Of a stretch of DNA of 64,000 nucleotides, positions 1-64,000 are shown piece after piece (position 1 is the stretch's first letter; each line of letters begins with the position of its first letter). The notes under the pieces were generated by a model. That model was not told the origin of the DNA, searched no databases, and was given only the letters and a program-made list of their open reading frames with translations. The DNA comes from Tubiluchus corallicola (Eukaryota > Priapulida > Priapulimorpha > Priapulimorphida > Tubiluchidae), in contig JAQGDQ010000423.1 of the NCBI GenBank assembly GCA_030141605.1, positions 136,390-200,389 of the forward strand, given 5' to 3'. The translations under genes were made by a program, and so were the position numbers.

Positions 1-70
1 TTAAACGTTACATTTTTGGACCTTATAAAGTTGAGTAAAAAGTAGGGCTGCCACAACACCATGAGGGGAA

Positions 71-380
71 GTCGGGAGTCAAGCTAGGGGGCCTGTAAGT
101 TCCCACAGTGGGGGCTGGGACGGAAACCAAACATTTTATGCATTGTAGACGTTTCATGAGGTCCTTAAGGGCAGTCGGGAGTCAAGCTAGGGGGCCTGTA
201 AGCTTCCACAGTGGGGCATGGGACGGAAACCAAACATTTTATGCATTGTAGATGTTTCATGAGGTCCTTAAGGGCAGTCGGGAGTCAAGTTAGGGGGGCC
301 TGTAAGCTTCCACAGTGGGGGCGGGGACGGAAACCAAACATTTTATGCATTGTAGATGTTTCATGAGGTCCTTCTCAGAA
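71..380 (+). repeat. Three ~103-bp tandem units, left arm
   Basis: Units start with GTCGGGAGTCAAG near 71, 174 and 277 and contain CCACAGTGGGG and GGAAACCAAACATTTTATGC. The mirrored copies lie at about 11925-12325 in the right arm. Confidence 0.85.
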
Positions 381-932
381 ACTAAAGTCCAAAAATTCAA
401 ACTACAAAGTAGCAAAAATTGTTGATTTTAGACTAGAAAAATGTCCCAGAAGACTAAACTTATAAAAGTTCATGGAGTGATGATGAAGCCATGCAACTTA
501 AAATGAAGCCATACAACCGCTTAAATTTAAGTTGACTGTTACCTTAATTAACAGACTCAATGGTTTCCCGGCTTAACCTTTTGCAAAGTTTAAATAACAC
601 GCAAGCTTATATTTCCACTTTTTGTCCACTTAAATTTCAGTTTGATGGTCAAAATCGGGAGATTTCAGAATTTTTCAAAAGTTCGACTGAATTACGAATC
701 TATAGCTAAATTTCAGGAGACTCCGGGCCGAATCGGGAGTGGTGGCAACCTAAAAAGGCACCCGTTATCCGGATTTTGTAAAATTTGCAATTATTTTCGA
801 CCATTCGACTTTTATTGAGTAAATCTAAGTTTGCTTTAGAAATCCGTTACATAGTGACATAAAATGTTTTACTTCTAAGTTGACTCATATGGCTTATCTT
901 CATTAAAGCTTTAAATGTATTGGAAAGAGAAT
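381..932. other. Unannotated part of left arm
   Basis: AT-rich non-repetitive sequence of the palindrome arm, mirrored at 11363-11920. No coding, RNA or transposon-end signal seen. Confidence 0.5.
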
Positions 933-1354
933 AGGCCTTTTCACAGTTCCAGCGATTGATGATGATCGTGAAAAGGTCAAAGGTTAACCGTAGCAGGCGT
1001 GTGTGGTGAAACGGAAGTGGTGCTGACAAGCCACTGGCGTAGCAGTTTCTAGTTTTTTTTGCTGGATTACTGCTGCGTTTACCTGACTGAAGGCAGATTT
1101 CTTTTATTTTAGAATTCTGCCTGCCCAGTGTCTACCAATAGACGGTGACGGGCGTATGATGATGATGATGATGTAGCAGGCAACACATGTCACGTGACGG
1201 TTGTAGTTAAGACGCGTTGCTAGAGTACACTTAAGGGCACTACGTGTGACTGCATTGTTTTTAATGTATATTTATGTACGAGTAAATAATAAATAAATAA
1301 ATAAATAACCTTTAACCTACAGCAACTGCGCATGCGCACAACGAAACTGTGAAA
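933..1354 (+). mobile_element. MITE with TTTCACAGTT inverted ends (left arm copy)
   Basis: The left end reads AGGCCTTTTCACAGTTCCAGC, followed by GTGAAAAGGTCAAAGG. The right end reads ACCTACAGCAACTGCGC and finishes in GAAACTGTGAAA, the complement of the left end. Other copies are at 10941-11362 (mirror), 42558-43072 and 53440-53791. A short (ATG)n tract and (AAAT)n run are inside. Superfamily not assigned. Confidence 0.6.
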
Positions 1355-1820
1355 ATTTTTAGTGCAAGGAGTTAATAGAATTACTCACCTGTATAGAGTT
1401 AATAGAACTTTTATAATTGCAGTAGTTAGTGTTAAAACACTGTGTTAGTGAATTGCTGCCGTATTGTTAAGGTTTACACTTTTTTCGGCTGCATTTTAAT
1501 ACAGACCAGGGATTTACAGTAAGCTCCTTCCGCTTCCGTTAGTACCGTGATTCCAGAAAAACAGAAGCCCGAAGTAATAAAAATAAGAGTTATTGCCTCA
1601 TTTTTGCTGAATTTATGCGCTTTAATATTTAGTATCCATGCCATTTGCGCAGCTTCATCAACGGCAGATGCAATATGACGTCACGTGCTGGTCGGGAGCT
1701 GACGATTATTTATATTTTGTCATAATTATTATAGATGTTATTCAACTGACCCAATCCGTAGGAGAGACGGATTACTGAATGAATTATGTTACACAATTAT
1801 GCATCACATTTTTTCAGTTA

Positions 1821-2383
1821 TATAGGTTTTACACGTCAAATGTAGACATAGGAAAGTTCAAATGTGACTTAGGTAAGTCAAATGTAGATGCAATACTTTG
1901 AATGAATCGGTAATTTAGTTATTTAGGTGCAAATTAGAAAAAGATAAACCAAAGATAGTGCATCTATTAGTAGACCTATAACGTTGTTATTTCAACTTAG
2001 GAGTAATTATTAAATTGAAATTAAAGAAGATTAAATTTAACATCCTTGAACTTTACCACCTATCCACATTTGAGATACCAATGTCACATTTGACTTGACA
2101 TGTGTCTACATTTGACTTACCAAAAACGCTTAAGATTTCTTGAAAACCATTGTTAACACATTTGAACTACCTAAGTCTACATTTGAGTTACCAAGACACA
2201 TTTGAACTACCTAAGTCTACATTTGAGTTACCAAGACACATTTGAATTATCTAAATCTACATTTGAGTTACCAAGACACATTTGAATTATCTAAATCTAC
2301 ATTTGAGTTACCAAGACACATTTGAATTATCTAAATCTACATTTGAGTTAACACAGGTATACATTTGACATGTAAAACCTATA
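1821..2383 (+). mobile_element. Element with TATAGGTTTTACA inverted ends containing a 40-bp array
   Basis: Left end TATAGGTTTTACACGTCAAATG and right end CATTTGACATGTAAAACCTATA are reverse complements with few mismatches. The CAAATGTAGA/TCTACATTTG motif recurs throughout. At about 2150-2355 a 40-bp unit (CATTTGAATTATCTAAATC...) is tandemly repeated about five times. The mirrored copy at 9944-10474 has one unit fewer. No open frame, so non-autonomous. Confidence 0.65.
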
Positions 2384-3239
2384 ATAGCAGTATGTATTCA
2401 TATCAGACTGGACAATACCACAAGTTCCATATTCCTAAGTGCAGAACAAACGTTATGAAACATTCTGTCATGTATAATGGTGCTGTAATGTAGAATAATT
2501 TACCCAGTAAAATAAAACAAGCCAGTAATATAAATAAATTTAAGAAACTTTTAAAAAATATTTACTAGAAAATATGTGATTTGATAAATGATGTAAGATG
2601 TAAATTTTTTACCATAATTATACAATTTTACCGTACTAATCAAGTTTTAATCTTTTTACCGGCACCTTTAATTTATTTACTTAATTAATTAGTTAATTAA
2701 CGAATTAATTTACTTGTGTGTTTATATTGTACTAACCATGTACTATGTATTTTCTACTTTTAGCAGTAATTTTACTTTCTGTACATTGTAGATATGTTCT
2801 ACGATGTTTTTAATGGACATATAAGCCTCTTGACTTCAGTTCGTATTATAAATAAAAAATACTAAACGCGTAGAATAAATGCCCCAGGAATTTAACAGGT
2901 AAACTAAAAAGTGTTTAAGCAGCAAGCAGTTCTTTTCAACAAATCACATGTCTACGATAATGTAATTATATTGTACGTGTGTGTGCATTGCACTATTAAT
3001 ACAACAACACAGTTTAATTGCCAGAGGAATTTTCTGCATGGAAGAGCAGGAGAAATGCAGAAGGTTTCAGTCACCATCAATTGTTGCGCAACACGTTTGT
3101 TGTACCAGCCCAGCAACAAAACGTCTGGAATTTATTATTGTTCACCTGTAAAATTTACCTAGGCGTCAGAGACAAGACTGGCATTACGACCTGTACGGGT
3201 TACGGGTTAGCAAACTCTAGATGCTACGACCTTGTTGGT
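2384..3239. other. Unannotated inner part of left arm
   Basis: AT-rich sequence with several AATTAATTAA-like tracts, mirrored at 9066-9943. The open frames at 2911-3162 and 3018-3359 are repeated exactly in the other arm and resemble no known family, so they are not called genes. Confidence 0.5.
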
Positions 3240-4225
3240 CTGCGAGGTTATTCCACTTTCAAATTCTGCGTCTTTACGAGGCGAGTTACCTGTATGTCTG
3301 AGACACCTGGGATGCTGATGATTCTGCGTCTCTACGAGGCGAGTTACCTGTATGTCTGAGACACCTGGGATGCTGATGATTCTGCGTCTCTACGAGGCGA
3401 GTTACCTGTATGTCTGAGACACATGGGATGCTGATGATTCTGCGTCTCTACGAGGCGAGTTACCTGTATGTCTGAGACACCTGGGATGCTGATGATTCTG
3501 CGTCTCTACGAGGTGAGTTACCTGTATGTCTGAGACACCTGGGATGCTGATGATTCTGCGTCTCTACGAGGCGAGTTACCTGTATGTCTGAGACACCTGG
3601 GATGCTGATAATTCTGCGTCTCTACGTGGTGAGTTACCTGTATGTCTGAGACACCCAATAAGTGGCTGAGATGCTGATAATTCTGCATCTCTACGAGGCG
3701 AGTTACCTGTATGTCTGAGACACCTGGGATGCTGATGATTCTGCGTCTTTACGAGGTGAGTTACCTGTATGTCTGAGACACCTGGGATGCTGATGATTCT
3801 GCGTCTCTACGAGGCGAGTTACCTGTATGTCTGAGACACCTGGGATGCTGATAATTCTGCGTCTCTACGTGGTGAGTTACCTGTATGTCTGAGACACCCA
3901 ATAAGTGGCTGAGATGCTGATAATTCTGCATCTCTACGAGGCGAGTTACCTGTATGTCTGAGACACCTGGGATGCTGATGATTCTGCGTCTTTACGAGGT
4001 GAGTTACCTGTATGTCTGAGACACCTGGGATGCTGATGATTCTGCGTCTCTACGAGGCGAGTTACCTGTATGTCTGAGACACCTGGGATGCTGATAATTC
4101 TGCGTCTCTACGTGGTGAGTTACCTGTATGTCTGAGACACCCAATAAGTGGCTGAGATGCTGATAATTCTGCATCTCTACGAGGCGAGTTACCTGTATGT
4201 CTGAGACACCCAATAAGCGGCTGGG
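3240..4225 (+). repeat. 58-bp minisatellite, left arm (about 17 units)
   Basis: Unit contains GGCGAGTTACCTGTATGTC, TGAGACACCTGGGATGCTG and ATGATTCTGCGTCTCTACG. Starts at 3278 and 3336 give a period of 58. A variant with CACCCAATAAGTGGCTG recurs every few units, giving a higher-order pattern. Confidence 0.9.
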
Positions 4226-4311
4226 ATGCTCATAACTGTGACATACATACTACAGCCATCTATTATATTTGAGTCTACAATTATCTGCTTGAGCTTCATC
4301 GTGGTGTCGTC

Positions 4312-4515
4312 CCTCCTTCCCACTTCCGCCAGGTTCTGTCTGGGATAGGAAGGTGGTGTCGTCCCTCCTTCTCCACTTCCGCCCGGTTCTGTCCGGGATA
4401 GGAAGGTGGTGTCGTCCCTCCTTCTCCACTTCCGCCCGGTTCTGTCCGGGATAGGAAGGTGGTGTCGTCCCTCCTTCTCCACTTCCGCCCGGTTCTGTCC
4501 GGGATAGGAAGGTGG
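4312..4515 (+). repeat. 53-bp minisatellite at inner end of left arm
   Basis: Four units with GGTGGTGTCGTCCCTCC and a small internal palindrome CCGGTTCTGTCCGG, starting at 4352, 4405 and 4458 (period 53). The last unit is interrupted near 4520, which marks the end of pairing with the right arm. Confidence 0.9.
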
Positions 4516-4577
4516 TGTCGTCCTCCAGGGGGGCGTCGTGCCAAGATAATATTTTTTTGCTTTATGCGAACATATTG

Positions 4578-4620
<43 letters not shown>

Positions 4621-5282
4621 CGCACGCACGCCGCTTGCCAGTATTGACAAGCATTAAGGACTGGTCTTGAGAATAAAGCCGTTTTTCTTTCAATTGTTTT
4701 TTCCTTTAACAACTGTATAACTCCATATTTTCTCTTCGAAAATGCTTCTCCGGCGTTCTAGCAGTTCAAAAATTTTCTGGGCGCCAACCATTGTAGCGAC
4801 CGCCCCCCGGCGCTTCGGATGGGGCCGCACACGCCCCACTTCCCCGGGCCTCGCTTAGGCTGAAATAGGCCCTGAAAGACAGTACTGTAAATTTTCATTT
4901 CACCGGGCTATCCAAACCACTAGTGAAGCGCTGAGGCCCTAGTGCTTTGTGGCAACAGTTATTCTTATACTGACATCATTCTGAAGTAGCTACCACATAT
5001 TCACTAAAACAATGCTTATTGTGGTTGTGCTGGACAAACCAGACGTGGCATGATAATAAACCCAAAAGTCACCATCACCTTCTGAAATACCGTACACGGC
5101 TCACGAGAATTTCATGAAAAATATCTGTACAGAACTCTAGGGATATGGACAGTAGTATTAATCCAGTAAATTGCTGATGGTATTATATTTGGCACAAATT
5201 TGATATGCCACACAAGATTCAGTGGGCACTCGGCCAGATAGCCACAGTCCACATGCTGCTAAACCATAGGATGCTCTGCATT
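4516..5282. other. Palindrome centre, left part
   Basis: Contains a perfect (CT)n run at about 4581-4618 and a GC-rich island at 4780-4880 in otherwise AT-rich DNA. No gene recognised. The minus-strand frame that reads through the CT run as Arg-Glu repeats is a microsatellite artefact. Confidence 0.6.
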
Positions 5283-5740
5283 GTAGCCTCCACTTACATA
5301 CTGCCTTTTTGCAGGCAGGGCTTGCGTTGGCAGTAACGCTGTATAAAACTTATAAATTCAAACTCCCGCGATGACCGTTAGATGCAGGTATTTTGGCGAT
5401 AAGTCGTTTGAAACAAGTTTAGATAACATTGCGTGAAGTTTGAAAAAATAATCAGACCATTCATAGCAGACATGTTACTAAGTAAAATTTTAAATTATTG
5501 TATCTTCTCAATAAGAGTGAAAAAGTGTTTTTGGTTTGTGAGTGGCGCACCCTGGAGGGTGAGCCAGCGACATTTTACTATTTGACAGCATTGCAGGAGA
5601 TTTAAAATGAACTAACACAAAAGTTCCTTTCAACGCGAGTACGATATATATATATATATATAAAATTACTGTATAGTAATATAATTTTTTAAGGCGATTT
5701 TTCTGAACACCGACTTCAGGTATCCCTTTTCTTGTCCTTT
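5283..5740 (+). repeat. Dispersed repeat module, copy 1
   Basis: Runs from CACTTACATACTGCC through GGCAGTAACGC, CCCGCGATGACCGTT and GGTGAGCCAGCGACATTT to CTTCAGGTATCCCTTTTC. Diverged copies lie inverted at 12386-12960 and direct at 60700-61440. It contains a (TA)n tract at about 5645-5662. Class unknown. The module also borders the outer end of the right palindrome arm. Confidence 0.75.
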
Positions 5741-6618
5741 CTACCAGTTGGAAGCTGCCTGCTCACCAATCAAATGAACCAATGCCAATGACAACACGTC
5801 TGTTTCGCTAGTTCTTGCTGCGAGGCGTTACTGAAAGCGACTTCAGGTATCCCTTTTCTTGTCCTTTAATTCTACCAGTTGGAAGCTGCCTGCTCACCAA
5901 TCAAATGAACCAATGCCAATGACAACACGTCTGTTTCGCTAGTTCTTGCTGCGAGGCGTTACTGAAAGCGACTTCAGGTGCCCCTTTTCTTCTCCTTTAA
6001 TTCTACCAGTTGGAAACTGCCTGCTCACCAATCAAATGAACCAATGCCAATGACAACACGTCTGTTTCGCTAGTTCTTGCTGCAAGGCGTTACTGAAAGT
6101 GACTTCAGGTATCCCTTTTCTTGTCCTTTAATTCTACCAGTTGGAAGCTGCCTGCTCAACGAATCAAATGAACCAATGCCAATGACAACACGTCTGTTTC
6201 GCTAGTTCTTGCTGCGAGGCGTTACTGAAAGCGACTTCAGGTATCCCTTTTCTTGTCCTTTAATTCTACCAGTTGGAAGCTGCCTGCTCACGAATCAAAT
6301 GAACCAGTGCCAATGACAGCACGTCAGTTTCGCTAGTTCTTGCTGCGAGGCGTTACTGAAAGCGACTTCAGGTATCCCTTTTCTTGTCCTTTAATTCTAC
6401 CAGTTGGAAGCTGCCTGCTCACGAATCAAATGAACCAATGCCAATGACAACACGTCTATTTCGCTAGTTCTTGCTGCGAGGCGTTACTGAAAGCGACTTC
6501 AGGTATCCCTTTTCTTTGTACTTTAATTCTACCAGTTGGAAGCTGCCTGCTCACGAATCAAATGAACCAATGCCAATGACAACACGTCTGTTTCGCTAGT
6601 TCTTGCTGCGAGGCGTTA
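5712..6618 (+). repeat. 131-bp tandem array, seven units
   Basis: Units begin GACTTCAGGTATCCC at 5712, 5839, 5970, 6101, 6233, 6364 and 6494 (period 127-132). Each carries two to three CCAAT motifs (ACCAATCAAATG, AACCAATGCCAATGAC). The unit starts with the last bases of the upstream repeat module, so the array was seeded at that module's edge. Confidence 0.9.
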
Positions 6619-7725
6619 TTACTTATTAGGGTAAAATAATCAACTTGGTATTGACTTAGCGTTTATTATAACAACGCACAACACCCAGCTGAAAGGATAA
6701 TGAAAGCTAAAATGCCCAAACGATTTGCACGCGGCGTTAGACGTTCATTTTCTTTCTATGCAAAACTGCGTCACTTTCTTACTCCTCAATTGCTGCACAA
6801 ATTGCAGTTACAAGAACTCGGCGGGAGGTTCTTAAGAAGCGAGAATTTACTGATCGAAGGAGGAGGAGGAGGAGGAGGGGGGCTTGCCTAATTCCTTTTG
6901 GGGTTCAGTTAACGTAGCAAATTCCCAGGAACGCAGGGGCTGGATGCTTTAAGCAAAACCGGACCCAATTTGAAACTGTAGGTCAAAACAAACTACTGTA
7001 CTCTTTAAAATGTTGAAAGCAAACACAATTTTTTCGAAAGCGACCTACGTTAAAGAATTATTACCACACAGACGCAATTTCACGTTCGCGGCACTAGTTC
7101 TTCTCTGTTACAAGCATTTCACCATTCACTAGTTAGACAGGCACTAGCACCTGCACTTCTAAAACGCACTGCACGAAAAAACAGGTGCTGTACCCTCAGT
7201 TCAGAAATGTTAGTTTGTGACGGACTACACGTTCGACAGCTCATGCGTAAGCACAGCGTTAAACTTCAAATTTCAATTTTTATCTTAAAACTTGCCTAGT
7301 TTTAGTAACAACACACTGAATATCTTACAGTAGCATGGTATTTCAATTTTCGCTTTCGCAAACACGTGCAACACGCTCGTGGAATATTTTTGCTGTTGAA
7401 AATTATGTTAGTTTGTGACGTCATCAATAGTTGGCCTCGGCCGCCGTTAATTTAATCTGTTATTTAATTATCAGAAACGCTTTTGCAGTACAACGTATAC
7501 CTTTTACCATACTTGAAAATGGGGTAGTATACGAAAAATCATCCTGTCTTCCTTTTAGTTTTGATATGGAGTTTGGAAAAGTGACACCACAGCTCTTAGA
7601 TGCAAAAAAGTAGTGCCTTCTGTACACCATCACACAGAACGCGAGAGAATGAATGGATTAAAAGGTAAAACCAACAAGCGAACGAGAAAACAACTGATAG
7701 ACGAAAGATCTCAAAGGATAGCCTA
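6619..7725. repeat. Palindrome centre, right part, with dispersed repeat fragments
   Basis: 6950-7015 matches (inverted) fragments near 19912-19975 and 61990-62045, recognisable by AAGAGTAGATTGTTTTGA and AAGATTG(G/C)GTCC. 7075-7450 is a diverged relative of 55480-55790 (TGCATTTCAC, AGTTAGACGG, GAAAATTATG, GTGACGTCATCA). A (GGA)n run at 6859-6877 accounts for the glycine tail of a small frame there. No gene called. Confidence 0.55.
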
Positions 7726-7980
7726 TCCCAGACAGAACCGGGCGGAAGTGGAGAAGGAGGGACGACACCACCTTCCTATCCCGGACAGAACCGGGCGGAA
7801 GTGGAGAAGGAGGGACGACACCACCTTCCTATCCCGGACAGAACCGGGCGGAAGTGGAGAAGGAGGGACGACACCACCTTCCTATCCCGGACAGAACCGG
7901 GCGGAAGTGGAGAAGGAGGGACGACACCACCTTCCTATCCCAGACAGAACCTGGCGGAAGTGGGAAGGAGGGACGACACC
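7726..7980 (-). repeat. 53-bp minisatellite at inner end of right arm
   Basis: Mirror of 4312-4515: repeated GGGCGGAAGTGGAGAAGGA and GGGACGACACCACCTTCC, with one more unit than the left arm. Confidence 0.9.
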
Positions 7981-8084
7981 ACGATGAAGCTCAAGCAGAT
8001 AATTGTAGACTCAAATATAATAGATGGCTGTAGTATGTATGTCACAGTTATGAGCATCCCAGCCGCTTATTGGGTGTCTCAGAC

Positions 8085-9065
8085 GTACAGGTAACTCGCC
8101 TCGTAGAGACGCAGAATTATCAGCATCCCAGCCCCTTATTGGGTGTCTCAGACATACAGGTAACTCGCCTCGTAGAGACGCAGAATTATCAGCATCCCAG
8201 CTGCTTATTGGGTGTCTCAGACATACAGGTAACTCGCCTCGTAGAGACGCAGAATTATCAGCATCCCAGCTGCTTATTGGGTGTCTCAGACATACAGGTA
8301 ACTCGCCTCGTAGAGACGCAGAATTATCAGCATCCCAGCTGCTTATTGGGTGTCTCAGACATACAGGTAACTCGCCTCGTAGAGACGCAGAATTATCAGC
8401 ATCCCAGCTGCTTATTGGGTGTCTCAGACATACAGGTAACTCGCCTCGTAGAGACGCAGAATTATCAGCATCCCAGCTGCTTATTGGGTGTCCCAGACAT
8501 ACAGGTAACTCACCTCGTAGAGATGCAGAATTATCAGCATCCCAGGTGTCTCAGACATACAGGTAACTCACCTCGTAAAGACGCAGAATCATCAGCATCC
8601 CAGGTGTCTCAGACATACAGGTAACTCGCCTCGTAGAGATGCAGAATTATCAGCATCTCAGCCACTTATTGGGTGTCTCAGACATACAGGTAACTCACCA
8701 CGTAGAGACGCAGAATTATCAGCATCCCAGGTGTCTCAGACATACAGGTAACTCGCCTCGTAGAGACGCAGAATCATCAGCATCCCAGGTGTCTCAGACA
8801 TACAGGTAACTCACCTCGTAGAGACGCAGAATCATCAGCATCCCAGGTGTCTCAGACATACAGGTAACTCGCCTCGTAGAGACGCAGAATCATCAGCATC
8901 CCATGTGTCTCAGACATACAGGTAACTCGCCTCGTAGAGACGCAGAATCATCAGCATCCCAGGTGTCTCAGACATACAGGTAACTCGCCTCGTAGAGACG
9001 CAGAATCATCAGCATCCCAGGTGTCTCAGACATACAGGTAACTCGCCTCGTAAAGACGCAGAATT
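8085..9065 (-). repeat. 58-bp minisatellite, right arm
   Basis: Mirror of 3240-4225 (CAGACATACAGGTAACTCG, TAGAGACGCAGAATTATCAG). The order of the CCCAATAAG-bearing units differs from the left arm: six consecutive here, interspersed there. The arms have therefore diverged by unit gain or loss since duplication. Confidence 0.9.
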
Positions 9066-9943
9066 TGAAAGTGGAATAACCTCGCAGACCAACAAGGTCG
9101 TAGCATCTAGAGTTTGCTAACCCGTAACCCGTACAGGTCGTAATGCCAGTCTTGTCTCTGACGCCTAGGTAAATTTTACAGGTGAACAATAATAAATTCC
9201 AGACGTTTTGTTGCTGGGCTGGTACAACAAACGTGTTGCGCAACAATTGATGGTGACTGAAACCTTCTGCATTTCTCCTGCTCTTCCATGCAGAAAATTC
9301 CTCTGGCAATTAAACTGTGTTGTTGTATTAATAGTGCAATGCACACACACGTACAATATAATTACATTATCGTAGACATGTGATTTGTTGAAAAGAACTG
9401 CTTGCTGCTTAAACACTTTTTAGTTTACCTGTTAAATTCCTGGGGCATTTATTCTACGCGTTTAGTATTTTTTATTTATAATACGAACTGAAGTCAAGAG
9501 GCTTATATGTCCATTAAAAACATCGTAGAACATATCTACAATGTACAGAAAGTAAAATTACTGCTAAAAGTAGAAAATACATAGTACATGGTTAGTACAA
9601 TATAAACACACAAGTAAATTAATTCGTTAATTAACTAATTAATTAAGTAAATAAATTAAAGGTGCCGGTAAAAAGATTAAAACTTGATTAGTACGGTAAA
9701 ATTGTATAATTATGGTAAAAAATTTACATCTTACATCATTTATCAAATCACATATTTTCTAGTAAATATTTTTTAAAAGTTTCTTAAATTTATTTATATT
9801 ACTGGCTTGTTTTATTTTACTGGGTAAATTATTCTACATTACAGCACCATTATACATGACAGAATGTTTCATAACGTTTGTTCTGCACTTAGGAATATGG
9901 AACTTGTGGTATTGTCCAGTCTGATATGAATACATACTGCTAT

Positions 9944-10474
9944 TATAGGTTTTACATGTCAAATGTATACCTGTGTTAACTCAAATGTAGATTTAGATAA
10001 TTCAAATGTGTCTTGGTAACTCAAATGTAGATTTAGATAATTCAAATGTGTCTTGGTAACTCAAATGTAGATTTAGATAATTCAAATGTTCAAATGTGTC
10101 TTGGTAACTCAAATGTAGACTTAGGTAGTTCAAATGTGTTAACAATGGTTTTCAAGAAATCTTAAGCGTTTTTGGTAAGTCAAATGTAGACACATGTCAA
10201 GTCAAATGTGACATTGGTATCTCAAATGTGGATAGGTGGTAAAGTTCAAGGATGTTAAATTTAATCTTCTTTAATTTCAATTTAATAATTACTCCTAAGT
10301 TGAAATAACAACGTTATAGGTCTACTAATAGATGCACTATCTTTGGTTTATCTTTTTCTAATTTGCACCTAAATAACTAAATTACCGATTCATTCAAAGT
10401 ATTGCATCTACATTTGACTTACCTAAGTCACATTTGAACTTTCCTATGTCTACATTTGACGTGTAAAACCTATA
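9944..10474 (-). mobile_element. Element with TATAGGTTTTACA ends (right arm copy)
   Basis: Mirror of 1821-2383 with the same inverted ends. It has one fewer 40-bp unit and an extra TTCAAATG duplication near 10085. Confidence 0.65.
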
Positions 10475-10940
10475 TAACTGAAAAAATGTGATGCATAATT
10501 GTGTAACATAATTCATTCAGTAATCCGTCTCTCCTACGGATTGGGTCAGTTGAATAACATCTATAATAATTATGACAAAATATAAATAATCGTCAGCTCC
10601 CGACCAGCACGTGACGTCATATTGCATCTGCCGTTGATGAAGCTGCGCAAATGGCATGGATACTAAATATTAAAGCGCATAAATTCAGCAAAAATGAGGC
10701 AATAACTCTTATTTTTATTACTTCGGGCTTCTGTTTTTCTGGAATCACGGTACTAACGGAAGCGGAAGGAGCTTACTGTAAATCCCTGGTCTGTATTAAA
10801 ATGCAGCCGAAAAAAGTGTAAACCTTAACAATACGGCAGCAATTCACTAACACAGTGTTTTAACACTAACTACTGCAATTATAAAAGTTCTATTAACTCT
10901 ATACAGGTGAGTAATTCTATTAACTCCTTGCACTAAAAAT

Positions 10941-11362
10941 TTTCACAGTTTCGTTGTGCGCATGCGCAGTTGCTGTAGGTTAAAGGTTATTTATTTATTT
11001 ATTTATTATTTACTCGTACATAAATATACATTAAAAACAATGCAGTCACACGTAGTGCCCTTAAGTGTACTCTAGCAACGCGTCTTAACTACAACCGTCA
11101 CGTGACATGTGTTGCCTGCTACATCATCATCATCATCATACGCCCGTCACCGTCTATTGGTAGACACTGGGCAGGCAGAATTCTAAAATAAAAGAAATCT
11201 GCCTTCAGTCAGGTAAACGCAGCAGTAATCCAGCAAAAAAAACTAGAAACTGCTACGCCAGTGGCTTGTCAGCACCACTTCCGTTTCACCACACACGCCT
11301 GCTACGGTTAACCTTTGACCTTTTCACGATCATCATCAATCGCTGGAACTGTGAAAAGGCCT
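10941..11362 (-). mobile_element. MITE with TTTCACAGTT ends (right arm copy)
   Basis: Mirror image of 933-1354. Ends read TTTCACAGTTTCGTTGTG and CTGTGAAAAGGCC. Confidence 0.6.
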
Positions 11363-12212
11363 ATTCTCTTTCCAATACATTTAAAGCTTTAATGAAGATA
11401 AGCCATATGAGTCAACTTAGAAGTAAAACATTTTATGTCACTATGTAACGGATTTCTAAAGCAAACTTAGATTTACTCAATAAAAGTCGAATGGTCGAAA
11501 ATAATTGCAAATTTTACAAAATCCGGATAACGGGTGCCTTTTTAGGTTGCCACCACTCCCGATTCGGCCCGGAGTCTCCTGAAATTTAGCTATAGATTCG
11601 TAATTCAGTCGAACTTTTGAAAAATTCTGAAATCTCCCGATTTTGACCATCAAACTGAAATTTAAGTGGACAAAAAGTGGAAATATAAGCTTGCGTGTTA
11701 TTTAAACTTTGCAAAAGGTTAAGCCGGGAAACCATTGAGTCTGTTAATTAAGGTAACAGTCAACTTAAATTTAAGCGGTTGTATGGCTTCATTTTAAGTT
11801 GCATGGCTTCATCATCACTCCATGAACTTTTATAAGTTTAGTCTTCTGGGACATTTTTCTAGTCTAAAATCAACAATTTTTGCTACTTTGTAGTTTGAAT
11901 TTTTGGACTTTAGTTTCTGAGAAGGACCTCATGAAACATCTACAATGCATAAAATGTTTGGTTTCCGTCCCCGCCCCCACTGTGGAAGCTTACAGGCCCC
12001 CCTAACTTGACTCCCGACTGCCCTTAAGGACCTCATGAAACATCTACAATGAATAAAATGTTTGGTTTCCGTCCCATGCCCCACTGTGGAAGCTTACAGG
12101 CCCCCTAGCCTGACTCCCGACTGCCCTTAAGGACCTCATGAAACATCTATAATGAATAAAATGTTTGGTTTCCGTCCCCGCCCCCACTGTGGGAGCTTAC
12201 AGGCCCCCTAGC

Positions 12213-12306
12213 TGTGTGTTGGTTGTTTTGTTGTTTGGTTTGTGTGTGGGGTTGGTTTTGTGTTTTGGTTGTTGTGTTGTTGGTTTGTGTTGTGGGTTGG
12301 TTGTTG
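12213..12306 (+). other. 94-nt tract of only G and T
   Basis: Every base from 12213 to 12306 is G or T on this strand. It sits in the right arm between CCCCCTAGC and GACTCCCGAC, where the left arm has only the direct junction (near 71-90). About 91 bases are therefore an insertion specific to this arm. Confidence 0.9.
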
Positions 12307-12385
12307 ACTCCCGACTTCCCCTCATGGTGTTGTGGCAGCCCTACTTTTTACTCAACTTTATAAGGTCCAAAAATGTAACGTTTAA

Positions 12386-12960
12386 AGAACAAGAAAAGGG
12401 GGTAACTGAAGTAGATTTCAGGAAAATCGCTTTAAAAATTTTTATTACTTTACAGCAATTTTATGCGTATATCGTACTCGCGTTAAAAGGAATTTTTGTT
12501 TGTTTTCATTTTAAATCTTCCGCAATAGTGTTTGGACGGCGCCATTACATGTGCACTACGCAAACGCAAATCTACATTACTCATCATTTCGCTTACCTGC
12601 TAGAAAAAACTCACGTAACTAGAAATAATAATTTAAAATCTTCGTGCCAGTTGGTAAAATATCGCTGACTCACCCTCCGGGGTACACCAATCACTAGCCA
12701 AAAACGTATTTTTAATCTTATTGACAAGATACAGTAATTTTAAATTTTACTTTGTTAGCAACATGTATGCTACGAATTGTTTTTCAAATTTCAAATGCTC
12801 AGTGTTATCGAAACTTGTTGTAAACGACTAACCATTAAAATGGCTGCGCCTAACAGTCATCGTGGGTGTTTAAATTTAAATTTACAAATTTAGTTTCATG
12901 CAGCGTTACTGCCGATGCAAGCCCTGCATGCAAAAAAGCAGTACGTAAGTGGCATAAAAT
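12386..12960 (-). repeat. Dispersed repeat module, copy 2 (inverted)
   Basis: Reverse-oriented relative of 5283-5740: GACTCACCCTCC, ACAAGATACAGTAATTTAAAATTT-like core and GCAGCGTTACTGCC are shared. It starts exactly where the right palindrome arm ends, with CAAGAAAAGGGG, the complement of the module's terminal CCCTTTTCTTG. Confidence 0.7.
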
Positions 12961-12989
12961 TTCGAGAATTTTTCAAGCTTTATCTAAGT

Positions 12990-13403
12990 TAAGGGTACAC
13001 CTTGTAACACCCCAGGTAACTGCACAAAATAATAAGTTATTTAAAATTCGCTTATATAAAGTTAACTTGTATAAATTCCTTGTGCACAATAGACACATGT
13101 AAACAGCTAATCTCTTTGTGTCTTCACCACACTCTTGTAAATATTGTATTTGTATGTTTTCTGCCAACGTGTTTTATATTATATCGTTTTATTGTAGACT
13201 TTGGTCTTAGAGTTTAAATTATACAGCGTTACTGTTAACACAAACCCAGTACGCAATAAGATAACACGTAGCTTCAAGATGAATTCAAGCACTTCTACTG
13301 ATGTTTTTTGTATGTTTTTTTGCCAACGTGTTTTATATTATACTGTTTTTATTGTAGACTGTATTTTACTATTTGGTGTCATAAAATAAATAAGTAAATA
13401 AAT
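12990..13403 (+). repeat. Dispersed repeat shared with 34.5-35.0 kb
   Basis: CCAACGTGTTTTATATTATA, CAGTACGCAATAAGATAACA and GATGAATTCAAGCACTTC-type motifs recur, inverted, at 34400-34980. It flanks the 22-bp array on its left, and the right flank (CACAAGTCGCGCATTGTTAAC) also matches 34570-34610. The open frames here are shadows of the repeat. Confidence 0.75.
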
Positions 13404-13978
13404 CAAGGGTTTTCTTGTACAAAATCAAGGGTTTTCTTGTACAAAATCAAGGGCTTTCTTGCACAAAATCAAGGGTTTTCTTGCACAAAATCAAGGGTTT
13501 TCTTGTACAAAGTCAAGGGTTTTCTTGCACAAAATCAAGGGGTTTCTTGTACAAAATCAAGGGTTTTCTTGCGCAAAATCAAGGGGTTTCTTGTACAAAA
13601 TCAAGGGTTTTCTTGTGCAAAGTCAAGAGGTTTCTTGTACAAAATCAAGGGTTTTCTTGTGCAAAATCAAGGGTTTTCTTGTACAAAATCAAGGGCTTTA
13701 TTGCACAAAATCAAGGGTTTTCTTGCACAAAATCAAGGGTGTTCTTGTACAAAGTCAAGGGTTTTCTTGCACAAAATCAAGGGGTTTCTTGTACAAAATC
13801 AAGGGGTTTCTTGTACAAAATCAAGGGTTTTCTTGCGCAAAATCAAGGGGTTTCTTGTACAAAATCAAGGGTTTTCTTGTGCAAAATCAAGGGTTTTCTT
13901 GTACAAAATCAAGGGTTTTCTTGTGCAAAATCAAGGGTTTTCTTGTGCAAAATCAAGGGGTTTCTTGTACAAAATCAC
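13404..13978 (+). repeat. 22-bp minisatellite, about 26 units
   Basis: Unit TCAAGGGTTTTCTTGTACAAAA with GTGC/GCAC/GCGC variants at the TTGTAC position. Because 22 is not a multiple of three and the unit has no stop in any frame, all three plus frames stay open (up to 228 codons). This is a repeat artefact, not three proteins. The related locus at 34620-34655 holds a single unit. Confidence 0.95.
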
Positions 13979-15003
13979 ACAAGTCGCGCATTGTTAACTA
14001 GTGTCCAACCCCCCCCCCCCCTTGACCAATTGCCTCGCCGACCAGCTGCAAAATATTGCGCAAACAGTAGCAGATTAAACAGACGCACGCGCCCACTATA
14101 AAAGTTGTAGGTGTATAATAAGCTAGACAGGCACATGCACGTAATGTCCACTTATTGATCTCCCGCTGACGCTAGGAAATAAAAGCAAAACTTCACCTAG
14201 GCTATTTCTAATCAGACTCAGTTATCTGACGACCATTATAAACACAGCAATAAATCAGGCAGCACCTAAGTTTAGACTTAAATCGAATTTACACACGAGA
14301 ATTTTCACCGTGTATTTTTGCACGTCAGATATTTTTAAAGAGCTGATGATTGCAATCAAGTTATTTTTAACTCTCTTATTTTTGATTCATCAAGAACATT
14401 TAAGGACACAGATCTCAGTATCCAAGGCAAATGTTATTTGAGCTCTTTTTGTGATCATTAGCAACAATCACGTGTCATATAAGGGTCATGATCCATATAA
14501 GGCACTGTACTGCAATGACTCAGGCGTTGAATATTTTATGTTAAAGGGAACCAAACGACTGCATCTACAGACATTAGTTCAAAATAAAGTATGCGCTAAG
14601 ATATTGAAAACTACAACAGCTATTTTTAAAATCAAAACTTAGATTTAATCATAATTACCTCGGACAGTTAAATTATGTTAAACTTTCAAAGCTAGGCGCG
14701 CCTAAGTGAATTCACTAAGACTGCCAATGGCGCCTTTTTGCCACATTCGCCTAGACGACAAATAGGCGCGGTACCGTGATAAACACGATCATGAACTGCA
14801 GTGTTCGCTTCTGACGTCAGTGTGACGTAGAGCTCATTTTCGTGACATCACATTAGCGACTTATAGCAATCTTCGCTTACGCAAACGTGCACAAACTGTG
14901 GTTAATTTTTGACGTAAGTGACAGCTGCGTTCGGTTGCCATTAATTAACTTTCCAAAGTAATTATTCAAATATTAAAAACAAATGCTAACCTTTGTAGGA
15001 TAC
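13979..15003. other. No recognisable feature
   Basis: Contains a poly-C run (about 14009-14021) in a stretch shared with 34565-34610, then about 950 bases of AT-rich DNA. Small open frames only. Nothing I can support. Confidence 0.5.
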
Positions 15004-16086
15004 TCTGAGTCAAAGTTTTAGACAATGAGACAAAGAATACTTTGAGTCTGAGTTTTAGACAATGAGACAAAGAATACTTTGAGTCCAAGTTTTAGACAAT
15101 GAGACAAAGAATACTTTGAGTCCAAGTTTTAGACAATGAGACAAAGAATAGTTTGAGTCCAAGTTTTAGACAATGAGACAAAGAATACTTTGAGTCTGAG
15201 TTTTAGACAATGAGACAAAGAATACTTTGAGTCCAAGTTTTAGACAATGAGACAAAGAATACTTTGAATCCAAGTTTTAGACAATGAGACAAAGAATAGT
15301 TTGAGTCCAAGTTTTAGACAATGAGACAAAGAATACTTTGAGTCCAAGTTTTAGACAATGAGACAAAGAATACTTTGAGAGAAAGTTTTAGACAATGAGA
15401 CAAAGAATACTTTGAGTCCAAGCTTTAGACAACGAGACAAAGAATACTTTGAGTCCGAGTTTTAGACAACGAGACAAAGAATACTTTGAGTCCAAGTTTT
15501 TGACAACGAGACAAAGAATACTTTGAGTCCGAGTTTTAGACAACGAGACAAAGAATACTTTGAGTCCGAGTTTTAGACAATGAGACAAATAATACATTGA
15601 GTCCAAGTTTTAGACAATGAGACAAAGAATACTTTGAGTCCAAGTTTTAGACAATGAGACAAAGAATACATTGAGTCCAAGCTTTAGACAACGAGACAAA
15701 GAATACTTTGAGTCCGAGTTTTAGACAACGAGACAAAGAATACTTTGAGTCCAAGTTTTAGACAATGAGACAAAGAATACTTTGAGTCCAAGTTTTAGAC
15801 AATGAGACAAAGAATACATTGAGTCCGAGTTTTAGACAATGAGACAAAGAATACTTTGAGTCCAAGTTTTAGACAACGAGACAAAGAATACTTTGAGTCC
15901 AAGTTTTAGACAATGAGACAAAGAATACATTGAGTCCGAGTTTTAGACAATGAGACAAAGAATACTTTGAGTCCAAGTTTTAGACAACGAGACAAAGAAT
16001 ACTTTGAGTCCAAGTTTTAGACAATGAGACAAAGAATACTTTGAGTCCAAGTTTTAGACAATGAGACAAAGAATACTTTGAGAGAA
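15004..16086 (+). repeat. 37-bp minisatellite, about 29 units
   Basis: Unit built from GTTTTAGACAATGAGACAA and AGAATACTTTGAGTCCAA, period 37. Variants CAACGAG, AATACATTG and GTCCGAG alternate, forming larger repeating blocks. Confidence 0.95.
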
Positions 16087-16391
16087 AGTAATTCAATGAC
16101 AAGCTACTGCATTGCAAATATTTTTATTCTATAAGCAACTTCATCAGACAAACTGCTGTGAAACTCATTTCAAAATAATTTATTATTATACAAACTGGTC
16201 AATACAACGTATATTATTTTTACAAGCACTCGCACAGTAAGTTTGCAAAGCATAAGGTCAACGAATGGCTGAAAGAGGAACAAGGAGAGGCGAAGATGTG
16301 AGGTAGTGAAATGAGAAGCAAAACTGTAAAGAGTTGGGAAAAATCATATAAATGAACGAAAGTGATATTTTAGAAAGAATTAAAATGTTCT

Positions 16392-16466
16392 ACAGGTGGG
16401 ACTCGAACACAAGACCCTTTCTTTTCCAGGCAGCTATGCTAACCACTACAGTACAGAGGTCTTGAT
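16392..16466 (-). other. tRNA-like sequence (degenerate tRNA or SINE head)
   Basis: On the minus strand TGTAGTGGTTAGCA resembles a tRNA D-arm/A box, and GTGTTCGAGTCCC, some 40 nt downstream, a T-arm/B box. The acceptor stem does not pair convincingly and the T stem has a mismatch. A tRNA-derived repeat or pseudogene is more likely than a working tRNA. Confidence 0.4.
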
Positions 16467-17290
16467 TATGAGACTCAGAAATTTACTCAATAAGCCACTA
16501 GAAATCTTACAAATAGAAAACGACTTTTCACACTGGTTCAAAACATTGTACGAAAATTATCTTAGCATATAATATCCAAGTGTTTGTATTTGATTGTAAT
16601 GGAATGCCACCATGTCAAAGGTCAACCAGACAACAAGTCAAAAATATAACTGGTTAAAGCTGATCAATTTGCCCATCAGAGTAACAGCTGATTATACATT
16701 AAATGCCAATTAGTGTTTAATGTAATGAAGAATTAGTACATCTCAATGTGCCTACAGGACAATGCCTGCAAAGCTGCAGACCAGTGCCTGGCAACCAGCA
16801 CTTGTTAACACTTAAAAGCAAAAATGCATTAATGGTAATAAGATACAAAAGGCGGTGACATTACTAAAAAATCATGTAATGTCAAAGCAAGATGTTGAAA
16901 CTATATACAGTTCAGTTAACCCCCCCCCCCCCCCTTCTGTTAACTATTAAATTTGCAGATAAATTAAAAAAGATTACATGTATGTCGTGTATGTAATTAC
17001 AATACAACCCATCATCAGGCTACTTGGTCTAGTGTTTCAGCATCATTGTGTAAATTGTATAAAAAACACAGTAGAAGAACATGTACAAACAGCAAAAGCA
17101 TATGAATAAAACCACGGATGGCCAATCCCGATTTTAGACAGCCGGGAAGTACCTATGATCGAGACCCAATCGGCAAATGTATGGTCGGTATCGTCCATCA
17201 CTGTAGAAGACCCACTAATTTTTTTTTTACTTCGTTTAAAATTTTTATTTTGCATAAGACTTCCACTCCACAAATATATATTATATAATA
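16467..17290. other. No recognisable feature
   Basis: AT-rich. Includes a poly-C run at about 16920-16934. No exon with plausible splice sites found on either strand. This lies in the inferred FNDC3 intron or flank. Confidence 0.45.
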
Positions 17291-17749
17291 CAGTAAACTC
17301 CGCATAACTCAAAATCGCAACTGAAATTTTTGCCTAACTCAAAGAATTTCAGCGGAGCGGATGAAATCCTTCGTTTTTCCCACAAAAAACATCACTTAAC
17401 TCAAAATGTATACCCCAAATAAACAATTAATCCATTAATCCATGATCCATTTAAACAAAATACATGTAATTTACATAGCTTAACTCAAAAGTGCAATTTA
17501 TACTCTAGAAAAATAAAAAGTTTCATACAACTCAAAAACATAATCGCGTTTCACTACATATTTTGTTATTCTTTAACTAATTGTCATCAAATCTTGTCGT
17601 TTATGTATAGAAGGGTTGACTTTCTACCATCTATTTAGCTCGCCCGGTCTGGAGGAGGGGTGCAGAGTTTCTAGGCCAGAAAACGGTCAACATCGCCCGA
17701 CTCAAAGTTTTTTGGATCCGGCTGGATTTGAGTTATGCGGAGTTTACGG
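17291..17749 (+). mobile_element. Tc1/mariner-type MITE, copy 1
   Basis: Begins CAGTAAACTCCGCATAACTC and ends GAGTTATGCGGAGTTTACGG, inverted repeats of about 22 bp flanked by TA on both sides (17289-17290, 17750-17751). TA target duplication is diagnostic of the Tc1/mariner superfamily. No transposase. Sister copies: 29201-29652 and 40522-40965. Confidence 0.85.
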
Positions 17750-17779
17750 TACGTCATTAAAATTCGGTGCTTCATTCGT

Positions 17780-18075
17780 TCTAATCTTCTAGTTACGTCT
17801 TTCCATTGTTTTGTTACAACAAGATGACTTAATGAATTATTCCTTCTAGTTACGTCTTTCCATTGTTTTGTTACAACAAGATGACTTAATGAATTATTCC
17901 TTCTAGTTACGTCTTTCCATTGTTTTGTTACAACAAGATGACTTAATGAATCATTCCTTCTAGTTACGTCTCTCCATTGTTTTGTTACAACAAGATGACT
18001 TAATGAATCATTCCTTCTAGTTACGTCTCTCCATTGTTTTGTTACAACAATATGACTTAATGAATCATTCGTCAA
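17780..18075 (+). repeat. 57-bp tandem array, five units
   Basis: Repeats of CTAGTTACGTCTTTCCATTG and TTACAACAAGATGACTTAATG. It ends about 60 bp from the FNDC3 exon donor, inside the intron, and is followed by a short (ATTC)n run. Confidence 0.9.
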
Positions 18076-18135
18076 TCGTCATTCATTCATTCATTCGTTA
18101 TGGTAATTAAAATTCTGCAATTAAATGCTACTTAC

Positions 18136-18694
18136 CCTGAATGTATTGAATCTGGTCTCCAATTGGAACGCTGAACGTCTCTCCTGGATTCACGTGAACG
18201 TGGACTATATGCTGCTGCGTAGTCGGCTGTGGCGACAGCATTTGCGGAATCATGCCTCCTCCGGGACTGTGTGGACTCCCTCCGCGAGATGAGACTTGCA
18301 CTGGCGAAGGACCCGGAGACTGGTGGTGACTACCGGGGGAATGACCTTGCGGGTAACTCGGCGAGCCGCTGTTGCGCATGCCCGAACGCGAACTTCCGTT
18401 CACACTAGTTCTATCCTGCTGCGGTTGATGTTGCGACGACGGCTGCGGCGGCGGTGGTGGTGGTTTGCTAACGCTCTTTTTCTCTCTTGCTGCCGAGTCT
18501 CTAGTAAGTATAGACTTCACAGTAAACTCTTGGCTAGATTGAGGGCCACCTGCCTTCGCTGGCTTCTGTCCCTTCTCATTCACATCACCCTGTCCTTGTT
18601 CTGCTGTCACGTTGCTAGGCAGAGGAGGTGTACACGCTGCACCCTCTTCTTCCTTTTTGAACATCGTGGCCTCCTCCGACTTTATGTTGACCAT
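18136..18694 (-). CDS. FNDC3: FNDC3-like N-terminal coding exon (partial)
   Basis: Encodes about 186 residues ending in VHVNPGETFSVPIGDQIQYI then QG. This matches the signature near the N-terminus of FNDC3A/FNDC3B (VNPGETF...CIQGPA). FNDC3 proteins are multi-FN3, tail-anchored membrane proteins of the ER/Golgi, and this segment precedes the FN3 domains. The rest is low complexity: Lys/Glu-rich start, a PPPPPP run, then Ser/Pro/Gly/His-rich sequence. The exon ends at a consensus donor (CAGG|GTAAG, GTAAG at 18131-18135) within the Gly codon, as expected before the next family exon. Starts: ATG at 18694, or ATG at 18664 with A at -3. An in-frame stop lies just above 18715. A possible acceptor (GTTGCAG, about 18732) suggests an upstream 5'UTR exon. 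Later exons must lie to the left; none was found within the window. Confidence 0.85.
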
Positions 18695-18739
18695 GAATAT
18701 GACGTATGTTACCAATTAAAGATACTGTTGTCTGCAACA

Positions 18740-20495
18740 CCTTGAAATAAACAAGATGATTTCATATGCAGCACAGGAGATGAAGTACTAAGCATATACA
18801 AACAAACTCTCTCTGTATGCGTGCAGAGTATATTAATATATAATATATATAATAAATAATAATAAAATAAAATATAATATATATATAATAAAGGAAGTAT
18901 ATAGTAAAAATATCGGTAAATTTCGGCTAATATTCGGTAAAGAAGAATTGTGAAATTCGGCTCAAATCGGTTTCGGTAAAATAAAATTTTAGTTATTCGG
19001 TTCCGCGAAAAAGGTTTGAAAAATTCGGTACTGGTTCGTTTGGTAAAATCGGGTTTCGAGTGCATCCCTAATAACAAATGACAAGTACACCAAAGCACTA
19101 TTACTGTCCTCTTGTTTTCTCCGGCTATAATTGTCATTAGCTTTTTTGTCAGATTTCATTTCAAGTTAATTTTTTTAATCCACTGGTTCTAAGCATCTTT
19201 TGACTGCCAGAATTTTGCCTATAATCCAAGTGTTTTTATGAACATACTATTTCTATACTATTTCTGTACATTTTCTTATCTTATCTATTATACACATATT
19301 ATATATTATTTTATCTATCTTGTGATTTCAAATGACGTTTCTGTGATGAGAACTACAATTCCTGTCTAAGTGCAGTAAATAATACGGTTTTAATAATTCA
19401 ATACGTCAGTCAACATGTTCAAGGCACCAATTCGTTAATAACCTGCAAGGAAGACAGGATTATTTTTCATATATACTACCACATTTTCAAGTCTGATATA
19501 AAGTATACAGTTCCCATTTGTAAATTCAACGAACTTCCCACTTTTGTTAAGTCGTAATTAAATGCTGAAATGTTGGCAGGAAAATTTTTATTGACCTAGA
19601 TAGCTTTTTGTGTAAATTTTAGAAAATGCTACTGCCTAAAATTTTTACTGTCTTCATGTAGTTATAGTGCCTAGTGCCAATACCTCTGGTGGCATCCAGA
19701 AGATTTTAAGAAGTACATATTATTACCATGTTATCGCTCATATACATTATGTTTGATATCGGTTTACGAGCTTTAAGCTCATGTTTCTACAAATATGTAC
19801 TGTTTTATATCATACCGATGAAAATAAATATTATCTTATCTTATCTTATCTCAACACAATATACTGCAAAAGAGTTTGTGATAATTAAATAAAAAATTAC
19901 AGACTTATTTTAAAGAGTAGATTGTTTTGATTTACAGTTTAAGATTGCGTCCAGTTTTGCTTTAACTACAAACACAGACGGACCTGCAGCTTGAATTCAG
20001 CACTCGCCCGGAATATATTTAGTTATCATTCACAGCTAAAATACGATTGTTTAATTATTAACAGTCAGTTAGGGGCTTTAATAAAAACAATTGCCTCAAA
20101 GTACACTGGTAGTTATGAAACCACACTGGTAGTTACGAAGCCTTACACGTGTGATCAGGTGAAGCCACCAAGAAAAAAATTGTGTTTCTGTCTTACCTCA
20201 TGAGCTCAAAAGATGTCAGCAGGGAGGGTGGAATTTTTTTAAAAAAAAAGTTATGTAAATGTTTAAAGGTGAATCGTGGAAAGTCTAAAATCAGTTGAAA
20301 TAAAAGTTTGTTTATTTTCCACTGGTTAGAAGTAATATTTTAAATTTTTTCATGCTTTGTTTTTTTAGTTTCGCATTACTAAATTATCATATAATTATCG
20401 ATTATTGTATAATCTCTTTTTTGTATCATGAACGTGTATATTCTAATAGTTGTGGTATAAGCGGCAACACTACTCGGATGTTAATACACCGATTT
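18740..20495. other. FNDC3 upstream region, no gene recognised
   Basis: AT-rich. 18830-18895 is a run of TATAAT-like words and 19835-19852 is (CTTAT)n. 19912-19975 is a copy of the short repeat also seen near 6990 and 62000. A minus-strand frame at 18709-19137 is Tyr/Leu/Ile-rich from the AT tract and is not credible. Confidence 0.5.
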
Positions 20496-21330
20496 GGGGG
20501 AAAATTGACACACCACATATAAGCATAATATGTAACGACATTTTTGTACAAGTTGTACACTGCAGTTAAATAAAGAGTATTGTTTATAAACAGTGCCAGC
20601 AGTGCCAACTATAGCCCCTCCTCCACTGTTACACCACATATAAACAGAATATGTAACAACATTTTTGTACAAGTTGTACACTGCAGTTACTTAAAGAGTA
20701 TTGTTTATAAACAGTGCCAGCAGTGCCAACTATAGCCCCTCCTCCACTGTTACACCACATATAAGCATAATATGTAACAACATTTTTGTACAAGTTGTAC
20801 ACTGCAGTTACTTAAAGAGTACTGTTTATAAACAGTGCCAGCAGTGCCAACTCTAGCCTCTCCTTCACTGTCACACCACATATAAGCATAATATGTAACA
20901 ACAGTTTCGTACAAGTTGTACACTGCAGTTAAATAAAGAGTATTGTTTATAAACAGTGCCAGCAGTGCCAACTCTAGCCCTGCCTCCACTGCCACACCAC
21001 ATATAAGCATAATATGTAACAACAGTTTTGTACATGTTGTACACTGCAGTTACATAAGGAGTATTGTTTATAAACAGTGCCAGCAGTGCCAACTCTAGCC
21101 CCTCCTCCACTGTCACACCACATATAAGCATAATATGTAACGACAGTTTTGTACATGTTGTACACTGCAGTTACATAAGGAGTATTGTTTATAAACAGTG
21201 CCAGCAGTGCCAACTCTAGCCCCTCCTCCACTGTCACACCACATATAAACAGAATATGTAACAACAGTTTTGTACAAGTTGTACACTGCAGTTACATAAA
21301 GAGTACTGTTTATAAACAGTGCCAGCAACC
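20496..21330 (-). repeat. 120-bp tandem array, about seven units
   Basis: Unit contains CACCACATATAAGCATAATA, TGTACACTGCAGTTA and AACAGTGCCAGCAGTGCCAA, period 119-121. Overlapping minus frames translate the same peptide in shifted registers, an effect of the repeat. Confidence 0.9.
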
Positions 21331-24300
21331 GATCAAGTAATCAAGCCGCCTGATTTCACAAAACTATAATCCGGGGTTACAGTATTAAGTTAAATTTCCC
21401 ATGTTTACATGGCAAACGGGACGACCATTATACTAATTTTTACACATGAAAAGGGAGGGATCCAAACCCCCAACCTGGATCTGCTTCTAAAGCACACATG
21501 TGCATAATTTTCTTCATTAAAATGTACATCATACATGAAGTACAGATTCTTATTTAGAAGTACAAGCCAGAATTTTTAAGTTTAAACTCTGACGCACATG
21601 TTTTGACATTAAACCGTGTTAATTCAATTCTGTTATTTGAGTGTGAAATAAAAATTGAAATTTAAATAAAAAAGTTACGTAGCAGTTCAATGCAAAAGAA
21701 AATTCAATCGTGGCAAAAGTTAAAATCAAGATACAATTATACAACACTAAGTTTTTGACATACACTCATACATCTCTGTTTGCCAGACCTTGCTTTTATG
21801 GAAATCAGAAGAATCGGACAAAATCTGGGCCGTTAAAAAGTCCCGCATACTACGGATATAGTCTGTTGTTTCACAAGCTGACTGCTAGTTGGCGGGCCGC
21901 CACTTTGATTACATCAGGGTAAAGCATGTGCAGAAAAATATACAGTCAATTATGTGGAGTTATTTGAGACAATCGCTGACAGTTTTTATATATTTTGCAT
22001 AAGAGCGGCCCATACTAGACACCTTTGAGACAATTAGGTGATTGATTCTACATTACCATGAGTTTATTACACAGCACTACTATATGAGCTTAGAATCAGT
22101 ACATACAGATTGTTGCAGGTGCAAATGTTTTGGTCCATTACCTCTTCTCAAGGTAGAATATGCATTAGAAGCCACAATATATTAGACTGTAGCTCAACCT
22201 CTAGACTACTTTTTCTACTCTGACATTGTATAGGTGGAACGTGTCATGTACACACGTCTTTGTTGCATTTAAAAATTGTCTTATAATTATACTGCTACCT
22301 TTTACTGACATTCTGGCTTTTTCTCGACTCAATATTGGACCAACAATGTATGTATGCATTTTAGCTTTTCAATGTAACGTAGTAATCTGTAGCACTTATT
22401 TTCTAGCACTTTTATTTCACTAGATTTGTAGATGTAGTAGTTGTAGACTACAGAAAATTTGTATTTTTGCAGAATAAACTACATAGATATGGGAACGCAA
22501 CTTTGATTTGAGCGTATACATTACACAGATAATCGGTAAACTCGGACCAATGTCTCCCCGTTTTTATTCAGCAAACTGAGATAAGAGTGCAGAATTGTTA
22601 ATGGTCAAAACACAGTGCCACATAATACAATTTTGTCGAAAATTCAATTTTAAATTTTTGCTCAACCACCCGTTTCTAAAAAGTTTATTTTGCTAAGAAA
22701 AAAATTTTGATTTACATTCTGTTTTTGTTTTAGTTGATTAAGGATGGTTGTACCCAGAATGTTTCAGATGGTCTCACAATTTTTGGAATTAATATTTCTT
22801 TAAATTTAAATCTGAACAACTGAGAGGTGGCTATGTATTGTTCAACCAGTACATAGTGCTATGGCACATGTTTAAGTGAAGCTAATCAACTATTGAAACT
22901 ACTTTTAAATCATTTAGTCCACATTTACTTTAAATGCTTTTTGCAAACCCACATGAGCCACTACATGTTTAAAATATTAACTAATGCAAATAAAAACTCT
23001 GATGCAATTTGTTTTTACTTGTTAGAACCACATAAACAAACAACCTACCTTAACATTTTAAAAAAAAAATAAAAGTGTATATTAGACTACTTCGTCTATC
23101 ATCTCTACTCCTTGATACCTGCAGTATTGAAGTCCAACTTACCAAATACCTGCCACACAGCATTTGATAATATTTGCTAAATAATTTCTAAAACGACCAC
23201 GTAATATTTAGCAATCAATGGTCTTCCCGCATTACAGTCCTTCAGCCTATCCTCGCATTAATAATAAATATTATTTTAAGCCTTTTCCTTTACATGGTTT
23301 AATTAAATATTATCTAATCCTCGATAACAGCTGAGTCCTTAGCAACGCTATACAACGATGTTAATACAGGAATAACGAAATAAAAACTCACTCCTAGATA
23401 AGCACCAAGTAATTCAAGCTTTTGAAAAACACAGCAGTTATAATATCAACAGCAGTGAGTCGTTTAAGCAAAATTTATGAGAAAATTTTCCCCCGAAAAT
23501 ACGAACATCCTCCATCATGAAAAAACTGAGTGCATTCTGGGATTGAGGGAGAAATTTTCACTTACACCTTGTTCAAAAAACTTTAAACATGAACAAAATG
23601 GAAAGTTTTGTATTTTCTCGTTTAACTGACAGTAAGTCTTTAAAAAATTTTAAATATCTTTACTAGCTAATATTAGAAAATAATAAATTGTAAATAACCT
23701 GAAATTGGCGGTATGTTGTGAACAATGCCCACTAGGTGGAAGTTGTGAAAATCACACGTGGCAAACGGCGGTAAAAGTGGAAACTGCGAAGTTCTTGAGC
23801 CCGAGAAATTTGTGTAACATTTAAAAAAATAAACCAGCCCTTCATAAATGGTTATTAAAGATAATAATTCTGTTTATCGAACGTTAACAGTAAAAAAATT
23901 GTTTTTCATTTTTAGTGAAAGCAAATTTAACTTACACACTTACAGTGTACACTGTTTCAATAACCGAGTTCGGCCGAAAACCGGTTTTGATATAGCAGTT
24001 GAGTGAACTTTAGTTAATGTAAATTTCTTTAGCTGAAAAATAGACTGCGTTAAAATTCCAGATTATATTCCCGATATGTAAAAAGCAGTTCGCTTTTTTG
24101 TTTAAATTGGCCTACTTATTGATAATTGTTGATAATAATTATAATATTGGTCCTTATTGTGTATCACTTAAGTAGTTACTACTTTTTAGGTTTAGCTATT
24201 TTGTGTAGAAGCTTGTATTCACAGCAAAAAGTAATGCTTTTAATGATAAAACTGCTGCTGTTTTATTTGCAGTATAACTTGTTATTTCAATGTATACCAC

Positions 24301-25438
24301 GAAACAGTAAAGGGCGCTATCACACTTTCGAACCGCCTACTTTTTTCTAGGTTATTACTCGTTTCTAGGATCCTAGGTCATTACTCTATTATTCTCCCAT
24401 CATCAGTGACAATCTCGTGTAATTTAGTCCTACATTTAGTGTATAATTAGAAATAATTACATACTGTTCACGGTTATACACTATACAGTTCTTATCGCCA
24501 TCATGTTTATGTGGGATAACATTATTAGTTTCGTATTAACTTGCGCATTATCAGCGCCTAACCTAAAAGACATTTAACACACTTTCATCTTTACCACATT
24601 TGCAAACCAAAGGCAAAACCTTTACTTTTATAATCTAATAATACTACAGTAATAAATAAAATTAATGATAAATAATTGTTGTTGCCTAAAAACAATTTCT
24701 TTGTGTATGTCAGTTCAGGTCTGACTACACACTGAAGGAGAAAGAAAGATTTCAAGAACTCTTTCCCTCAAGATGTCAGGACATTTGAAAAAACCGAACA
24801 CTTGCATACTTGCAGTCCCATATGCAATAAATGATTTTAAACTTTCCAAAAGAAAATCATAGTTCCTGAAGAATTGAAGAAGAATAACAAGAAGAACCAA
24901 AAGAAAAAAAACAATAGACAGACACAACAAGGACAAAAAAGAACAAGAACATGAAAAACAAGAAGAAAACATAGCTGAAAAATAAAAAGAAGAACAAATT
25001 AAGCGGACAGCCACACAGAACAAGAACAACAACAATAACAACAACAACACAACAAGAATGGAAACAAAAAGCAGAAGACAAAGAAAAAAGCTGAAAAAAA
25101 ATTGTGACTGATGGTAGTGATGATGGTGACAGTTGATGGTTTGATAGGTAGTGATGTTGTCGCTTGGTAATATTAATGAAAAATAGCTGGAACATACAGT
25201 AAAAATAAACATGCATATTTTTAATATTGAAAGCAATTTGTTTTTTTAATACAAGCTGACAAGCTAACAACTTAATGTACATGAAAAACAGATTTGCAGT
25301 CAATTTTGTAGGTCTGTAACTATTTGAAGGTTAAATAAATAAATAATGTATATAATAATATAATATAATACGACACAAACTCCGGTCGTTGCAACTCATA
25401 TTAATCGTAATTTTTTAAACTAAAAATACAGGTTAAAA
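21331..25438. other. Intergenic DNA between FNDC3 and SNRNP25
   Basis: 21850-22055 is a fragment of the CAGGGATGAG MITE family (CACAAGCTGACTGCTAGTTGG, GACAGTTTTTATATA). 24870-25110 is strongly purine-rich on the plus strand (AAGAAGAA, AACAAGAAC words), which creates Phe/Leu-rich minus frames of up to 173 codons that I reject as genes. Nothing else recognised. Confidence 0.55.
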
Positions 25439-25439
25439 G

Positions 25440-25514
25440 CCAAGTACTTCATTGTGCTATAGCGACTGCGCGTTAGTGTGTAAGACACAGTTTGTTTCTT
25501 GCGTGTTGGCAGCG
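25440..25514 (+). other. SNRNP25: Probable 5'UTR exon of SNRNP25
   Basis: A GC-richer stretch ends at CAGCG|GTAAGT (donor at 25515). The matching acceptor TTTTTTTCAG ends at 26356, followed by about 110 nt of leader and the SNRNP25 ATG. This gives an 842-bp 5'UTR intron. The transcription start is not visible. Inferred from splice consensus and position only. Confidence 0.5.
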
Positions 25515-25715
25515 GTAAGTAATGAATAATTTTAATTTGGAATTATAATGCCTACGATTCTATAATATTATGAGAATATGGTGCGTATTACGCCATGTTG
25601 GTATGCTTTACGGCCTACACGCGTAAAAACGAACAATAGGCTGGAAAAAAGTAGATGGTGCGAAAGTGTAATAGCGCCCAGTATAGACTTGGTCTGTTTA
25701 AGTGTTTCTTTACAT

Positions 25716-26200
25716 CAGGGGTGTGCAAATTATCTGACTAGCCGGGCCACATTAAACTTTCCCGCAATTCCTGCAGGCCACAGGCAGTTTTGATCAAGGA
25801 GCCAAGTACAGAAAGGCCTAATAATGAGTTTTTTTGCATCCGACCTGCATACATCATTACTACTACACTCAAGAAACTATTTTAGAAGTTATTAAAATTT
25901 ATATTACAAACCATATATTTCTACTTTCAGGAGAGATAGTGGTAATTTCATTACAATGCATATTAGTAATGTGTATCACGCAGTCTGTGTAGTACAGTGT
26001 TATTAAGCTACAACTGTCTTGTAAGGGTTAATGGTATCTGATCTAGTAGAAAAAACTACCTGCACTATCTTTGGGATCGTGGCACGGACTTCAGCTGGAT
26101 ACACTCAATTAATCTCCCGGGCCGCACTTTCATTAGGTTTGACAAATCTCTTCTCGGGCCGCACAAATTCTCTCAGCGGGCCGCAATTTGCACACCCCTT
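25716..26200 (-). mobile_element. hAT-like MITE in SNRNP25 5'UTR intron
   Basis: Ends CAGGGGTGTGCAAATT and AATTTGCACACCCCTT are inverted repeats. Flanks CTTTACAT (25708-25715) and GTTTACAT (26201-26208) are an 8-bp target duplication with one mismatch, typical of hAT elements. 485 bp, no transposase. Inverted relative to the copy at 41211-41725. Confidence 0.85.
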
Positions 26201-26467
26201 GTTTACATGGTCTCACCCTGCTGGAATCATGTTTTGCCATTTGTAATGATCCAGTGTCTCAGGGTTTTTAGGCCTGACATATTAACACTGATTTTAGCTG
26301 GTGACCATTGAACTATTTTTTATCAAATTATCTGAAAATTAATGAATTTTTTTCAGCTGTCCGAGGTGCATTTGTTATTGGTCTAGTAATTTAAATTAGA
26401 TAGCAACTGCCAACGATTAACAAGCAGAAACCAAGAGAATTATTAAACAGTGCATTTTACTAACATT

Positions 26468-26962
26468 ATGGATACAAGTGAGACAAAAAGCAATGTACCA
26501 GATGATGAAAATATGCCAGATGATGTTGACGATCAGATTCTGTCCCATCAAGAGGCAATGGAACGAATCAAAGAAGGTCTAGTGAAACTAACTCAAGATC
26601 CATTATTAAGTGACCTACCCGTAGATGTTACGTTAGAAGAAATAAATTCACAGATTGCTCTTGAATATGGTCAGTCGATGACGATAAACGTCCGGCGGGC
26701 GGACGACAAGTTGTATTCCGTAGTTGTTCCTCAAGCAGCTACAGTTAGGGATCTGAAGGCGGCGATTAAAAGACACGTTAATCTGAAACTATTCCGAGAT
26801 ACTTCTCGGCCACAGAAGCACATTAGTTGGAGGTACATATGGAGGACTTACTGGCTCCACTTTGATGGTCAGAAACTTACGGACGATAAAAAGCTAATCA
26901 AAGATTATGGAATCAGGAACAGAGACGAAGTGAAGTTTATAAAACGATTACAGCAAAAATAG
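26468..26962 (+). CDS. SNRNP25: U11/U12 snRNP 25 kDa protein (SNRNP25)
   Basis: 164 residues. The minor spliceosome uses this ubiquitin-like protein as part of the U11/U12 di-snRNP that recognises U12-type introns in the nucleus. Family blocks are clear: VTLEEINSQIALEYGQ (about 47-62), then ATVRDLKAAIKRHV, HISWRYIWRTYWL and, at the C-terminus, DYGIRNRDEVKFI. The acidic N-terminal extension (DDENMPDDVDDQ) is longer than in the ~132-residue human protein. The start is ATG 26468, with A at -3 and G at +4; frames extending upstream use non-ATG codons. The coding region has no intron, whereas vertebrate genes have several, so it is either a retrocopy or an intron-poor locus. An intact frame and a plausible spliced 5'UTR favour a working gene. 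A MITE begins 60 bp after the stop. Confidence 0.93.
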   Translation: MDTSETKSNVPDDENMPDDVDDQILSHQEAMERIKEGLVKLTQDPLLSDLPVDVTLEEINSQIALEYGQSMTINVRRADDKLYSVVVPQAATVRDLKAAIKRHVNLKLFRDTSRPQKHISWRYIWRTYWLHFDGQKLTDDKKLIKDYGIRNRDEVKFIKRLQQK

Positions 26963-27021
26963 TCGTACTTAATCATGATTGTGTTTGGCTAGTGATGGAC
27001 TAATTTTTGTGATGCAAAGTT

Positions 27022-27539
27022 CAGGGATGAGAATTTTCCGCGGATACGCGAAATTCCGAGTTTTTGGAAGACCAGTAGTGCCATTTTTGTAAATTGCGTA
27101 AATTCGTTTAGAAAATTTTTATGGACCCAGTACATTATTTCACAAGCTGACTGCTAGTTGGCAGGCCGTCACTTTGTTTACATCACGTACATCAGTGTAA
27201 CCACGTGTATATCTCTATGTATAAAAATATAGAATCAATTATGCAGAGTTATTTTAAGTCAATTGCAGACAGTTTTTATATACTTTTGCGGCCAGTACTT
27301 AGGCGTTTTTGAGACAATTAAGTATCATGTATCCTTGATAGTTGGGTATTTTAAATTATGCATGAAACAAAGTAACTGATATTTTAAGTCCACTTAGAGG
27401 CTCTCTATGGTCACAAAAATGCAATTTGTTGCTGGCTCCAAAGGGGTTTTGCCCCCCTTGAACCCCCATGGGGGCCTACGCCCCCCCCAAACCTCTGACC
27501 TGTTTCAGAGTTTTTTGCAATTTGTCATTCTCATCCCTG
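27022..27539 (+). mobile_element. MITE with CAGGGATGAGAAT ends, copy 1
   Basis: Left end CAGGGATGAGAATTTTCCGC, right end GTCATTCTCATCCCTG. Flanks AAAGTT on both sides (27016-27021 and 27540-27545) form a 6-bp target duplication. Copy 2 (39598-40116, inverted) has GTACTG/GTACAG, agreeing with 6 bp. Near the right end it holds a G/C-homopolymer-rich block (CCCCCATGGGGGCC). Superfamily not assigned. Confidence 0.85.
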
Positions 27540-27599
27540 AAAGTTCTGTGTTAAATGTAAGAAGTGTTTGTAGATGTGGCAAAAATCGTCCGATAGTCG

Positions 27600-28260
27600 G
27601 CAGTGACACTTGAACCCAGTAACTGTGCTTTACTTAAAGTATGTCCTACATCTATTACGCCTTACTTTCTAAATAATGCTCAAATAGCTGGAAAAAGTTG
27701 GATCAGAGACTTGGGAGTAATGATTTCTAATGACTTCAAATGGAATTCCCACGTGAATCATATCATTGCAAAAGCAAACTGTTGTATTGGCATGATTAAG
27801 CGGTGTGTGATATTGAGAAATGCGGCAGTAATTATTCCTCTCTATAAAGCTGTTGTTTGACCCATTCTGGAATATGAGTCGGTTGTATGGTCACCCCAGT
27901 ATGCTGCTTTCAAGAATGCTCTTGAAAGAACTCAGGATAGATGTACTCATCTTGCATTGATTTGGATCCCGCTTCAATTTCTACTCTTGAGCAAAGGCAT
28001 GAGACTGTAGACCTTGTGAAATGCTTCAGAATAATTAGTGGAAATACTGTACTGACTGAGGCAGACTTTTCCAGGCCTCACAGAGTTCTTCGTGGTCATG
28101 AGTCTGAGTTATTTGTACGACCAGCTAGAACCAACATCAGATCACATTTCTTTGGGCATCGTGTAGTTCAACCATCTTTCATCATCAACCATGAGTGCTT
28201 CATCAGCTGACAGTTTCAAAAGGCATATGAGAGAGGACCATTTATAGATAGTTATCATCT
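27600..28260 (+). pseudogene. CR1/Jockey-group LINE relic, reverse transcriptase C-terminal part
   Basis: Broken reading frames give IRDLGVMISNDFKWNSHVN, ANCCIGMIKRCVILRN, IPLYKAVV then, after a stop, PILEYESVVWSPQYAAFKN. A second frame gives VDLVKCFRIISG and RPARTNIRSHFFGHRVV. This order (DLGV...H, PLYK.LVRPILEY.SVVW, R.NIR..FF..RV) is the usual C-terminal end of Jockey/CR1-type LINE ORF2 proteins. Stops and frameshifts show it is dead. Endonuclease and catalytic RT motifs are absent (5' truncated). Confidence 0.85.
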
Positions 28261-29200
28261 AGGTCCTTATTTCTTTGGATAAAGTAATTCAGCTTTTCTA
28301 GTTATTCACATCCTGAATCTACAATTCATGAGGTTCATTTTGATACCAAGTTCATTGCTCTATGTTATTTCTAAGCTGAGATAATCTACGTTGAAGTTGA
28401 GGCGCAGGCTAAAAAAGCGTAACCTTGAGAAAATTGCTGCTAAAGTTAGCCATTGTTTTTTATTGCATTTCTACAAAACACTTAGCACCCGCACAAATTG
28501 TATACACGCACGAATGTGACCAATACACCTCTGTGGACACATAAGTGACACTTCCTCTGCCAGTATGATTTAGTAAGGTAGGCGAAGTACAGTGATTACA
28601 TTTTGTTAAGGGTTTTCTGTTTGTTAAATTTAATATAGCATTTTACAGTTACAAGTGGTGACATCTGGCTTCAATATTTGCATCCTAGTCAATTTTCGGT
28701 CATTCATGTTTCAATGTGTTCATGTGATGACGTGTTTCTGTGTAACTCACGATTTAATGCCAACGATGTATGTAAATTTTATTTAGTTATTTACTGTAAG
28801 TCTCTCATTAATTTCACTTAATCGTAATCGATCTTTTGATAAGAAATGAATTAGTTTATTAAAGGAATTTATATTTATCTTGTTTCAGTTAAAATGTATA
28901 ATTTTGGGTAATGGCGTCTCAGTGTCAGATATGAAGTAAATGACTAAGGGGCATGTGACGTGAAGATGGCATATAAACAATAAACTGTTATGCTGAGCAA
29001 AAATGATGACTTTGTTTGTCACTATAAAACCCAAACACCTTTTACAGTTCAAAAGGGAAATTACAAATTATTTGATGTAAAAACATTAATGCTGTTTTCT
29101 ACCTGAGATTTTAAATGTAATTCTTCTGTGACTGTCATTTTATTATGATTTGTGAAAAAAATCCGAGTCATCAGATATACTTGTGATGCGTTTCTTGCTA
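28261..29200. other. No recognisable feature
   Basis: AT-rich intergenic sequence after the LINE relic. No exon, RNA gene or transposon end seen. Confidence 0.5.
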
Positions 29201-29652
29201 CAATAAACTCTGCATAACTCATATCTAACCGGACCGTAAAAAAACTTTTTGACTCAGGCGATGTTAGACAGAGACAATGAATTCGAATACACAATGACAA
29301 TAGAGTGATTGTTTTCACGTCGCCGACTGAGACTCACAGAAAGATCAATCCAGGAGAAAATAATCGGGGGGGGGGGGCAGAACTTGTAAGCATTAGAAGT
29401 TTCCCGTATGACAATACTGTTTTTGAGTTGTACGAAAATTTTTATTTTTATTGAGTATAAATTGCATTTTTGAGTTAGGCGGAGTAAATTACATGTATTT
29501 TAATTAAATGGACCATAATTTTTTATTAGGTGAAATTTTGAGTTGTGTATTTTGCGTTAATCGATGTTTTATACTGGAAAAACGAAGGATTTCATCCGTT
29601 ATGCTGAAATTTTTTGAGTTAGGTGAAAATTTGAGTTACGCAGAGTTTATTG
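29201..29652 (+). mobile_element. Tc1/mariner-type MITE, copy 2
   Basis: Ends CAATAAACTCTGCATAACTC and GAGTTACGCAGAGTTTATTG, flanked by TA at 29199-29200 and 29653-29654. A G10 homopolymer lies near 29366. Same family as 17291-17749. Confidence 0.85.
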
Positions 29653-29929
29653 TATTTGTATTGGCTTAGCGTCTGAACTGTTAAATGAGACAGAATACTG
29701 GAGCATTTAGTTGAAGTACCATAGCAAGATTATGTGCTGACAGAATGCAAAAATATGTAACAAACAAGGGAATGGAGTTCATTTTTGTACATTGAGTGCT
29801 TATTGGAAAAGTATCCAGATTTATAGTAATTGTGATTGTAAACAGTCTAAAAATAGCTTGATTCATAGAAATAGAATTTCCCATTAAAGGAAAAGACTAG
29901 TCAGTTAACATGTTGAGTTTATAAACGCA

Positions 29930-30465
29930 AGTCACTTAAGATGTTGAGTTTATAAACGCAAGTCACTTAATACGTTGGGTTTATTTTACTGCTATCAGTT
30001 AAACTTAGAAAAAAATCTAACAAAGAAATTTGAAAAAACTGTCTATAAACCGTGAAGTTAATTTATACTACCGCTGTAGAGAAAGTGTGGTGGTAGCCGC
30101 CTTCACTTGAAAATTGTGACGTAACTGGTGGACTTTGTGACTTTTCGTAAGCGCGTCGTGGCTTTCCGTAAGCTCACCCTGCTGAAACTTATTAAAGCTT
30201 CTACAGCTTACCTAATGTTCATGTAAAAATATCACAAATTAGCTACTAATTTTTTGAATAACTTGTTATACTTTTGATGGAAGTTGACATTGCGCTGCTT
30301 TTCTTCAGTGACATCATTGATGGAAGATTGACATAAGTCTGTAGACTTGAATGACGTCATTGTTGGAAGGATGAGCATTCAAATTGGAGCACCCAAGCGT
30401 GAACTTAATGCGACTTTTTTTAAAATGATTTCAGTAATTAAACAAGGCGGATCTCACACTTCGCG
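29930..30465 (+). repeat. Dispersed repeat, copy 1 (one unit of the 34-bp motif)
   Basis: TTGGGTTTATTTTACTGCTATC, AACAAAGAAATTTG, GTGACTTTTCGTAAGCGCG and GGAGCACCCAAGC recur in order at 32945-33900. Here the segment GAAGTTGACATTGCGCTGC plus TTTTCTTCAGTGACATC occurs once, where copy 2 has a 34-bp array. A 44-bp direct duplication (GTTGAGTTTATAAACGCAAG) lies at 29910-29975. Confidence 0.8.
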
Positions 30466-30478
30466 CATTTTACTACTA

Positions 30479-30920
30479 CCGTATATACTCGCATATAAGC
30501 CGAATTTAGAACTATAAAATACAATACTGAAATCAGGGGGTCGGCTTATATGCGCATGAAACAAAATGAACACAAGGACAGACACTAATGCCAATTTTCC
30601 AGCCACACATTTTCATCGCTATCTGACTCTTTATTTGGTTGTGTGTCACCAGTGGTGTATTGGAGGGGGATCGTGGGGGATCGCCGTCCACCCACTTTTT
30701 TTAGAAAAAATTCACATTTCAATAAATGTCTGCTTTTTGTATTCATTAGATAAAAAATATTAAAAATGTATAAATATATGTGACAAAAAGGGATCAATTT
30801 TGTTGATTGGGTATGGAGTAAAATTAGACAAGTTGATGGTCGGCTTATATACAGGTTTTTGCAAAAACTGGCCATTTTAAAGCAGTTTTAGGGGGTCGGC
30901 TTATATGCGAGTATATACGG
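30479..30920 (+). mobile_element. MITE with CCGTATATACTCGCATATAA ends
   Basis: Left end CCGTATATACTCGCATATAA continuing GCCGA, right end TCGGCTTATATGCGAG then TATATACGG, near-perfect inverted repeats, flanked by TA at 30477-30478 and 30921-30922. TA flanks indicate a Tc1/mariner-type element. 442 bp, no transposase. Confidence 0.85.
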
Positions 30921-30929
30921 TAAGTCCTT

Positions 30930-32940
30930 ATCAGTTTTGCGAACATTGAACTAAGCCTAACTTTCTAGAAGGCTTGACTTTTCCTTTAAATTCTCAAAAA
31001 AAAACGCCGAAAAACGATATAATGTATATATTAATGTCTACATATCTATATTAATCCTATACACAATGCATAATATCATACATTTTCTAACTGCACAAAA
31101 GACTACGAATTTTCTTAGTTGCGTATATACATTTCATGCTCTAACAGGAATAATGTCAACAAAGTTTTTACAAATAAAATGTACAAGCATAATTCAACAA
31201 ACACAAAAAAAGTTCTAAAAAAACGACATCGCTCTTAATTCTTGTTGATGTTAAACATGGCGTCTAAAGATGGCATACGAGATGTTATTAGTTCTTGTAA
31301 CAGTGAAGCACAGTATGCGGTAATGTAAAATTTACATTAATCAGCAAAAGTAATGCACTTATTTGCAAGCCGATCCGAGTTTAAATGCATCAAAAACGAG
31401 TCCATTATAAGCTATGTGATATAAGTTAACATTATTAATGATTGAAGGTCACATATACAGTATAACAGCTAACAATACGAAACAGAAAAATAACCCGTAC
31501 ACACTACAAGCAGTATTTTACAAACATATCAAATCTTTATAACATTTTATTACATAAAGAATAAAGTGATTAAAGCTATCTTTTAGCACGGCGTAAGAGT
31601 TGGCTACAGTTCTCACGTTACACCAAGTAACATAGGAAACACTGAGACTACAATCTTACAAAATAAAAAAACATTCAAAATCTAATGCTACATAAGCAAA
31701 AAATAGTTGTTTTGTTGGTCTGTATGTGTAGCTACATACCTATACTTTAGCCCTTATCAACAACGGGCATATGGCAGTAAAAAATAATATTCTTCGAGCC
31801 CTAAGTTAACATCAACATAAAAAATATACAAGCTAGAAAATCTACTGGATGTATTGCTTAATACGAGGAACATTCTACCGACAACAGGTGTTATAATTAA
31901 TGTCATTAAGACGGCCAACACAATCATTACGCAGATTACAGTATATCTGATCTTCAATTAAATCTTATCGTTATGAAATTAATCATCATTAAAGACGACA
32001 GGAACTAATCAGTTTCGCAGTGAGCTCTATGATGTATACAGCAACATTTTCCATTGTAAAGTAGTCCTAGAGCTCACTGTGCCAACTGTCAAGCATAGTT
32101 TCGTAACATAGCAACACCTGTCCATTGGAGTTAGCAAGATACACTGACCAATTAATAAATCACTGACCAATTAATAAATATCTCTTCGACAAATATTTAT
32201 TACTAGTGTTACTTTAAACCAAACAAAACTGCATTACTGGATGCGAAATTTATCTACATTTTGTCAAATTTTTACATGGAACTTATAGTCAGTTAGTACT
32301 TAAGTATATGCATACTAACAAGCTATCAATTAAGTCAAGAAATTTAAGCTGTCAAGCAATTCCTTGAACTAAAGTCTGGCACACACACGCACTGCGTTTG
32401 ATATAATGCATGAAACGTGAAACACGTTTTAGCAAAAATTCCAAATAACTGCATGGAATTATTCACTTTTACAGCAGATGACGTAACTAATTCAGGAGCG
32501 TTAAGCGTTTACTGTATTTTAACAGGTTCATGAAAAACTGCTAAGCAACAATTATGTTATATTTGATATAAAGCACATACATACAGACTGGCCAAGGTGA
32601 ACAATACACAGGTGCAATGTAACGGGGAACGGCATGAATATTTAGTTAGTTTGGAAGCAATATTCTACATAATTTCTTGCGTAATGTCTTTCTTTTTAAC
32701 GTAATGTCATTTATAACATTTATTACATTTCATTAATATGTAGATTAAGAGGTATCATGTTCTTAATTGTCTTTACAATAATGTCTTAACAATTACTTAA
32801 ATTTTTCTACAGACAATAATACATTGCTGAACTGTTTCTATGCGCAATAATACATTGGTCAAATTTTTCTATGGACAATAATACATTGGTCAAATTTTTC
32901 TATGGACAATGAGATATTACTTAACGGAAAGAACAAACCA
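30930..32940. other. No recognisable feature
   Basis: AT-rich. 32815-32920 has about three 35-bp units of GACAATAATACATTGGTCAA. ACTGACCAATTAATAAAT is duplicated at 32140-32178. No coding exon with family resemblance found on either strand. Confidence 0.5.
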
Positions 32941-33339
32941 TACTGTATGTTGGGTTTATTCTACTGTTATCACTTAAACTTGAGTTGTGACTCACTTAAA
33001 CTTACAAAAATCTAACAAAGAAATTTGCAAAGAACTGCCTTTAAAGCATAAATTTAAAACATACTACCGCTGAATAGAAATTTTCAGGCTCGGTGAGTGC
33101 TGCCATTCACTTGAAAGTTATGATGTAACTGGGAGACTTCGTGACTTTTCGTAAGCGCGTTGTAGCTTTCTGTAAGCGCACAGTATGATGTAACTGGGAG
33201 ACTTTGTGACTTTCCGTAAGCGCTCGCTGCTTAAACTAATTCAAACTTCTGCAATTTACCTAACATTCACTCAAAAATATTACATAACTAGTTATTTAAT
33301 TTTTTGTAAAAGCTTATTATACTTTTGATGAAGATTGAC

Positions 33340-33840
33340 AGTGCACTACTTTTCTTCAAGTCAGTAGATTGACAGTGCACTACTTTTCTTCAAGTCAATA
33401 GATTGACAGTGCACTACTTTTCTTCAAGTCAATAGATTGACAGTGCACTACTTTTCTTCAAGTCAGTAGACTGACAGTGCTCTACTTTTCTTCAAGTCAG
33501 TAGACTGACAGTGCTCTACTTTTCTTCAAGTCAATAGACTGACAGTGCTCTACTTTTCTTCAAGTCAATAGACTGACAGTGCACTACTTTTCTTCAAGTC
33601 AATAGACTGACAGTGCACTACTTTTCTTCAAGTCAATAGATTGACAGTGCACTACTTTTCTTCAAGTCAGTAGATTGACAGTGCACTACTTTTCTTCAAG
33701 TCAATAGATTGACAGTGCACTACTTTTCTTCAAGTCAATAGATGGACAGTGCACTACTTTTCTTCAAGTCAATAGATTGACAGTGCACTACTTTTCTTCA
33801 AGTCAATAGATTGACAGTGCACTACTTTTCTTCAAGTCAG
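33340..33840 (+). repeat. 34-bp minisatellite, about 15 units
   Basis: Unit GATTGACAGTGCACTACTTT plus TCTTCAAGTCAATA, e.g. starts 33367 and 33401. Sits in what would be the downstream flank of TBC1D24. Confidence 0.95.
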
Positions 33841-33956
33841 TCGACTTGAATGACGTCACTGGAAGAAGAACGGGCATTCAAAATGGGAGCACCCAAGCAT
33901 GAAGTGATCACAACTTTAAAGTGATTTTGCTAGTCACGCGAGGCACATATTGCAAT

Positions 33957-33962
33957 TTTATT
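33957..33962 (-). terminator. TBC1D24: Candidate TBC1D24 polyadenylation signal
   Basis: AATAAA on the minus strand, about 250 nt after the TBC1D24 stop codon and before the 34-bp array. Position fits a 3'UTR end. No transcript evidence. Confidence 0.4.
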
Positions 33963-34212
33963 ACTAAATCTTTCTAACATTTTTCACAAATATTGAAATA
34001 ACCCTAACTTCCCAGAAAACTTGACCTTTCCTCTAATTTCCTGTATGGACATTGACCAGCACAATGTTCAAAACATTAATTTGTGCGTTGTGCACCAAAA
34101 TTTAATTCTTAATTATTGAATAAATTTCTACACGTGCCGTAACTACATGTATATCACTATATCTATGCGTTTGACTTTGTGCAATCTTTGACAGACGCAC
34201 CACGCCCGTAAT

Positions 34213-34348
34213 TTACACGAATTTATAAACTTCAACGACTTTTGTACAGAAATCACTTCCTGTGCAAAGGGGTGGATTCCCAAATGTATCACAGCCTTCG
34301 GTCCTTCCGTGATCTAACAGCTCTCCAAAATAGATGCCTTGTCCTCTC
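34213..34348 (-). CDS. TBC1D24: TBC1D24 last coding exon, end of TLDc domain
   Basis: Acceptor TTTCATAG ends at 34349. The exon enters in phase 2, completing the Gly of MGGG, and reads RGQGIYFGELLDHGRTEGC, DTFGNPPLC, TGSDFCTKVVEVYKFV and stop TAA (34213-34215). The G-L/IY-(D)-L..GRT..C.TF.NPPLC pattern and the final EVY-F strand are the canonical end of TLDc domains (human TBC1D24: LNRGRTSHCDTFNNQPLC). The open frame is too short to stand out on its own; identification rests on family match and phase agreement. Confidence 0.93.
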
Positions 34349-34980
34349 CTATGAAATTAAAAAAACGTATAGAAGTGCTTGAATTCATCTTGAAGCTACA
34401 TCTTATCTTATTGCATACTGGGTTTGTGTTAACAGTAACACTGTATAAAACTACAGTTGTAAATTTAAACTCTAACACCCAATCGTAAAATACAGTCTAC
34501 AATAAAAACCATATAATATAAAACACATTGGCAAAAACATGCGAATAACATACTACATGTAATTGGTCAAGAGGGGGTTGACACTAGCTAACAATGCGCG
34601 ACTTGTGTGATTGAAATTAGTATATGATTTTGCACAAGAAGACCCTTGCTTTATTCACTTATTTATTTTATTCACACCAAATAGTAAAATACAGTCTACA
34701 ATAAAAATGATATAATATAAAACACTTTGACAAAAAACATCAGTAGAAGTGCTTGAATTCATCTTGAAGCTACATGTTATCTTATTGCGCACTGGGTTTG
34801 TGTTAAGAGTAATGCTGTATAATTTAAACACTAAGACCAAATCACAGTCTACAATGAAAAAATATATACACTGTAATATAAAACACGTTGGCAAAAAACA
34901 TACAAATAAAATATTTACAAGAGTGTGGTGAAGACACAAAGAGATTAACTGTTTACATGTGTCTATTGTGTACAAGTACA
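34349..34980 (-). repeat. Dispersed repeat in TBC1D24 intron, unexpanded relative of 13-14 kb
   Basis: Inverted relative of 12990-14035, itself partly duplicated (34400-34540 and 34740-34850 share GAAGTGCTTGAATTCATC). Where 13404-13978 has 26 units of the 22-bp repeat, this locus has one: GATTTTGCACAAGAAGACCC near 34626-34645, with the same flanks (GCGCGACTTGTGTGAT on one side, TTTATTCACTTATTTATTT on the other). Confidence 0.8.
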
Positions 34981-35518
34981 TGCGTTTCTCAACAATCTTG
35001 AATTAATGCTTGCCTTATCTAGTGTGTGCTACGTGCATTTCTCAACAATCGTGAATTAATACTTGCCTTATCTAGTGTGTGCTACGTGCATTTCTCAACA
35101 ATCTTGAATTAATACTTGCCTTATCTAGTGTGTGCTACGTGCATTTCTCAACAATCTTGAATTAATGCTTGCCTTATCTAGTGTGTGCTACGTGCATTTC
35201 TCAACAATCTTGAATTAATGCTTGCCTTATCTAGTGTGTGCTACATGCGTTTCTCAACAATCTTGAATTAATACTTGCCTTATCTAGTGTGTGCTACATG
35301 CGTTTCTCAACAATCTTGAATTAATGCTTGCCTTATCTAGTGTGTGCTACGTGCATTTCTCAACAATCTTGAATTAATGCTTGCCTCATCTAGCGTGTGC
35401 TACATGCGTTTCTCAACAATCTTGAATTAATGCTTGCCTTATCTAGCGTGTGCTACGTGCATTTCTCAACAATCTTGAATTAATGCTTGCCTTATCTAGT
35501 GTGTGCTACATACATTTA
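34981..35518 (-). repeat. 53-bp tandem array, about ten units, TBC1D24 intron
   Basis: Unit TTTCTCAACAATCTTGAATT plus AATGCTTGCCTTATCTAG and TGTGTGCTACGTGC, starts 34981 and 35034. A different 53-bp sequence from the palindrome arrays. Confidence 0.95.
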
Positions 35519-35814
35519 GAGTCTTAATTTCCAGATTACTGTGGATACTGAAGGAGTGATCCACAATAATGGAAATTTTAATTTGACTAAATTCAACATT
35601 CTGAGCGGTTGCACTCGTGAGTGAGCGTTAACAACTGAAGATTGTTAAAGTTTCTCTGATCTGCATTCTGCAAATTACTTTGGAATGAAAATGCAAATCT
35701 ACTTAATAAATCAATCAAACATGAAGCAATTCAAATTGTTATAAAATGTTTCTTAATGTAAAAGACATCATAATCAAATAACCAGAGATCTGACTAAAGA
35801 CATCTTTTCAGTGA

Positions 35815-36416
35815 CAGAGGCGTAGCAAGGTGGGGGCGACAGGGGGGAAATTGCCCCCAGGCGAGAGGGCACAAAATTCTTCTAGAGTTAATGACTGTTA
35901 ATTATTAATTACTAATCCGACATTAATAAAACAATTAACAAAAGTTTTCAAACTACAACAAAATTGCCTAATCAGAGATTATTGTAGCTGATTTAATTAC
36001 TACCTACAGCCTAGAAAAAAGACTAATGTTTTTATTTAACTGCGTGTGTAGAGTGTCATGTAGCTTAGCAGATCGGTAATTTTGGGAGAAACAGTGACGT
36101 TTCTCTAAATGCTGATTGTATTATTGTGAAAACCTGTAGTGTTCTGTATCTTTCATAATCTTTGCATGTTTTAATGCTGGAGCTGAATGTTTAACGACTG
36201 TCGTGTTATAAGCAACTTGTGCATAGAAAAGAGTTACTCTGCTGCAGTACCACAAATTCGTTTATCTTTACCTCATAATATTGAAAAAGGAAAGTCGGGC
36301 TCCGGGACACAAAAAATGAACACAACTTCTGGCTTCACTCATGAAACAAATTATCAAAACATTAAAAGGGAAGGAGCCAGACATTTTTTGCCCTCGGGTG
36401 CCTTGCTACCCCCCTG
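35815..36416 (+). mobile_element. hAT-like MITE with CAGAGGCGTAGCAAGG end, copy 1
   Basis: Left end CAGAGGCGTAGCAAGGTGGG. The right end is eroded to CCTTGCTACCCCCCTG and abuts the 115-bp array. Flanks TTCAGTGA and TTCAATAT agree only partly. Same family as 43507-44126 and 50244-50853 (CTAAATGCTGATTGTATTAT core). Confidence 0.7.
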
Positions 36417-36424
36417 TTCAATAT

Positions 36425-37373
36425 CGACTAGAAATCACACAAGAGCTACTCACCCTCCTCCCATAGTAATCATACTATGATCAGCTGACATAAACATTGA
36501 GCACCCGTGTCCCATCTCACCGGTCGTCAGACCCACCCACGACTAGAAATCACACAAGAGTTACTCACCCTCCTCCCATAGTAATCATACTATGATCAGC
36601 TGACATAAACATTGAGCACCCGTGTCCCATCTCACCGGTCGTCAGACCCACCCACGACTAGAAATCACACAAGAGTTACTCACCCTCCTCCCATAGTAAT
36701 CATACTATGATCAGCTGACATAAACATTGAGCACCCGTGTCCCATCTCACCGGTCGTCAGACCCACCCACGATTAGAAATTACACAAGAGTTACTCACCC
36801 TCCTCCCATAGTAATCATACTATGATCAGCTGACATAAACATTGAGCACCCGTGTCCCATCTCACCGGTCGTCAGACCCACCCACGATTAGAAATTACAC
36901 AAGAGTTACTCACCCTCCTCCCATAGTAATCATACTATGATCAGCTGACATAAACATTGAGCACCCGTGTCCCATCTCACCGGTCGTCAGGCCCACCCAC
37001 GATTAGAAATCACACAAGAGCTACTCACCCTCCTCCCATAGTAATCATACTCTGATCAGCTGACATAAACATTGAGCACCCGTGACCCATCTCACCGGTC
37101 GTCAGGCCCACCCACGCCTAGAAATCACAGAAGAGCTACTCACCCTCCTCCCATAGTAATCATACTATGATCAGCTGACATAAACATTGAGCACCCGTGT
37201 CCCATCTCACCGGTCGTCAGGCCCACCCACGACTAGAAATCACACAAGAGCTACTCACCCTCCTCCCATAGTAATCATACTATGATCAGCTGACATAAAC
37301 ATTGAGCACCCGTGTCCCATCTCACCGGTCGTCAGGCCCACCCACGACTAGAAATCACACAAGAGCTACTCAC
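36425..37373 (-). repeat. 115-bp array of TLDc exon 3' end plus splice donor, eight extra copies
   Basis: Each unit on the minus strand is GTGAGTAGCTCTTGTGTGAT then TTCTAG (26 nt), followed by an 89-nt copy of the end of the TBC1D24 exon at 37374-37579 (SWVGLTTGEMGHG, CSMFMSADHSMITMGG). Unit starts 36425, 36540, 36655 and so on every 115 bp. Copies differ mostly at third codon positions (GGT/GGA, GGT/GGC); one has CAT to CAG. The donor GTGAGT is kept in all; the AG before the copy is kept in five of eight (TAA in the other three). Confidence 0.93.
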
Positions 37374-37579
37374 CCTCCTCCCATAGTAATCATACTATGA
37401 TCGGCTGACATAAACATTGAGCACCCGTGACCCATCTCACCGGTCGTCAGGCCCACCCACGCATACTTCTCCGATTTCGGCCAAACCGTAAAAATGAACG
37501 ACTCTCCGGTGCCAAAATACGTACGAGGATCGTGCCGATGGCGGTCGTCCCAGTCTGTGGAACAGTAAGCACCGAATAT
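37374..37579 (-). CDS. TBC1D24: TBC1D24 exon, core of TLDc domain
   Basis: Acceptor TTTTTGTACACAG, donor GGAGG|GTGAGT. Phase 0 in, phase 2 out, 68 codons. Reads IFGAYCSTDWDDRHRH, YFGTGESFIFTVWPKSE, KYAWVGLTTGEMGHG and CSMFMSADHSMITMGG. GAY.ST.W, FGTGE.F.F, the aromatic YxWVG and the SMFM...GGG strand are the diagnostic core of TLDc in TBC1D24/Skywalker. Its 3' 89 nt and donor have been copied eight times into the following intron, so the true donor is followed immediately by decoys. Using any distal donor would read into TGA directly after GGAGGG. Confidence 0.94.
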
Positions 37580-39597
37580 CTGTGTACAAAAAGAGAAAAT
37601 GTATAAATGATAGAATTTTAAAAAGACCCAATGAAACAGTCGAAGGCAACATTAACACAATGCAGTTAATGAGTTAATGAAAACTCTCTAGACTGATCGC
37701 GCTGCTAGGTTATGTTTCATAAAACTCAAACCCTAGTTGTAAAATCGCTGTATTCGGACTTGCAACGATACATCCTCCGGAGTCCAAATAGCCATTTTCG
37801 TTGCAGTACTTAAGCGAATTTAGTCATGTAATACACGGTTAGAAAGCCTGTGAAATTCTCTATCTAACCATATATAGTTTGTTCCAAAGTAACTTAACGT
37901 TGCAGAGTTGGGGTATCTAGTAGGACCATGCAGAGTTGGGGTATCTTGTAGGACCATGCAGAGTTAGGGTATCTAGTAGGACCATGCAGAGTTGGGGTAT
38001 CTAGTAGGACCATGCAGAGTTGGGGTATCTTGTAGGACCATGCAGAGTTAGGGTATCTAATAGGACCATGCAGAGTTGGGGTATCTAGTAGGACCATGCA
38101 GAGTTGGGGAAACACATCCCGTCGCTCAAAAAATAACTCAAATCCTAGTTGTAAAATCACTGTATTCGGACTTGCAACGATACTTAAGCAAATTTAGTAG
38201 TGTAATACACAGTTAGAAAGCCTGTGAAATTCTCTATCTAACGATATATACATTTCGAGAATACGGAACATGGCACGCGTTGCACGGACTTTCGAAAACT
38301 AACTTCGACTTGCCATATCACTTCAAACAGATTTTGTGAGTATAATATTACATTTCTGCACCAAATTTTTGGAATAAAATATCAATTTATGTCACAGCAC
38401 ACCAGAAATTATATGACTTTAAAAGATACATAAAAACTCTTCCGCTCAGTTCCTAGTTATGATGCATTTTTGAGTTTTGCCGTGAAGTGCGATAGTTACA
38501 GTACGTCCCGCGATTGGCTACTTAACAATTCATATTTTTGCATCATTAGTTTGCTATTAAATTTCTTCTCTCTTTTTGTCTATTATTATTTGTTCTGTTA
38601 CTTTATGTTGTGTTTTGTTTCTCTCGGAAGGCTCGTAGAGAAAACCAGAAAACACGTCGTCAAATTAAACTAGTTTATTACGCGAGAATTCTACAACACA
38701 AAAGTATGAACGAACGCGAAATGATTACACTAAACGTGAAAATCTGGAAAACGTTTGAGTGTATCTGAAAATGCAAGTATACAAGAGAATGTGTAAGTGG
38801 CGTCCATGTGAATCTGCGTGTGTGTGTCTCAGCGGCCTGCTTTGCCTTATATAGTGTGCCAGGGGACATTTTAGACGTTTCTTTCTAGAACATTCTACAA
38901 GGTAAGACGATTATTCTAACGGAACATTCTACAATGTTCTATTTAATTCTAATAGATGCCAGCGATCTCCACACCACTTTATCTTTACTATTCTCTGTTT
39001 TTCTAAATTCTTTCTCTTGTTAGCTAAGCAGTTTTTTCCACTATTCATGATGGTTTCACCAGCTTTGCTTCTCGACCGCCATGCAGCAAATATTTCCCAT
39101 TGATAAACTATTATGTAGTTTAGTAACTATATTAATATTGTTCTTTTACAATTATTGTAATTATACTTACATTTTTCACTAACTATACCACGTAATATCA
39201 TTTCAATATAATATTGTTACAATTATTGTAACTATTGTTATAATCATAAATGAGAGTAACTGATTGGAATTATGGCTTTATTCCAATTTAAAGAGCAGCG
39301 CCATTCCCATTACAAGTTAAGGTGCACTGCCTAAAAGAACACCAAACCATAGTGTTGTAACAGTCATAGATATTAATTAGTTACTCAACATAACCACTAT
39401 GTTTGATTTATAATAGTTGTAAATGCAAATTGTAATAATGCTGAAGTGGATAATGAATTACAAATTACAATTACAAAGTTGTACAGCAGATACCACTGCA
39501 GCAAGTATGAGAATCATTACAACACAGCGTCATAATAAAGAAAAATAAACAGAATTGCGGCCTGGAAACGTATGAACTCAGTAAATCAAATGTACTG
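37580..39597. other. TBC1D24 intron with small arrays
   Basis: 37904-38110 is a 28-bp array of about eight units (GAGTTGGGGTATCTAGTAGG, ACCATGCA). Its flanks 37720-37890 and 38112-38240 duplicate each other (CGCTGTATTCGGACTTGC, CTGTGAAATTCTCTATCTAA), so the array lies between two copies of a ~130-bp segment. 38240-39597 has nothing I recognise. Confidence 0.6.
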
Positions 39598-40116
39598 CAG
39601 GGAAGAGAATGACAAATTGCAAAAAACTCTGAAACAGGCCGGGGAATTGGGGGCCGCGTAGGCCCCCAATGGTTGAGGGGCAAAGCCCCCTTGGAGCCAG
39701 CAACAAATTGCAATTTTGTGACCATAGAGAGCCTCTAAGTGGACTGAAAATATCAGTTACCTTGTTTCATGCATAATTTAAAATACGCAACTATCAAGGA
39801 TACATGATAGCTAATTGTCTCAAAAATGCCTAAGTACTGGCCACTCCTATGCAAAAATATATAAAAACTGTCTGCAATTGACTCAAATAACTCCGCACAA
39901 TTGATTCTATATTTTTATACATAGAGATAAACACGTGGTTACACTGATGTACGCGATGTAAACAAAGTGACGGCCTGCCACCTAGCGGTCAGCTTGTGAA
40001 ATAACGTACTGGGTCCGTAAAAATTTTCTCAACGAATTTACGCGATTTACAAAATGGCACTACTGGTCTTCCAAAAACTCGGAATTCCGCGTATCTGCGG
40101 AAAATTCTCATCCCTG
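39598..40116 (-). mobile_element. MITE with CAGGGATGAG ends, copy 2, next to a TBC1D24 donor
   Basis: Ends CAGGGAAGAGAATGAC and GAAAATTCTCATCCCTG; 6-bp flanks GTACTG (39592-39597) and GTACAG (40117-40122). Inverted relative to 27022-27539. Its edge lies 34 bp from the end of the exon at 40150-40308, just inside the intron. Confidence 0.85.
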
Positions 40117-40149
40117 GTACAGGGTGCACTAAAAGATCAAGCACGTTAC

Positions 40150-40308
40150 CTCGTTAGTTGCCGTTTTAATGAGAATCAACGTGGGTTCGTGACCGTCAAC
40201 TTTGTCAAAAAACGTCGTGATGCTGGTGCCGTGCTCCTCCGTGGTGAAGATGAGTTCGGGTTCGAATATGGTCATGCGAGCGGGTAACCAATGCCACACC
40301 AGATGCAA
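40150..40308 (-). CDS. TBC1D24: TBC1D24 exon, start of TLDc domain
   Basis: 53 codons, phase 0 at both ends. Acceptor ATTATTTGCAG, donor GAG|GTAACG (GTAAC at 40145-40149). Reads LHLVWHWLPARMTIFEP, ELIFTTEEHGTSITTFFDK and VDGHEPTLILIKTATNE, matching W.W.P.R and GHEPTLLLIKT of human TBC1D24. Joins the next exon as TNE|IFGAY, as in the family (KEVCGAY). Joining the previous exon directly (TGQ|LHLVWHW) agrees with the family (REM|RDIWSW-like) and phase. The acceptor region with its first coding bases is tandemly copied upstream in the intron. Confidence 0.94.
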
Positions 40309-40462
40309 CTGCAAATAATGTCAAGATTGAACCAGATGCAACTGGAAATAATGTCAAGATTGAACCAGATGCAACTGGAAATAATGTCAAGATTGAACCA
40401 GGTGCAACTGGAAATAATGTCAAGATTGAACCAGATGCAACTGGAAATAATGTCAAGATTGA
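40299..40462 (-). repeat. 33-bp array of a splice acceptor, about five units
   Basis: On the minus strand each unit reads CTTGACATTATTTCCAG followed by TTGCATCTGGTTCAAT: a branch-point-like CTTGAC, a short pyrimidine tract, CAG, and the first ten bases of the exon. The exon-proximal unit has GCAG and runs on into the real exon. If a distal copy were used, the main frame would meet TGA after six codons. Confidence 0.9.
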
Positions 40463-40521
40463 AAAGTTAAGCACCAACATCAGTAAAAAGCAAGCATGTT
40501 TGATATATAGCGTTCATAGTA

Positions 40522-40965
40522 GAATAAACTTTGCATAACTCAAATCTAAAAAAACGAAAAAAGCTTTTGAGTCCGGCGATGTTGACCATTTTCCAACGTA
40601 GAAAACTCTAAACCCCTCCTCCAGATGGCGAGCGAAATAGACGGTAGAAAGTCAGCCCTTCTATACGTAAATGTTGAGATTTGATGAGAATTACATAAAG
40701 AATAACAAATTATGCAGTGAAACATGATTTTTATGTTACAAAACGACACATACACAACACTGTTAGTCAAAATGACAACAGGGATAGAGTATAAAGTGTA
40801 TTTTTGAGTTAGGCGAAGTAAATTACACATATTTTGATTAAATGGACCATAATTTTTTATTTGAGTCAGGTGAAATTTTGAGTTAAACTGTGTTTTTTGT
40901 GGGAAAAACAAAGGAACTAAAATTCATTGAGTTATGTGAAAATTTGAGTTACGCAAATATAATAA
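40522..40965 (+). mobile_element. Tc1/mariner-type MITE, copy 3
   Basis: GAATAAACTTTGCATAACTC at the left, GAGTTACGCAAATATAATAA at the degraded right end, TA flanks at 40520-40521 and 40966-40967. Same family as 17291-17749 and 29201-29652. In the TBC1D24 8.6-kb intron. Confidence 0.75.
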
Positions 40966-41210
40966 TACTATAAAAGAAATAGTTAGCAGAACTAGTTATC
41001 CTTGGTCACCTATCTAAGCACAAAGCGTGACCACTCGATTATTTCTCTTACCCCAATAGATAGGAATCTGGAAGCATAAGGACAATGTATAATATTATGC
41101 AATATTAGCTTTTTGATAACAGTCGAAACTTCATTATATGCAGTGAAGAATTTTCACTAATTTTGACAATAATGCTTTCAATCATTCACTTTAATCTGAT
41201 TCTTCTAAAT

Positions 41211-41725
41211 CAGGGGTGTGCAAATTGCAGCCCGCGGGCCACTTGCGGCCCACCGAGAGAATTTGTGTGGTCAGCGACGAGATTTGTCAACCTAATGAAA
41301 GTGCGGCCCGGGCGATTAATTGAGTGTATCCAGCTGAAGTCCGTGCCACGATCCCAAAGATTCTAGTAGATCGGATGCCATTAACCCTTACAAGACGGTT
41401 GTCGCTTAATAACACTGTACAACACAGACTGTGTGATACACATTACTAATATGCATTGTAATGAAATTACCACTATCTGTCCTGAAAGTAGAAATATATG
41501 GTTTGTAATGTAAATTTTAATAACGTCTAAAATAGTTTCTTGAGTGTAGTAGTAATGATGTACGCAGGTCGGATGCAAAAAAATCATTATTAGACCTTTC
41601 TGTACTTGGCTCCTTGATCAAACTGCCTGTGGCCCACAGGAATTGTGGGAAAGTTTAATGTGGCCCACAGGAATTGTGGGAAAGTTTAATGTGGCCCGGC
41701 TAGTCAGATAATTTGCACACCCCTG
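41211..41725 (+). mobile_element. hAT-like MITE with CAGGGGTGTGCAAA ends, copy 2
   Basis: Ends CAGGGGTGTGCAAATTGC and ATAATTTGCACACCCCTG. 8-bp flanks TTCTAAAT (41203-41210) and TGCTAAAT (41726-41733) differ at one base. A 31-bp internal direct duplication (GGCCCACAGGAATTGTGGG) lies at 41629-41692. Inverted relative to 25716-26200. Confidence 0.87.
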
Positions 41726-41967
41726 TGCTAAATTCAATGGAAAACAGCGTCATAGCTCAAAAAAGTAAAAATACGTTTTCTACAGCAATAAAACAACTGA
41801 AAAAAGTCAAACCAATCACAGTATTTACAGTAAGTATGATGAAAAAGAAAAACAATGGCAAGTCAGAGTGATGCTGATCCCAGCTCAGCTTCCATGCAAG
41901 GTAAACATTCAATAAAACAGGTAGCAATTAACACAGTAGCACAATATTACTAAATCCATGCTAAAGA

Positions 41968-42378
41968 CAGGGTTCCCACGATCAGGGAAAATCCTGGAAA
42001 ATTCTTGAAAATACAGGCTATCCTAGAAAGTCAGGGAAAAGATAATTTGATAAAAAGTTGGGAAAAATGATGAAAATGGGACGAAAAATCAGGGAAATTG
42101 GAAAGGGTTGCAAAAATAATCACAGTGAATCGATAATTTTCCAAACGTATTTTTCAGTGATTCGTGTTAGAACAAAATCTTGCTATGGCAGGTTCCCAGT
42201 TTCGATTTCTATTCCAAAAATAGTGATTGGATTAAGAAAGTTATGTATCTGTATGTCTATGAATGACACAAAAATGTCTGTATATTTCTGCAATTCGTGC
42301 TTATCCTGGTCATGGAAAATCAATATTTGGTCAGGGAAAAGTCAGGGAAATTTATTTTAAAATTGCGTGCGAACCCTG
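41968..42378 (+). mobile_element. Possible hAT-like MITE with CAGGGTTCCCACG end
   Basis: Left end CAGGGTTCCCACGATCAGGG, right end GCGTGCGAACCCTG, an imperfect inverted pair. Internal TCAGGGAAAA words recur. No clear target duplication (GCTAAAGA against TACAGATC), so the ends may be imprecise. The plus frame at 42058-42360 lies inside it and is not a gene. Confidence 0.55.
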
Positions 42379-42557
42379 TACAGATCAAGAAACTCCGGAA
42401 TGAACACCATTACAGCTATGTACTAGCTATACACCATCTCAGCATTAAGTAAACTCAATTTTTACACCATTAAATATTTACATCAGAAACATACTAACTA
42501 ATCATATTTACGTAACGATTCCACACTAAACATTTTCCTAAATGTCTTTAATACAAT
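42379..42557. other. TBC1D24 intron spacer
   Basis: AT-rich spacer between two MITEs. Nothing recognised. Confidence 0.4.
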
Positions 42558-43072
42558 AAGCCTTTCACAGTTCCAGCGATTGATGATGATCGTGAAAAGG
42601 TCAAAGGTTAAAGGTTAAGTGTACTACACAACACATTTGTATACGCTTTACAACGCCTCCCAGCCCAAGCTATTGCAATGGTAACACTTCTAACGTGTTT
42701 TAACAGCTAGCTAGAACCTTACCTAGTTCATTTTTACTTGTTTTCAAGCTAGATCCTGCTAGTAAATCACTCTACGCACAGACTAATGCATTATTACGTA
42801 AAGTCCACGTAAAACAACTGATTTTACTGAAGTGATGCGGCGCAGACAGCTTTGCTTTACACACTTGTCATGTGACGGTTGTTGTTAAGACTCGTTGCTG
42901 TGGTACACTTAACCTTTGACCTAAACAACTGATGTTGCTAAAGTGATGAGGCAGACAGCTTTGCTTTACACACTTGTCATGTGACGGTTGTTGTTGAGAC
43001 TCATTGCTGTGGTACGCTTAACCTTTGACCTACAGCAACTGTGCGTGCGCACAACAAAACTGTGAAAGGGCT
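42558..43072 (+). mobile_element. MITE with TTTCACAGTT ends, copy in TBC1D24 intron
   Basis: AAGCCTTTCACAGTTCCAGC at the left and CAAAACTGTGAAAGGGCTT at the right. Internal GCTTTACACACTTGTCATGT block is duplicated (about 42850 and 42960). Same family as in the palindrome arms. Confidence 0.65.
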
Positions 43073-43506
43073 TATTTCCAACGTAACACAATCATTAGTA
43101 CTCGGATAAATATGCAAAAACTGGTAAGGAAATTCTGCAAATGCAACAAAAACAATGTGGATAAAACCAATGCAATTTGGACAACGAAAAAGTTGCACAA
43201 AATGTTGCACAATTTAACTCTAACTGCCACTATCAACTAATTGATTGTTTTTGAGTGAAAATATTGGTTAATCTGTTCTTCAAAGCGGTGAAAAAGAGCA
43301 TAACTCATATTAAACATAAAAGCATTCGAACAGAGGTAGAGGGAGCCATGCGTGTTGAGCTGACTTACTTGTTCTGACGTCACTACCAATGATTTCACAT
43401 AGTTCAGAACTAAGAAACCAGCTGAGTGCGACCTTTGATATATCATCTGTCAGCATTCAATAATACAATAAGAATTATCTGCATATTTTAAACTTATGCA
43501 TTTCAG

Positions 43507-44126
43507 CAGAGGCGTAGCAAAGTGGGGGGCGACAGGGGGGCAATGATTATAGAGGGCACGAAATTCTTATAGAGTTCAATGACTGTTAATTATTAATTAC
43601 TAATCCGACATTAACACAACAGTTAACAAAAGTATTCAAACTACAACAAAATTGCCTAGTCAGAGATCATTGTAGCTGATTTAATTACTACCTACAGCCT
43701 AGAAAAAAGGCTAATGTTGTTACTTAACATTGTGTGCAGGGTGTGGGGGTGTGACTTAGCAGATTTTTGGGAGAAACAGTGACGTTTCTCTAAATGCTGA
43801 TTGTATTATTGTGAAAACCTCTAGTGTTCTGTATCTTTCATAACCTTTGCAAGTTCTAATGTTGGAGCTGAATGTCTAGCTACTGTCGTGATACGAACAG
43901 CTTTTCCCATAGAAGACAGTTATTCTAGTGCAATACTGCTAATCAAACTCCGGGCGATTCTTACAAAAAAATTGTTTATCTTTGTCCCATCATGTTAAAA
44001 TAGGAAAGTTGGTTCATGGACGCAAAAAACACGCAAAATTTATGGATTCACCCACAAAGTAAATGAACAAAACATCACCGGAAGCTTTCCTGCCCCCGGG
44101 GACCACAAACACTTGTTACGCCACTG
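43507..44126 (+). mobile_element. hAT-like MITE with CAGAGGCGTAGC ends, copy 2
   Basis: CAGAGGCGTAGCAAAGTGGG to CTTGTTACGCCACTG. 8-bp flanks CATTTCAG (43499-43506) and CATTTCAC (44127-44134) differ at one base. 620 bp, no transposase. This is the best-preserved copy of the family here. Confidence 0.85.
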
Positions 44127-44311
44127 CATTTCACACTAGACATGATATTCATATTTTAAACAGAATTCAGATTTGCTGATTGGTTCAAGCTAACCTTGTA
44201 AAAAGTAGGTTCAATGTCATAACATATTGATTAAAAATGTTATTGCATGTGAAGCATAAGTGTCACGAATTTTGTGGAGTGAATGTGCAACTAGCCCTAC
44301 AAACACAGTAC

Positions 44312-47300
44312 TTATTACAGTGCATTGGCAGTACTTATTACAGTGCATTAGCAGTACTTATTACAGTGCATTGGTAGTACTTATTACAGTGCATTGGCAG
44401 TACTTATTACAGTGCATTGGCAGTACTTATTACAGTGCATTGGCAGTACTTATTACAGTGCATTGGCAGTACTTATTACAGTGCATTGGTAGTACTTATT
44501 ACAGTGCATTGGCAGTACTTATTACAGTGCATTGGCAGCACATATTACAGTGCATTGGCAGTACTTATTACAGTGCATTGGCAGCACATATTACAGTGCA
44601 TTGGCAGTACTTATTACAGTGCATTGGCAGTACTTATTACAGTGCATTAGCAGTACTTATTACAGTGCATTGGTAGTACTTATTACAGTGCATTGGCAGT
44701 ACTTATTACAGTGCATTGGCAGTACTTATTACAGTGCATTGGTAGTACTTATTACAGTGCATTGGCAGTACTTATTACAGTGCATTGGCAGCACATATTA
44801 CAGTGCATTGGCAGTACTTATTACAGTGCATTGGCAGCACATATTACAGTGCATTGGCAGTACTTATTACAGTGCATTGGCAGTACTTATTACAGTGCAT
44901 TGGCAGCACATATTACAGTGCATTGGCAGCACATATTACAGTGCATTGGCAGTACTTATTACAGTGCATTGGCAGCACATATTACAGTGCATTGGCAGTA
45001 CTTATTACAGTGCATTGGCAGCACATATTACAGTGCATTGGCAGTACTTATTACAGTGCATTGGCAGTACTTATTACAGTGCATTGGTAGTACTTATTAC
45101 AGTGCATTGGCAGTACTTATTACAGTGCATTGGCAGCACATATTACAGTGCATTGGCAGTACTTATTACAGTGCATTGGCAGTACTTATTACAGTGCATT
45201 GGCAGTACTTATTACAGTGCATTGGTAGTACTTATTACAGTGCATTGGCAGTACTTATAACAGTGCATTGCCAGTACTTATTACAGTGCATTGCCAGTAC
45301 TTATTACAGTGCATTGCCAGTACTTATTACAGTGCATTGGCAGTACTTATTACAGTGCATTGGCAGTACTTATTACAGTGCATTGGCAGCACATATTACA
45401 GTGCATTGGCAGTACTTATTACAGTGCATTGCCAGTACTTATTACAGTGCATTGCCAGTACTTATTACAGTGCATTGGCAGTACTTATTACAGTGCATTG
45501 GCAGTACTTATTACAGTGCATTGGCAGCACATATTACAGTGCATTGGCAGTACTTATTACAGTCCATTGGCAGTACTTATTACAGTGCATTGGCAGTACT
45601 TATTACAGTGCATTGGCAGCACATATTACAGTGCATTGGCAGTACTTATTACAGTGCATTGGCAGTACTTATTACAGTCCATTGGCAGTACTTATTACAG
45701 TGCATTGGCAGTACTTATTACAGTGCATTGGCAGCACATATTACAGTGCATTGGCAGTACTTATTACAGTGCATTGCCAGTACTTATTACAGTGCATTGG
45801 CAGCACATATTACAGTGCATTGGTAGTACTTATTACAGTGCATTGGCAGTACTTATTACAGTGCATTGGCAGCACATATTACAGTGCATTGGTAGTACTT
45901 ATTACAGTGCATTGGCAGTACTTATTACAGTGCATTGGCAGTACTTATTACAGTGCATTGGTAGTACTTATTACAGTGCATTGGCAGTACTTATTACAGT
46001 GCATTGGCAGCACATATTACAGTGCATTGGCAGTACTTATTACAGTGCATTGGCAGTACTTATTACAGTGCATTGGCAGTACTTATTACAGTGCATTGGT
46101 AGTACTTATTACAGTGCATTGGCAGTACTTATAACAGTGCATTGCCAGTACTTATTACAGTGCATTGCCAGTACTTATTACAGTGCATTGGCAGTACTTA
46201 TTACAGTGCATTGGCAGTACTTATTACAGTGCATTGGCAGTACTTATTACAGTGCATTGGCAGTACTTATTACAGTGCATTGGCAGCACATATTACAGTG
46301 CATTGGCAGTACTTATTACAGTGCATTGCCAGTACTTATTACAGTGCATTGCCAGTACTTATTACAGTGCATTGGCAGTACTTATTACAGTGCATTGGCA
46401 GTACTTATTACAGTGCATTGGCAGCACATATTACAGTGCATTGGCAGTACTTATTACAGTCCATTGGCAGTACTTATTACAGTGCATTGGCAGTACTTAT
46501 TACAGTGCATTGGCAGCACATATTACAGTGCATTGGCAGTACTTATTACAGTGCATTGGCAGTACTTATTACAGTCCATTGGCAGTACTTATTACAGTGC
46601 ATTGGCAGTACTTATTACAGTGCATTGGCAGCACATATTACAGTGCATTGGCAGTACTTATTACAGTGCATTGCCAGTACTTATTACAGTGCATTGGCAG
46701 CACATATTACAGTGCATTGGCAGTACTTATTACAGTCCATTGGCAGTACTTATTACAGTGCATTGGCAGTACTTATTACAGTGCATTGGCAGTACTTATT
46801 ACAGTGCATTGGTAGTACTTATTACAGTGCATTGGCAGTACTTATTACAGTGCATTGGCAGCACATATTACAGTGCATTGGCAGTACTTATTACAGTGCA
46901 TTGGCAGTACTTATTACAGTGCATTGGTAGTACTTATTACAGTGCATTGGCAGTACTTATAACAGTGCATTGCCAGTACTTATTACAGTGCATTGCCAGT
47001 ACTTATTACAGTGCATTGCCAGTACTTATTACAGTGCATTGGCAGTACTTATTACAGTGCATTGGCAGTACTTATTACAGTGCATTGCCAGTACTTATTA
47101 CAGTGCATTGCCAGTACTTATTACAGTGCATTGGCAGAACTTATTACAGTCCATTGGCAGTACTTATTACAGTGCATTGGCAGTACTTATTACAGTGCAT
47201 TGGCAGTACTTATTACAGTGCATTGGTAGTACTTATTACAGTGCATTGGCAGAACTTATTACAGTCCATTGGCAGTACTTATTACAGTGCATTGCCAGTA

Positions 47301-47940
47301 CTTATTACAGTGCATTGGCAGTACTTATTACAGTGCATTAGCAGTACTTATTACAGTGCATTGCCAGTACTTATTACAGTGCATTGGCAGTACTTATTAC
47401 AGTCCATTGGCAGTACTTATTACAGTGCATTGGCAGTACTTATTACAGTGCATTGGCAGTATTTATGACAGTGCATTGGTAGTACTTATTACAGTGCATT
47501 GGCAGTACTTATTACAGTGCATTGGCAGTACTTATTACAGTGCATTGCCAGTACTTATTACAGTGCATTGCCAGTACTTATTACAGTGCATTGGCAGAAC
47601 TTATTACAGTCCATTGGCAGTACTTATTACAGTGCATTGGCAGTACTTATTACAGTGCATTGGTAGTACTTATTACAGTGCATTGGCAGTACTTATTACA
47701 GTGCATTGGCAGCACATATTACAGTGCATTGGCAGTACTTATTACAGTGCATTGGCAGTACTTATTACAGTGCATTGGCAGTACTTATTTCAGTGCAATG
47801 GCAGTACTTATTACAGTGCATTGGCAGTGCTTATTACAGTGCATTGGCAGTATTTATGACAGTGCATTGGTAGTACTTATTACAGTGCATTGGCAGTACT
47901 TATTACAGTGCATTGGCACTACTTATTACAGTGCATTGGT
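44312..47940 (+). repeat. 23-bp minisatellite, about 158 units, 3.6 kb
   Basis: Unit CAGTACTTATTACAGTGCATTGG with variants CAGCACATATT, GTAGTACTT, ATTGCCAGT and CAGTCCATT. The rare variant ATAACAG recurs at 45257, 46131 and 46959, i.e. every 38 then 36 units, showing a higher-order repeat of about 830-870 bp. No unit has a stop in any plus frame, so all three stay open (up to 725 codons) and predict a repeated LITVHWQYLLQCIGSTYYSA. This is not a gene: it lies antisense inside a TBC1D24 intron with no start, signal or family match. Confidence 0.97.
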
Positions 47941-48951
47941 GCACATACCTCACAAGTGTGCATCTAATATGTCCAAGTACAAGTTACATGTAATTCTAAA
48001 GTTATTATCATTATTATATTACTGAGCAATAATAATCACGTGAAAATAAGGCCAGAATTAAAGTGATAAGGGACCAGGTGACTCAGTTCAGAAATTGCTA
48101 AGCAGTTGATGTTATTATTTTCGTTGCAACATGAAGTTACCAATAAATTGTTACCCCAACAGGAAAGTGGGTGACATATGACAACTTCCGCTCAAAGTGT
48201 CGGTACTACAAGAAAATAATCGCATTGGCAAATGCATCAAGTAAGTTTTTGGTAAAACTAATTTTCACATTAATAGTAACTGTAACATGAAGTAAAATGA
48301 CTTTTTATTTCACATTAATAGTAACTGTAACTGCAAGTAAAATGACTGGTTTTATTTCACGTTAATACAGTAGTGTGCATGCGGCCACGTAAACATGCAC
48401 GAAATAGGAAGCTGCACTCTAAGTAGAGAAAGCACTGTCACTCACACAGTGCCGACGTTGTTGTACAAGTGTAAAAGGCGGTGTTTGTTTTTGACTAAAT
48501 TTTCTTTCTATAAGTTTGTATCATTTTGTAGTGTGCATGCGGCCATGTAAACATGTCCGAGATAGGAAACTGCACTCTAAGTAGAAAAAGCACTGTCACT
48601 CACACAGTGCCGACGTTGTTCTACAAGTGTAAGGCGGTATTTTTTTGACTAAATTTCGTTTTTATAAGTTTGTATCATTTTACACAATATTAAAACAACG
48701 GCTAAAAATGGAAGACTTAATAAAAAATTCCAAAATAAAGAAATTGAATAAGACGTGGCTGGTTAAAGTATGACGTCTTTCTAATTTCTCCATTCTGAGA
48801 TTTTTTATTAATTCAGTTTTACGTTCACAAGCAAATGGCAGATGTTTGATTTTCCAGAAAATTTAGTGCCACACAAAAAAACCCACAAACCAAAACATCA
48901 CCAAAGTGTGCAACGGTCACCATGGTAACGATATCAGTACTAGTCAATTAC
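47941..48951. other. TBC1D24 intron with a 158-bp duplication
   Basis: 48371-48528 and 48529-48686 are tandem copies (TAGTGTGCATGCGGCCA, AAGCACTGTCACTCACACAG). 48265-48350 holds a ~55-bp duplication (CACATTAATAGTAACTGTAA). A candidate plus-strand exon is listed separately. Confidence 0.6.
48163..48240 (+). CDS. Candidate plus-strand exon, unidentified
   Basis: A 78-nt segment bounded by TTACCCCAACAG and ATCAA|GTAAGTTTTT is open in one frame and reads KWVTYDNFRSKCRYYKKII then ALANAS. Composition looks protein-like and the donor is strong, but I recognise no family and found no partner exon. It would be a nested gene on the strand opposite TBC1D24. The minus strand of the same stretch also has a weak acceptor/donor pair, so chance is possible. 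Confidence 0.25.
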
Positions 48952-49167
48952 CTGTCCGGTTAAGTGGCCAGCCGTGTTCGCGGCCAAACGGTCGTAGGAC
49001 GGAGACACTTTCATGTTCAGGTCCAAGGACGACCGGCGCTGATGACCGTGCATTCCTCCGCCGGAAGTGATGTCGGCGATGTTCTGCTCGCTGCGGATGA
49101 ACATCTCGTTTCTCAGCAGCATCCGGTTAATCTCCTTCCTCCGCAAACCACGAATTCCGAATGACGT
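48952..49167 (-). CDS. TBC1D24: TBC1D24 exon, end of TBC domain and linker
   Basis: 72 codons, phase 0 at both ends. Acceptor TTTTTTTGCTCAG, donor ACAG|GTAATT. Starts TSFGIRGLRRKEINRMLL, matching human AFAIRLFSRKEIQLL, then RNEMFIRSEQNIADI and a family-specific linker GGGMHGHQRRSSLDL and SYDRLAANTAGHLTGQ. RRSSLD is a possible phosphorylation site. The linker is longer than in human and joins directly to the TLDc start. Confidence 0.92.
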
Positions 49168-50065
49168 CTGAGCAAAAAAAGCATGTTAGATAAATGTAAT
49201 TGTAGTGGGTGCATAGGCCCTTTTTTTGGTTTTAATTTAGTTTTCAATTACTGCCATGGTGCTGCCACCTGTTTGTTTATTTAGTAAGCTTTTTACCTTT
49301 TACACTAGTCACTCTTTTAAAATTGAAGCACCTAATATCCTTCAATACATTGGGCCTTTCGTGAGCTATAGCTGTAGTAGTTGTCTGACATTTTACCCGT
49401 CTTTTGGTTCTCTCCGCCATTGCTCTATTTTTATGACTGTGATGAGCATTATGACTGTGAATTTCTTACGAGTTTATTGTTGTGACATTGTTGTTCTTAA
49501 GGTTACTTGGAGTTCTCATTCCTGTCTTTGTAACTGTTAAAGGCTCTAACAACGTAAGTTATTGTTAATTAAGTTCAATATAGTTTACATAATTTTTATA
49601 TCAGTGCTTGGTTATAGCAATAGATTTAACATGCAACTAATTTTCTTCTACTCAATGCAAGTTAAACTAAATGTTAATAATTGTCTTTCAGAATAAAGAA
49701 ACTTTTGGTCAACACGTCAAACTGGTGTTTTGTATCCATTTCAGTAATAAACCACCCCGGGGGCGGGGGGTTGGGTTAAAAAGTTTAGGCTCCTCAAAAA
49801 ACAACAAAATTTCACTCACTTTAACTATGTTAAAACTCAGGGTCGATGCTAGGAAGAGAGGGGCCCAATTAGAAAATTGTTAGTGGGGCCCTTGTTGCAC
49901 AAAAGACGAAGATTTTGTAGTACTTTTTACAGTACTTCAAAATGTGATGTGATATGAAAAATCATTCAGTTTTCCTTTACACATATGTATGTATAACAGC
50001 AGCAAAATAAAATTACTGACCAAAAAGTTTCACAACGCCGCCAATAGAGGGCAGCAAAAGCTTAC
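49168..50065. other. TBC1D24 intron, nothing recognised
   Basis: About 900 bp of AT-rich intron with a G-rich patch (CCGGGGGCGGGGGG, about 49758-49771). The plus frames are unsupported. Confidence 0.5.
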
Positions 50066-50172
50066 TTTCAAGAGTTTGTCAACCGGAATTCTAATGTTCT
50101 GGCAGAAGGCCGATATTGCTTCGTGCAGTTCTCTTCCCGTTTCATCCTCAAAGTGGCCAGAATGTCTCTTTC
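50066..50172 (-). CDS. TBC1D24: TBC1D24 exon, TBC domain helix
   Basis: 107 nt, entering with two bases that complete the preceding Gly codon and leaving in phase 0. Acceptor TTTATTTTTCCAG, donor TTGAAA|GTAAGC. Reads KRHSGHFEDETGRELHEAI then SAFCQNIRIPVDKLLK, matching human SVQQDIRTFVRDIAKTVSPE then KLLE. Confidence 0.92.
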
Positions 50173-50243
50173 CTGGAAAAATAAAGGAGTGAAAACTGAG
50201 TAGTTGTAGTGGTGACACTGCAAGACAGTTTCTTTTAAATTAC

Positions 50244-50853
50244 CAGTGGCGTAGCAAGTGTTTGTGGTGCCTTGGGGCAAATACAATCTGATGCCCTACC
50301 CTTTTAATGTTTTGATCATTTGTTTCATGGGTGAAGCCACAAATTGTGCATATTTTTTGCATCCCTGAGCCCGACTTCCCTTTTCGACATGATGGGGTAA
50401 AGACAAACGAATTTTTTCTAAGAATCACTCCGAGTTTGATGTGTGGTACTGCAGCAGAGTAACTCTTTTCTATGTTGCTCATAACACTCTTGTCCTTAAA
50501 CATTCAGCTCCAGCATTAAAACATGGAAAGATTATGAAAGATACAGAACACTGCAGGTTTTCATAATAATACAGTCGGTATTTAGAGAAACGTCACTGTT
50601 TCTTCCAAAAATTATCAATCTGCTGAGCCACACGCAGTTAAATAACAACATTAGCCCTTTTTCTAGGCTGTCCGCAGTAATTAAGTCAGTTATGATGATC
50701 TCTGACTCGACAATTTTGTTGTTGTTTGAAAACTTTTGTTAACTGTTGTGTTAATGTCGGATTAGTAATTACTAATTAACAGTCATTAAACTCTATAAGA
50801 ATTTTGTGCCCTCTAATCATTGCCCCCTGTCGCCCCACCTTGCTACGCCTCTG
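50244..50853 (-). mobile_element. hAT-like MITE with CAGAGGCGTAGC ends, copy 3
   Basis: Reverse-oriented: CAGTGGCGTAGCAAGTG at the left, CCTTGCTACGCCTCTG at the right. The right flank CTGAAATGCATAAG to about 50940 is also homologous to the flank of copy 2 (43430-43506), so flank and element were copied together. No 8-bp match between flanks here. Confidence 0.75.
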
Positions 50854-51112
50854 CTGAAATGCATAAGTTTAAAATATGCAGATAATTCTTATTGTATTAT
50901 TGAATGCTGACAGATGATATATCAAAGGTCGCTACGATGATCTCAGACTACGCAATTTTGTTCTAGTTTGAAAACGTGCGTTAACTGCTAATGTTGGGTT
51001 AGTAATTAATATTTAACAGTCATAGAACACTAGAAGAACTTTACACCCTTGCACCCGGGGGCGATTGCCCCCCTGTCGACCCCCACCTTGCCACGCCTCT
51101 GCAAATTATCAA
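50854..51112 (-). repeat. Copied flank and second, partial CAGAGGCGTAGC MITE
   Basis: 50854-50935 matches 43430-43506 inverted. 50936-51112 repeats the final part of the MITE (CTACGATGATCTCAGACTAC to ACCTTGCCACGCCTCTG). This makes a partial tandem of copy 3. Confidence 0.7.
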
Positions 51113-51236
51113 ATAACAATATATTATGGTTGCAATGTTAGTCATTGATCGTCTACGATGTTTAAGCAACTCACAGAAAATTCTGATCTTCTTGTAAATT
51201 GTCATTTCATAGATAAAATATTTGACAATATGACGT

Positions 51237-51530
51237 AAAGATATCCCATATTTGTTAAACATTTCTGTAAATATGGTGGTATTAGATTGTCATTTATGAA
51301 GAAGACAGGCGGAGGAAAGAGTTACAGTAAGAAGTAAAGATATCCCATATTTGCTAAACATTTCTGTAAATATGGTGGTATTAGATTGTCATTTATGAAG
51401 AATACAGGCGGAGGAAAGAGTTACAGTAAGAAGTAAAGATATCCCATATTTTCTAAACATTTCTGAAAATATGCTGGCATTAGATTGTCAATTATGAAGA
51501 ATACAGGCAGAGGAAAGAGTTACAATCTGG
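51237..51530 (+). repeat. About 100-bp tandem array, three units
   Basis: AAAGATATCCCATATTTG, CTAAACATTTCTGTAAATAT and GGCGGAGGAAAGAGTTACAG repeat at about 51237, 51337 and 51437. Confidence 0.85.
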
Positions 51531-52352
51531 TAACTTCAACCGAAAGTCGCTTGAAAATCATTATTATCATAACTTTAAAAAATTTCAAATTTGGCAGTCT
51601 GCATACTGGAAGCACGAAAAACAAAGGCTTACGCTATTACCTTAACAATGAAAAAAAATGGCACACCTGCAAATGAGAACTGCTTACACTCATATCTCGT
51701 TTTGCTGGAAAAAAGTGGGGCGATGTCGGTTCAAATTTGCCGATTGTCCGTATTTAGCGATACTAAACTAATACAGTAGGTGGCATGTATTAGACTTACT
51801 GTAATTATTATTATTATTATGAGTTTATTTCATATAAAAATATACAGTTTACAAAGATGAAGATGTTAGTAAAACAGGTAATGCGATATTAGTAAAGTAA
51901 CATATCTACAGACATTCAACTTTATAATAACCACACATTGTAGTTCCCTTGTAATTATATTACATGATACAGTGTTGTAAGGAGCTATAATAGATATATT
52001 AAAACATAATCTTTAAATGAGTTCTTAACCTTTAATTTTACATTTTCGTTTAGATCTACAGTACAACCATATTTAAATCTTAAATTTACTTGACTGTAAT
52101 GTAGAATCAGTCATCTAATTGTCTCAAAGATTGCTCCTGTGCAAAACTGTATAAAAACTGTCGGCAATTGACTCCGCATGATTGACTCTATATTTTTTCT
52201 GCACATGCTTAGATAAATTACTTTTGTGCGAGCAATGAGCTTTTACAGTTATGTCATGTTATTTCGCTTTTGTGCACCAGAATATACATAGAAACAATCA
52301 TACTAAGTACAGTTTGACTGTAAACTAGGTTTATCGTGTGCCAATAATTATG
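51531..52352. other. TBC1D24 intron, nothing clear
   Basis: Contains a (TTA)n run near 51807-51820 and, at 52110-52215, a diverged fragment of the CAGGGATGAG MITE family (TAATTGTCTCAAAGATTGC, AAAACTGTCGGCAATTGAC). Confidence 0.5.
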
Positions 52353-52925
52353 CTGGTTTACTGTGTTATTACACTGATGTAATGATGTAAACAAAGTGAC
52401 GGCCTGCCACCTAGCGGTCAACACGCGAAACAACGGACTGGTTTACTGCGTTATTACACTGATGTAATGATGTAAACAAAGTGACGGCCTGCCACCTAGC
52501 GGTCAACACGCGAAACAACGGACTGGTTTACTGTGTTATTACACTGATGTAATGATGTAAACAAAGTGCAGGAATGAGAATGACAAATTGCAAAAAACTC
52601 TGAAACAAGCCGTATGCAGTAACGAATTGCAATTTTGTGACCACAGAGAGCCTCTAAGTGGACTTAAAATATCAGTTACCTTGTTTCATGCATAATTTAA
52701 AATACCCAACTATCAAGGATACATGATACCTAATTGTCTCAAAAACGCCTAAGTACTGGCCGCTCCTATGCAAAAGTATATAAAAACTGTCTGCAATTGA
52801 CTCAAATAACTCCGCACAATTGATTCTATATTTTTATACATAGAGATATACAAGTGGTTACACTGATGTACGTGATGTAAACAAAGTGACGGCCTGCCAA
52901 CTAGCGGTCAACTCGCGAAACAACG
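52353..52925 (-). mobile_element. CAGGGATGAG-family MITE, partial, with an 85-bp internal array
   Basis: 52568-52925 starts CAGGAATGAGAATGAC and follows 39598-40050 closely, then breaks off near CGGACTGTGTCC. Immediately before it, 52353-52567 holds 2.5 tandem 85-bp units (CTGGTTTACTGTGTTATTAC, ACGGCCTGCCACCTAGCGG) made from the same family's sequence. Confidence 0.7.
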
Positions 52926-53092
52926 GACTGTGTCCATAGCATACGGGACTTTTTAACGGTCCAAGTTTTGTCCCGTGCCTGTAAAAGCAAGTCCCAGGAA
53001 ACCGAGATATAAGAGTATATCGATTTAAAGTTAACAGAAATATTGTGTCGCAGTGCTCAACTAATTTAAGATTAAAGAAATGGAAGTGTTAC

Positions 53093-53180
53093 CTTGCTTA
53101 GAATAAAACATTAACAATCCTATGGCGACTCTATATAGTATTTTCGTTCCCTCACACAGGTAAACGTCAATAACTCGTAC
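53093..53180 (-). CDS. TBC1D24: TBC1D24 exon, TBC domain core
   Basis: 88 nt, phase 0 in, phase 1 out. Acceptor CACTTGTTTTGTACAG, donor CAAG|GTAACA. Reads VRVIDVYLCEGTKILYRVA then IGLLMFYSKQ, matching human [20 protein letters not shown] then AILKFF. The RVxDxxLxEGxKxLYRVA block is one of the most conserved TBC motifs. Too short to appear as an open frame of note. Confidence 0.94.
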
Positions 53181-53439
53181 CTGTACAAAACAAGTGATAA
53201 AAATTATTCATTCAACAATGTCTTTAATTTGGTAGATTTACAAACAGAATAAATAAATTAGAAATGAGTCAGTATAATAATATGCCTTTATTTAGTAACA
53301 ATGCATCATTCAATTCTGTTCGGTTCACGAACAAAGTGAAAACTCGCAAATAAGCAATGTTGCATAAAGGGGTAGGTTTATTATAAAATTAGTATAAATG
53401 ATAACTAGTGCTGCAACTTTTACTGAATACTGTGATTAT

Positions 53440-53791
53440 AAGCCTTTTCACAGTTCCAGCGATTTGACCATGATCATGAAAAGGTCAAAGGTTAAGTGTA
53501 CCTGACAACACATTTGATTTCACTTGACAATGATGCGCAGTCCAAGCTATTGTAATAGTAAGAGTTTTAACAGCTAGCTAGAATCTTACCTAGTTCATTT
53601 TTCTTGTTCCCGAGCAAGATCCTGTTAGTAAATCACTTTGCGCAATGACTAATTGCGTACGTATGCAACAGCAGATGGCTTTGCTTTACACACGTCACAT
53701 GACGGTTTAGTTAAGAACACGTTGCTCTGGCATGCTTAACCTTTGACCTACAGTAACTGCACGTGCGCACAACGAAACTGTGTAAAGTCTT
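53440..53791 (+). mobile_element. MITE with TTTCACAGTT ends in TBC1D24 intron
   Basis: AAGCCTTTTCACAGTTCCAG to CGAAACTGTGTAAAGTCTT. Central part shorter than in the copy at 42558-43072. Confidence 0.65.
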
Positions 53792-53954
53792 ATGGTGTCA
53801 GTAAGTAAAAAGTACAGTTAGTAAGTACTCTTGTACAAGCTAACCCAATATAGACAACAAACCATGTCTACATATTGGCGGTATAATTTGACTGACACCC
53901 CTTGCTTAAATAGTTATAATCAGAGTTTGAACGGAGTGAAGTTTGCTGTTGTCT

Positions 53955-54078
53955 AAACACACGTCAGTTTTTAGACTGGCAGTTCATACGTCAGTTATTA
54001 GACTGGCAGTTCACACGTCAGTTTTTAGACTGGCAGTTCACACGTCAGTTTTCAGACTGGCAGTTTTTGTTTGTCCAT
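53955..54078 (+). repeat. 27-bp tandem array, four units
   Basis: CACGTCAGTTTTTAGACTGG plus CAGTTCA repeats. It ends about 110 bp inside the intron from the next exon's donor. Confidence 0.85.
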
Positions 54079-54188
54079 TTGAAAACCGATCGTGTAAACG
54101 GAACATTAGAGATTTGATTTTAATTTCTTATCACTTTTTTCTGAAAATTCTAACAAACTAAAAAAACCAAAAAACCATTTCATTTTAC

Positions 54189-54302
54189 CAGATATTCCAT
54201 GGGAAGATCTCTGTATATCCACAGTAACCAACCATCTAAGGCAGTACTTAATGTGTTGGTATTTCCCTTGCACACTTTAAGCAGATACTTGTAAGATGCA
54301 TT
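54189..54302 (-). CDS. TBC1D24: TBC1D24 exon, TBC domain
   Basis: 38 codons, phase 0 at both ends. Acceptor CGTGTTTTCCAG, donor CTG|GTAAAA. Reads NASYKYLLKVCKGNTNTLS then TALDGWLLWIYRDLPMEYL, matching human QVYADWQRWLFGELPLCYF. The W..W....LP motif marks the TBC helix before the RVxD block. Confidence 0.92.
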
Positions 54303-55145
54303 CTGGAAAACACGTAAATAAATTATAAAAACACCAGATAGACAGGGGCGTATTAACAAATAGGTTAACTGGGATATACGCTAGGGTGCCAAAGGGCGTC
54401 ACATTTTAGAAATACGTCTTATTCTCCTTGGAAAATGCGGATACATTCATATTCATGTAAATATTCATATACATAGTCATATGTACATATTCATATTCAT
54501 TTTGTAACACACCACAGGCAGTTTCTAAGCACTGCTTCTAAGTACAACGTAACGAACAGGTGCAAGGTGTTAGAGTGGAATGTGGTGCCTTTTTAAAATA
54601 AAAAAGGAAATATTGGAAATGGTACAATAAGCCCTTTATTTGTGGGGTGCACAAAACATTTGATAAATAAGACTTTACATTATGCTCATTAAATAAATTT
54701 TTACAATAAATTCTTCACAGTCACAATTTCTTTCTAAACAAGTTATCACAACTACATTACATTTTATTAATTCTAATTACACATCAAATACTGACGTATA
54801 ATACTTATGCGTGTTATACTGTTTGTACAAATAGTATACGTTGCAGCTTCTACATGTGGCGTTTAATGTTACATTAATGACATTTGCATATAATCGCTAA
54901 TTACGATAAGATGAAAAGTAAAAGAAGAAATAGTGACATTTAGAATATTAAGACCCGTCTTCACTCTCGCTTTGTCTTCTTGTATGTAAATAATATCTGC
55001 ACTTGTTTTTTGTTGTTTATAGTGTTGTTCACCTTAATCACCTTAATAATACAAGTTCAGAAATTTGTTAAACCATCGATACGTATTTCATCTAGTTGAT
55101 TAATGAATTACTAATTAGTTTTGTTAATCACAGCAAACAACTTAC
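54303..55145. other. TBC1D24 intron, nothing clear
   Basis: 54450-54505 has CATATTCAT repeats. Otherwise AT-rich DNA without recognisable elements. Confidence 0.5.
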
Positions 55146-55252
55146 TGCAAGTTTCTTCAGCAAACTGATAAGCGTGAGCTTCGACGATTCGTAAGCTAAC
55201 TTGGTTTGTGTGATACGGCGGCCATGTTTCGCTTTGAGCAATGTTATCATAC
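55146..55252 (-). CDS. TBC1D24: TBC1D24 exon, TBC domain, most 5' exon found
   Basis: 107 nt, entering with two bases of a split codon, leaving in phase 0. Acceptor GTTTTTACAG, donor CTTGCA|GTAAGT. Reads MITLLKAKHGRRITQTKLA then YESSKLTLISLLKKLA, matching human ILACNDPGRRLIDQSFLA then FESSCMTFGDLVNKY. GRR-x(5)-LA-[YF]-ESS is specific to this family. Confidence 0.9.
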
Positions 55253-55359
55253 CTGTAAAAACAAAAAATACCGTTCAAATAAAGCCAAAGATTTTACTAT
55301 TTTCACTATAAAATACAAGACGTGTCAATTACTGGAAAGTGCAAATATTTCGTGTAAAT

Positions 55360-55475
55360 ATAGCTGCTGCTGCTGCTACTACTACTACTACTACTGCTAT
55401 TTATGATTATTATTATTATTATTAATAATACTGCTGCTGCTACTGCTACTGCTACTACTACTACTAGTTCTTCAT
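55360..55475. repeat. Trinucleotide-rich tract
   Basis: Runs of (TGC), (TAC) and (TAT) codon-like triplets, with a short inverted ATTATTATTAATAAT in the middle. Lies in the inferred TBC1D24 intron. Confidence 0.85.
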
Positions 55476-55479
55476 TGTT

Positions 55480-55790
55480 ACATGCATTTCACTATTCGTT
55501 AGTTAGACGGGCATTAGTGCCTGCATTTCGCAGACTCATTGTACAAAAAACGGGTTCAGAGGGGCTCGTTTCTGACATACTGCACACGTTTGAACCAAGC
55601 AGTAAATTTGAATTATTATTTGAAAATTTGTATATCACACGGAATGTTGTACGGTATCACTGTACTTTAATTTTCGCTTTCAAAGACACGTACAACATGC
55701 ACAATGAATGTTTGTGCTGTTGAAAATTATGTTCAGTTGTGACGTCATCATTAGCTGAGCTCGCCCGCCCTTAATTAAGCTTTTAATCTA
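55480..55790 (+). repeat. Dispersed repeat related to 7075-7450
   Basis: TGCATTTCACTATTCGTTAG, TGAAAATTATGTTCAG and GTGACGTCATCATTAG match the palindrome centre in order. 61895-61985 holds an inverted fragment (GATGACATCACAAACTAACA). The frame at 55403-55723 falls in it and is not supported as a gene. Confidence 0.7.
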
Positions 55791-55856
55791 TTTCTTTAAA
55801 GTTATCAGCAATTATTTTGCAGTCCTATAGGTGTTAAAATGTATATGTTTCAGGAC

Positions 55857-56066
55857 CAGACGGTTTAGTCTAGTGGTAATGTGTCTGCTTTCCGTCTGGG
55901 AGGTCGTGAGTTCGAACCAGCGGCCGGGTCATACCAAAGACTTTAAAAAATGGTACCTGCTTTGCCCTGCCTGACGCGTGGTATTTAGGGTAAAAGTGGG
56001 GTAATAATAGTCTCTGTTATGTAGTTGTAGGTTGTTAATTGTTGACCCAAATGCCGACTTTAAGTA

Positions 56067-56134
<68 letters not shown>

Positions 56135-56150
56135 TACTATTATTATTTAT
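55857..56150 (+). mobile_element. tRNA-derived SINE, copy 1, with (TTA)n tail
   Basis: The head GACGGTTTAGTCTAGTGGTA resembles a tRNA A box/D-arm, and GGTCGTGAGTTCGAACC a B box/T-arm about 45 nt later, the spacing of an RNA polymerase III promoter. A body follows (TACCAAAGACTTT, GCGTGGTATTTAGGGTAAA), shared with 57315-57549, and ends in about 27 TTA repeats that produce Asn and Tyr runs in small frames. Confidence 0.85.
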
Positions 56151-56159
56151 TGTACTATA

Positions 56160-56425
56160 AAATGGGACAGGATGTGAAAAAATCGTGCTGTTTTCCTTTA
56201 ACCATATTATTCGTTGACGTGTCAAATATGGCTTCACTATCACTTTCACGAGCAACCTCTCTTACACAAACACAAGCACGCTCTTTTTCCAACCTCATAT
56301 CATAAATTCTGTCCGATTACATCGGGTTTTGAATATCAGCTAAGCAAACACCTGAAAAACCTATTCATAGTGAAAGCAAACAGGCATGTCAGCACACGCT
56401 GCATGACACTGTGTGTGTAAACTAA
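56160..56425. other. Short unannotated stretch
   Basis: No repeat or exon recognised. Confidence 0.4.
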
Positions 56426-56812
56426 CAGAGTAAACTAGCTTATTGTGTACAGGAAATCAGGTAGTAGCGTTTAATATGCATAATGGAACAAGACTGATTA
56501 GAATTTTAACAGTACTTAGGATTATACACAGAGTAAAGTAGCTTATTGTGTACAGGAAATCAGGTAGTAACGTTTAATATGCATAATGGAACAAGACTGA
56601 TTAGAATTATAACAGTACTTAGAATTATACACAGAGTAAAGTAGCTTATTGTGTACAGGAAATCAGCTAGTAACGTTTAATATGCATAATGGAACAAGAC
56701 TGATTAGAATTTTAACAGTACTTGGAATTATACACAGAGTAAAGTAGCTTATTGTGTACAGGAAATCAGCTAGTAACGTTTAATATGCATAATGGAACAA
56801 GACTGATTATAT
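56426..56812 (+). repeat. About 103-bp tandem array, four units
   Basis: AGCTTATTGTGTACAGGAAA, TTTAATATGCATAATGGAAC and ATTATACACAGAGTAAAG repeat. The last unit is truncated. Confidence 0.9.
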
Positions 56813-57304
56813 ACACAATATTTCCAGTGATCCATGGCATTCTTAATAGTAATTAAAATATAAAACAGAACCTTAAAACTGACTAAAATAAAACAGATAA
56901 GTCATGAAATACTTCGTTAAAATTAGATACGGACTGAAAGCAAAAGTTAGATAAAAGTTAATATAATTTTTAAGATGATTTTTCTGAAACCTACTTCAGG
57001 TACCTCTTTTCCTGTTCTTTAAGACTGATATCTTACCGCCACCACGTGACAGTAGCGTCATTTCAAAGTATTTATGCATTGTTTAAAGCCTCTAGCAATA
57101 AAGTGGGTTCATTGAACTATGTGGTCTACGACCTTCCAACATTTTACTGGCCACAGTAGTGAACTGAACTCACTGACACAGTTCACGCCCACGAGACGTT
57201 CATTCTGAATTTTTCAAGTGGTGAAATTAGTTAAAAGTTTAGACACTCACACACACAATGCACGTACAGAGGTGACAGTTACGTACAAAATATGTTACCA
57301 AATA
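56813..57304. other. Unannotated, with a repeat-module edge
   Basis: 56970-57020 matches the end of the 5283-5740 module (TTAAGATGATTTTTCTGAAA, CTACTTCAGGTACC, TTTTCCTGTTCTTTAA). Rest unrecognised. Confidence 0.5.
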
Positions 57305-57314
57305 TGTCAGAACA

Positions 57315-57549
57315 GACGGCTTAGTCTAGTGGTAACGTGAACGTTTTCCGCCTGGAAGGTCGTGAGTTCGAGCGCCGAGTCATACCAAAGACTTTTTAAA
57401 TGGAACCTGCTGTTGTCCTGCCTAGCGCGTGGTATTTAGGGTAAACGTGGGATAACAATAGCTTCTGTTATGTAGTTGAATTCTCTGGAGCTCATGTTAA
57501 TTGTTCACCGCATTATCATCATCATCACCATCATCATCATTATTATTAT
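57315..57549 (+). mobile_element. tRNA-derived SINE, copy 2, with (ATC)n/(ATT)n tail
   Basis: GACGGCTTAGTCTAGTGGTA head, GGTCGTGAGTTCGAGC B box, body GCGTGGTATTTAGGGTAAAC, tail of ATC then ATT triplets. Same family and orientation as 55857-56150, with a different tail triplet. Confidence 0.85.
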
Positions 57550-57669
57550 ATGAGAACCTAGCTATTCGGATCAAGTAAGTTATTGTAAATGGAAAGAGTT
57601 AGAAGTGAAAAAAGTTCGCACTGACAAACAAGTACAATAAGTTTATTACGAAACTAATCAACGGTATAC

Positions 57670-57975
57670 AATGATCAAGAGGACAGCATTAGTTCTCAAA
57701 CTCCATACCACGACTTCTTCCCCTACAGGATTTACAAGCCTAACAAAAATGCCTTAACATTAGTTCTCTAACTCCATACGACGACTCCCCCTACAGGATT
57801 TAGAAGCCTAACAAAAATGACTTAACATTAGTTCTCTAACCCCATACGACGACTCCCCCTTCAGGATTTACAAGCCTAACATTACAAGCCTAACAAAAAT
57901 GACCTAACATTAGTTCTCTAATTCCATACGACGACTCCCCCCTACAGGATTTACAAGCCTAACAAAAATGACTTG
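57670..57975 (+). repeat. About 64-bp tandem array, four to five units
   Basis: TTAGTTCTCTAACTCCATAC, GACGACTCCCCCTACAGGAT and TTACAAGCCTAACAAAAATG repeat with small indels. Confidence 0.9.
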
Positions 57976-58039
57976 CTTTTCTGACAAACTTTCAGAACAC
58001 AATACGCGATATTTAGTTCCAACTGAACAAATAACCGAG

Positions 58040-58175
58040 CACGACAAAGCACGTGTTTACAGCACGACAAAGCACGTGTTTACAGCACGACAAAGCACGT
58101 GTTTACAACGACAAAGCACGTGTTTACAGCACGACAAAGCACGTGTTTACAGCACGACAAAGCACGTGTTTACAA
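58040..58175 (+). repeat. 23-bp tandem array, six units
   Basis: AGCACGACAAAGCACGTGTT plus TAC. One unit lacks AGC. Each carries a CACGTG E-box palindrome. Confidence 0.9.
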
Positions 58176-58292
58176 TGTTAAAAAGATGACTGGACGTTTC
58201 TGCAACGTTAAGTAAAACCAGATCATAATTAATGTACTTAATTGATTTTACTAATATCTATATTTTACCATATACTACATCTAAGACTTCTT

Positions 58293-60170
58293 AGTCGATT
58301 TTGATATACCAGATTAACAGCTGTACAATATACTACACCAAACTGATTCGGATACCAGACTAACAGCTGTACAATATACTACATCAGACTGATTTTGACA
58401 CCAGACTAACAGCTGTACAATATACTACATCAAACTAATTCTGATGCCAGACTAACAGCTGTACAATATACTACATCAAACTAATTCTGATGCCAGACTA
58501 ACAGCTGTACAATATACTACATCAAACTGATTTTGATGCCAGACTAACAGATGTACAATATACCACATCAAATTGATTCTCATGCCAGACTAACAGATGT
58601 ACAATATACCACATCAAACTAATTCTGATGCCAGACTAACAGCTGTACAATATACTACATCAAACTAATTCTGATGCCAGACTAACAGCTGTACAATATA
58701 CTACACCAAACTAATTCTGATGCCAGACTAACAGCTGTACAATATACCACATCAAACTAATTCTGATGCCAGACTAACAGCTGTACAATATACTACATCA
58801 AACTAATTCTGATGCCAGACTAACAGCTGTACAATATACTACATCAAACTAATTCTGATGCCAGACTAACAGCTGTACAATATACTACACCAAACTAATT
58901 CTGATGCCAGACTAACAGCTGTACAATATACTACATCAAACTAATTCTGATGCCAGACTAACAGCTGTACAATATACCACATCAAACTGATTCTGATGCC
59001 AGACTAACAGCTGTACAATATACTACACCAAACTAATTCTGATGCCAGACTAACAGCTGTACAATATACTACATCAAACTAATTCTGATGCCAGACTAAC
59101 AGCTGTACAATATACTACATCAAACTGATTTTGATGCCAGACTAACAGATGTATAATATACCACATCAAACTAATTCTGATGCCAGACTAACAGCTGTAC
59201 AATATACTACATCAAACTAATTCTGATGCCAGACTAACAGCTGTACAATATACTACATCAAACTGATTCTGATGCCAGACTAACAGCTGTACAATATACT
59301 ACATCAAACTGATTCTGATGCCAGACTAACAGCTGTACAATATACTACATCAAACTAATTCTGATGCCAGACTAACAGATGTATAATATACCACATCAAA
59401 CGAATTCTGATGCCAGACTAACAGCTGTACAATATACTACATCAAACTAATTCTGATGCCAGACTAACAGCTGTACAATATACCACATCAAACTAATTCT
59501 GATGCCAGACTAACAGCTGTACAATATACTACATCAAACTGATTCTGATGCCAGACTAACAGCTGTACAATATACTACATCAAACTGATTTTGATGCCAG
59601 ACTAACAGATGTATAATATACCACATCAAACTAATTCTGATGCCAGACTAACAGCTGTACAATATACTACATCAAACTGATTTTGATGTCAGACTAACAG
59701 CCGTACAATATACCACATCAAACTAATTCTGATGCCAGACTAACAGCTGTACAATATACTACATCAAACTAATTCTGATGCCAGACTAACAGCTGTACAA
59801 TATACTACATCAAACTGATTTTGATGTCAGACTAACAGCTGTACAATATACCACATCAAACTAATTCTGATGCCAGACTAACAGCTGTACAATATACTAC
59901 ATCAAACTGATTTTGATGTCAGACTAACAGCTGTACAATATACCACATCAAACTAATTCTGATGCCAGACTAACAGCTGTACAATATACTACATCAAACT
60001 AATTCTGATGCCAGACTAACAGCTGTACAATATACCACATCAAACTAATTCTGATGCCAGACTAACAGCTGTACAATATACTACATCAAACTGATTTTGA
60101 TGTCAGACTAACAGCTGTACAATATACCACATCAAACTAATTCTGATGCCAGACTAACAGCTGTACAATA
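58293..60170 (+). repeat. 46-bp minisatellite, about 41 units, 1.9 kb
   Basis: Unit ACTACATCAAACTAATTCTG, ATGCCAGACTAACAGCTGTA, CAATAT, period 46. Variant types (CTGATTTTGATG, AACAGATGTATAATA, ACCACATCAA) recur in blocks. Stops occur, so no long frames. Confidence 0.97.
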
Positions 60171-60313
60171 TTGCTCATCAAAGTACTTAAATACTGCTGT
60201 GTCATCCACAAACACTCGTATAGAACAAACTGAAAACAAAGCTCATGATTTAACATACTCCTGCTGTATTTTCATAATCCCCAATGCCACAAACAGTCCT
60301 CAAATATTTATGC

Positions 60314-60481
60314 TTAAAGACTTGACTCCCTAGCCACCAGGCATGGTAAATAATCAATGGCTTCGCGTTCCGACGGGCTTATCTTGAGAAGATTTATGAG
60401 ATTTAGAGCATCTTGAGAGGTTGGTATTACTTGGAAAAATGCATTATTCAATCTATGCTGTAAGTCTGAGCCGTTACACAT
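60314..60481 (-). CDS. Unidentified small open frame
   Basis: 55 codons on the minus strand from ATG 60481 (stop TGA just upstream) to TAA: MCNGSDLQHRLNNAFF, then QVIPTSQDALNLINLLKIS, then PSEREAIDYLPCLVARESSL. The amphipathic composition (DALNLINLLKI, SEREAIDYL) looks protein-like, and the frame lies outside any repeat I recognise. I know no family for it and see no convincing splice sites. It may be a short gene, a terminal exon or a transposon relic. Confidence 0.25.
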   Translation of the reverse strand: MCNGSDLQHRLNNAFFQVIPTSQDALNLINLLKISPSEREAIDYLPCLVARESSL

Positions 60482-60699
60482 GAGAGCTCACGAAGACAAG
60501 TCTACTGTATCCTAATCATTAAACTTGTGCTCACTGGTCAATATTTTACTAAGCGGTTTTCAATCTTGACTACGTCACTTCTGCTGCCGTTCTGGAGATT
60601 TCAAACGGTCAATAATTACTTATTAGCTGCGCGTCAGTTGCAATTTTTGTCACCACTTAAAGCACAAGAAAACCGTCCACATACATAAAGCTTAGAAAA

Positions 60700-61440
60700 T
60701 TCGTCTTGAAATTATGTGCCACTTACATGCTGCCTTTTTGCATTCAGGATTTGCGTCGGCAGTAACGCGGTATAAAACATGTACAACGTAAACTCCCGCG
60801 ATGACCGTTATACGCAGCCATTTTGAAGATAAGCCATTTGAAACAAATTTAGATAACACCGAGTAAAGTTTGTAAAAATAATCAGAGTATTCGTAGCACA
60901 TACGTCATTAACTAAGCCAAATTTTAAATTACTGTATCTTGTCAATAAAATTAAAAATGCTTTTTTCGGTTGGTGAGTGGCGCACCCTGGAGGTGAGTCA
61001 GCGACATTTAACCAATTGGTAAAAACATTTTAAATAATTAATAATTATTCTAGTTACATGCAAGCAGGTAAACGAAATGCTAAGTAATATAACTTTGCAT
61101 GGAAAGTTTTTTGGGACATAATTTAACATTTTTTTCTTCCCTGATTTACGTTGCTCGTATGTGACGTCATGTAATGGCGCCGTCGGAACACTACTGCGGA
61201 AGATTTAAAATGAAAACAAACAAAACATCCCTTCAACTCGAGTACGATATACTCATCAAATTGCTATAAAGTACACGGAATTCTTAAGGTGATTTTTCTA
61301 AAGTCCTACTTAAAGTATCCCTTTTCTTGTCCTTCAACATGTAACTGTGACTACTTCCATGTTCGACGACATTTTACCAATTGGTGAAAGCATTTGTGAA
61401 ACCTACTTCAGGTACCACTTTACCTGTACCTTCCCCTCGA
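60700..61440 (+). repeat. Dispersed repeat module, copy 3
   Basis: Direct-orientation relative of 5283-5740: CACTTACATGCTGCC, GGCAGTAACGCGGTATAAAA, CTCCCGCGATGACCGTTA, GGTGAGTCAGCGACATTT and TATCCCTTTTCTTGTCCTT. About 130 bp of inserted sequence around 61020-61190. Confidence 0.75.
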
Positions 61441-62097
61441 TCCTGGTAATCAATAAAGCTTGTATAGCAGCTACGAATCAAATGTGCAATGAATAAAATG
61501 AAAATGTGAATAAAAATCAATACAAGTAAAACTGCACAATGCAAAGATCCTATGAAATAATGTTCATCGAAGCATTTATGGTTAAATTTCATGAATGATT
61601 AAACTGTTGGAGGCCAACAAATTCAGCTTTTCGACTGACAAAACATTTAGAAGACAGGGAACTACCAAAATATGCACTTTATCAACGACATCAGGGACAT
61701 CAGGACCATATAAAAGTGTTTTCAGTATATATACATATATATAAGTTTTAAGAACTTCTAAAGCATGAGTATCACTTTGTTGAAGACAGCCACTAACATC
61801 ATAACTACGTAATTGCATTCAGTCTGATAAAAAGTATACATTTTAACACAATTAAGACTGCTAAAGCATTTCTGATAACTAAACGACAGACTAAAAACTT
61901 ATTTAACGGCGGGCGAGTCCAACTGTTGATGACATCACAAACTAACACAATCTCCAACAGCAAGAAGCATGTTTCTTTTCAATATTTTAAAGAGTAGATT
62001 GTTTTGACCTACAGCTTAAGATTGGGTCCGGTTTTTGTTTTAGGTTTATAAAGTAAAATAAATTTACTATTACCATTACCATTACCAACCATTACCA
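61441..62097. other. Unannotated, with small repeat fragments
   Basis: 61895-61985 and 61990-62045 are fragments of repeats also seen near 7000-7450, 19940 and 55700. The minus frames at 61374-61592 and 61582-61818 have no family match. Confidence 0.5.
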
Positions 62098-62403
62098 TTG
62101 GTATTGCTATTACTATTACTGCTACTGCTACTATTGCTATTACTATTACTATTACTGCTACTATTGCTATTACTATTGCTATTACTATTACTATTACTAT
62201 TACTATTACTATTACTATTACTATTACTGCTACTATTACTATTACTATTACTATTACTATTACTATTACTATTACTGCTACTATTGCTATTACTATTGCT
62301 ATTGCTATTGCTATTACTATTACTATTACTATTACTATTACTATTACTATTACTATTACTATTACTATTACTATTACTATTACTATTACTATTACTATTA
62401 CTA
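62098..62403 (+). repeat. (TATTAC)n microsatellite, about 300 bp
   Basis: Imperfect TATTAC/TGCTAC hexamers. One frame translates as a pure leucine run of over 95 residues (CTA/TTA/TTG codons), which is a microsatellite artefact. Preceded by ACCATT repeats. Confidence 0.97.
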
Positions 62404-62553
62404 CATATATGTATATATACTACTACGAGAGGCCAACTGATACAGGTTAATCTTTTAACTTTAGCAGTGTAAGTTTTTATTAACTAACACTGATTGATCA
62501 TCTCTGCAAAGTTTTTATCAGTGATTATCAATGTATTTTAATGGCAAATAAAG

Positions 62554-62588
<35 letters not shown>
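62554..62588. repeat. (AT)n microsatellite
   Basis: Perfect alternating AT tract of about 35 bp. Confidence 0.95.
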
Positions 62589-62590
<2 letters not shown>

Positions 62591-62724
62591 GATATACTGT
62601 AACTATTGCGAAAAACACTCATTCGCACAACAATTAAAATTTAAAATGGAACATAATCCAAGCACTAAAATGGAAGGTTAAAGTTTACAAATCCTACACG
62701 GAAGAAATTAGTTCGTGAAGTGGA

Positions 62725-64000
62725 TTAGGATTGGAGTTAGGATTAGGATTAAGGTTAGGGGTAGGTTGGATTAGGTTTATGTTGGGGTTCGGGTTAGCCT
62801 TTAACTTTTATTTTTCATTTAATCCTTTTTTATTACCACAAATTTACAACTTGGAGACATTATACACGGTTTACTGGGAGACTGGGACTGGGAGACCCGG
62901 GAAAAAGTCACAAACCGTACAGGCCACGAAGTAATAGCGTTAGTGTTGGGTTGAGGTTAGGGCTAGCGTTAGTGTTGGGTTGAGGTTAGGGCTAGCGTTA
63001 ATGTTGGGTTAAGGTTACGGCAAGCGTTAGTGTTGGGTTAAGGTTAGGGCTAGCGTTAGTGTTGAGTTGAGGTTAGGGCTAGCGTTAGTGTTGGGTTAAG
63101 GTTAGGGCTAGCGTTAGTGTTGGGTTGAGGTTAGGGCTAGCGTTAATGTTGGGTTAAGGTTAGGCAGCGTTAGTGTTGGGTTAAGGTTAGGGCTAGCGTT
63201 AGTGTTGAGTTGAGGTTAGGGCTAGCGTTAGTGTTGGGTTAAGGTTAGGGCTAGCGTTAGTGTTGGGTTGAGGTTAGGGCTAGCGTTAATGTTGGGTTAG
63301 GTTAGGCAGCGTTAGTGTTGGGTTAAGGTTAGGGCTAGCGTTAGTGTTGAGTTGAGGTTAGGGCTAGCGTTAGTGTTGGGTTAAGGTTAGGGCAAGCGTT
63401 AGTGTTGGGTTGAGGTTAGGAAGGTTAGGGCTAGCGTTAGTGTTGAGTTGAGGTTAGGGCTAGCGTTAGTGTTGGGTTAAGGTTAGGGCAAGCGTTAGTG
63501 TTGGGTTGAGGTTAGGGCTAGCGTTAATGTTGGGTTAAGGTTACGGCAAGCGTTAGTGTTGGGTTAAGGTTAGGGCTAGCGTTAGTGTTGAGTTGAGGTT
63601 AGGGCTAGCGTTAGTGTTGGGTTAAGGTTAGGGCAAGCGTTAGTGTTGGGTTGAGGTTAGGGCTAGCGTTAATGTTGGGTTAAGGTTACGGCAAGCGTTA
63701 GTGTTGGGTTAAGGTTAGGGCTAGCGTTAGTGTTGAGTTGAGGTTAGGGCTAGCGTTAGTGTTGGGTTAAGGTTAGGGCTAGCGTTAGTGTTGGGTTGAG
63801 GTTAGGGCTAGCGTTAGTGTTGGGTTAAGGTTAGGGCTAGCGTTAGTGTTGGGTTAAGGTTAGGGCTAGCGTTAGTGTTGGGTTAAGTTTAGGGCAAGCG
63901 TTAGTGTTGGGTTGAGGTTAGGGCTAGCGTTAGTGTTGGGTTGAGGTTAGGGCTAGAGTCAGTGTTGGGTTAAGGTTAGGGCTAGCGTTAGTGTTGGGTT
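62725..64000 (+). repeat. Telomere-like 29-bp satellite, about 36 units, runs off window
   Basis: After a degenerate GGATTAGGATTGGAGTTAGG lead-in and 100 bp of unrelated sequence (about 62800-62930), units of GGTTAGGGCTAGCGTTAGTG plus TTGGGTTAA repeat to the end. Each contains GTTAGGG, with variants TTGAGTTGA, GGCAAGCG and TTACGGC. Blocks of four to eight units repeat as groups. Not pure (TTAGGG)n. Confidence 0.95.

Follow-up and report, generated by a model that had tools for sequence, protein, structure and literature searches.

In genes with tandem mutually exclusive exons of the Dscam type, several exon-like copies follow each other in tandem downstream of a parent exon. Minisatellites that span exon-intron boundaries are described in amphioxus under the name of 'mirages', where they are found in the genes of Adh3, the globins BflGb6 and BflGb9, troponin C and PGBD5 and where they are reported to leave splicing undisturbed, the precedents being globin, Adh and troponin C genes (PMC3087553, PMC3902484), with PGBD5 added and troponin C cited by PMC3902484. 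The reported arrays reside on either the donor or the acceptor side, with units of 10-72 and 150-160 bp. In human genes located in segmental duplications, internal tandem repeats at exon-intron boundaries are reported to be capable of forming new introns and alternative transcripts (PMC2812944), and introns are known to have been gained by tandem duplication, as in the potato RdRp case and the multiple 24-bp duplications in fission yeast cited in the same account (PMC4974935). In a literature search with thin coverage of subscription journals, boundary-spanning minisatellites under this name turned up in amphioxus only, and none were reported outside cephalochordates.

The array that is the subject of this study resides in a gene orthologous to TBC1D24/Skywalker, which extends on the minus strand of the window, the entire stretch of 64,000 nucleotides of priapulid DNA analysed here. 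Upon joining, the three exons around the array encode a TLDc domain (PF07534, 4.6e-31), with the Skywalker TLDc domain as nearest solved structure (6r82, 3.2e-60). Among 26 hits obtained from 59 candidates, the top protein match is a TBC1D24-like protein of Priapulus caudatus, with 73% identity across the whole domain, the next matches being at 50%. Alignment of this protein to the window yielded eight exons spanning 55252 to 34213, whose 15 GT or AG borders were then chosen by hand:

55146 to 55252, minus strand: earliest coding exon recognised in the window, from about Priapulus residue 100 on
54189 to 54302, minus strand: coding exon
53093 to 53180, minus strand: coding exon
50066 to 50172, minus strand: coding exon
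48952 to 49167, minus strand: coding exon, linker before TLDc
40150 to 40308, minus strand: upstream TLDc exon
37374 to 37579, minus strand: parent TLDc exon of 206 nt, entered in phase 0 and left in phase 2, donor GTGAGT from 37373, 70% identical to residues 359-428 of the Priapulus caudatus protein
34213 to 34348, minus strand: last coding exon, containing the stop codon

Of the seven introns, the shortest measures 843 nt. The parent exon extends from CACAG to GAGG|GTGAGT, and its entry in phase 0 and exit in phase 2, together with the end of the upstream exon at 40150 and the start of the last exon at 34348, are as an earlier note on this DNA had described them. The five exons upstream of the TLDc region align with the Priapulus protein, which carries PF00566, from about residue 100. 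A Pfam scan of the three minus-strand frames of 40310-54850 detected no family, the TBC domain included, perhaps as a consequence of the shortness of the exons; their assignment rests on the protein alignment. The 5' end of the gene (residues 1-99) was not found in the window, at whose end the contig stops, and a match to residues 20-113 of the Priapulus protein is located on contig C1683. A region of the 14-kb contig C1225 (133-3282) is 94% identical to 55105-57608 of the window, which includes the first TBC1D24 exon region, and contains a fold-back inversion; it may represent a second haplotype or else be chimeric. Within its 8.6-kb intron, the gene harbours a minisatellite of 23 bp with 158 copies at 44306-47939.

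Directly after the parent exon, within an intron of 3,025 nt, the end of this exon is repeated in tandem:

36425 to 37461, minus strand: 115-bp tandem array of nine units, defined by repeat search, unit comparison and shuffles
37259 to 37347, minus strand: copy 1, of 89 nt, with its acceptor TTTCTAG retained
37144 to 37232, minus strand: copy 2, AG kept
37029 to 37117, minus strand: copy 3, AG kept; starts with GCG and carries CAT to CAG (H to Q)
36914 to 37002, minus strand: copy 4, AG lost (TAA)
36799 to 36887, minus strand: copy 5, AG lost (TAA)
36684 to 36772, minus strand: copy 6, AG lost (TAA)
36569 to 36657, minus strand: copy 7, AG kept
36454 to 36542, minus strand: copy 8, AG kept

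Tandem Repeats Finder reports a period of 115 bp with 9.0 copies, 98% matches, 0% indels and a score of 1941, thus confirming the eight intronic copies, inclusive of the donor, that had been noticed before, to which the exon's own end adds a ninth unit. In dinucleotide-preserving shuffles of the window, arrays of any kind appeared in 4 of 20 cases, with a top score of 68. The spacing between the starts of the nine units (37459, 37344 ... 36539) is exactly 115 bp, and with the first copy as reference, the eight other units show 96.5-99.1% identity. The first unit is the parent exon's own end, and each of the nine units carries the last 86 nt of the exon followed by the donor GTGAGT, which in all eight copies is intact and identical to the real one. 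The earlier claim that the repeated part comprises the 3' 89 nt of the exon thus holds for 86 nt, the remaining TCG of a copy originating from the tail of the intron, where the parent has GCG. The same note had counted five copies retaining the acceptor AG, as is the case for copies 1, 2, 3, 7 and 8 with TTTCTAG, whereas copies 4, 5 and 6 read TTTCTAA. The copies extend from 37347 to 36454, with 26 nt separating the donor of one from the AG of the next. Within the window, the unit is present in this array alone; the locus has a single match in the 343.5-Mb assembly (2,344 contigs), where a search for a second haplotype of the array found none.

The comparison with described systems places this array closest to the mirages. 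Its units span an exon-intron boundary, since they combine 86 exonic nt with the donor and the beginning of the intron, and its copies are located in the intron adjoining the genuine boundary, with the parent exon end as their first unit. In structure, as judged from the sequence, this array and the other junction arrays described below are of the mirage type. Common to the reported amphioxus cases and the array are the minisatellite-like tandem copies of a boundary, the presence of many copies with AG/GT signals and variants that are distributed in common blocks. Unlike those cases, the array is found outside chordates, and it contains more units of higher uniformity than the reported BflGb6 arrays, which consist of 6 and 3 units with 81-100% identity. 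It represents a known kind of element, apparently in a new phylum. With the human internal repeats (PMC2812944), it shares the location of a minisatellite at a splice junction; the new introns and alternative transcripts to which such repeats can give rise are reported for the human cases. Similarly, it shares with the intron gain described for potato RdRp (PMC4974935) a tandem duplication carrying splice signals but differs by the position of its copies within an existing intron. We consider the array, with a probability of roughly 90%, to be a passive minisatellite of the mirage kind that spans a 5' splice junction.

The sequence at both ends of the array suggests how such a minisatellite might have originated. 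Past the last unit, the intron reads TTTCTAGTCGATATTG, and ahead of the repeated part, the exon reads GTATGCGTGGG, with CG common to both. The array would have started with a tandem duplication by which TTTCTAGTCG, an end of the intron, was placed next to the exon immediately ahead of TGGGTGG. Common to both ends of the duplication would have been CG, perhaps TCG, which we infer to be sufficient for a microhomology-mediated event. A serine is found at the relevant codon in Priapulus and in seven of the eight copies, and as a guess, TCG may have stood in the ancestral exon, thereby providing one more shared base. The duplicated unit would have comprised 86 exonic nt along with the donor and the initial 29 nt of intron sequence, with CG counted once, and would then have expanded to nine units by either unequal exchange or replication slippage. 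In the ordinary transcript, splicing would be expected to proceed from the first donor, at 37373, so that the eight copies would be removed with the intron.

The variation among the copies is consistent with such growth. Variants occur in blocks along the array, as seen for position 8 of the intron (GGGGAAAAG) and for codon 4 (CCCCCTTTT), and the change from AG to AA is common to the three neighbouring copies 4, 5 and 6. This pattern is expected if neighbouring units are copied together and fits expansion by unequal exchange or replication slippage. The earlier description of the differences as mostly synonymous finds weak backing, since among the eight copies, two of the four variable exonic sites are silent and two replacing (P = 0.22), and since upon inclusion of the parent, the silent fraction is three of five compared to 23% expected (P = 0.08). 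Neither value amounts to significant evidence of a functional signal in synonymous changes. Among the copies, 4 of 89 exonic but 4 of 26 intronic positions are variable (Fisher P = 0.08; 0.12 with the parent), a difference short of significance, and this lower exonic variation could hint at constraint, which, together with the intactness of all eight copy donors, is a point against a passive array.

The reading as a minisatellite that happened to capture a splice junction, one of two options offered in the earlier note, is supported by further arrays at junctions, one in the same gene and others in two other genes. The first of these is situated at the upstream TLDc exon:

40298 to 40463, minus strand: second junction array, 33 bp with five copies, containing the acceptor and the first approximately 10 nt of the 40308 exon, found by repeat search

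Splicing at any of its four upstream acceptors would read into a TGA. In a second TLDc gene (contig C967:51501-55500), an array of 38 bp with 19.7 copies carries the exon end and donor (GCTGGAGA|GTAAGT), and a repeat of 92 bp with 1.9 copies carries the acceptor and the start of the last exon. By eye, the TLDc intron of this gene is located within one codon of the one in TBC1D24. The third gene contains a kinase exon (contig C1769:91815-92445), whose end and donor are part of an array of 71 bp with 3.0 copies.

The frequency of such overlaps is about that expected by chance. Minisatellites with a period of 20 or more account for 28.8% of the window (18,417 of 64,000 bases, 37 loci) and for 13.4% of the stretches from 17 other contigs (18,376 of 137,197 bases). 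In the TBC1D24 gene, 2 of the 15 splice sites are found in arrays compared to 4.8 expected given that arrays cover 31.9% of the span of the gene, with a binomial that is rough owing to the clumping of arrays, and exon bases are depleted of array sequence (99 of 1,133 compared to 6,603 of 19,907 in introns). Outside this gene, 39 exon matches were sampled, with an edge defined as the end of a profile match within 15 bp, which is not a proven splice site, and with arrays counted from a period of 20 and a score of 50 upwards. For TBC domains, the first 26 of 37 matches were reduced by six (five that were long, plus a single member of a mirrored pair) to 20; for kinases, the first 12 of 140 listed matches with a span of at most 250 bp and an open frame of at most 200 aa were used; for TLD, 7 of 9 matches, those outside the contig of the window, were included; AAA matches were left out. 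Flanks of 400 bp were counted for TBC and TLD matches and of 200 bp for kinases. A mirrored pair of TBC matches is found on contig C1234. In this sample, 3 of 78 edges are in arrays at a flank coverage of 5.4% (1,422 of 26,400; binomial P = 0.80), with 0 of 40 for TBC-domain exons, 1 of 10 and 0 of 14 for kinases and 2 of 14 for other TLD matches, both on C967. Neither comparison, 2 of 15 sites against 4.8 expected or 3 of 78 edges against 5.4% coverage, shows an enrichment of arrays at splice sites. A point against the passive reading is the absence of array-borne edges for the 20 TBC-domain exons at a flank coverage of 3.4%, in light of which the occurrence of a pair of junction arrays in both TLDc genes may exceed chance. 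Overall, junction arrays recur about as often as chance overlap would predict, in a small sample that would be compatible with a mild preference, and are concentrated in the two TLDc genes.

This concentration bears on a role of the array as a splice switch, which we regard as improbable. Here, nine identical strong donors would compete, and the length of the array would set the amount of full-length TBC1D24, with more copies resulting in less full-length protein; donor and acceptor arrays in each of two TLDc genes would in this case constitute a shared mode of control. Such lowering or tuning of expression would fit the intact donors of all eight copies and the fact that all eight products of alternative donor use, which would retain part of the array, terminate immediately behind the exon at one TGA that overlaps the donor (GGG TGA). 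In the upstream exon, use of the four additional acceptors leads to a TGA as well. However, the stop after the donor results from GG|GTGA in this phase regardless of the array, amphioxus mirages are reported without disturbance of splicing and we find no sign of selection.

The other option offered in the earlier note, a young array of alternative TLDc exons, is very unlikely. It would require that the parent is skipped and that the 40150 exon is joined to one copy and from there to the exon at 34348, resulting in a shortened TLDc protein. In its favour, five of the eight copies combine an AG with GTGAGT in the correct phase, the copy donor is identical to the real one and, if the loss of AG is ignored, all eight translate through to the normal C-terminus. 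The shortened protein is still recognised by Pfam as TLD, with 65 bits compared to a cut-off of 24.5, in two stretches. The frame is indeed maintained as had been claimed, but among the combinations tried, only in case of a single copy replacing the parent (206 nt to 89 nt); the addition of one, two or three copies to the parent leads to a stop, as does the use of copies 7 and 8 without it. The phase match itself, which had been pointed out before, is not telling: owing to the register that a copy shares with the exon, four of eight AGs in each unit are phase-compatible, and two of these give an open frame.

The single-copy product would be devoid of 39 residues, corresponding to 360-398 of the Priapulus protein, which include 11 of the 20 residues that are invariant across 22 aligned homologues (22 of the 26 protein hits, with P0004, P0005, P0006 and P0011 omitted as near repeats). 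The lost segment is retained in all 22, with gaps in four of them (three of one residue and one, in P0026, of eight). The modelled structure of the Priapulus protein (mean pLDDT 74.9, pTM 0.54, with residues 376-381 below 50) places the strands 360-365 and 387-392, most of 396-399 and the helix 369-374 in this stretch. The product would most likely be misfolded, although its two halves still match the TLD profile. Moreover, three of the eight copies lack the AG, introns between copies would measure 26 nt compared to 843 nt for the smallest in the gene, the variation of copies displays no significant coding constraint and the AG-bearing copies encode the same peptide except for copy 3, so that there is little diversity to gain from their alternative use. 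While the tandem arrangement of exon-like copies downstream of a parent is also found in exons of the Dscam type, the copies described here are partial (86 of 206 nt), near-identical and not interchangeable with the parent, being short of a whole exon by 39 residues with 11 of the 20 invariant ones. Use as cassette exons was thus rejected as the main reading, though not as a rare event, on the grounds of frame, conserved residues and AG loss.

An error of the assembly, in either the copy number or the array itself, is the least plausible explanation, since the units contain distinct variants in ordered blocks, are confined to this array within the window and match one locus in 343.5 Mb, despite odd features such as the large inverted duplication within 82-12213 and the fold-back on contig C1225, and despite the reported misassembly of one amphioxus mirage in its draft genome (PMC3087553/PMC3902484).

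With the array regarded as a passive mirage, its interest relates to the phylum and to the number of such arrays rather than to a new system of splicing. The occurrence of several mirages in a minisatellite-rich priapulid genome suggests that their cause is a high content of minisatellites and not a peculiarity of cephalochordates. Minisatellites spanning boundaries supply raw material from which new exons and introns can arise; for annotation, they are traps, with each copy resembling an exon.

Elsewhere in the window, the minisatellite-rich inverted duplication at 82-12213 pairs 82-2325 with 9959-12213 and 2196-4526 with 7756-10139, and the arms of these two longest pieces are 97-99% identical; it is either a real palindrome or an artefact of assembly or amplification. 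Pfam scans of the minus strand of 40310-54850 and 12300-18130 and of both strands of 19000-33300 detected nothing beyond a ubiquitin-like domain (PF18036) in an open reading frame at 26447-26962 on the plus strand, which we take to be SNRNP25-like. An exon at 18128-18715 on the minus strand presumably resembles the N-terminus of FNDC3. Finally, a 29-bp array at 62935-64000 contains TTAGGG-like sequence (GGTTAGGGC), reaches the end of the contig and is telomere-like.
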